Assembly: GCA_002686955.1 (NCBI GenBank)
Contig: NYZA01000149.1
Span: 1-28,319 of the forward strand
Length of the DNA stretch: 28,319 nucleotides
Direction of reading: 5' to 3'
From: Gemmatimonadota bacterium
GTDB lineage: Bacteria; GCA-2686955
Positions 1 through 28,319 of this stretch are shown one piece after another (position 1 is the stretch's first letter; each line of letters opens with the position of its first letter). A program made the position numbers and the translations under genes. The notes beneath the pieces are model-generated. The model was not told the origin of the DNA, did no database searches, and saw nothing but the letters and a program-made list of their open reading frames with translations.

Positions 1-521
1 ATCGGCTGGCGGACGATTTCGTGAGACGGTTCATGGGGGGCGAGAAGTGGGTCTTCGAACAGATTGAAACGAAAGCATCGGTTCGATACCCGCTCATCCT
101 TCCTCGAATTCCGACGCGCGACAATTTGGCCTACTACACCAATCCCGATAAGAGCGAGGTCCGCGCGGGCGAGCACTACCGGCGCGTTCTCGAGGCGCTG
201 CCACCGGGCGCGCTCGTCGTCGACGATTGGTACCACGGCTACTCGATCATGGCCGACTACTACCAAGGAGTGCAGTCGCTTCGGACCGATGTCGAGGTGC
301 TTCGATGGTTCGAGCGGTGGGGGGGCACGCCCGAGGAACGGGAGGCCCTGGCTGAGCAGATCCTGTATGAGATCGATGCCGGCCGATCGCTCTTCTTGGC
401 CACGAGCCAGTACCCATCATCTACACTGGCCGAGCGGATCGTCGCGGCCGGACATCGGATCGAGCCATGGGCGGATATCGAGGAGCTCCGCCGCGTCGTC
501 TCGGGAAATAGAAAACCATGA
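1..521 (+). CDS. C-terminal end of a probable DUF2723-type membrane protein (5' end outside window)
   Basis: The frame is open from the first base of the window, so the start lies upstream; about 172 residues are visible. The visible part has no membrane segment and reads as a soluble tail. It contains a stretch LPPGALVVDDWYHGY followed by YYQGVQSLRTDVEV, which is the 'Pp-gA-il...Y-q...R-DV-v' pattern I associate with the C-terminal region of DUF2723 membrane proteins (PMT-like, thought to be glycosyltransferases). That assignment rests on this pattern alone. The TGA stop at 519-521 overlaps the ATG of metG at 518 (ATGA), so the two genes are probably co-transcribed and translationally coupled. 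It could equally be the tail of another multi-pass membrane protein. Confidence 0.5.
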   Translation, partial: RLADDFVRRFMGGEKWVFEQIETKASVRYPLILPRIPTRDNLAYYTNPDKSEVRAGEHYRRVLEALPPGALVVDDWYHGYSIMADYYQGVQSLRTDVEVLRWFERWGGTPEEREALAEQILYEIDAGRSLFLATSQYPSSTLAERIVAAGHRIEPWADIEELRRVVSGNRKP

Positions 522-2425
522 GCAATTTTTACGTCACCACACCGATCTACTATGTCAACGATGCGCCCCATATAGGGCACGCCTACACGACTCTGCTCGC
601 CGACGTTCTCGCCCGCTATCACCGCCTGATGGACGAAGCGACGTTTTTTCTGACCGGCACCGACGAGCATGGGCAGAAGGTGCACGACGCCGCTCTGAAG
701 GCCGGCATTTCGCCGCAGCAACATGCCGATCGCACCGTGCTCCGCTTCATTGAGCTCTGGAAACGCCTGGAGGTTTCGAACGACGGTTTCATCCGCACGA
801 CGGAGGAGACCCATCGCCGGGTCGTCAGTGAGATCTTGCGGGACCTGTGGGAGCGCGGCGAGATCTACAAAGGCGAGTACTCCGGCTGGTACTCCGTCCG
901 AGAGGAGCGTTTCTACACCGAAAAGGACCTGGTGGACGGCATGAGCCCAGAGGGCACGCCGGTCGAGCGGGTAGTCGAAGAGAACTATTTCTTCCGCATG
1001 AGCCGATACCAGCAATGGCTGATCGACTACATCGACGAGCATCCGGAGTTCATTCAACCCGAGTTCCGCCGCAACGAAACGCTGGGCGCCCTCAAGCAGC
1101 CGATTCGAGATCTATGTATATCGAGGCCGAAGAGCCGCATGTCCTGGGGGATCGAGCTGCCTTTCGACAACAATTATGTCTGCTACGTCTGGTTCGACGC
1201 GCTCGTCAACTACATCAGCGGCATCGGATTCCGCGGCGATGGCGAGGATTTCGACCGCTGGTGGCCGGCCAGCTACCACCTCATCGGCAAAGACATTTTG
1301 ACGACGCACACGATCTACTGGCCGACCATGCTCCAGGCGATCGGATTGCCGCAGCCGCGCACGATCTTCGCCCATGGTTGGTGGCTCACCGGCGAGGCCA
1401 AGATGAGCAAATCGGTCGGCAATGTGGTCGATCCGATGGCGATGGCCGATCGATACGGTGTCGATGCCTTGCGCTACCACCTGCTCGCCGACATGACCCT
1501 GGGCAACGACGCTTCATTCACCGAAGAGAAATTCATCCGGCGATACAACGCCGATCTCGCGAACGATCTGGGCAATCTGGCGAGCCGGGTCGCAAAGATG
1601 GTGGAGCGGAGCTTCGACGGAGTGCTGCCGGCACCCGCCGATACCGGCGCGGACGAGCAAGCGTTGGAGAAGCACGCGACCGCGGCCGCGACCGAGATGA
1701 TCGACCATGTGCTCTCCATGTCGCTCGATCGGGGCATCGCTCGGGTGCTGGAGACGGTTCGCGAGACCAACCGCTACTTCGACCGGGCCGCCCCATGGAC
1801 ACTGGCCAAGAAGGGTGATTTGGAGCGGCTCGGCACCGTTCTGTACACTGCGGCGGAGAGCCTGCGCGTGGTTTCGGGATTGCTCTTCCCGGTCATCCCC
1901 CAGAAGATGGGCGAGCTGCGGCGCACCCTCGGCCTGCCCGAAGAGAAGATCGAGCCACATTTCTCCGAGCTCTCGAAGTGGGGCGGCCTGACCCCCGGTT
2001 CTCGTCTCGCCCCGCTGAGCGGCCTCTTCCCCCGCATCAAGAAAGCGAAGCCGGCTCGGGAACCAGCGGCGCCATCCACCGAGACCGCGCCCACCGAAGT
2101 GGAGCTTTGTGAGATCGGCGACGTGGAAAAACTGGGGCTCACGACCGCCGTGGTACTCGACGCCCGGCCCGTGGAAGACGCCGATCGTCTGCTGCGCTTG
2201 GAGATCGATCTCGGCACCGAAAAGCGCCAGATCGTGGCCGGCATCGCGAAACAGTATTCCCCCGATCAGCTCGTCGGTAGAACCATCGTCGTGGTGGCCA
2301 ATCTGCAGCCGGCCGAGATCAGGGGGGTTCGCTCCAACGGAATGTTGCTGGCGGCCAAGAAGGGGAAGAAACTGCGTCTCTTGACAGTGGACGGCGAAAC
2401 CCCCGGGGGATGGCGAATCAGCTGA
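518..2425 (+). CDS. metG: methionyl-tRNA synthetase
   Basis: Charges tRNA-Met with methionine in the cytoplasm. The 635-residue product begins with a class I Rossmann domain carrying the HIGH signature (PHIGHAY, near residue 18). KMSKS lies near residue 296, just after the HGWWLTGEAK segment. An anticodon-binding helical domain follows, and residues about 535-635 form a Trbp111/EMAP-like tRNA-binding domain (RQIVAGIAKQY, NLQP, RGVRSNGMLLAA). The connective region (GWYSVREERFYTE onwards) lacks the CxxC zinc knuckles of many MetRS, so this is a zinc-less form. The ATG at 518 overlaps the upstream stop by 4 bp. The TGA at 2423-2425 overlaps the convergent ftsY stop (2418-2420), so the two reading frames share 8 bp. 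Confidence 0.97.
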   Translation: MSNFYVTTPIYYVNDAPHIGHAYTTLLADVLARYHRLMDEATFFLTGTDEHGQKVHDAALKAGISPQQHADRTVLRFIELWKRLEVSNDGFIRTTEETHRRVVSEILRDLWERGEIYKGEYSGWYSVREERFYTEKDLVDGMSPEGTPVERVVEENYFFRMSRYQQWLIDYIDEHPEFIQPEFRRNETLGALKQPIRDLCISRPKSRMSWGIELPFDNNYVCYVWFDALVNYISGIGFRGDGEDFDRWWPASYHLIGKDILTTHTIYWPTMLQAIGLPQPRTIFAHGWWLTGEAKMSKSVGNVVDPMAMADRYGVDALRYHLLADMTLGNDASFTEEKFIRRYNADLANDLGNLASRVAKMVERSFDGVLPAPADTGADEQALEKHATAAATEMIDHVLSMSLDRGIARVLETVRETNRYFDRAAPWTLAKKGDLERLGTVLYTAAESLRVVSGLLFPVIPQKMGELRRTLGLPEEKIEPHFSELSKWGGLTPGSRLAPLSGLFPRIKKAKPAREPAAPSTETAPTEVELCEIGDVEKLGLTTAVVLDARPVEDADRLLRLEIDLGTEKRQIVAGIAKQYSPDQLVGRTIVVVANLQPAEIRGVRSNGMLLAAKKGKKLRLLTVDGETPGGWRIS

Positions 2426-3368
2426 TATCGAGAAGCTCGTCGACGAAAAGCTCCGGATCGAAATCGTGCAGATCGTCGATCCCCTCCCCCACTCCGACCA
2501 GCCGCACGGGGATGCCGAGCTCGGCCTTGACCGCCACGACCACGCCACCCTTCGCGGTTCCGTCGATCTTGGTGAGGATCACCCCGCTCAGGCCGACCGC
2601 CTCGTGGAAACGGTGGGCCTGAACCAATCCGTTCTGGCCGGTGACGCCGTCGAGGACCAAAAGGGATTCGTGCGGCATCGCCGGATCGGCCCGGCGCAGT
2701 ACCCGGTGCACTTTCCTGAGCTCCTCCATCAGATTCGTTTTCGTATGCAGGCGTCCCGCCGTGTCGACCAATAAAATGTCGGCCTTTCGCGCCTTCGCCG
2801 CCGCCAGCGCATCGAAGGTCACCGCGGCCGGATCGGTCCCTTGATCCTGACAGATCAGATCGGCCCCGGCACGATCGGCCCAGACGGCGAGCTGATCGAC
2901 GGCCGCCGCCCGAAATGTGTCGGCCGCCGCGATGACGACACTCTTTCCCTCGTCGCGAAAACGGTGCGCCAGCTTGCCGATCGTGGTGGTCTTTCCCGAG
3001 CCGTTCACACCGAGAATCAGAAGAACACGCGGGCGCGTCGAGCCGGCGGGAGCAACACTTGGAGGCGGGTCGCCCAGAATCGCCAGCAGCTCCTCGCGGA
3101 GCGCCGTGCTCAGATCAGCGGAGGACCCGAGCCGCTCGGCCCGAATCCGCCCCCGGAGGCCATCGATCACCCGCTCGCACGAGCGCACACCGATATCCGC
3201 TTCGTACAGGATCTCCTCGAGCTCCTCCAGCAGATCTTCGTCGATCCGTCCCCCGCGCAGAGCCGAGCCGAGCCGACCGGCCATGCGAGCGCGGGTGCGC
3301 GCAAGCCCGGCGCGGAAGCGCCCGCGGCGATCGGACCGCGAATCGGTTTTCTCTTTCTTCCTGAACAT
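2418..3368 (-). CDS. ftsY: signal recognition particle receptor FtsY
   Basis: SRP receptor GTPase that docks ribosome-SRP complexes at the inner membrane for co-translational insertion. The 316 residues comprise a short basic N-terminus, the helical N domain (about 20-100) and the G domain. Visible GTPase motifs are GVNGSGKTTTIGKL (P-loop), DTFRAAAVDQL, DTAGRLHTKTNLMEEL and LTKIDGTAKGGV. The long acidic A domain of the E. coli protein is absent, as in many other bacteria. The gene starts at ATG 3368, 22 bp after the mrp stop on the same strand, and so probably forms an operon with mrp. It converges on metG with an 8-bp overlap. Confidence 0.96.
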   Translation of the reverse strand: MFRKKEKTDSRSDRRGRFRAGLARTRARMAGRLGSALRGGRIDEDLLEELEEILYEADIGVRSCERVIDGLRGRIRAERLGSSADLSTALREELLAILGDPPPSVAPAGSTRPRVLLILGVNGSGKTTTIGKLAHRFRDEGKSVVIAAADTFRAAAVDQLAVWADRAGADLICQDQGTDPAAVTFDALAAAKARKADILLVDTAGRLHTKTNLMEELRKVHRVLRRADPAMPHESLLVLDGVTGQNGLVQAHRFHEAVGLSGVILTKIDGTAKGGVVVAVKAELGIPVRLVGVGEGIDDLHDFDPELFVDELLDIS

Positions 3369-3390
3369 CTACGAACGCCCCCTCGGGCGA

Positions 3391-4650
3391 CTATCGAGCC
3401 GCCGCTCCCATATTTGCCGGCCTGGCGCCGTGCACCGCCTCCGCGAGCTCGACGAAAGCCCGCGACACCGGCGCCTCGGGTCGCGCCAGCACGATCGGCT
3501 CCCCGGCATCGGCCTGTTCGCCCACGGCAGGATCGAGAGGGATCCGCCCGAGAAAGGGCACGCCGACGGCCTCGGCCTCGCGCTCCGCTCCGCCCTCGCC
3601 GAAAATCGGTGTCGCTTCCCCGCAATCGTCGCAAACGAAAGTGCTCATGTTCTCGACCAGCCCAACGATCGGAACATCGATCTTCTCGAACATGCGAATG
3701 CACCGGCGCACATCGGCAAGCGCCACTTTTTGCGGCGTGCTCACCACGACCGCGCCCCAGACCCGCGTGATCTGGGCCAGGCTGAGCTGCACATCTCCCG
3801 TTCCAGGCGGCAGATCGACCACGAGATAGTCGAGCTCGCCCCAGTCGACATCGAGAAGGAACTGGCGCAGCGCCCCCATCAGCATCGGACCGCGCCACAC
3901 CACCGCCTCGCCCGGATCGACTAGAAAGCCCATCGACATCAGCTTCATGCCGAGCTTGGCCACCGGCTCGATCTTCTTCTCCGATGTCGCCGCCGGCTTC
4001 TCTCGGTGGCCGGCCATGATCGCGAGGCTCGGTCCGTAGATGTCGGCATCCAGCAGCCCGACTCGCCGGCCCTGGCCGCTCAACGCCGCCGCGAGATTCA
4101 ACGCAACGCTTGACTTTCCCACTCCCCCCTTTCCGCTGGCGACCGCCACCAAACGCCCGATTCCGCGTAGCGGCGCCTGCGACTCGAAGGGGTCGGGTGC
4201 CGCCGGGCGCGCGGGCTGTCCAGCGCCCTCTCGGGACCCGCCCTCCCCCCTTGCGGCCGGAGGCGTCAGCGGCCGATGGCCCGCCGCCGGCCCCGCCGCC
4301 TGATCGCGCGGCGGCTGGTTCATCAGGATGATTCCGGCCGACTCCACCCCCGGCACCTGCTCGACCCTCTCCTTGATCATCCCCCCCAGCTTCTTCCGCA
4401 CTTCGGGATCGGGATTGGAGATCGAGAGGGTGATCGTCGCCTGCCCCTCGCGCACCCGCACGCCGGTCACCAGACCCAGCGCCATCACATCGGCCTCGAG
4501 CCCCGGCGCCTTCGTGCTTCGTAGCGCCTCGGTGATCGCCCCCTGGAGCGAGGGGGGCCGGGGCTCGGCACCCGCCATCTCACCGCGACTCGCCGGCATC
4601 GGCGGAGCCGAAGGCTTGCGCTTCTTTCGCCATTTTTCGAAAAGGCCCAT
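3391..4650 (-). CDS. mrp: Mrp/NBP35-family iron-sulfur cluster carrier ATPase
   Basis: A P-loop ATPase of the Mrp/ApbC family, which carries and transfers Fe-S clusters. The 419-residue product has a basic N-terminus (MGLFEKWRKKRK). A MIP18/DUF59-type domain follows at about residues 35-115, then a Pro/Ala/Gly-rich linker. The deviant Walker A ATPase core has GKGGVGKSS, LLDADIYGPS and VVDLPPGTGDVQL. A C-terminal CxxC (FVCDDC) is the expected cluster-binding pair. The frame stays open upstream to 4758, but ATG 4650 is preceded by GGAGA (4656-4660) at a 5-nt spacing and the Met-Gly-Leu start also occurs in the duplicated copy at 5722, so I choose it. The first 42 codons plus the RBS are duplicated about 1.07 kb upstream, around a toxin-antitoxin pair. 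Confidence 0.95.
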   Translation of the reverse strand: MGLFEKWRKKRKPSAPPMPASRGEMAGAEPRPPSLQGAITEALRSTKAPGLEADVMALGLVTGVRVREGQATITLSISNPDPEVRKKLGGMIKERVEQVPGVESAGIILMNQPPRDQAAGPAAGHRPLTPPAARGEGGSREGAGQPARPAAPDPFESQAPLRGIGRLVAVASGKGGVGKSSVALNLAAALSGQGRRVGLLDADIYGPSLAIMAGHREKPAATSEKKIEPVAKLGMKLMSMGFLVDPGEAVVWRGPMLMGALRQFLLDVDWGELDYLVVDLPPGTGDVQLSLAQITRVWGAVVVSTPQKVALADVRRCIRMFEKIDVPIVGLVENMSTFVCDDCGEATPIFGEGGAEREAEAVGVPFLGRIPLDPAVGEQADAGEPIVLARPEAPVSRAFVELAEAVHGARPANMGAAAR

Positions 4651-4660
4651 GCGTGTCTCC
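4524..4660 (+). repeat. 137-bp direct repeat, copy within intact mrp 5' end
   Basis: This segment covers the RBS, start codon and first 42 codons of the intact mrp gene (read on the minus strand). It matches 5596-5732 in the same orientation at 136 of 137 positions; the only difference is G at 4595 against A at 5667. Identity ends sharply at both edges. The offset is 1072 bp. Confidence 0.97.
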
Positions 4661-4712
4661 GATCTGTCGTGTCGCCCCAACTCCTGCCGCCAAATTCCGC
4701 AATCGCAGGTGT

Positions 4713-4728
4713 AGCGGCGCGCGCCGCT
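4713..4728. repeat. 16-bp perfect GC palindrome downstream of the HEPN gene
   Basis: AGCGGCGC followed directly by its reverse complement GCGCCGCT. It lies in the 141-bp gap between the HEPN stop and the mrp start. There is no T-run on either side, so it is not a classical intrinsic terminator. It could weaken read-through from the toxin-antitoxin pair into mrp, but that is a guess. Confidence 0.4.
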
Positions 4729-4791
4729 GTTGAGTAGTCGCTGGTAGGATGGTCGCAACCGGTGCCCCGCTTCGGCTCACGGCCTCGAGTC

Positions 4792-5193
4792 TTAGATCGC
4801 CCCAAGGCGCTCACCGACCCACTGGATCGTACCAGCGGCGAGGCGGAGCGCCTTCGCGTACTCCTCCCTGGTGACCGGCTCGGCCAGCGTGGGGTAGCGC
4901 GTGTGGACGGCGTACTCCGACAGGTCGCCCAGGTCGCCGAGCTCGCCTGGAACCGACTCGCCGAGCTTGACCAGCAGACCCAGCAAGGTGTCGATGTCAT
5001 GGGTGCGAGGGAAGCTCTGCTCCAGGGCGATGAGCAGCGCCTTCAGGGCCTTTTCGACGGCCTGCTGTGCCTCGAAGCAGAGATCCTCGTACAGAGCATC
5101 TTCGGCGCCGGCTCCGGCGATGGCCAGATTGCTTCGGGCACGGAGCATCCACGCGGCGGGAGTGGTCGGATCGCGAGGATCATCCTGCGTCAT
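4792..5193 (-). CDS. HEPN domain protein (HepT-like toxin of an MNT-HEPN pair)
   Basis: 133-residue, mostly helical protein of the HEPN family (PF05168 type). These proteins pair with MNT nucleotidyltransferases as toxin-antitoxin modules in which the HEPN member is usually the RNase toxin. Visible family features are ARSNLAIA near the start, CFEAQQAVEKALKALLIA (the HEPN core helix), THDIDTLLGLL, and YAVHTRYPT near the end. I do not see an unambiguous Rx4-6H ribonuclease motif, so the toxic activity is uncertain. ATG 5193 overlaps the MNT stop (5180-5182) by 14 bp, which implies translational coupling; the longer open frame to 5367 runs through the MNT gene and was rejected. Its TAA is 141 bp from the mrp start. 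Confidence 0.88.
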   Translation of the reverse strand: MTQDDPRDPTTPAAWMLRARSNLAIAGAGAEDALYEDLCFEAQQAVEKALKALLIALEQSFPRTHDIDTLLGLLVKLGESVPGELGDLGDLSEYAVHTRYPTLAEPVTREEYAKALRLAAGTIQWVGERLGAI

Positions 5194-5518
5194 GCACGAC
5201 TCTCCCTTCTTCGAGGGCGGCGCGATACACCAGAAACGGGGAGTCTCCGTAGTGCTCCACGTCTTCGGGATGTACGACCAGGATGTCGATCGGGTAGAAC
5301 CGGAGCCCGAGGGACTTGCGAATCTCTCGCGCCAAATGACGACGATGGACGCCGCGCTTGATGACAAGGAAGTCCAAATCGCTGTCCGGAGTCATTTCGC
5401 CGCGCGCCGCAGATCCGAAGAGAATGAGCTTCTCGGGCTCCGCGAGGCGCACGATCGCGGCCACGATCTTCTCCAGTTCGACTTCATCGATCTCGTTGGC
5501 GGCTCGTTCGCGACTCAT
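5180..5518 (-). CDS. MNT-family nucleotidyltransferase (MntA-like antitoxin)
   Basis: 112-residue minimal nucleotidyltransferase with the polymerase-beta signature GSAARGEMTPDSDLDFLVI (GSxARG followed by SDxDxL), which supplies the metal-binding Asp pair. In characterised MNT-HEPN modules the MNT protein neutralises the HEPN toxin, in some cases by adding AMP to it. ATG 5518 is chosen over GTG 5527 because AGGAGG (5527-5532) lies 8 nt upstream of the ATG; the GTG would overlap the Shine-Dalgarno. The gene precedes and overlaps the HEPN gene. It starts only 12 bp after the end of the small chimeric ORF built from the duplicated mrp 5' end, so translation initiated at the copied mrp RBS may feed into this pair. 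Confidence 0.9.
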   Translation of the reverse strand: MSRERAANEIDEVELEKIVAAIVRLAEPEKLILFGSAARGEMTPDSDLDFLVIKRGVHRRHLAREIRKSLGLRFYPIDILVVHPEDVEHYGDSPFLVYRAALEEGRVVHDAG

Positions 5519-5526
5519 GGCCAACA

Positions 5527-5532
5527 CCTCCT
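5527..5532 (-). promoter_or_regulatory. Shine-Dalgarno AGGAGG of the MNT gene
   Basis: Perfect AGGAGG on the minus strand, 8 nt before ATG 5518. It decides the start against GTG 5527. It overlaps the stop codon region of the preceding chimeric mini-ORF (5531-5722). Confidence 0.75.
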
Positions 5533-5722
5533 AAACGGGAGAGTACAGAGCGGTCTTGCTCATGCGCAAGTCTACGCACTCCTTCAGAGAGGGCCGCGCC
5601 TCGGTGATCGCCCCCTGGAGCGAGGGGGGCCGGGGCTCGGCACCCGCCATCTCACCGCGACTCGCCAGCATCGGCGGAGCCGAAGGCTTGCGCTTCTTTC
5701 GCCATTTTTCGAAAAGGCCCAT
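5531..5722 (-). pseudogene. mrp 5' fragment fused to unrelated tail (63-codon chimeric ORF)
   Basis: The first 42 codons match mrp codons 1-42 with one Pro-to-Leu change, and the mrp Shine-Dalgarno (GGAGA, 5728-5732) is retained. At 5595 the similarity to mrp stops and the frame continues into about 21 unrelated codons (RPSLKECVDLRMSKTALYSPV) before a stop at 5531-5533. It cannot form an Mrp ATPase because nearly all of the MIP18 domain and the whole P-loop domain are missing. It is probably the by-product of the duplication that accompanied insertion of the MNT-HEPN pair. Because it keeps the mrp initiation region and ends 12 bp before the MNT start, it may act as a translated leader for the toxin-antitoxin genes. 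Confidence 0.85.
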
Positions 5723-5732
5723 GCGTGTCTCC
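5596..5732 (+). repeat. 137-bp direct repeat, copy flanking the MNT-HEPN pair
   Basis: Second copy of the mrp 5' segment, in the same orientation as the copy at 4524-4660. The single substitution changes a Pro codon of mrp to Leu (PMPASR becomes PMLASR). Together the two copies bracket 935 bp holding the MNT and HEPN genes, so homologous recombination between them would delete 1072 bp and leave one intact mrp. Confidence 0.97.
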
Positions 5733-5767
5733 AATCGAACTCGCGAGGATAACAGCATGGGACCGAA

Positions 5768-6208
5768 CTAGAACTCGTCCAAGGCCCCCCGGGCGCCGCT
5801 CTCTTCGGCCCATTCGCCGAGCGGGAAGGGCGGCAACGCATACTCCGTGGGTTGGATGCGCAGGGTGTTGTCGTAGGAGCAAGCCGCCAAAGCCTCCGGC
5901 TCCGATGGCGATTCCAACCCGACCACAAGAATCAAATGCGCCGGCAAGGCCACAAGCGCCAAATCCCCGTCAACCGCCAGCGCCGCCGCATCGACGACAC
6001 CGCCCAAACGCCCCAGCTCTATCGGCTCCCCCTCCGCCCCCGATCCGAGCACGATCAGATCGGCGTCGCTCGCGATCAGGTCGAAATCGGGCGTCGAGAC
6101 GAGGAGCGCGATTCCCTCGGAGCCCAGCAGGACCGAGGCGGCCAGCCAACCGGCTCCCGCGATCGCCGAAGCCCTCTGGATCGCATCTCTCGAATCAAAG
6201 AACCGCAT
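5768..6208 (-). CDS. hypothetical protein
   Basis: 146 residues, function not recognised. It starts MRFFDSRDAIQRASAIAG and contains several short hydrophobic stretches (WLAASVLLG, ALLVS, ADLIVLGSG, LALVALPAHLILVVGLE), suggesting a compact alpha/beta fold rather than true membrane helices. It ends with an acidic tail. ATG 6208 is preceded by GGAGG (6215-6219) at 6 nt, a strong Shine-Dalgarno, and is preferred over the longer frame to 6280. The gene lies upstream of the duplicated mrp fragment on the same strand. Before the 1072-bp unit was added, only about 45 bp would have separated it from the mrp start, so it may have been the first gene of the mrp-ftsY operon. A small regulatory fold such as roadblock/LC7 is conceivable but unsupported. 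Confidence 0.6.
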   Translation of the reverse strand: MRFFDSRDAIQRASAIAGAGWLAASVLLGSEGIALLVSTPDFDLIASDADLIVLGSGAEGEPIELGRLGGVVDAAALAVDGDLALVALPAHLILVVGLESPSEPEALAACSYDNTLRIQPTEYALPPFPLGEWAEESGARGALDEF

Positions 6209-6548
6209 ATCCGCCCTCCGATCCTTCCGCGACGGGTTGTTCTCTCTGACCGCGCCTTGCCTAAACGCTAGCATGCCCAAAGCGTGCGGTTGAGCCCCCT
6301 AGACGCACCCTTCTTTCGGATCGGCATCGAAGTCGAAGTGGGAGGACCGAGCACTGCTCCGCCGATCCCCGTCGTCACGAATCCAGGCCCGCCCCGTCGC
6401 CCCGCGCGCCGCGAACGCAACGCTCTGCGCGCCCCTCCACGATAGAGCCCGGAGCCCACGCGCCCCACCAAGGATCCGCGGACCTCGAACCCCGTGGTTC
6501 AACCCATTCCCCGGAGCATCGCGGAAGCGAGGGCGTCGCTCCGCGCCA

Positions 6549-6652
6549 CAACCCCCGGCTCACGAATCGGACCTTCGGAATGTGACGCAAGCAGCGGTCG
6601 CAACTCCCGGTTCACGCACGGAAGCCCCAGCTCATGACGCTAGTATGTGTCG
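6549..6652. repeat. two degenerate 52-bp tandem units
   Basis: Units starting at 6549 and 6601 align without gaps at about 33 of 52 positions. They share CAACnCCCGGnTCACG at the left and TGACGCnAGnA at the right. A third position one period further (6653) repeats only the leading CAACTC. The similarity is modest and could be the remains of an old duplication. Confidence 0.4.
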
Positions 6653-6687
6653 CAACTCGCGCTTTCCCTGAAAGAGCGCCGAGTTGC
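6652..6687. repeat. imperfect inverted repeat (hairpin)
   Basis: GCAACTCG at 6652-6659 pairs with CGAGTTGC at 6680-6687. Inside, CTTTC (6662-6666) pairs with GAAAG (6670-6674) around a 3-nt loop, with small bulges between. No T-run follows on either strand, so it may be an RNA structure or protein site rather than a terminator. Confidence 0.45.
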
Positions 6688-6834
6688 GGCGCTCCAACCC
6701 CAAGGTGGGGCGCGGCGGGCCCACCAGCGTCGAGTGCAAACAGGGCGTCGCGTGCGGGGACGCGGAGCCGGGGGGCGGGCCTGGCTTCGAATGGCGGCGA
6801 TCGGCGAACCAATACTCAGTCCTCCCCCCCGTCT

Positions 6835-6863
6835 TTGACACCGGAAGCGCTTGGGGCTACCGT
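6835..6863 (+). promoter_or_regulatory. candidate sigma70-type promoter for gmhA
   Basis: TTGACA (6835-6840), a perfect -35 box, lies 17 nt before TACCGT (6858-6863), a weak -10 box keeping the T-A...T positions. This would start transcription around 6870, about 45 nt before the gmhA ATG at 6915. Confidence 0.45.
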
Positions 6864-6914
6864 GCTTGGGTCCCCCTGGGAAATCCACCCAACCCATCCG
6901 CCGACGCGAAATCG

Positions 6915-7526
6915 ATGCCGAATCGAAAGCCCGAGCATTCACGCGAACGCGCCCTCGCGATCTTGCGGGCCGGCGCCGATGAATCGTCCGCGGCGATCGC
7001 GCGGGTGGCCGATCGCCTGGGAGGGCAGCTCAATACCGCCGCCGAACGGATCGCGGGCGCGCTCGGCTCGGGAGGGCATCTCTGGATCTTCGGTAACGGC
7101 GGAAGCGCGGCCGATGCGCAACACATCGCCGCCGAGCTCTCCGGGCGCTATCTGCGCGAGCGGGAGGGGCTGCCCGCCACCGCGCTGACGACCAACTCCT
7201 CGGCGTTGACGGCGATCGGCAACGACTATGGATTCGAGTCGATTTTCGCCCGACAGCTCGAAGGGGTCTGCCGCCCGGCGGATGTGTCGCTGGGGATCTC
7301 GACGAGCGGCCGCTCCCCCAATGTCGTCGAGGCGCTGCGGACCGCGCGCCGAATCGGGGCCTTCACGATCGCGCTCACGGGCGAAGAGGGTCGCGATTGC
7401 GCCGAAATGGCCGATCTCACGATAGCGATCCCCGCCTCGGAGACCCCGCGCATACAGGAGTGCCATATCTTCGTCGGGCACGTCCTCTGCGAGATCGTCG
7501 AAGATATGCTTTTTCTCCAGTCATGA
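6915..7526 (+). CDS. gmhA: phosphoheptose isomerase (SIS domain)
   Basis: Converts sedoheptulose 7-phosphate to D-glycero-D-manno-heptose 7-phosphate, the first step toward the ADP-heptose used in the LPS inner core; cytoplasmic. The 203-residue length fits GmhA. Motifs are FGNGGSAADAQHIAAELSGRY (substrate loop, with the Glu that serves as general base in GmhA), TTNSSALTAIGNDYGFESIF, ISTSGRSPNVVEAL (SIS Ser/Thr phosphate-binding loop) and QECHIFVGHVLCEIVE with the catalytic His. The frame runs open upstream to 6684, but the homologous N-terminus begins at about residue 12 after ATG 6915, so I use this start. Its TGA overlaps the following glycosyltransferase ATG (ATGA, 7523-7526). A DiaA-like SIS protein is the alternative, but the heptose-isomerase residues favour GmhA. 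Confidence 0.9.
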   Translation: MPNRKPEHSRERALAILRAGADESSAAIARVADRLGGQLNTAAERIAGALGSGGHLWIFGNGGSAADAQHIAAELSGRYLREREGLPATALTTNSSALTAIGNDYGFESIFARQLEGVCRPADVSLGISTSGRSPNVVEALRTARRIGAFTIALTGEEGRDCAEMADLTIAIPASETPRIQECHIFVGHVLCEIVEDMLFLQS

Positions 7527-8674
7527 ACCAAACGGCCATCGATTCCAAGCCCCGCAAGGTTCTCGTCATGCTCAACGGCGACCTGGTCGGGGGGGTCGAG
7601 GTCTGGGCGCTGACCTATGGCGTTCGCTCACGAGGGGCCCCGGACTACACGCCGATCCTGCTCTCCCTGAAGGATGGCGGTTTTCGGTTGCGGGCCGAGA
7701 ATCGATCGCTGGAGCTGCGCTGCATGCCGACGCGCCACCCCTTCGATCTCGCGCTGGTCGACCGGGTGGCCGAGCTGATCCGGGAGGAGGAGATCGATCT
7801 CGTTCACACGCACACGGTGCGCGCGAATTTCGTGGGGCGTCTCGCGGCGCGGAAGGCCGGGGTGCCGGTGGTCAGCCATATCCACAGCCGCACCCTCGAC
7901 GAGAGCGCGAACCGCTTCAAGAACCGCGTGAATTGGTACTACGACCGGCTCACGGAGAAGCTGACCGATCGTTTCGTTTTCGTCGCGCCCTCGCTCCAGC
8001 GCGACTACCCGCCCTACCCGGCGGCGGTGATTCCGAACGGGGTCGAGCCGATGATGGACGGCGTTCCGAGGCGCGACCTGCGTCCGGAGCTCGGCATTCC
8101 CCAGGGGGCGCCGGTCTTCGGCTGCATCGCCGTCTTGCGCGCCCGAAAAGGGGTCGCCGATCTGATCCACGCCGCGGAGCTGGTGATCCACCGCGTGCCG
8201 GATGCCCACTGTCTAATCGTCGGCAGCGAGGCGGAGCCTGGCTATGTCGATCGTCTGAAGGAGCTGGCGGCCGATCTGGGGGTTACCCATCGGGTCCATT
8301 TCACGGGGTATCGGGACGATGTGCCCGATGTGCTCCATACCCTCGACCTGCTCTGCCTTCCGAGCATCTACGGCGAGGGGTTGCCGCTGATCGTGCTCGA
8401 GTCGCTTTTCGCTACGCGTCCGGTCGTCGCGACTCGGGTCGAGGGGACGACGCTGGCGGTGCGCGACGGGGAGACCGGCTGCCTGGTGGAGCCGCGCAAC
8501 ACTTCCGGTCTGGCCGAGTGCATCGCCAATCTGCTCGGAGACGATGATCTTCGACGTGAGATGGGCGAACGGGGGCGGGCCGACGCCCTCGAGCGCTTCA
8601 CGCCGGAGCGTATGATCCGCGATCTGCACGAGGTGTACGATCAGGTGCTGGCGGAGTATCGGGGGAAGGTGTAG
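7523..8674 (+). CDS. GT4-family glycosyltransferase
   Basis: 383-residue retaining glycosyltransferase of GT-B fold. The N-terminal half has a Gly-rich loop (MLNGDLVGGVEVWA) and DLVHTHTVRANFVGRLAARKAGVP, typical of GT4 acceptor domains. The C-terminal half has IPNGVEP, GCIAVLRARKGVADLIHAA (donor phosphate contact) and the E-x7-E element in YGEGLPLIVLE. There is no signal peptide or membrane helix, so it acts at the cytoplasmic face. It starts within the gmhA stop (ATGA), so the pair is coupled and the enzyme likely builds LPS core or another heptose-containing or surface glycan; the donor cannot be read from the sequence. It converges on hemH with a 4-bp gap. Confidence 0.92.
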   Translation: MNQTAIDSKPRKVLVMLNGDLVGGVEVWALTYGVRSRGAPDYTPILLSLKDGGFRLRAENRSLELRCMPTRHPFDLALVDRVAELIREEEIDLVHTHTVRANFVGRLAARKAGVPVVSHIHSRTLDESANRFKNRVNWYYDRLTEKLTDRFVFVAPSLQRDYPPYPAAVIPNGVEPMMDGVPRRDLRPELGIPQGAPVFGCIAVLRARKGVADLIHAAELVIHRVPDAHCLIVGSEAEPGYVDRLKELAADLGVTHRVHFTGYRDDVPDVLHTLDLLCLPSIYGEGLPLIVLESLFATRPVVATRVEGTTLAVRDGETGCLVEPRNTSGLAECIANLLGDDDLRREMGERGRADALERFTPERMIRDLHEVYDQVLAEYRGKV

Positions 8675-8678
8675 CCGG

Positions 8679-9761
8679 CTACCGCCAAGGAGCCCGCGGA
8701 TAGCCGCACTCGCGACAGGTTCGATCGCACTCGCCGCCGGCCGGGAGCGGGAGCAGACAGATTTCGCAGAGGGCGCGCCCCGCGCCTCTCAGCGCCGGAG
8801 CCACCGCGTCCGCCAAGGCGTCGAGAAAAGCGGCGTCGGTGTCGAGGGCTTTGGTGCGGGCGAAGTGGGTGATGCCGAGATCGCGTGCCAGGTCGCCGTA
8901 CTCGATATCTATCTCGTACAGGGTTTCGAGGTGATCGCAGACGAACGAGATCGGGACCACCACCAGTGCGCTTACGCCCGATGCCGCGAGCGATCCGATC
9001 GCCTCTTCGGTCGAGGGGCCCAGCCAGCGGATCGGTCCGACGCGCGACTGCCAGGCCAGCGATGCCGAGAGCTCGCGGCCGAGGACCGTCTCGACGCGGG
9101 GGAGCAATAGGCCGATCGTCTCTTGGATCTGGCGCGCGTAGGGATCCCCGAGGCGGCGCACGTAGCGGAGCGGCACACCGTGGGCCGAGAAAAGCAGATG
9201 CGCGTCGTCGGGGGCATCGCCGAGCGCCCGAACGATCCGTGCCGCCATCGCCTGCAGATAGCCGGGAAGGCGATAGAAGGCGGGGATGAAATGTGTCTCG
9301 ACCTCCCCCCCGCCGCGCCGCTCGGCGAGTCGGCGCGCGACCGCGTTGAACGCCGACCCGCTGGTCGAGATCGAGTATTGCGGATAGAGCGCGAGAACCA
9401 CGAGGCGCTCGATACCGGCCTCGAGAGCGCGGTCCACCGCGTGGGCGATCGTGGGCGATGTGTAGCGCATGCCGACGATCACGGGGGAGGAGATTCCGCG
9501 GGCGGGGAGGCGATCCCCCAACCCCGCGGCCTGCGCCTTCGTGGTCTTCGCCATCGGCGAGGCGCCCCCGATCCGCGCATACTGATCCGCCGACCGGGGA
9601 GCCCTGCGCCGGGCGACCCACGAGGCCAACGGAGCCTGTAGAATCGCACCCGCGGGGAGCCGAATCGCGTCGCGGTCGGAAAAAAGAGCCCTGAGGAAGG
9701 GCTCGACCTCCGATCGGCCGCGCGGTCCTCCGAAGCTCGAAACGAGAAGCGCGCTTTTCAT
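8679..9761 (-). CDS. hemH: ferrochelatase with C-terminal cysteine cluster
   Basis: Inserts Fe2+ into a porphyrin at the end of heme synthesis. The 360-residue protein starts MKSALLVSSFGGP. It contains LASWVARRRAPRSADQYARIGGASP, MRYTSPTI, the catalytic His segment LLFSAHGVPLRYVRRLGDPY, and SFVCDHLETLYEID with the metal-channel acidic residues. The last 25-30 residues carry five cysteines spaced CxxC-x10-CxxxCxxC, which resembles a metal or Fe-S site and differs from the CX6CXC arrangement reported in some actinobacterial ferrochelatases. ATG 9761 is chosen because the preceding 18 codons to 9815 would overlap thiD and lack family similarity. It is divergent from thiD with only 38 bp between starts. 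Confidence 0.95.
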   Translation of the reverse strand: MKSALLVSSFGGPRGRSEVEPFLRALFSDRDAIRLPAGAILQAPLASWVARRRAPRSADQYARIGGASPMAKTTKAQAAGLGDRLPARGISSPVIVGMRYTSPTIAHAVDRALEAGIERLVVLALYPQYSISTSGSAFNAVARRLAERRGGGEVETHFIPAFYRLPGYLQAMAARIVRALGDAPDDAHLLFSAHGVPLRYVRRLGDPYARQIQETIGLLLPRVETVLGRELSASLAWQSRVGPIRWLGPSTEEAIGSLAASGVSALVVVPISFVCDHLETLYEIDIEYGDLARDLGITHFARTKALDTDAAFLDALADAVAPALRGAGRALCEICLLPLPAGGECDRTCRECGYPRAPWR

Positions 9762-9799
9762 CGGGCGGATCGTATCAGTCCACCACCGACGCCAGAGCG

Positions 9800-10573
9800 A
9801 TGGAATCCCACACACCGGTCGCCCTCTCGATCGCGGGCTTCGACTCCAGCGGATGCGCGGGCATCCCCGCCGATCTCGCGACCTTCGCCGCTCACGGCGT
9901 GCATGGAGCCGCCGCCATCACCACGGTGACGGCACAGAGCGCGAGCGGCGTCACCGCCCTTCATCCCCTGCCGCCCGATCTGGTCCGGGCGCAGATCGAA
10001 AGGGCGCTCGCCGATCTTCGACCCCGCGCGATCAAGATCGGCATGCTCGGTCCCCCCGATCTCGTGCGCGCCCTTCGCGAGGCGCTCAGCGCGACATCCG
10101 CCCCCGTTGTTCTCGACCCGGTCGGGTGCGCGACCTCCGGCCGCTCCTTCCTCTGGGCGGACACCCTCGCCGAGCAGATCGCTCCCCTGCTCGATCGAAT
10201 CGCGCTCTTGACTCCTAATCTGCCCGAGGCCCGAGACCTCGCGGGCGACGACGCGGTCGACTCGTGGTGCGCTGGTCGGCCCTTCGCCGTCCTGCTCAAG
10301 GGGGGACATGCACCGGGCAGCAGGATCGAAGATCGTCTCTACCGCCCCGGCGAAACACCGCTCGATTTCAGCCACCCGCGACTGGAGCTGCGCTCGGCTA
10401 GGGGCACCGGCTGCACCCTCTCCAGCGCCGTGGCCGCCGGCCTGGCCCTCGGCCGATCGCTCGAAGACGCTGTAGATGGCGCGATTCGGTATTTGCAATC
10501 GATCCTGCGTACTTCGATCGGTCGAGACCCCGAGCTGGGGCTGGATCGCAGCGGTCGGATCGTCGGACAGTGA
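9800..10573 (+). CDS. thiD: hydroxymethylpyrimidine/phosphomethylpyrimidine kinase
   Basis: Phosphorylates HMP and then HMP-P, giving the pyrimidine half of thiamine. The 257 residues match ThiD of the ribokinase-like fold: N-terminal AGFDSSGCAGIPADLATFAAHG (usually SDPSGGAGIQADLKTF), ITTVTAQSASGV, IKIGMLG, VLDPVGCATSG, LLTPNLPEA, and the anion-hole motif RGTGCTLSSAVAAGLALG with its catalytic Cys/Gly segment. ATG 9800 lies 38 bp from the divergent hemH start. The stop overlaps a GTG start of the next gene (GTGA, 10570-10573). It is the only thiamine biosynthetic gene in the window; a thiamine-binding protein is encoded at 21929-22234. Confidence 0.94.
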   Translation: MESHTPVALSIAGFDSSGCAGIPADLATFAAHGVHGAAAITTVTAQSASGVTALHPLPPDLVRAQIERALADLRPRAIKIGMLGPPDLVRALREALSATSAPVVLDPVGCATSGRSFLWADTLAEQIAPLLDRIALLTPNLPEARDLAGDDAVDSWCAGRPFAVLLKGGHAPGSRIEDRLYRPGETPLDFSHPRLELRSARGTGCTLSSAVAAGLALGRSLEDAVDGAIRYLQSILRTSIGRDPELGLDRSGRIVGQ

Positions 10574-11073
10574 GCGCGACCCCGCACGGCACGCCATCCC
10601 GCATCACCGTCTGCGTTATGACGAAATCCCCTCTACCCGGCGCCGCGAAGAGCCGTTTGGCCCGAGGCATCGGCGAGGAGCGCGCCTCCCGGATCGCCCG
10701 AGCCATGATCGCCGATACCTGGGCCTGGATCGGAGCCGTCGCGGCGATCGTCGAACCGGTTCTCGTGCTCCAGGGACCGAAGCGCGCTCTCCCCCCCCTC
10801 GATCCGCCCCCCCGAATCTGGAGGCAGCGCGCCGGCGACCTCGGCAGCCGCCTCGAGTCGGCGCTACGCCGCGCGGCTCGCGAATCGGGCGGCGGGGCCA
10901 TCGCCGTCGGCACCGACGCGGTCGGCCTCCCGCCGGAACGGCTCATCTGCGCCGCCGAAGCGCTCGGGCGTGGTCGAACGGTCCTGGGGCCGACCAACGA
11001 CGGCGGCTACTACCTCATGGGCATCCCGGCACGGCCCCCCCTCCCTGCTACCAGACCATTCAGTCGGCGGTGA
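10570..11073 (+). CDS. TIGR04282/DUF2064 glycosyltransferase-like protein, C-terminally truncated
   Basis: Begins with GTG overlapping the thiD stop. The N-terminal part is a clear member of the DUF2064 (TIGR04282, GT-A/nucleotidyltransferase-like) family: CVMTKSPLPGAAKSRLARGIGEERA near the start, VGTDAVGLPPERL mid-way and GPTNDGGYYLMGI. Family members run to about 200-220 residues; this ORF has 167. Similarity ends shortly after GYYLMGIPARPP, exactly where a C7 run (11035-11041) occurs and a different gene, a beta-helix protein, begins in another frame. The last dozen residues (LPATRPFSRR) are junk read from that gene. The C-terminal third, normally including the DxDxxxD-type end, is therefore missing and the protein is probably non-functional, unless the join is an assembly error. 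Confidence 0.85.
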   Translation: MSATPHGTPSRITVCVMTKSPLPGAAKSRLARGIGEERASRIARAMIADTWAWIGAVAAIVEPVLVLQGPKRALPPLDPPPRIWRQRAGDLGSRLESALRRAARESGGGAIAVGTDAVGLPPERLICAAEALGRGRTVLGPTNDGGYYLMGIPARPPLPATRPFSRR

Positions 11074-12602
11074 ACGACGCCACCCACGGCGACGAGGTGT
11101 TCGTGCTGTCGGGCACCTACAATGAACAGGTTCGCATCGCTCCCCCCGAAGGGAATCCTCCCGAGTTCACACTGACCCTAAGGGCCGATAACCAGTCAGG
11201 CGCTGCACCCGTCACGGTGCGTCACAATGCGACCACTCGGGATCCAGAGAATCGTGACGCCGTCTTCGAAATCTACAACGACTACAAGAACCTCAGCGGA
11301 GCCGACCGTCCCGAGACCACGTCGGAAGACATGCAGATCACCATCGAGGGGTTCGAGATCATCGGCGAAGGCTGGGCCGCCGCGATCAGTGTGTGGCACA
11401 GGTGGTACGATCTCGAACAGCGATACGTCACCGGCCTCTTCATCCGAGACAACTACCTCGAGACCGGGGGCAACCACTGGGCGACACTGCCGATCGGGCT
11501 CAAGGGCGCCGGCCAGTACGGCTTGCGCAACCAACAACTGAAGTGGGGCGAGATCACCAACAACGAGATCGTCGCCTTTGGTATAGATCCTCAAACCGAT
11601 GGCATTTCGACGCATCATTTCGTCGGCAGGATCGCCAACAACCGGATCAGTGGCAACAGCGAAGGCATACACCTCGGCTACGCCCGGCTCGATCCTGAGC
11701 GGCATGAGCAGGAGCCCTACGTCGTGAACGAGCTCGTGCTCAACTACGAGGACACCATCATCGAACACAACCTCCTCTACTGCCATCAAAGGCAGAACGG
11801 CATCCACTTCGTACACGCGTCAAAAGGCATCGTTCGGAACAACCTTGTCGTGCGGAATGTCAGGTCCGGCGTCGATCAATTTGGCAAGCCCCTGGTCGCT
11901 CGCGGCATCCATGTGGGCGAGCCGCCCAATCCGAACCTCGTGCCGCAGATACAGGAGTGCATCGACGACCCCGACGAGTGCTACGACCAGGCAGCCGTTG
12001 GCGACGACGTCTTCGGGGTCCAGGTCACGGTACACAACAACACGATCGAGCATATCGATGGGCCGGGACTCTTCGTGCACGAGTTAGCAGAGGCCGTGAT
12101 CCGAAACAACATCGTGCACAAAACCGCCCTGGATGGGTCCGGATTCGCGGGAATCGAGATCCAGCAATGGGATCCTGGCGACTGGCCCCCCCTCCAGTTT
12201 TGGGACTCAAACTACAACCTGCTCCACGCCAACGGTCGGGACTACGAAGACGAGGACGTGCTGGCCGGCGACTATGACTTGCATGACAACAGTGGCAAGC
12301 CCAATGCTCCGCGCTTCCAGTTCATCGTCAACCAGGGCGCCGGCACCGATTCGGTGAGCTTCATGTTGAAGACCTACCAGGGAGTGTCGCCGTGCTATCC
12401 CTTGACGGTGAGTAGTAGATCGGATGCGATTGATAAGGGGGAGCCGGGCATCACCTGGTACGATGCCGAAGGCGGACCGGGGCTGGAGGATCGGCGCGCC
12501 GACATCGGCGCCTACGGCGGCCCGAACAACTTCTGGGATCCGAACGAACAAGATCCCTGTCTCGAGTACCTGGAAGGAGTGGGCCAGTGCGTGCCGCAGT
12601 GA
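11046..12602 (+). CDS. right-handed parallel beta-helix protein, 5' end lost
   Basis: Recognisable sequence begins at about 11046 with CYQTIQSAVNDATHGDEVFVLSGTY, the usual opening of secreted beta-helix (NosD/pectate-lyase-like) repeat domains. It continues with coil after coil carrying N and I ladders (IRDNYLE, ITNNEIVAFG, IANNRISGN, IEHNLLYC, VRNNLVVRN, VHNNTIEHI, IRNNIVHKT). It closes with AIDKGEPG and RRADIGAYGGPNNF, the customary end of this family. The frame is open upstream to 10476, but there it reads the thiD and DUF2064 genes out of frame. The normal signal peptide and N-terminal cap are missing. Substrate unknown; such proteins usually bind or cleave polysaccharides outside the cell. 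It overlaps the next gene by 16 bp. Confidence 0.82.
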   Translation, partial: CYQTIQSAVNDATHGDEVFVLSGTYNEQVRIAPPEGNPPEFTLTLRADNQSGAAPVTVRHNATTRDPENRDAVFEIYNDYKNLSGADRPETTSEDMQITIEGFEIIGEGWAAAISVWHRWYDLEQRYVTGLFIRDNYLETGGNHWATLPIGLKGAGQYGLRNQQLKWGEITNNEIVAFGIDPQTDGISTHHFVGRIANNRISGNSEGIHLGYARLDPERHEQEPYVVNELVLNYEDTIIEHNLLYCHQRQNGIHFVHASKGIVRNNLVVRNVRSGVDQFGKPLVARGIHVGEPPNPNLVPQIQECIDDPDECYDQAAVGDDVFGVQVTVHNNTIEHIDGPGLFVHELAEAVIRNNIVHKTALDGSGFAGIEIQQWDPGDWPPLQFWDSNYNLLHANGRDYEDEDVLAGDYDLHDNSGKPNAPRFQFIVNQGAGTDSVSFMLKTYQGVSPCYPLTVSSRSDAIDKGEPGITWYDAEGGPGLEDRRADIGAYGGPNNFWDPNEQDPCLEYLEGVGQCVPQ

Positions 12603-14431
12603 GGCGCGCAAAGGTCAGTGCCAGATTCCTCGTTCTTCTAGGTGGCTGCATTGCCACCGGCACGGGCGCATTCGCCGTGAATGAGAACGAGGGCTGGCCC
12701 GTGTATTTCGCACCCACCGCGGGAGCACCGGCGGTCGCAGATCTCGATCGTGATGGGCATGCGGAGGTCATCGCCGCATCGCACTACGAGCAGGATCCGT
12801 GGATCGGCATGTGGGATCGGCACGGCAATCCCCTACCGGGTTGGCCGATCCAGCCCCTGGGCCCGGTGGACCGGACGTTCACGCCCTGCGACATCGACAA
12901 CGATGGGATCGTGGAAGTCCTTGCCAATACATCGCGTCGCGGTCCGTGGGAGGGCATTATTCACGCCTACTACATCGACACGACCGAACCACCGGGTTGG
13001 CCGCTTCGCTTCCCATGGTTCAGTGTGCCGACGCCAACGGTCCACGACCTAGACGGCGATGGGCGGCTGGAGACCTTGCTCGCGACGGTAAACGAAATCC
13101 AGCAGACTCCGATCGACTCCTCACGTGTCCACGTCATCCTCGCCGACGGTCGGGAAGCGGCCGGCTGGCCAATTCTTTTCGAAGACATGATCATCGAAAG
13201 CGAGATCGCGATCGCCGACCTCGACCTGGACGGCGACATGGAGCTCATCTTCGGCGGCGGCAGGTACAGCGAGTTCTACAGCTCCGGATGGCTCTACGCG
13301 TTACACCACGATGGTACGCCCTTCGCCGCAGATACGGTCCTCGCCCAAGTCGACCGCGCGATCGGTCCGTACAGAATCGGCATCGCCAACTTGCGGGGCG
13401 ATCGTCGCCCCGAAATCATGGTTACCTGCGCGCGCTCCCACCTCCACGCCTTCTCAGTCGATGGCCAGCCGATCGATGGCTGGCCCCCCCCCGGCATAGG
13501 TGCCGTCGAAAAAATGCCGGTCGCAATCAACGCGATCGACGGCGTGGCTCAGGCGATCGTCGTGACCGCCTACTCCGGCAATGTCGCCATCTACGATCCC
13601 CACGGGGAGTTCTATTATCCATGGCCGCTGGGCTACGGCAGCGGTGGTTTTCAGTGTCAGCCTCTCGTCGCCGATCTCGACGGCGACATCGATCTGGAGA
13701 TCTTCGCCGGCGGCAACAAGCCCTACATCTGGGCGCTCGAGCAAGACGGGTCGAATGTGGAGGGCTGGCCCTACTTTTCCGGCATCTCGAACTTCGGCAC
13801 CGGCACCCTGGCCGATCTCGACGAAGATGGCGACACCGATATCGTCTTCCAAGGCTACGACGCCAAGATCCACGTCTTCGACACCCCCGGCAAATGGGAC
13901 TACAAACGGATCGAATGCGGCACTTGGCTCTACGACAATTGGCACACCGGCGCCTACCACAAAGATCTCTACCGCGAGGCCGAGTCCGCCAACAACATGA
14001 TCGGCTTCGAAACCGTCGCCGACACTTCCGCCTGGGGCCACGGCGCCATCCGTTTCGCGGCGAACGAAACGCGCGCCAAAGCGATCACCTCGACAACCGA
14101 AATCAAAGCACCCGCCACCCTCTACTACCGCACCGAAGTCCCCGTCTGGGAGGAGTACAGTCTCTGGGTCCGCATCCGCCGCGACGACGCTTCCAAGGCC
14201 CGCCCCGATCTCGCCATCGAGATCGACGGCGATAAACGCGTCGGCGGCGGCCACCGTGTCGCGGGCTCTCCGGGGCCGTGGGTGTGGTTCGAGATAGGGC
14301 GTTTGCCGCTGAAGGCGGGTGTGCACGACCTGCGCGTCCGCGCGCCGAAGCTACCTGTCGTGATCGATCGTTGGCTGCTCACAACGAGGACCCGTTTTCC
14401 GCTGCTCGATGAGCGGCCGCATGCTTGGTAG
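12587..14431 (+). CDS. secreted FG-GAP/VCBS beta-propeller protein with C-terminal CBM-like domain
   Basis: 614 residues. GTG 12587 is preceded by GGAAGGAG (12572-12579) at 7 nt. An N-terminal hydrophobic segment (FLVLLGGCIATGTGAFA) is a signal peptide; LGGC could also serve as a weak lipobox. Residues about 35-460 hold seven FG-GAP-like repeats with calcium-binding DxDxDG loops (DLDRDG 52-57, DIDNDG 102-107, DLDGDG 154-159, DLDLDG 211-216, DLDGDI near 363, DLDEDG near 409, and a degenerate LRGDRRPE), interleaved with 'GWP' motifs, as in an integrin-type propeller. From about 462 (YREAESANN) to the end is a beta-rich region resembling CBM6/35-type sugar-binding modules. It is coupled to the beta-helix gene by a 16-bp overlap, suggesting a joint extracellular role. 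Function unknown. Confidence 0.85.
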   Translation: MRAAVRRAKVSARFLVLLGGCIATGTGAFAVNENEGWPVYFAPTAGAPAVADLDRDGHAEVIAASHYEQDPWIGMWDRHGNPLPGWPIQPLGPVDRTFTPCDIDNDGIVEVLANTSRRGPWEGIIHAYYIDTTEPPGWPLRFPWFSVPTPTVHDLDGDGRLETLLATVNEIQQTPIDSSRVHVILADGREAAGWPILFEDMIIESEIAIADLDLDGDMELIFGGGRYSEFYSSGWLYALHHDGTPFAADTVLAQVDRAIGPYRIGIANLRGDRRPEIMVTCARSHLHAFSVDGQPIDGWPPPGIGAVEKMPVAINAIDGVAQAIVVTAYSGNVAIYDPHGEFYYPWPLGYGSGGFQCQPLVADLDGDIDLEIFAGGNKPYIWALEQDGSNVEGWPYFSGISNFGTGTLADLDEDGDTDIVFQGYDAKIHVFDTPGKWDYKRIECGTWLYDNWHTGAYHKDLYREAESANNMIGFETVADTSAWGHGAIRFAANETRAKAITSTTEIKAPATLYYRTEVPVWEEYSLWVRIRRDDASKARPDLAIEIDGDKRVGGGHRVAGSPGPWVWFEIGRLPLKAGVHDLRVRAPKLPVVIDRWLLTTRTRFPLLDERPHAW

Positions 14432-14444
14432 CGGCCGGCGCGTG

Positions 14445-14464
14445 AACTGTTCCCGGGAACAGTT
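14445..14464. terminator. 20-bp perfect palindrome between convergent genes
   Basis: AACTGTTCCC is followed immediately by its reverse complement, giving a perfect 20-bp palindrome 13 bp after the stop of the plus-strand propeller gene and about 100 bp from the end of the minus-strand kinase. Its position fits a bidirectional transcription stop, but there is no T-run and no loop, so it could equally be a dyad protein-binding site. A second small hairpin, GACAC-GAA-GTGTC, lies at 14542-14554 near the kinase stop. Confidence 0.4.
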
Positions 14465-14566
14465 GCGGGCGGGCATTCGCCGGGCGCCGGACCGTTTCGG
14501 CCGCGCCGTGGCGATGAGGCACCAGCCCGCTGCCCTCGCCCGACACGAAGTGTCTGACAAACTTCG

Positions 14567-16576
14567 CTACCGCTCCACCGCCCCCTGATCAAGCCCGAAA
14601 CGCAGCGCCCGAAGCAGAGTCTCCTGCTTGAAAGGTTTGTGGACGATCGCCACCCGCTCCGGCTCTAGCCCGTGCCGGCGCCCAACCTCGTCGGAGTAGC
14701 CCGACATGTATACGACCGGCAGATCCGGCCGCTTCCGCTGTAGCCGCGCGACCAGCGCCGGACCAGAGAGCTCGGGCATGACGACGTCGGTGAGAAGCAG
14801 ATCGATCTTCGAGCCCTGTTCCACGAAAACCCGCTCCGCCACCGCTCCATCGGGGGCCTGGAGCACCTCGTATCCATGCTGGGTGAGCAAGCGCGCGGTC
14901 AGCTCCCGCAGCCCTTCCTCGTCTTCGACGATCAACACCGTCTCGCCCTTGCCGTGGACCAGCTCCACGTCAGCGGGAGCCGCCGGCGCCTCCGTCGACT
15001 CCCCCGTCACGGGCAGGTAGATCCGAAAGACCGTTCCCCGTCCCTCCACCGAATCCACCTCGATACCGCCGCCACACTGCCGCACGATGCCGTAGACGAT
15101 CGAGAGCCCGAGACCGGTTCCCTTCTCGCGCTCCTTGGTCGTGAAGAAGGGCTCGAAGATGCGATCGATCAAGCTCGGGCTCATGCCGCGGCCCGTGTCT
15201 TCGATCTCGAGGCAGACGTACTGGCCCGCCTTCGACTCGAAACCGTGTCGGGCGAGCCGCCCATCCCCCTCCGAGATCTCTTGCCCGTAGGTGCGGATAC
15301 CGAGCCGCCCTCCGCCGCTCATCGCGTCCCGAGCGTTCACACCGAGGTTCACCAGCACCTGTTCGATATGCATCGGATCGGCCTTGATCGAAGGCAGATC
15401 GGGCGTGAGCTCGCAGTGCAGCTCGATGTCGGCGCCCAGTGTCCGCCGGAGCAGACCTTCGATCCCGCCGACCACCTCGTTCAGCGCGACCACCGAAGGA
15501 CGCCCCGCCTCTTTGCGGCTGAAGAGGAGCAGGCGACGGGTCAAGGCCGCTCCACGTTCGGCCGCCCTCTCGATCTCTTTCACATCCGCCAGGCGCGTGT
15601 CGTCCTCCGCCAGCCCCTCGCGCAGAAACTGGGCGAAGCCGAGCACGACCGCCAGCAGATTGTTGAAGTCGTGGGCCACCCCCCCGGCCAATGTGCCAAG
15701 GGCCTCCAGCTTCTGCGATTGCCTGAGCTGCGCCTCGCTCTCCCGCAGCTCCTCGGTGCGTTCCCGAACGCGCTGCTCCAGGATCTCTTCGGAGCGCTTG
15801 CTCTCGGTGATCTCCCGCAACACGCAGACCGCGCCCAGGGGCTCTCCCCGCTCCCCCCAGATCGGATTCGCCTTCGCGCCGAGCCACACCCCCTCCGGCG
15901 CATCGGCCCTCTCGACCCGGAGATCACGACGCTCGACCGCCTCTCCCCGCATCGCCCGGGCCAGCGGAAGCTCCCCCGGCGCGATCGGCCGCATCTCGGG
16001 CCCGAGCAGCCCCCACTCCAACGAATCGGTGCTCGCCACCGGCACACCCAATAGACGATCGCAGGCGGAGTTGCTGTAAAGCGTTCGTCCTTCACCGTCG
16101 GTCACCACCACACCGTCGCTCATCGACGCCAGAATCGACCGGAGGAAGAGATCCGATTCGCGCATCTTTCGATGGGCAATCTCGAGAGCGCGCCGTCGCC
16201 GATCCATCTCCAGGAAAACTGTAACTTTACTCCGTAAAATCGTTTCGTTCACCGGCTTGAAAATGAAGTCGACCGCGCCTGCGTCGTACCCCTTGAACTC
16301 CAGCCGCAGCTCCCGCGACGTGGCGGTCACGAAGATGATCGGCACCGCCTCGGTGCTCGGATTCCCCCTGAGCAGCCCGGCCGTCTCGAATCCGTCCATC
16401 TCCGGCATCCGCACATCGAGCAGAACCAGCGCCAGCTCGTGGGCCAGGGCTTGCGAAAGGGCCTGCTCGCCGCTCGTCGCCTCGACGATCTCGACATCGA
16501 GATCTCCCAGAATGGCGGACATCGCCAGCAGATTCCTGGGCTCATCGTCCACGATCAGGATCTTCGGTCGGGTCAC
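14567..16576 (-). CDS. hybrid sensor kinase/response regulator (REC-PAS-HisKA-HATPase-REC)
   Basis: 669 residues with no membrane segment. The N-terminal receiver (1-120) has D10/D11, the phospho-acceptor D54 in VLLDVRMPEMDG, T84 and K107. A linker helix and a PAS domain (about 140-255) follow. The HisKA has its phospho-accepting His near residue 300 (LAGGVAHDFNNLLAV). The ATPase domain (about 410-525) has NLGVNARDAM, DTGRGM and GTGLGLSIVYG. A C-terminal receiver (about 540-660) has its Asp in LLLTDVVMPELSG. The start overlaps the stop of the upstream kinase (ATGA, 16573-16576). The first receiver is thus placed to accept phosphate from the membrane kinase next door, forming a relay. No DNA-binding domain is present, so the final output lies elsewhere. 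Confidence 0.95.
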   Translation of the reverse strand: MTRPKILIVDDEPRNLLAMSAILGDLDVEIVEATSGEQALSQALAHELALVLLDVRMPEMDGFETAGLLRGNPSTEAVPIIFVTATSRELRLEFKGYDAGAVDFIFKPVNETILRSKVTVFLEMDRRRRALEIAHRKMRESDLFLRSILASMSDGVVVTDGEGRTLYSNSACDRLLGVPVASTDSLEWGLLGPEMRPIAPGELPLARAMRGEAVERRDLRVERADAPEGVWLGAKANPIWGERGEPLGAVCVLREITESKRSEEILEQRVRERTEELRESEAQLRQSQKLEALGTLAGGVAHDFNNLLAVVLGFAQFLREGLAEDDTRLADVKEIERAAERGAALTRRLLLFSRKEAGRPSVVALNEVVGGIEGLLRRTLGADIELHCELTPDLPSIKADPMHIEQVLVNLGVNARDAMSGGGRLGIRTYGQEISEGDGRLARHGFESKAGQYVCLEIEDTGRGMSPSLIDRIFEPFFTTKEREKGTGLGLSIVYGIVRQCGGGIEVDSVEGRGTVFRIYLPVTGESTEAPAAPADVELVHGKGETVLIVEDEEGLRELTARLLTQHGYEVLQAPDGAVAERVFVEQGSKIDLLLTDVVMPELSGPALVARLQRKRPDLPVVYMSGYSDEVGRRHGLEPERVAIVHKPFKQETLLRALRFGLDQGAVER

Positions 16577-18264
16577 GGGTCCTCTCCGCCGGTTTCGATC
16601 CTACACCATGGCGCCGATCGGGAAAGCCACACCCGCAGCAGAGCAACCAGCACTTCGATCCGCACCGGCTTCGCCAGGTAGTCGTTCGCGCCGGCCTCGA
16701 TGCATCGCTCCCGCTCGCCGAGCATCGTCTTCGCCGTGAGGGCGACGATCGGCAAGGCCCCGAAACGCTCCTGCGCGCGAATTCGGCGCATCGCTTCGTA
16801 ACCGTCCATCACCGGCATCATCACATCGATCAGAACCAGCTCCGTATCGGGCGTCTCCTCCAACCGCTCCAGCGCCTGCATTCCATTCTCGGCCAAGATC
16901 ACATAGACCCCGTGCCGGCGCAGCTCCGCCGAGAGGGCGAACGCGCTACGCAGATCGTCATCGACGAGGAGCACCCGGCGACCGTTCAAGATCCGCTCGG
17001 GATCGAGGAAGCGGCCGATCATCTCACGAGCCCCGCTCTTCATCGTCTCGGCCGCCTTGTTGAGATGGAGCACGAGCCGCGAGAGGAGCTGCGCGGGCGA
17101 GAAGACCCCCAACCATCCTGCTTCTTCCTCGCGCTTCGCCAGCGCCTCTTGCTCCGCGGGAGTGAGCGCGCGTCCCGAGTAGAGAAGTACCGGCGGCGCC
17201 GCCAAGACCGGATCGGGTTGGACCGTGCTCGGAAGACCCGAGCCTGACGCAAATAGTGCGGCGGGACCCCAAACCACCAGGTCGAATCGCCCCTCGCGTC
17301 GCTTTTGGGCGGCTTCCCCGGCATCGTGGGCCACGTCCACAAAAATCTCTTCCGATTCGATCAGATCGAGGAGGGTGGAGCAGTCGGATTCCTCCATCAG
17401 AGCCAGCAACACCTTTTTCGTCCGCGCGGCGAGGCGGCTCTCGATCGCCCGGAGCGCCGCGTCGATCGCCTCCATGATCACCGGCTTGACGATGTGGCCG
17501 ACGATCCCACTACTCAGCAGAGCCCAGTCGGGCTCGCGAACCGAAATCACGTGTACCGGGATGTGACGCAGCGACGGGTCCGACTGAATCGCGTCCAAAA
17601 CCTGTCGCCCATCGAGATCGGGCAGAACGAGATCGAGAATCACGGCGCTGGGACGGTGCTCGAGCGCGAGGAGCAGCCCGCTGGTGCCATCGCCCGCGAC
17701 GATGCATCGAAACCCGCGATCGCGGGCCCGGTCCCGAACGATCTCGGCGAAGGGGCGATCGTCCTCGATCACGAGAATCGATCGATCATCCGGGACGACC
17801 CTCTCTCGGTCGTCGGCGAGGAAGACCGATTCGGGGGATGGGGATAGCGCGGGGATCCGGCGCATAGCCGGAAGCGGACGCAGCCCCGCGGACCCGCGCT
17901 CCTCCGAAATGGCGCCGGTGTATATGCGAGGGAGGACGAGCGTGAACCGGCTCCCTTCGCCGGGGCGACTCTCGAGCCGGATCTCGCCGCCGAGCTGCGC
18001 CGCCAGCTTGCGCGAGATCGCCAATCCGAGCCCGGTGCCTCCATGGTCCCGAGCCACCGCCGTTTGCACCTGGTGAAAAGCGTCGAAGATGGCGTCCAGC
18101 TGGTCGTCATCGATGCCGATGCCGGTGTCGATCACCGCGAAGGCGAGGGCATCGGCTCCGTAGTCGGCGCGGGCATCGTCGATGCGAGCGATTTCGAGCG
18201 TGACCGAACCGCTCTTGGTGAATTTGAGGGCATTCGAGAGCAGATTGCGCAAGATCTGCTGCAA
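16573..18264 (-). CDS. C-terminal part of split hybrid histidine kinase: HATPase plus three receivers
   Basis: 563 codons open from TTG 18264, read in the same frame as the kinase N-terminus at 19797. It begins with the ATPase N-box (LQQILRNLLSNALKFT) and continues through DTGIGIDDDQL, HGGTGLGLAISRKL and LESRPGEGSRFTLVLP. Three receiver modules follow. The first (about 17780-17430) is canonical: VIEDD and ILDLVLPDLDG. The second (about 17415-17010) is degenerate: VLLALMEESD and FDLVVWGPAAL, where the acceptor Asp and its acidic pocket are missing. The third (about 16985-16620) is canonical: VLLVDDD, VLIDVMMPVMDGYEAM, LTAKT and YLAKPV. The piece has no good start of its own and must originally have been joined to the HisKA piece. 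Its stop overlaps the downstream kinase gene by 4 bp. Confidence 0.88.
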   Translation of the reverse strand: MQQILRNLLSNALKFTKSGSVTLEIARIDDARADYGADALAFAVIDTGIGIDDDQLDAIFDAFHQVQTAVARDHGGTGLGLAISRKLAAQLGGEIRLESRPGEGSRFTLVLPRIYTGAISEERGSAGLRPLPAMRRIPALSPSPESVFLADDRERVVPDDRSILVIEDDRPFAEIVRDRARDRGFRCIVAGDGTSGLLLALEHRPSAVILDLVLPDLDGRQVLDAIQSDPSLRHIPVHVISVREPDWALLSSGIVGHIVKPVIMEAIDAALRAIESRLAARTKKVLLALMEESDCSTLLDLIESEEIFVDVAHDAGEAAQKRREGRFDLVVWGPAALFASGSGLPSTVQPDPVLAAPPVLLYSGRALTPAEQEALAKREEEAGWLGVFSPAQLLSRLVLHLNKAAETMKSGAREMIGRFLDPERILNGRRVLLVDDDLRSAFALSAELRRHGVYVILAENGMQALERLEETPDTELVLIDVMMPVMDGYEAMRRIRAQERFGALPIVALTAKTMLGERERCIEAGANDYLAKPVRIEVLVALLRVWLSRSAPWCRIETGGEDP

Positions 18265-18691
18265 GCGCTTCGAATCGCTTGTAACGGCTGGTGACCTCCA
18301 GCTCCTTCATGGTCCGATCGAGGGTCTCCTCGGCTCTTCTGCGCTCGGAGATGTCCTGAATCGACGCGGTGGTGAGGGTCGCCGGCAATCCGGGCTCGGT
18401 GCGGATCTCGAACCCGAGCCCCTTCTCGCGCGCGATCGGCCGGAACTGCGCCTCGATGCCTCGCACGAGATGGAGCAGATCGAGCTCGTCGGGCCGGATC
18501 TCGAGCTTGCCCGCCTCGACCTTCGAGAGATCGAGGGTCTCGTTGATCAGATGCAGCAGGTCCTGGCCCGAGTCGCGGATCGTCTCGACCTTCTTGATCT
18601 GGTCCGCGTCGAGATTGCCCTCGTCGTTTCGGGCCAGGGCGCGGGAGAGGATCAAGAGGGAGTTCAGAGGCGTGCGCAGCTCGTGAGACAT
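18107..18691 (-). CDS. middle part of split hybrid histidine kinase: HisKA domain, shifted frame
   Basis: ORF in a different frame from its two neighbours. It opens at ATG 18691 with MSHELRTPLNSLLILSRAL, the dimerisation and phospho-acceptor box with its His, and continues through LLHLINETLDLSKVEAGKLEI to EPGLPATLTT. There, instead of running into the ATPase N-box, it reads ASIQDISERRRAEETLDRTM and KELEVTSRYK, a segment that in this kinase class sits between the PAS domain and the HisKA box. After that the frame is meaningless. Immediately upstream, in this same frame, codons for SEFLAN precede the ATG, as expected in these kinases. The gene is therefore broken twice, at about 18709 and about 18367-18277, by relocation of one 91-bp block. 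Confidence 0.85.
   Translation of the reverse strand: MSHELRTPLNSLLILSRALARNDEGNLDADQIKKVETIRDSGQDLLHLINETLDLSKVEAGKLEIRPDELDLLHLVRGIEAQFRPIAREKGLGFEIRTEPGLPATLTTASIQDISERRRAEETLDRTMKELEVTSRYKRFEALAADLAQSALECPQIHQERFGHARNRSHRRCPRRLRSRCPRLRGDRHRHRHR
18277..18367 (-). other. displaced 91-bp kinase segment (PAS-to-HisKA linker)
   Basis: Encodes ASIQDISERRRAEETLDRTM followed by KELEVTSRYK, the standard linker that should follow ...EGRLA at about 18712 and precede SEFLANMSHE. Here it sits between TLTT and DSKRLQQILRN of the ATPase domain. Cutting it out here makes TLTT join DSKRLQQ in frame. Placing 91 bp back at about 18709 restores one frame through the whole gene: 18691 minus 91 equals 18600, the frame of both outer pieces. 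Confidence 0.8.
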
Positions 18692-19797
18692 ATTCGCCAG
18701 GAATTCGCTATGGCCAGCCGTCCCTCGGCCCCCTCCACGACGGAGAGCCCGATCTCGATCGGGATCTCGATGGAGTCCTTGCGAAGGCCGGTGAGGTTGC
18801 GGCCCTGCCCCATGACCCTCACGCTGGGTTGGCGCATGTACTCCCCCCGCAAGCGGGGATGCTCCGCGCGGAAGCGCGAGGGGAGGAGGATTTCGAGCTT
18901 TTGGCCGATCAGCTCCTCCTCTTCGTAGCCGAAGAGCTCGCAGGTTTGCTCGTTGACGATCACGATCCGGCCTCCGGTGTCGATCACGACCAGGGGGAAG
19001 GGACTTCCCGTGAGCAGGGTTCGGAAGCGCTCTTCGCTGCGCGCCAGCTCATCGCGGGAGACGGTGGTGGCGCGCAGGCTCTCGGTCATTCGGTCGAAGG
19101 CGCGAGACAGTTCGCCGAGCTCGTCGTCGGCGAGGGTGCCGACCTTGTGGGAGAGATCTCCGGCAGCCACGACGGCGGTGCCCCGCATGAGGGCCGCCAC
19201 CGGACGGGCGATGCTGCGGACGATCAGGAAGCCCGAGATCGGAATGACGACGACGAGCGCGCCGACGAAGAGCAGGATCGAGCCGACGAGTCGCTTCTGA
19301 GCGCGGGCGATCGATTGGAGCGCGCGCTCCTGCAGGGCGATGATCTCTCGCTCCAGCGCCTGAATGCGGGCGGCGATCTGGCCGGCCAGCCGAGTGCTCA
19401 GCTCGCGGGCCGCTTCGGGGGTTGCCGACGCGGTCTCGAGATCGGCCCGCACATCGACCATTCGGCCGAAGGCGTCCAGGAGCCGGCGGTTCTGCCTTCT
19501 GAGACCGGCGAGGCGTTCCTCCTCGGGAGTGCCGGTCAGAGCGTGGCGGTCGAGGGTGCCCTCGATCCGTTTCTGGACGATCGACCATTGATCGCGGGCG
19601 CGGTCGCCCGGATGGGTGAGATAGTCATAGGTGAGACTGCTGAGCATGCTGGCCTGATCGACCAGCTCGTCCGCCCAATGCGCCCGATCGACCAGGTGGG
19701 TCACCTCGCGGGCGTTGCCGATGAGCACCAGACCGAGAATCGCCGAGAGCAGCGTGGTCAGGGCCGCGCTCCCGATCAGGCGGGCGCGGATCGTCAT
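18664..19797 (-). CDS. N-terminal part of split hybrid histidine kinase: membrane sensor, HAMP, PAS
   Basis: Begins at ATG 19797, overlapping the stop of the binding-protein gene (ATGA). Residues about 8-28 form a first membrane helix. Residues about 30-168 form a helical, Arg/Glu-rich periplasmic sensor region, and about 169-194 a second membrane helix. A HAMP domain (RSIARPVAALMRGTAVVAAGDLSHKV) and a PAS domain (ERFRTLLTGSPFPLVVIDTGGRIVIVNEQTCELFGY) follow, ending GLSVVEGAEGRLAIA. After residue about 362 the frame is lost and ends at 18664; the HisKA box continues in another frame. The intact gene would span 19797-16573, 3225 bp, an exact multiple of three. The partner lipoprotein gene upstream suggests that the periplasmic region receives a ligand-bound binding protein. 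Confidence 0.9.
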   Translation of the reverse strand: MTIRARLIGSAALTTLLSAILGLVLIGNAREVTHLVDRAHWADELVDQASMLSSLTYDYLTHPGDRARDQWSIVQKRIEGTLDRHALTGTPEEERLAGLRRQNRRLLDAFGRMVDVRADLETASATPEAARELSTRLAGQIAARIQALEREIIALQERALQSIARAQKRLVGSILLFVGALVVVIPISGFLIVRSIARPVAALMRGTAVVAAGDLSHKVGTLADDELGELSRAFDRMTESLRATTVSRDELARSEERFRTLLTGSPFPLVVIDTGGRIVIVNEQTCELFGYEEEELIGQKLEILLPSRFRAEHPRLRGEYMRQPSVRVMGQGRNLTGLRKDSIEIPIEIGLSVVEGAEGRLAIANSWRICLTSCARL

Positions 19798-20810
19798 CTG
19801 CGTGGGTTCGACTTCGCTCCGACGATCGTCACCGCGTCGGGCCGCGCGTCGCCCAGAGGGGCCGCGTGGATGTGGTCGAGGAAGTTCGGCGCGCGTGTGC
19901 CGGAAACGAGACGGTTCTCCATGGCCCATCGGGCCTCGTCTTCCATCGCCAGCAGCAGCTCTTGTCGTAGCGTGAAGTCGAGGTCGATCTCGCGCCAGAG
20001 CTCGGCCACCCTTTCGGCCGGGATTCCGGTGCGCGAGGAGACGGCGCGGCGGGCGAGCTCGGGAGATTCGCGGGTGAATGTCCGGGCGGCCAACACGCCG
20101 GCGACGAGGCGGCGAAGGGCTTCGGGCCGCTCGGCGATGAAGGCGGAGGAGGCGACGAGGTTGAAGCTCTTCTGGTAGAGCCCGGGCTCGGCGAAGACGA
20201 TCGCGTTGTCGCCGAGCAGATGCTCCGCTTCGCTGACGAAGGGCTCGCGCATGGAGAAGGCATCGATCTCTCCGGCGGCGAGGGCGGGAGCCAGCTCCTC
20301 CCCTTTCATGAACGAGAGCTGCACGTCGGCCTCGGTGAGGCCGTGCGTCAAGAGGAGGAGATGCAGAAAGAAGTGCACCGCGGAGCCGCGCTGGGTCGCC
20401 ACTCGCTTCCCGCGCAGCTCGTCCGGGCAGCCGATTCCGGCATCGCGGCGGGCCACGATTCGGGGCTCGTTCCCCGATGAGCCGACGGTTCCGAGGCAGG
20501 CGAAGTCGGCGCGCTCGAAGAGGCGGAACACGATCGGCACCTCCGCGGTGGTGGCGACATCGACCTCTCCGGCGAGCAGGCCGTTCAGCGCCCGCTTTCC
20601 ACTGACGTACTCCCGCACCTCCACTTCGAGGCCGTGCTCGGCGAAGAGCTCCTGCTGCACGGCGATGACCATGAGCCAGTTGGTGGGGTCGAGAGGCAGA
20701 CCGAGTCGGATCGACTCGGCGGGCTCGGGCGGCGGAGGGGGGGACGACCCGCAAGAGGCGATGATGAGGGCCGAGAGGGCGAAAACCGGTGCTGCCGAGA
20801 GCTTTCCCAT
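19794..20810 (-). CDS. NMT1/THI5-type (NitT/TauT-like) substrate-binding lipoprotein
   Basis: 338 residues. The signal peptide ends in a lipobox (LIIASC, Cys20), so the mature protein is membrane-anchored. After a Pro-rich tether (SSPPPPPEP) comes a periplasmic binding-protein fold of the SsuA/ThiY/THI5 class: IRLGLPLDPTNWLMVIAVQQELFAEHGLEVEV, LLAGEVDVATTAEVPIVFRLFE, ELRGKRVATQRGSAVHFFLH, LAAGEIDAFSMREPF. Such proteins bind small organic molecules such as sulfonates, pyrimidine thiamine precursors or nitrate; the ligand cannot be read here. No permease or ATPase gene is nearby. The stop overlaps the ATG of the transmembrane kinase, and a porin and a thiamine-binding protein gene lie upstream. 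I infer a sensor role, possibly for thiamine or HMP. Confidence 0.88.
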   Translation of the reverse strand: MGKLSAAPVFALSALIIASCGSSPPPPPEPAESIRLGLPLDPTNWLMVIAVQQELFAEHGLEVEVREYVSGKRALNGLLAGEVDVATTAEVPIVFRLFERADFACLGTVGSSGNEPRIVARRDAGIGCPDELRGKRVATQRGSAVHFFLHLLLLTHGLTEADVQLSFMKGEELAPALAAGEIDAFSMREPFVSEAEHLLGDNAIVFAEPGLYQKSFNLVASSAFIAERPEALRRLVAGVLAARTFTRESPELARRAVSSRTGIPAERVAELWREIDLDFTLRQELLLAMEDEARWAMENRLVSGTRAPNFLDHIHAAPLGDARPDAVTIVGAKSNPRR

Positions 20811-20837
20811 GAGGGGCGCCCTTCTCGACGGAGCGTG

Positions 20838-21926
20838 CTAGAACTTCAACTGGAACTGGAGCTGGAAAGTATCGTTGTCGATCGACGCGCCGTCTTCGCG
20901 CCGCAACACATAATTAGCCATGAGCTTCGCCGAGTGCTCTTCCATGTAGTGGTTGAGCGACAGCGTTGTCCAATCGATCGCGTCGGCGCCGGCCGAGCGA
21001 TCGTCGGGATCGTAGGTCTGGTGGCGGGCGAAAAGCTCGATCTTCTCCTCGAAAAACCCGCGGCCGGCCTGAACGAAGTAGCCGCCCGCCGCGATCCGGG
21101 GCCCGGAGGGGGCGTCGGCCGTGAGCTCTGCCGCGATGTATTCGCCCTTGAGCGACCAGGGGCCGTATCGTCCCCCGGCGGCGAGATCGAGGACCCGCCG
21201 TTCGTAGCCGGCCGCGAAGGGGTCGTCGAGGTCGCTTCGAGTAAGGGGACTGGGGTCGGAGTCTTCGCCTCCCGCCGGCTGGTCGATGAGGCCGCTGGCG
21301 TGCAGATAGAAGGTCCCCTGATCGCCGGCCGGCGAGCTCCAATCGAGCGCGGCGGCGTAGAGGAAGGCGGCATCGTCGTTGGCGGCGATATTCGGTCCGG
21401 AGCCGTTGAAGAGGCCGAGCCCCCAGCGGAAGCGTCCTCCCACCCCTTTGCCGGAGATCTTGGCGCCGATATCCCGTCCGCCGACCGGGTTCAACAGACG
21501 CGCTCCCGAGTGGAAGTAGTCGATCAGGTCGATCCGCCAGGCCGGCTGGACCTCCTCGTGGCCCACCGGGATCTTGAACTGACCGCAGGTGAGGGCGAGA
21601 TCGGCCCCGAAGCTCCAGGTGAGCGTCGCGTCGAGCAGGGTCGGGTCGACCGCCACCGAGCTCGCGCCGCGCGCCATGCTGAGCTGCAGCTTGTAGGCGA
21701 AACGCTCACGAAGCTCTCCGGTCGCTTTCACGCGAGCGCGGCGGATTCGCATGCTCGACACGGTCGAGGTTGCGGCATCATCGTCGCCCTCGATGCCGTC
21801 GTAGCGGAACTGGATGAAGCCGGACCATTCGGGACCGGACTCGGCCTCCGGTGTGTCGGCTCCGGCGTGCGTGGCCGGCAAAAAGGCGAGCGCGGCGCCC
21901 GCGAGCACCGGAATCAAGGATCTCAT
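20838..21926 (-). CDS. outer-membrane porin (phosphate-selective porin O/P family)
   Basis: 362 residues. The signal peptide MRSLIPVLAGAALAFLPATHAGA is followed by alternating beta strands. The sequence GFIQFRYDGIEGDD, MRIRRARVKATGELRERFAYKLQLSMARG, LTWSFGADLALTCGQFKIPVG and LLNPVGGRDIGAKISG is typical of the OprO/OprP-like family (PF07396), and the protein ends in Phe, as outer-membrane barrels do. Many members of this family are not phosphate channels, so the solute is open. The ATG at 21926 is 2 bp from the stop of the thiamine-binding protein gene, and the binding lipoprotein follows 27 bp downstream. The operon context suggests that it admits the ligand of that lipoprotein. Confidence 0.88.
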   Translation of the reverse strand: MRSLIPVLAGAALAFLPATHAGADTPEAESGPEWSGFIQFRYDGIEGDDDAATSTVSSMRIRRARVKATGELRERFAYKLQLSMARGASSVAVDPTLLDATLTWSFGADLALTCGQFKIPVGHEEVQPAWRIDLIDYFHSGARLLNPVGGRDIGAKISGKGVGGRFRWGLGLFNGSGPNIAANDDAAFLYAAALDWSSPAGDQGTFYLHASGLIDQPAGGEDSDPSPLTRSDLDDPFAAGYERRVLDLAAGGRYGPWSLKGEYIAAELTADAPSGPRIAAGGYFVQAGRGFFEEKIELFARHQTYDPDDRSAGADAIDWTTLSLNHYMEEHSAKLMANYVLRREDGASIDNDTFQLQFQLKF

Positions 21927-21928
21927 GG

Positions 21929-22234
21929 CTATCTACCCCCGAGCTGGTCCTGAACCGCCCGCAGCTTGTCGTCGATCCCCTGCTCCTTGTCGATTCGGGA
22001 GCCGAGGCGCAGGTTCGTGGAGATCCGCTTAACGCCGCGGGAGTGCAGCTCTTCGTGCACCCGCTTCAGAGCGGCGAAAACGGTGTCGTACTCCCCCTCG
22101 ATGTTCGTACCGTAGCCGTGAAGCCGCACCGGCAGCCCGGTGTCGGCGAGGATCTTGTGGGCAGTCGCGACCTCTTCACGGACGCTGGTCCGCCCCGTGA
22201 TCGGCACGACGCAGATGTCGACGATGACTTTCAT
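21929..22234 (-). CDS. MTH1187-family thiamine-binding protein (DUF77)
   Basis: 101 residues matching the small MTH1187/YkoF-like family (PF01910): MKVIVDICVVPITGRTSVREEVA, ILADTGLPVRLHGYGTNIEGEYDTVFAALKRVHEELHSRGVKRI. Family members form tetramers that bind thiamine or its HMP moiety in the cytoplasm; no enzymatic activity is established. It is the first gene of the run of five minus-strand genes (thiamine-binding protein, porin, binding lipoprotein, two kinases) and sits 2 bp from the porin start. Its Shine-Dalgarno is weak, and a run of ten A's lies 21-30 nt upstream of the ATG. Its presence is the main hint that the operon responds to thiamine or a precursor. Confidence 0.88.
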   Translation of the reverse strand: MKVIVDICVVPITGRTSVREEVATAHKILADTGLPVRLHGYGTNIEGEYDTVFAALKRVHEELHSRGVKRISTNLRLGSRIDKEQGIDDKLRAVQDQLGGR

Positions 22235-22255
22235 GGCGGCAGCTTAGCACAGGGG

Positions 22256-22265
22256 TTTTTTTTTT
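22256..22265 (-). promoter_or_regulatory. A10 tract upstream of the thiamine-binding/porin operon
   Basis: Ten consecutive T's on the plus strand (A's on the coding strand) in a GC-rich context, in the 57-bp gap after the helicase gene. Between it and the ATG at 22234 is TGTGCTAAGCT, a weak extended -10-like sequence. The tract might act as an upstream promoter element, or vary in length and tune expression. No convincing -35 box is visible. Confidence 0.3.
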
Positions 22266-22291
22266 CGCCGAGTGGCGGAGAGGACGCGCAG

Positions 22292-25200
22292 CTACGAGCG
22301 CGCGGTCCGAGCAAGAGCATCCGCGATCGTCGCCCGTACCTTGCCGGTGTCATCGATCAACCTGAACTGCCATTGCCCATGCCGCCCATCGAGATTGACC
22401 GCGCGAATCCAGCGCTTCGCCGCCTGCACCTTGATCTCTTTCAAGCGATCGAATCCCTTGGGCTCGAGGATCAGGTAGCGCTCCTCATCGGTTTCCAGAC
22501 GAATGATGAAATCGGGGATGTAATCGTGCGAGTGACCGTCGTGCAGGTAGGGGATGGCGAATCCGAGACCGGCGTTCTTGACGAAGGAGCGCACTCCGTC
22601 GTGGCGGTCGACCTGATAGGCGACGGATTGCTCCCATTTCTTCGTGTCGGGTACCACCGCGTTCACATGGCTCCTGACGACGGGATAAGGCTCATTCCTG
22701 GTTCGGAAGTCCACGTCGGCTGTGGAGCCAGGTCCACGGTTCGCCTCGTATCGCGGCAGCTCCGCGCTCTCTCCACGTCTTTCGTCCGGATGAATCGCCT
22801 CTACGAGTCGCTCGATCATCCAACCATAGTAGGGAGACAAGAAGACATCGATCGTCTCCGACGGCGCCACCGGCACGACCTTCTCGCGCAGATAACGCCG
22901 GACGATTCGGGCGATCTGAGGAAAGAGCACATGGGCCGGTGCTTCGCAGCCACCCTGCCGGAGATAGCTGCGGGTGAGATCACGAGACAGCTTGAAGATG
23001 AGCTCTTGGAGCCGGTTGGCTCGCCGGAAGGGTTGCAGATCTACCTGCCGGAGCTTGCCTGGTCCGAGCAGGGACGGCCTGCCCTCATTGCTGGGTAGTC
23101 CCGCTTTGAGCTCCACTTCCGGAGGAATGTCCGTGGGATCGAGCCGCAGCTCGGCGATCTCATTCCAATCGATGGCGATGCGACTCCGCACGGCCTGGCT
23201 GTACCCCTCCACCCGCGGGAAGCGAATCTCGTGCTCCACACTCTCGGGCAGGGCGTGGACATGCCAGGTCGTCGGCGGCGGCTTGGTCCCTCCCCCCGGG
23301 TTCTCCTTGAAGGGAATGATCTCGAAGGGCACGCCGAAGACAGTCGCGATCTCTTCCGTCAGCAGATCGTCATCGCCGATCTCATAGCTGGCTCGCCGCA
23401 GGCCACGGCCGACCACCTGCTCGCAGAGCAACTGTGACATGAACGGTCTAAGCCCGATGATATGGGTCACGGTATTGCAGTCCCAGCCCTCGGTCAGCAT
23501 GCCGACGCTGACGATGCAGCGCACATCTCGTCCCGGTGGGTGCAAAGGGCGCTCCAGCTTCTTCGCCAACTCCGGGAAACCGGCGGGGTAGAGCGCTTGC
23601 CCCCGTTGATCGCGCGGCCACTCCAGCCGACCGACTGTATCCAGGGTCAGACGCATCCAATCCGACGCATCCGACTTGGCTTCGCCGGAATCGGTCTCGT
23701 GCACGACTCGTGAGTCGACCCGAATGGTGTTCAGTCGATCGTCACTATTCAGCAAGCTCGGCATCTGAGCCGGAGGGATTCCCACGGGTGGCCGATCCTC
23801 TGCCAGCCACTCGAAAACGATCTTCGCCAAGCGCGTGTTCCTGCAAACGATAATGAAGACGGGATTTCGCTCTTCAGCCGCATTGTGCTCCCAGGCGGCG
23901 CGAAGTTCCTCCCACAACCCGGCCATCATGGCGATCGGTACATTGGCGTGCTTGAGCACGGCCTCCGGTTTGGCCATCTGCTTGCGGCCGCCACGCTCTA
24001 CCGTGGTCAGCTTGGGCATGATCCAGCGCCAGATATTGAAGTAGCCGGGAATCGAAGCGCCGGTTGAATCTCGCACGGCCAGCTGCGGGATCTTGGTAAG
24101 CCCCGATTCGATTGCATCCACGAGGCCGAACTCGCTGACCACCCAAGGGAATACTCGATTGGTATCTTGCCCGACCCGCCCCAGGTAGTAGGGAGTTGCC
24201 GAGAAGTCGATACAGATATTGACGCCGCGCAGCTTGTGGATGCGATCCAGGCCATCCACCCAAACCGTCGCCTCTTTGAAGAACTCCTCCACTTCCTCCT
24301 CGTCCCCGAGCGCTTCCCCCTCATCTTCGTCCGCATCACTTCGACGAATACGATAGGCGTGGTGGGCCTCGTCGTTCATCACCAAGATGTTTCGCTTGCC
24401 GCCTACCTCACGGCCGAGCAGGCGATCCACGACCGCCGTATCGCTCTCGATGTAGCGTAGCGATTCCACTTCCACCTTGACCAAGGCGTTCCTCTTCGAA
24501 TCACGATGCTCCTTCAGAATCTCGATCAGCCCGCCATTCACCTGCCGGTGCAGGGCATCTTTCGTGAGGTAGCGATGGCCCCGTTTGGTTTCGCTCTTGC
24601 TACCGATCCGCACGGTCTCGCGCACGCGCAGCGGGCGACCGCAGCGATTCACTTTGGCCGATACACCGCCGGTCTGCACTCCTCGAGGCTCGAAGCGATG
24701 CCAGTTGCTGATCAGCACACGGCCCTGGTTGAGCTGAGGCATCAGATGCGGGGGGACGAGATCGCGGGTTCGGTAGAGACTCGCCTCCCCGCGGGAGGGG
24801 TCGAGCTCTCCCAGACGGCTGCGGATCGTGACGTTGGGGCAAACCACGAGCACCACGTCCGAGAAACGCGAGTCGGCGCGGCTCCCGACCTTGTTCAGGA
24901 TGCTCCAAGCCGCAAGCATGCCCATGACGGTGGTCTTGCCCGAGCCGGTCGCCATCTTGCACGCGTAGCGCCGAAAAGCACGGTACCCCTCGGCCTTGCG
25001 CTCGGCGCTCGGTTCGTCGAATGGCACATCGATGCCGTGCAGGAAGTCAACGCGCGCTTCGGTGAGAAAGATGATGCTCTCGACCGCCTCGAGCTGGGCG
25101 TAAAAAAGACACTGAAAGCGCCCCTCTCGCCGCCAGTGGTTCAGCAACTCCATGGTGGTGCGCGTGACGCCGCCTTCGCCCCGCAAGGCAAGAGGACGCC

Positions 25201-25426
25201 ATTCGCCCAACGCCTTGCGGATGCGATTCACCAGCTTCAGCTCGATCGAGATTCCCACCCCTGCTTCGCCTTCCGGCGTCGAGGTGCCGGGCTTGCGGTA
25301 GAAGTAGCTCGCCGGGCGTCGGCCCTGCTTGCGCACCGGCGGCTCCAGGGCCGCTATCTCCCAGTACTCCTTGGGTTCCTCGAAAGGAGGATTCAGGATC
25401 GGCTCGGGGACTTCATGCTGGTTCAT
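22292..25426 (-). CDS. type III-like restriction endonuclease subunit (DEAH helicase-nuclease)
   Basis: 1044 residues. SF2 helicase motifs are MATGSGKTT (Walker A, near 155), VVCPN, MNDEAHHAYR (DEAH, near 350), DFSATPYYLG (near 405), VGMLTEGWD and EQVVGRGLRRASY (motif VI, near 668). A C-terminal PD-(D/E)xK nuclease is visible: PDFIIRLETDEERYLILEPKGF near residue 970-990. This layout is that of Res subunits of type III-like systems; it strongly resembles the family NCBI calls BPTD_3080 restriction endonucleases. It would cut DNA lacking the cognate methylation, using ATP to translocate. ATG 25426 overlaps the end of the AAA gene by 14 bp, so the methyltransferase, AAA protein and nuclease form one operon. 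No frameshift or missing motif is seen, so the system looks active. Confidence 0.93.
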   Translation of the reverse strand: MNQHEVPEPILNPPFEEPKEYWEIAALEPPVRKQGRRPASYFYRKPGTSTPEGEAGVGISIELKLVNRIRKALGEWRPLALRGEGGVTRTTMELLNHWRREGRFQCLFYAQLEAVESIIFLTEARVDFLHGIDVPFDEPSAERKAEGYRAFRRYACKMATGSGKTTVMGMLAAWSILNKVGSRADSRFSDVVLVVCPNVTIRSRLGELDPSRGEASLYRTRDLVPPHLMPQLNQGRVLISNWHRFEPRGVQTGGVSAKVNRCGRPLRVRETVRIGSKSETKRGHRYLTKDALHRQVNGGLIEILKEHRDSKRNALVKVEVESLRYIESDTAVVDRLLGREVGGKRNILVMNDEAHHAYRIRRSDADEDEGEALGDEEEVEEFFKEATVWVDGLDRIHKLRGVNICIDFSATPYYLGRVGQDTNRVFPWVVSEFGLVDAIESGLTKIPQLAVRDSTGASIPGYFNIWRWIMPKLTTVERGGRKQMAKPEAVLKHANVPIAMMAGLWEELRAAWEHNAAEERNPVFIIVCRNTRLAKIVFEWLAEDRPPVGIPPAQMPSLLNSDDRLNTIRVDSRVVHETDSGEAKSDASDWMRLTLDTVGRLEWPRDQRGQALYPAGFPELAKKLERPLHPPGRDVRCIVSVGMLTEGWDCNTVTHIIGLRPFMSQLLCEQVVGRGLRRASYEIGDDDLLTEEIATVFGVPFEIIPFKENPGGGTKPPPTTWHVHALPESVEHEIRFPRVEGYSQAVRSRIAIDWNEIAELRLDPTDIPPEVELKAGLPSNEGRPSLLGPGKLRQVDLQPFRRANRLQELIFKLSRDLTRSYLRQGGCEAPAHVLFPQIARIVRRYLREKVVPVAPSETIDVFLSPYYGWMIERLVEAIHPDERRGESAELPRYEANRGPGSTADVDFRTRNEPYPVVRSHVNAVVPDTKKWEQSVAYQVDRHDGVRSFVKNAGLGFAIPYLHDGHSHDYIPDFIIRLETDEERYLILEPKGFDRLKEIKVQAAKRWIRAVNLDGRHGQWQFRLIDDTGKVRATIADALARTARS

Positions 25427-27077
25427 CGGGGTCGATTCCGAATGCTCGGCAGATCGCGTCCAGCTTCTCCGTGACCTCGGGGTGGATCTCTTCGGGGATC
25501 ATCAGCGCCGCGATCTCGTTGTAGCGCGTATACGGGAAACCGTGCAGTCCAGCGGCGTTCAATGCCGGTGGCAACAGTCGGGTCCTGGCCTTGGTCGTGT
25601 TCAGATACTCGTGCTCTCCCAAAGGGTCCTTCAGAACCGCGGGGGGATACTCGTTCTCGAAATGGGCATGGAGATCTTCGATGTGTTGCTCAGCCAGAGA
25701 TCGGCCGACCTGGTGCTCGACGAAGCGGGCCAGAGCCGCGGGATGAACGAGGTAGCTCTCAATCTCGTATCGCCGCCAGCGCAAGCGCTGAAATCCTCTA
25801 CCGGTGATCTCGCTCGATAGAATGCTCGGATTCGCATCCCCGTCGACCAGCTCCAGCCCTGGAATGCCTTCCTGGGCCATCGTCAATGCCTTGTAGTGAT
25901 CGCGCCCTTGGATGCCCGCGGCTCCCTCTCGCGGCTGTACGACGGTTCGCTTCCACATCAGCTCTTTGGTCAAGAGCGGCAAGGCACGATGGTCCAGTCG
26001 GTCCGCCCAGGCGCGCAGGATACTGATGTCGGTGTGGTCCTCCGTGTACAAGATCCCCCTGGCGCTCCCGGCCTGCATGAGGTCGGTGTTGCTCAAGACC
26101 CGCAACGATCTGATCAACTGCCTGCGCTCATCGCTGTCCGCCAGAATCCTCGGCTCGTTGAGCAGCACGCACAGCTCTCGCGGATCTACCGTATCGATGA
26201 CCACCTCGGAATGGGTCGCCAGGATGAGCTGCGACTCGTGGTGGGCGGCAAGCTTGCGAAGCTCGCCGTAGATGGCGTCTTGCAGGATCACGTGCAAGTG
26301 GGCGTCCGGCTCGTCGAGCAGCAAGACCGAGCCCGCGCGCGTGTTCAGGAGTGTCAAGAGCATCAACACCTGCTGAAAGCCGCTGCCCGCGCTGGCGATG
26401 TCCAGTGCTCTTCCTCCCTTTTCCTGCCGGTATTCGGCGATGATGTCCGCACGGGATGAATCGGGTGGCAGAAGCTCATAGCCGAATAGCCGCTCGATGG
26501 AGTCCAGCAGGGCCTCCCACGCCTCTTGGTTCCGATTGGCTTCGAGCAGAAGATTGCGCAACACTTCGCCGGGTCGTCCCGAACCCATGAGCTGCTCGAT
26601 CTTGGCGGTCTGGAGCACCGGCTCATCGGGGGCGAGGCCGGTCATCGGGGGGACGAAGACGGCGCCCAAGACATCTTGGCTCAGCAGCTCCGCCGAAACA
26701 TCGCTTCTGGGGCGCACATAGATCTGCTCCGTGGAGTCTGGGATGAGCTCCATGCAGATACATCCGCCATCGCTCCGGCGCACCTCGATCTCGATCGGCC
26801 GCTTTTTGTAGTTGCGTCGATGCCAGAGCAGATCGAAATTCCGCAGCGGCACCGTGGAGAAGGCCTGGCGCGCGATGGGCACCTTCGTGTAGCCCCTGCG
26901 CTTGTTGTAGTCGTTCAGCTTCTTCCAATGGGTCAAGGCCAGGTTCCAGGAGGCAAGGGCCTGCAACAGAGTGGTCTTGCCGGTGTTGTTCGGCCCGGCC
27001 AGCACCACATGTCCCGGGATATCGAAAGCGACCTCCTCGAAACGCTTGAACCGCCGCAGGATCACTTTGCGGATCAT
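25413..27077 (-). CDS. OLD/PARIS-like AAA ATPase with TOPRIM-like C-terminal domain
   Basis: 554 residues. The RecF/SMC-like ABC ATPase part has VILRRFKRFEEVAFDI, Walker A GPNNTGKTT (28-36), the signature-like SAGSGFQQVLML (near 235) and Walker B SVLLLDEPDAHLH (near 255), followed by LILATHSEVVIDTV. The C-terminal part starts at ILYTEDHTDISILRAWA (near 342). It has a conserved Glu, an Asp pair in LELVDGDAN (near 410) and WRRYEIESYLVHP (near 436), a pattern like the TOPRIM/DUF4435-type nucleases of OLD and PARIS defence proteins. ATG 27077 lies in the methyltransferase stop (ATGA), and the stop overlaps the nuclease gene by 14 bp. The frame runs on to 27968, but only as a shadow of the methyltransferase. 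Its role in the restriction system is unknown. Confidence 0.88.
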   Translation of the reverse strand: MIRKVILRRFKRFEEVAFDIPGHVVLAGPNNTGKTTLLQALASWNLALTHWKKLNDYNKRRGYTKVPIARQAFSTVPLRNFDLLWHRRNYKKRPIEIEVRRSDGGCICMELIPDSTEQIYVRPRSDVSAELLSQDVLGAVFVPPMTGLAPDEPVLQTAKIEQLMGSGRPGEVLRNLLLEANRNQEAWEALLDSIERLFGYELLPPDSSRADIIAEYRQEKGGRALDIASAGSGFQQVLMLLTLLNTRAGSVLLLDEPDAHLHVILQDAIYGELRKLAAHHESQLILATHSEVVIDTVDPRELCVLLNEPRILADSDERRQLIRSLRVLSNTDLMQAGSARGILYTEDHTDISILRAWADRLDHRALPLLTKELMWKRTVVQPREGAAGIQGRDHYKALTMAQEGIPGLELVDGDANPSILSSEITGRGFQRLRWRRYEIESYLVHPAALARFVEHQVGRSLAEQHIEDLHAHFENEYPPAVLKDPLGEHEYLNTTKARTRLLPPALNAAGLHGFPYTRYNEIAALMIPEEIHPEVTEKLDAICRAFGIDPDEPA

Positions 27078-28319
27078 CTTTCCACCTCCTCCACGGCCTC
27101 CTCCATCGCCAGCTCCAGCATCAGCTCGTTGCCCCGATCGTCGAGCACCTTGATCGCGACGCGACCGTGGTCTCCAGGCGCGAAGGGTGCGCTGAGAGTG
27201 CCGGAGAGGTGCTCCCAAACCGAGTCCTCGAACTCCGTCTTCAGCGCACGCTTCAGAGCGCTCCAGGCCGAGGTGCGGGGGAAGAAAGCCTGACGTACGT
27301 GAAAGACCATGCCGTCGTAGTCGGTGTCGAGCAGCCAGGCCGGCACGTCGTCGCCTCGGCGATGGTCGGTGGTCACGTTGGCGGGATCGAATACATCCAG
27401 TCCCAGCAGCTCGACCTGATAGAGCCCCTCGGCATCGGCCTCCGTCGACCGGAAGAGGCGTGCTTCGGGCAGACCGCAGACCGAGAAGATCTGCGATGAA
27501 CGCATATTCTTCAGCAAGTCTCCCATCATCAGATCGGGGGTGGCCTGCACATAGGTGGCGGCGATCCCGATGGCCGGCTCGCATTGCTCGATGAGTTGGC
27601 GGGCTTTCGATTCGATGGCGAAGCCGATGGCATAAAGGTGGGTGTAGCTCTTGGCGACCGCTTCGCGCGCGGCCTCGTAGATCAGCTTCTCCGATACGGC
27701 GCCGTTCTCGGGACCGAAGACAATCGCGATAGGGGTCGGGTCCTCTTCCGCCGAGCGAGACTCGGTGCATGAGGAGCCGATCTCCGCTTCTGCGGACAGC
27801 GACAATGTGCGCGCAGGCAGACGGATATTGCGCAGCTCGATGGTGTCTCCGCCCCCCAAATGCAACACTGGGGAGCGTCGCAGCACCTCGAGCATGCGTT
27901 CGGCGAAGCCGGCGTGCTTCTCCGACGTCTCGGCCACACCGCTGTCTTCCTCGCCATCCCCCTCCCAATCCACCGGTGTCGGTATGGTCGCTTCGACACA
28001 GAATGGGCCGGTGACACGGGTGATCGACCGATCCGCCTCCGGGCGATCGACCAGCACCTCCTCTTTCGGCGGCTCGTCATTGGCGATGGAGCTCGATGTC
28101 GTATGGCTCGCGATGCCACCGACCTCTTCGCCCTTCTTGTTCTGCTTGCGTTTGTAGACGAAGCCCCCGGCGGGGCCGCGGGAGGGCTCTTTCAATTGAT
28201 GGAAGGGGAAGGTCGCGGTCAAGAGGCGTTGGCGGGCCAGGGCGAGGGGGACGCGGGAAGTGTCGCAGGTGATCCAGCGGCGGGCCCATTGCTCGGCGAC
28301 GTAAGCGCTGGTGCCGGAG
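27074..28319 (-). CDS. site-specific DNA methyltransferase of type III-like system, 5' end outside window
   Basis: The frame is open to the window edge; about 414 C-terminal residues are visible. The first are SGTSAYVAEQWARRWITCDT, the AdoMet-binding FxGxG region (SGT) followed by the acidic residue of motif II. Because this lies in the C-terminal half, the DPPY-type motif must be upstream, as in beta-class N6-adenine or N4-cytosine enzymes of the Mod type. Then come RVPLALARQRLLTATFPFHQL, a basic linker with KRKQNKKGE, DRSITRVTGPFCVEA, and a C-terminal domain with WLLDTDYDGMVFHVRQAFFP and GRVAIKVLDDRGNEL. I recognise these as typical of methyltransferases paired with BPTD_3080-type nucleases. 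It would modify host sites and protect them from the helicase-nuclease. Its TGA overlaps the AAA gene start (ATGA). Confidence 0.9.
   Translation of the reverse strand, partial: SGTSAYVAEQWARRWITCDTSRVPLALARQRLLTATFPFHQLKEPSRGPAGGFVYKRKQNKKGEEVGGIASHTTSSSIANDEPPKEEVLVDRPEADRSITRVTGPFCVEATIPTPVDWEGDGEEDSGVAETSEKHAGFAERMLEVLRRSPVLHLGGGDTIELRNIRLPARTLSLSAEAEIGSSCTESRSAEEDPTPIAIVFGPENGAVSEKLIYEAAREAVAKSYTHLYAIGFAIESKARQLIEQCEPAIGIAATYVQATPDLMMGDLLKNMRSSQIFSVCGLPEARLFRSTEADAEGLYQVELLGLDVFDPANVTTDHRRGDDVPAWLLDTDYDGMVFHVRQAFFPRTSAWSALKRALKTEFEDSVWEHLSGTLSAPFAPGDHGRVAIKVLDDRGNELMLELAMEEAVEEVER

What the first reader, a model, noticed from the sequence alone, without database searches (positions are those of the whole stretch)
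4524..5732. MNT-HEPN toxin-antitoxin pair bracketed by a 137-bp duplication of the mrp 5' end
Positions 4524-4660 and 5596-5732 match at 136 of 137 bases in direct orientation, and identity stops abruptly at both ends. The repeat is the RBS, start codon and first 42 codons of mrp. Between the copies lie only the MNT and HEPN genes. The simplest reading is that a 1072-bp unit carrying the toxin-antitoxin pair entered in front of mrp and duplicated the gene start, keeping mrp intact. The near identity implies a recent event. The direct repeat would allow RecA-mediated loss that restores a single mrp, which the addiction module would oppose. No transposase, terminal inverted repeat or short target duplication is visible, so the insertion route is unclear.
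Basis: partly seen in the sequence, partly recalled or inferred. Interest (0 to 1): 0.75.

Follow-up and report, generated by a model that had tools for sequence, protein, structure and literature searches.

The report
Two-gene cassette with duplicated gene start
A small two-gene module, of a kind suspected to be a toxin and its antidote, sits in front of the mrp gene between two near-identical 137-base copies of the start of mrp, and about a third of its relatives in distant bacteria are bracketed in the same way, which points to a way such modules enter chromosomes without a transposase.

Summary
Positions 4524-4660 and 5596-5732 match at 136/137 bases. The repeat is the ribosome-binding site, start and first 42 codons of mrp; MNT and HEPN lie between. 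No transposase or terminal inverted repeat is present. No relative shows the empty site: only one other genome of this phylum is held, and its contig ends at mrp codon 48.

The bracket is recurrent. Of 93 usable HEPN loci from about 60 diverse genomes, 29 carry a direct repeat (E<=1e-5) around the pair, against 2-3 with inverted repeats, 9 of 166 positions shifted inside the same loci, 0 of 47 ordinary-gene loci and 9 of 66 VapC-like loci. In 11 loci the repeat is the end of an intact neighbour gene (UbiD, GlyRS, sulfatase, HsdR, histidine kinase and others). Repeats from different loci are unrelated, so they come from the target.

Best reading: insertion of a bare MNT-HEPN unit with long target duplication, a mode described for restriction-modification systems and not found described for HEPN-MNT in the papers searched. 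The physical mechanism is inferred. The pair is 'Class II' (PF05168/PF01909), lacks the RX4HXY RNase motif and is not a proven toxin-antitoxin. New variant of a known kind.

The parts
4524..4660 (-). inner copy of the 137-bp direct repeat: RBS, start codon and codons 1-42 of the intact mrp
5596..5732 (-). outer copy of the repeat: truncated mrp start, 42 codons, next to the hypothetical gene that probably was the native upstream neighbour
4661..5595 (-). 935-bp insert between the two copies (one repeat unit = 1072 bp)
5180..5518 (-). MNT, minimal nucleotidyltransferase, 112 aa, with GSX10DXD motif (GSAARGEMTPDSDLD)
   Evidence: PF01909 6e-12; motif
4792..5193 (-). HEPN protein, 133 aa, PF05168 (Class II) type, without RX4HXY; overlaps MNT by 14 nt
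   Evidence: PF05168 2e-25; motif and conservation
5531..5722 (-). 63-codon open frame made of mrp codons 1-42 plus 21 codons of the insert; its stop overlaps the MNT Shine-Dalgarno sequence
4663..4724 (.). 62-bp sequence abutting the duplication, 87% identical to C158:2194-2255, where it marks the point at which a gene is broken off
3391..4650 (-). mrp, Fe-S carrier P-loop ATPase, 419 aa, intact
   Evidence: PF10609 2.5e-98, PF01883 8e-8
5768..6208 (-). hypothetical gene upstream, 146 aa, no family; its stop lies 45 nt from the start codon of the outer mrp copy

Best explanation
A bare two-gene MNT-HEPN unit (about 935 bp with its flanks) inserted at the start of mrp, and about 137-141 bp of the target, from the mrp leader to codon 42, was duplicated so that one copy lies on each side. 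mrp stayed intact because the duplicated stretch spans its start; the outer copy was left as a stub that reads on for 21 codons and stops on the MNT Shine-Dalgarno sequence, so MNT and HEPN are probably translated by coupling from the old mrp start and mrp from its new copy behind them. This is one case of a recurrent mode of entry for MNT-HEPN pairs: insertion with long, variable target duplication that spares a neighbour gene because the duplication covers that gene's start or end. Shown: the repeat, its origin in mrp, the open frames, and the recurrence with unrelated targets. Inferred: the direction (insertion rather than loss), the coupling, and the physical route, most likely repair of an offset double break or a template switch that copied the target twice around a captured DNA fragment.
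For: Repeat, gene order and frames. Recurrence: 29 of 93 HEPN loci with direct repeats at E<=1e-5 around the pair against 3 with inverted repeats; with 1.0- or 1.4-kb flanks 28-29 direct against 1-2 inverted, 9/166 shifted positions in the same loci, 0/47 ordinary-gene loci, 9/66 PIN loci; Fisher p = 1.4e-6 against ordinary genes and 1.3e-7 against shifted positions. In 11 loci from 9 genomes the repeat translates as the end of an intact neighbour gene, with the stop or the start region in both copies (gene families). Repeats of different loci share no sequence, so they are not ends of the element. In one 27-species genus the unit is present in 10 and absent in 6 of the sampled loci at one site; empty gap between the two genes 2-5 nt, occupied typically about 700 nt. 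Four relatives lack a pair within 1.5 kb downstream of glyS where L149 has one with a glyS 3'-end duplicate. Published precedents for mobility of MNT-HEPN units: PMC2701414.
Against: No empty site is available for this locus: the only other genome of the phylum has a contig that ends at mrp codon 48. Most MNT-HEPN loci in the survey (about two thirds) show no repeat, and the within-genus case with the clearest empty sites shows no long duplication of the target; there the repeat seen in L114 comes from MNT itself. About ten of the 29 brackets are intergenic, MNT-derived or otherwise not clearly gene ends. No microhomology or enzyme identifies the route.
Confidence: 0.75

Rival explanations
1. 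Single crossover (Campbell type) of a circular or circularised DNA that already carried the mrp start joined to MNT-HEPN, from another strain or locus, into the mrp start. The repeat is then homology used for entry, not a duplication made at entry.
For: Gives the same A - pair - A structure; circles of this unit would form by recombination between the repeats and could re-enter any strain with a free mrp start. Fits 99% identity.
Against: Needs a donor in which the pair already lay next to the mrp start, so it explains spread within a species, not the first event. Unrelated repeats at every locus would each need such a donor.
Confidence: 0.12
2. Tandem duplication of a segment holding the mrp start and MNT-HEPN, followed by loss of the second MNT-HEPN copy.
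For: Tandem modules and MNT-derived leftovers occur: L114, L161 and L170 carry repeats made of MNT sequence, L140 has three HEPN genes.
Against: Requires a deletion that restores exactly the original upstream junction of mrp. In the window no MNT or HEPN leftover is found next to the outer copy.
Confidence: 0.07
3. Assembly artefact: a free 1072-bp circle or a strain variant was unrolled into the contig.
For: Draft genome in 270 contigs, no reads at hand; the repeat is about as long as a short read.
Against: The copies differ at 4595/5667 and 4661/5733. The same architecture, with copies 2-30% diverged, recurs in other genomes, several on contigs of 100-900 kb.
Confidence: 0.04

Closest known systems
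Insertion with long target duplication (Nobusato et al. 2000; Furuta et al. 2010), reviewed in PMC3874152 and PMC3031569
   Same: Small addiction-type unit inserted without transposase, bracketed by long, variable (order of 100 bp) direct copies of the target
   Different: Described for restriction-modification genes, mainly Helicobacter pylori, from strain comparison; here the cargo is MNT-HEPN, in many phyla, and strain-level empty sites were not available. The primary papers were not held, so details are taken from the reviews.
Class II HEPN/MNT pairs (PF05168/PF01909), PMC7641770
   Same: Domain families, gene order MNT then HEPN, GSX10DXD in MNT, no RX4HXY in HEPN, conserved tyrosine (Y100, RYP)
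   Different: No activity tested here; Class II had not been validated as toxin-antitoxin in that paper
Mobile MNT-HEPN modules (Makarova et al. 2009, PMC2701414)
   Same: Occupied and empty sites between close relatives (Deinococcus; Thermus thermophilus HB8 and HB27)
   Different: That paper does not mention direct repeats (no occurrence of the term)
Site-specific integrative elements that restore the gene end they enter
   Same: Gene end duplicated and target gene kept intact
   Different: No integrase in the unit, repeats differ at every locus

Membership tests
insertion with long target duplication | direct repeat of the order of 100 bp, variable in length, at both sides of the unit | tested here: met
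   137 bp here; 32-486 bp in the survey
insertion with long target duplication | repeat is target sequence, not an end of the element | tested here: met
   repeat is the mrp start; no similarity between repeats of different loci
insertion with long target duplication | empty site with a single copy in a close relative | tested here: inconclusive
   one relative held, contig ends at mrp codon 48; neighbour-level absence only for L149
insertion with long target duplication | no transposase or terminal inverted repeats needed | tested here: met
type VII toxin-antitoxin, Class I HepT/MntA | RX4HXY motif in HEPN | tested here: not met
   absent in the window HEPN; 1 of 93 in the survey
type VII toxin-antitoxin, Class I HepT/MntA | GSX10DXD motif in MNT | tested here: met
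   GSAARGEMTPDSDLD; 79 of 81 in the survey have GSx(9-11)DxD
type VII toxin-antitoxin, Class I HepT/MntA | NCBIfam MntA antitoxin cut-off (60 bits) | tested here: not met
   29.6 bits
Class II HEPN/MNT | PF05168 HEPN next to PF01909 MNT | tested here: met
Class II HEPN/MNT | toxicity and neutralisation | not testable with these tools
   needs an experiment
insertion sequence or transposon | transposase and terminal inverted repeats | tested here: not met

The most novel reading that the evidence does not exclude
Small toxin-antitoxin-like modules (MNT-HEPN most, VapBC less) spread in chromosomes as bare two-gene units by a transposase-free insertion route that copies tens to hundreds of bases of the target, and they persist where the copied stretch covers a gene end so that the neighbour survives; the modules may even promote the event themselves.
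Probability: 0.35. Interest if true: 0.8.

Novelty: new variant of a known kind. Interest (0 to 1): 0.62.

Why it matters
How solitary toxin-antitoxin modules, which carry no transposase, move between chromosomes is an old question. A footprint present at about a third of MNT-HEPN pairs, made from the end of whatever gene lies next to them, gives that question a concrete object: the junctions can be read, dated by the divergence of the copies, compared between strains and reproduced in the laboratory. It also warns annotators that gene-end stubs beside such modules are insertion scars rather than genes.

Tried and rejected
Empty site of this locus: only one other genome in the phylum, contig ends at mrp codon 48; close relatives of this mrp were not found in genome contigs (best 51% over a segment). 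Rfam: nothing meaningful at the locus or at the 62-bp repeat. The 62-bp repeat does not fold better than shuffles and is not found in G001 or 58 other genomes at a convincing E-value. Plasmids: no match to the window HEPN or the L114 HEPN, two at 33% to the L118 HEPN, so no plasmid-borne empty/occupied pairs. Congener test with L114: the repeat proved to be MNT-derived, so it is no target duplication, but it gave clear occupied and empty sites. Family of G049 holds a single genome. Excluded from the gene-end class: L161 and L170 (MNT-derived), L109 and L160 (distant or paralogous repeats), L116, L118, L121, L131, L137, L156, L180, L197 (not gene ends by my criterion). Literature searches for direct repeats or target duplications at HEPN-MNT or vapBC loci returned nothing on the point.

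Full report
The feature. On the minus strand the order is: hypothetical gene (6208-5768), truncated mrp start (5732-5596), MNT (5518-5180), HEPN (5193-4792), intact mrp (4650-3391). The two mrp starts, 4524-4660 and 5596-5732, agree at 136 of 137 bases and the match stops at both ends. The longest exact run, 71 bases, is far above the 18 seen in random windows of the same composition. The one difference inside the repeat changes Pro19 (inner, intact gene) to Leu19 (outer copy). The outer copy reads on for 21 codons into the insert and stops on TAG within TAGGAGGTGTTGGCC-ATG, the Shine-Dalgarno region of MNT. I infer that MNT is translated by coupling from the old mrp start.

What the two genes are. 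MNT matches PF01909 and carries GSX10DXD; HEPN matches PF05168. This is the pair that PMC7641770 calls Class II: MNT keeps GSX10DXD, HEPN lacks RX4HXY, a conserved tyrosine remains. In 93 HEPN relatives collected here, Q44, E47, K51, R99 and Y100 are nearly invariant and RX4HXY occurs once. The authors of that paper say Class II still has to be validated as a toxin-antitoxin. Nearest solved HEPN structures are 1ufb and 1o3u. 'Toxin-antitoxin' is therefore a family expectation, not a result.

Genome context. The window is contig C149 of a 4.28-Mb draft in 270 contigs. Only one other genome of the phylum is held; its mrp is 60% identical and its contig ends at codon 48. The hypothetical gene stops 45 nt before the outer mrp start, which fits a former hyp-mrp operon, but this is inference.

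Is it a one-off? I searched 290 diverse genomes with the window HEPN, took 97 loci with about 3 kb on each side where the contig allowed and compared the flanks of each pair with each other. Of 93 usable loci, 29 have a direct repeat at E<=1e-5, most of them hugging the pair, against 3 with inverted repeats. With 1.0- or 1.4-kb flanks the counts are 28-29 direct and 1-2 inverted. Controls with the same test: 9 of 166 positions shifted by 1.7 kb in the same loci, 0 of 47 loci of ordinary genes (shorter loci), and 9 of 66 loci of PIN-domain (VapC-like) genes from the same genomes. Fisher tests: 1.4e-6 against ordinary genes, 1.3e-7 against shifted positions, 0.014 against PIN; PIN against ordinary genes 0.0099. 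Loci from one genome are not independent, and the 29 loci come from 24 genomes, so these p-values are somewhat optimistic.

Where do the repeats come from? In 11 loci from 9 genomes I could read both copies in the frame of an intact neighbour gene: histidine kinase 3' end (L110), UbiD 3' end (L152; the other copy is frameshifted), aminoacyl-tRNA synthetase 3' end (L149; GlyRS by my reading), sulfatase 3' end with its stop (L155), pectate-lyase-like 3' end with its stop (L174), NOV_C gene near its 3' end (L130), an 815-codon ORF 3' end (L139), HsdR 5' end (L141), helicase/restriction 5' end (L144), two further 5' ends (L140, L167). An automatic criterion puts 19 of the 29 in the gene-end class, of which I regard several as doubtful. 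Repeats of different loci show no similarity to each other. So the repeats are target sequence, and the neighbour stays intact because the copied stretch spans its start or its stop. A duplication wholly inside a gene would break it, so selection explains why gene ends are seen. Identity runs from 70 to 98%; the window, at 99%, is the highest.

Occupied and empty sites. In a genus of 27 species (probably Thermus, my inference from gene content and size) the sampled site between a glycerate-kinase-like gene (my reading) and hemW-like gene is empty in six loci, with 2-5 nt between the genes, and holds MNT with HEPN or remnants in ten. This shows gain or loss of the bare two-gene unit at one site, but without a long target duplication; the repeat in L114 is MNT sequence, best read as the leftover of an earlier or tandem module. 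In the family of G158, four relatives have no pair in the 1.5 kb behind the synthetase gene where L149 has one with a 62-bp duplicate of the gene's end. The duplicate keeps an Asp that relatives share and that the intact copy has lost, as expected of a true copy of that gene.

Mechanism. [quoted passage not shown] Reviews describe it for restriction-modification units: insertion unlinked to any mobile element, with long and variable target duplications of the order of 100 bp (PMC3874152; PMC3031569; PMC1643837). The primary papers are not held. The route is unknown there and here; I favour repair of an offset double break, or a template switch that returns upstream of where it left, around a captured fragment. 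A single crossover with a circle that already carries the target start would give the same product and could serve for spread within a species.

Next to the inner copy lies a 62-bp sequence that recurs once in the genome, at C158:2194-2255, exactly where a gene related to a longer gene in G001 loses similarity. It thus marks a breakpoint twice. Since its two copies are 87% identical while the mrp copies are 99% identical, it was probably part of the unit before insertion. I found no fold or family for it.

Limits. Draft genomes dominate the survey; the sample was chosen by similarity to one HEPN; the ordinary-gene control is small and its loci shorter; no reads, no strain pairs, no experiment. 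The claim that holds without them is that the bracket in the window is real, is made of the mrp start, and is an instance of a pattern found far more often at MNT-HEPN pairs than at control positions.

Noticed in passing
L114, L277-L296 (one genus of 27 species): MNT-HEPN is present or absent exactly between two adjacent genes; when present, the downstream gene starts with ATG right behind HEPN, when absent with another start codon 2-5 nt behind the upstream stop.
   Followed up: partly
L257 1505-1839 / 2656-2990; L265 1546-1661 / 2692-2807; L238; L225: VapC-like (PIN) genes are also bracketed by direct repeats in 9 of 66 loci, some 98% identical over 116-335 bp; the mode may be general to small addiction-type modules.
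   Followed up: partly
window 4663-4724 and L004 2194-2255 (G000 contig C158): A 62-bp sequence sits at a breakpoint in both places, 87% identical; nature unknown.
   Followed up: partly
L140, L141, L167: In these 5'-end duplications homology begins a few codons after the start codon, and each copy has a start codon of its own, so the insert may supply the new start of the target gene.
   Followed up: no
window 4637-4648, 5709-5720 and 5046-5057: A 12-nt stretch of the mrp start (TCGAAAAGGCCC) is exactly complementary to a stretch inside the HEPN gene.
   Followed up: no
window 22292-28222, minus strand: Neighbouring large genes with ResIII (1044 aa) and AAA_21/AAA_15 OLD-like ATPase domains, possibly a defence locus.
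   Followed up: no
L137, L156, L180, L116, L118: Long direct repeats around MNT-HEPN that lie between genes, some with several copies; they may be dispersed repeats rather than target duplications.
   Followed up: no

What the first reader, a model, noticed from the sequence alone, without database searches (positions are those of the whole stretch)
22292..28319. Three-gene defence operon: Mod methyltransferase, OLD/PARIS-like ATPase, Res helicase-nuclease
The methyltransferase and the DEAH helicase with PD-(D/E)xK nuclease form a type III-like restriction-modification pair. A RecF-like AAA protein with a TOPRIM-like C-terminus is placed between them, with ATGA and 14-bp overlaps, so all three are coupled. 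Canonical type III systems have only Mod and Res. PARIS-like ATPase-TOPRIM proteins act as guards that respond to phage anti-restriction proteins. The middle gene may therefore be a built-in second line that fires when the restriction pair is blocked.
Basis: partly seen in the sequence, partly recalled or inferred. Interest (0 to 1): 0.68.

Follow-up and report, generated by a model that had tools for sequence, protein, structure and literature searches.

The report
Restriction system with swappable guard gene
A bacterial DNA-restriction gene pair carries between its two genes an ATPase-nuclease of the kind that triggers cell shutdown when phages block restriction, and relatives in other bacteria plug other toxin- or defence-type genes (or nothing) into exactly the same spot.

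Summary
Window 22292-28318 (minus strand) encodes the C-terminal 414 aa of a type III-like Mod (the contig ends inside the gene), a 554-aa ATPase-TOPRIM protein, and a 1044-aa Res of NCBI's BPTD_3080 family. The overlaps are 4 and 14 bp. The middle protein is an OLD-family ABC ATPase. Its C-terminal domain is modelled as a TOPRIM domain whose best match is the PARIS effector AriB (Z 11.1); its catalytic acids are conserved in 28 of 28 relatives.

In 80 related Res loci the ATPase fills the Mod-Res gap in about half of the 68 that can be judged. In the rest the same gap is empty (Mod and Res then overlap by 4 bp) or holds other cargo: AAA+DUF4276 pairs, AAA_14/DUF4143, PIN, HEPN/MNT or DUF4258 modules. 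Cargo is swapped at the gene boundaries between 91-95% identical Res genes. No gene recurs outside the pair. Conversely, every close ATPase relative found in about 1,290 genomes lies beside this Res. More distant relatives sit in type I RM, DUF1156/DUF499, BREX-2-like and ubiquitin-like operons.

Best reading: an exchangeable PrrC/PARIS-like backup effector embedded in a type III-like RM operon. That it fires when restriction is blocked remains inference.

The parts
27074..28318 (-). C-terminal 414 aa of the type III-like methyltransferase (Mod); the 5' half lies beyond the contig end
   Evidence: PADLOC MTase_III 142 bits; aligns to residues ~460 onward of 860-950 aa Mod relatives that carry N6_N4_Mtase
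27074..27077 (-). ATGA overlap: ATPase start codon / Mod stop codon
   Evidence: sequence; the same 4-bp overlap in 24 of 28 directly adjacent cases
25413..27077 (-). 554-aa OLD-family ABC ATPase-TOPRIM protein (exchangeable companion gene)
   Evidence: AAA_21/AAA_15; model pLDDT 88; 28-sequence alignment
26097..27077 (-). ABC ATPase domain, residues 1-327
   Evidence: VIA-align Z 16-19 to PtuA, SMC heads and AriA
26973..26996 (-). Walker A (GPNNTGKT)
   Evidence: GPNN..GK conserved in 28 relatives, one K to R
26304..26324 (-). Walker B (LLLDEPD)
   Evidence: DEPDAHLH invariant in 28 relatives
25416..26066 (-). TOPRIM domain, residues ~338-554
   Evidence: domain model pLDDT 94.8; best matches AriB Z 11.1 and OLD TOPRIM Z 8.1-8.8, unrelated folds at Z 3.9 and below
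25836..25844 (-). TOPRIM DxD motif (D412-G-D414)
   Evidence: both D invariant in 28 relatives; the first acid, E346, is E in 24 and D in 4; D350 invariant
25413..25426 (-). 14-bp overlap of the ATPase 3' end and the Res 5' end
   Evidence: coordinates
22292..25426 (-). 1044-aa Res: SF2 helicase with C-terminal PD-(D/E)xK nuclease, BPTD_3080 family
   Evidence: NF046055 975 bits, cut-off 800; PF04851
24932..24952 (-). Res Walker A (ATGSGKT, residues 159-165)
   Evidence: conserved in 67 relatives
24362..24373 (-). Res DEAH box (residues 352-355)
   Evidence: conserved in 67 relatives
22457..22516 (-). Res PD...ExK nuclease motif (P971 D972 ... E988 x K990)
   Evidence: P, D, E, K conserved in 67 relatives

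Best explanation
This is a type III-like restriction-modification operon of the BPTD_3080 family. Its Mod and Res genes are separated by a cargo slot, and in this lineage the slot holds an OLD-family ATPase-TOPRIM effector. Mod would methylate host sites and recognise DNA; Res (helicase plus PD-(D/E)xK nuclease) would cut unmodified DNA; the pair is complete on its own. The middle protein would be made from the same message, stay silent in the healthy cell, and act as a backup suicide or dormancy nuclease of the PrrC/PARIS type, triggered through its ABC ATPase when phage infection or an anti-restriction factor disturbs the restriction complex. Shown: anatomy, domain folds, conserved catalytic residues, dedicated placement, co-inheritance with Res, optional and exchangeable presence. 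Inferred: that it is toxic, that Mod/Res or its own ATPase keeps it silent, what triggers it, and whether its target is tRNA or DNA.
For: (1) Fold: ATPase domain like PtuA, SMC heads and AriA; C-terminal domain best matched by AriB (Z 11.1, 196 residues), then OLD, retron and Gabija TOPRIMs, with other folds at Z 3.9 and below. (2) Catalytic residues: E/D346, D350, D412, D414, Walker A/B and signature conserved over relatives of 45-66% identity. (3) Dedicated placement: every >=600-bit ATPase relative found in about 1,290 genomes lies beside this Res; the independent samples of ~1,260 genomes were searched with the ATPase alone. No other gene recurs upstream of Mod (38 loci) or downstream of Res (55 loci). 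(4) Coupled translation: 4-bp overlap in 24 of 28 adjacent cases. (5) Co-inheritance: distance correlation ATPase-Res 0.73 versus Mod-Res 0.79 over 27 loci. (6) Dispensable for the pair: Mod and Res also occur with no gene between them. (7) Other slot contents include toxin- and defence-type genes. (8) Relatives of the ATPase occur in other modification-based systems: between hsdS and hsdR (L122), DUF1156/DUF499 (L154, L155), BREX-2-like (L123), type ISP (L114). (9) Precedents: PrrC embedded in a type IC hsd locus and activated by T4 Stp (PMC2610378, PMC12707154); OLD-TOPRIM backup effectors in BREX and BREX-related systems (PMC12839542).
Against: No activity, toxicity, trigger or phage resistance was tested. 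Complete toxin-antitoxin modules also use the slot, so cargo need not be regulated by Mod/Res. In L049 versus L051, Mod and Res are about 96% identical but the ATPases only 51%, which argues against a finely matched allele-specific interface. Some more distant relatives of the ATPase stand alone, away from any restriction genes, so the fold can act by itself. The distance correlation may partly reflect shared host ancestry.
Confidence: 0.55

Rival explanations
1. Independent cargo: the ATPase-TOPRIM gene is a self-contained defence or addiction module that uses the Mod-Res junction as a protected, co-transcribed landing site and does not interact with Mod or Res.
For: The slot also takes complete toxin-antitoxin-like modules (UPF0175/PIN in L033, HEPN and PIN in L026, nucleotidyltransferase genes in L055, DUF4258/MqsA-like in L078) and sometimes two modules at once (L065, L077, L079); alleles are swapped between near-identical Mod/Res pairs; some distant relatives stand alone.
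Against: Close relatives of this ATPase were found only in this slot, distances co-vary with Res about as well as Mod does, and it has no antitoxin gene of its own.
Confidence: 0.27
2. Integral restriction subunit: the ATPase-TOPRIM protein takes part in DNA restriction itself, for example as a second nuclease or as a sensor that licenses Res.
For: Tight overlaps and co-inheritance; OLD-family TOPRIM proteins such as GajA nick DNA (PMC8136825, abstract).
Against: About half of the scoreable close relatives of the pair lack it while Mod and Res persist; closely related pairs replace it with unrelated proteins or nothing.
Confidence: 0.13
3. Non-functional passenger: a decaying insertion without selected function.
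For: One relative has lost the TOPRIM domain (L014, 345 aa).
Against: The catalytic motifs are conserved across deep divergence and only one of about 33 copies is visibly truncated.
Confidence: 0.03

Closest known systems
PrrC in the EcoprrI type IC hsd locus
   Same: ABC-ATPase plus C-terminal nuclease encoded inside an RM operon, optional, in bacteria of distant groups
   Different: PrrC's nuclease is a HEPN-type anticodon nuclease and its host system is type I; here the nuclease domain is TOPRIM and the system type III-like
PARIS (AriA + AriB, or fused AriAB)
   Same: ABC ATPase matching AriA (Z 17.0) and TOPRIM domain matching AriB best (Z 11.1)
   Different: single polypeptide locked into an RM operon; only generic ATPase matches to the PARIS sequence models (AriA 79 bits, AriAB 48 bits, among many AAA models); Ocr sensing unknown
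OLD-TOPRIM backup effectors of BREX and BREX-related systems (PMC12839542)
   Same: OLD ABC-TOPRIM proteins embedded in modification-based defence operons; ~40% identical relatives of this protein occur in DUF1156/DUF499 loci (L154, L155)
   Different: host system here is a Mod/Res pair without PglZ, DUF499 or BrxC
BPTD_3080 family restriction systems (NCBIfam NF046055)
   Same: this Res is a member; Mod is the neighbour
   Different: the family record names only the Res protein; the variable cargo slot was not found described in the papers searched
Retron/Septu PtuA, Gabija GajA, retron Eco8 effector
   Same: ABC ATPase fold; GajA and the Eco8 effector also carry a TOPRIM domain
   Different: no PtuB, GajB or reverse transcriptase gene in the operon

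Membership tests
BPTD_3080 family restriction endonuclease (NF046055) | whole-protein score above the curated cut-off (800 bits) | tested here: met
   975 bits, residues 7-1036
BPTD_3080 family restriction endonuclease (NF046055) | intact helicase motifs and PD-(D/E)xK nuclease residues | tested here: met
   ATGSGKT, DEAH, PD...ExK present and conserved in 67 relatives
Type III restriction-modification | adjacent Mod and Res genes | tested here: met
   Mod fragment MTase_III 142 bits; Mod upstream of Res in the relatives
Type III restriction-modification | complete Mod with DPPY and AdoMet motifs | tested here: inconclusive
   window holds only the C-terminal part; relatives carry DPPY and DPTCGSG
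Type III restriction-modification | ATP-dependent cleavage needing two unmodified sites | not testable with these tools
   needs biochemistry
OLD family (ABC ATPase + TOPRIM) | N-terminal ABC ATPase domain | tested here: met
   AAA_21/AAA_15, structure Z 16-19
OLD family (ABC ATPase + TOPRIM) | C-terminal TOPRIM fold with conserved acids | tested here: met
PARIS (AriA/AriB) | TOPRIM effector of the AriB kind | tested here: inconclusive
   AriB is the best fold match (Z 11.1) but at 10% identity, and the Pfam scan of the whole protein listed no AriB-type effector family
PARIS (AriA/AriB) | activation by the anti-restriction protein Ocr | not testable with these tools
   needs phage experiments
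PrrC anticodon nucleases | C-terminal HEPN-type anticodon nuclease domain | tested here: not met
   C-terminal domain is TOPRIM
PrrC anticodon nucleases | gene lies inside an RM operon | tested here: met
   between Mod and Res with 4-bp and 14-bp overlaps
Gabija | adjacent GajB UvrD-like helicase | tested here: not met
   neighbours are Mod and an SF2 Res; no recurrent third gene in relatives

The most novel reading that the evidence does not exclude
The junction between Mod and Res in this family is a true effector socket: one conserved restriction pair senses attack and controls whichever of several unrelated effectors (OLD-TOPRIM, AAA+DUF4276, AAA_14/DUF4143, PIN, HEPN modules) is plugged in, so that effectors are swapped by recombination at the start/stop junction without re-engineering the sensor.
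Probability: 0.2. Interest if true: 0.75.

Novelty: new variant of a known kind. Interest (0 to 1): 0.52.

Why it matters
Coupling of restriction to suicide effectors has been proposed in general (Makarova et al. 2012, PMC3506569) and worked out for PrrC in type I systems. Here a type III-like family shows it as a repeated, sequence-precise exchange: near-identical Mod/Res pairs with different effectors at one junction. That makes the guard idea directly testable with matched natural pairs (cargo present, swapped or absent), and gives a search rule for further effectors: read whatever lies between Mod and Res in BPTD_3080 loci.

Tried and rejected
Fixed three-gene system: rejected, since about half of the scoreable related pairs lack this ATPase. 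More operon genes upstream of Mod: not supported, no recurrent gene. Gabija or PtuAB membership: no partner gene. ATPase on plasmids: only distant (<27% identity) hits although 47 plasmid records hold a Res relative. A survey centred on the window's own phylum gave only two held genomes. An apparent frameshift of the L042 ATPase was an artefact of my ORF extension. The standard ABC-ATPase classification paper (doi 10.1093/nar/gkaa726) is not held, so an earlier description there cannot be excluded. Text searches for this exact arrangement found none, but subscription journals and preprints are not covered.

Full report
OBSERVATION. The window is a complete contig, C149, of a 270-contig draft genome of 84.5% completeness. 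Its right end carries three minus-strand genes: Mod (27074-28318, cut by the contig end), an ATPase-TOPRIM gene (25413-27077) and Res (22292-25426). The Mod stop and ATPase start share ATGA, and the ATPase and Res overlap by 14 bp. Res scores 975 bits against NCBIfam NF046055, 'BPTD_3080 family restriction endonuclease', cut-off 800; it keeps the helicase motifs ATGSGKT and DEAH and the nuclease residues PD...ExK, all conserved in relatives. The Mod fragment matches PADLOC MTase_III with 142 bits. Relatives of Mod are mostly 860-950 aa with an N6_N4_Mtase domain, DPPY and DPTCGSG, so about 500 residues are missing here.

THE MIDDLE PROTEIN. Sequence searches see only a generic ABC/AAA ATPase. 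A model from 28 sequences (mean pLDDT 88) has an ABC ATPase domain (residues 1-327) most like retron/Septu PtuA, SMC heads and PARIS AriA (Z 16-19). The C-terminal domain, modelled alone (pLDDT 94.8), matches PARIS AriB best (Z 11.1, 196 residues, rmsd 4.2), then the OLD TOPRIM domains (Z 8.1-8.8), and retron and Gabija TOPRIMs; after these, matches fall to Z 3.9 and below. The acids expected of a TOPRIM site are kept: E/D346 (24 E, 4 D), D350, D412 and D414 (invariant), followed by an invariant Y-E-x-E-x-Y motif.

WHAT LIES BETWEEN MOD AND RES ELSEWHERE. A scan of 84,980 species genomes with Res returned 80 loci. Mod lies upstream of Res wherever enough sequence is held, apart from a few degraded loci. 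I could score the gap in 68 loci including the window (my own classification). 34 hold this ATPase (31 alone, 3 together with another AAA gene and a small gene: L065, L077, L079). 9 are empty or nearly so. 6 hold an AAA_14/DUF4143 protein. 3 hold a split pair of AAA ATPase plus a DUF4276-type protein. 16 hold other material (PIN, HEPN, nucleotidyltransferase, DUF4258/MqsA-like, ORF6N, IS200-like, unknown) (family scans). In six empty loci Mod and Res themselves overlap by 4 bp (L009, L015, L021, L043, L074, L083), and with the ATPase present its start overlaps the Mod stop by 4 bp in 24 of 28 directly adjacent cases. The coupling is thus kept whether or not cargo is there.

EXCHANGE AT THE GENE BOUNDARIES. 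On a Res tree the five gap states need at least 19 changes, and ATPase against non-ATPase at least 11. The clearest cases are close pairs. L072 (ATPase) and L013 (AAA + DUF4276): Res 91% and Mod 77% identical, DNA similarity ending 26 bases before the Mod stop and resuming 2 bases before the Res start. L050 (ATPase) and L078 (DUF4258 + zinc-ribbon gene): Res 94.5%, with breakpoints at the same two places. L049 and L051: Mod and Res both about 96% identical, ATPases only 51%, so an allele seems to have been replaced. Against this, over 27 loci the ATPase distances follow Res nearly as well as Mod does (correlation 0.73 versus 0.79), so long co-inheritance is the rule and exchange the exception; part of this correlation may be host ancestry.

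IS THE ATPASE DEDICATED TO THE PAIR? Searches with the ATPase profile in about 1,290 genomes (26 chosen for Res; the rest drawn from the classes or phyla of four loci) gave 22 places at >=600 bits. All have this Res at their downstream side and, unless another cargo or a contig end intervenes, Mod at the other. No other gene family recurs within 3 kb upstream of Mod (38 loci) or downstream of Res (55 loci); the most frequent are shared by two or three close relatives. Plasmids hold 47 records with Res relatives but no close ATPase relative. There the gap is empty (Mycobacterium avium, Shinella), holds DUF3800 (Thermus) or an unnamed protein (Planktothrix), or, in the reversed Res-Mod order of strain PCC 7002, a UPF0175/DUF3368 pair.

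WIDER FAMILY. More distant relatives of the ATPase (about 30-40% identity) occur in other systems that modify DNA: between hsdS and hsdR (L122), next to an HsdR-like protein (L115), with a kinase-NERD protein and a DUF7008 methylase as in type 2 BREX (L123), with a type ISP enzyme and a PLD helicase (L114), and with DUF1156 methylases, with or without DUF499 (L152, L154, L155); also in a multiubiquitin/E2/E1-JAB/DUF6527 operon (L149, L150) and as apparently lone genes (L116, L117, L120, L121, L125, L126). The TOPRIM E and the Glu-Asn/Ser-Tyr motif persist in nine that I aligned.

MECHANISM. The anatomy fits a backup effector best: an ATPase switch fused to a TOPRIM nuclease, co-translated with a restriction pair that also occurs without it. 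The same slot takes toxin-type genes. The nearest worked-out precedents are PrrC, latent in the EcoprrI complex and activated by the T4 anti-restriction peptide Stp (PMC2610378, PMC3506569, PMC12707154), and PARIS, where AriA senses Ocr and releases AriB, which cleaves tRNA (PMC12707154, PMC12839542). What is not shown is the trigger, the target, any toxicity, or any contact with Mod or Res. The main rival is an independent module that merely profits from the site; complete toxin-antitoxin modules in the same slot and the L049/L051 replacement speak for it, the dedicated clade and co-inheritance against it. A necessary restriction subunit is unlikely because the pair persists without it.

NOVELTY. 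The principle is known: restriction loci often contain suicide genes and replace them (PMC3506569), and OLD-TOPRIM backup effectors were catalogued in BREX and BREX-related systems in 2026 (PMC12839542). I found no description of an OLD-TOPRIM gene, or of a precise exchange slot, in BPTD_3080-type Mod/Res operons in the papers that could be searched; one key classification paper was not held. I therefore rate it a new variant of a known kind.

Noticed in passing
L003 (own genome, C258) 9613-17203: A second BPTD_3080 system in the same genome, in the order Res-Mod-AAA-DUF4276-like; the last gene starts with a GTGA overlap but has an in-frame stop at codon 41, so its effector looks broken while Res and Mod are open.
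   Followed up: partly
L150 5231-9734 and L149: A ~37% identical relative of the ATPase-TOPRIM protein is the last gene of a multiubiquitin/E2, E1-JAB, DUF6527 operon, an unexpected link between OLD-type effectors and bacterial ubiquitin-like systems.
   Followed up: partly
L122 1851-10750: A relative of the ATPase sits between hsdS and hsdR of a type I system, inside the hsd operon as prrC is.
   Followed up: partly
L154 4148-12998 and L155 1524-12899: Relatives of the ATPase lie between DUF1156 methylase and DUF499 ATPase genes; L155 also carries an AAA + DUF4276 pair in the same locus.
   Followed up: partly
L014 2258-3295: Natural allele in which the TOPRIM domain is lost and the ATPase domain (345 aa) remains, with Mod and Res still open.
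   Followed up: partly
L065, L077, L079, gap between Mod and Res: Two cargos stacked in one slot: an AAA_15-type ATPase plus a small protein followed by the ATPase-TOPRIM gene.
   Followed up: no
L119 2902-8152: A second Mod copy (C-terminal part) next to an SMC/AAA-like protein inside a BPTD_3080 locus, suggesting duplication around an inserted cargo.
   Followed up: no
window 1-22234: The rest of the contig is ordinary chromosome (MetG, SRP GTPase, Mrp-like, ferrochelatase, glycosyltransferase, histidine kinases, NMT1-like lipoprotein, porin O/P); no other defence gene showed in the ORFs scanned.
   Followed up: partly
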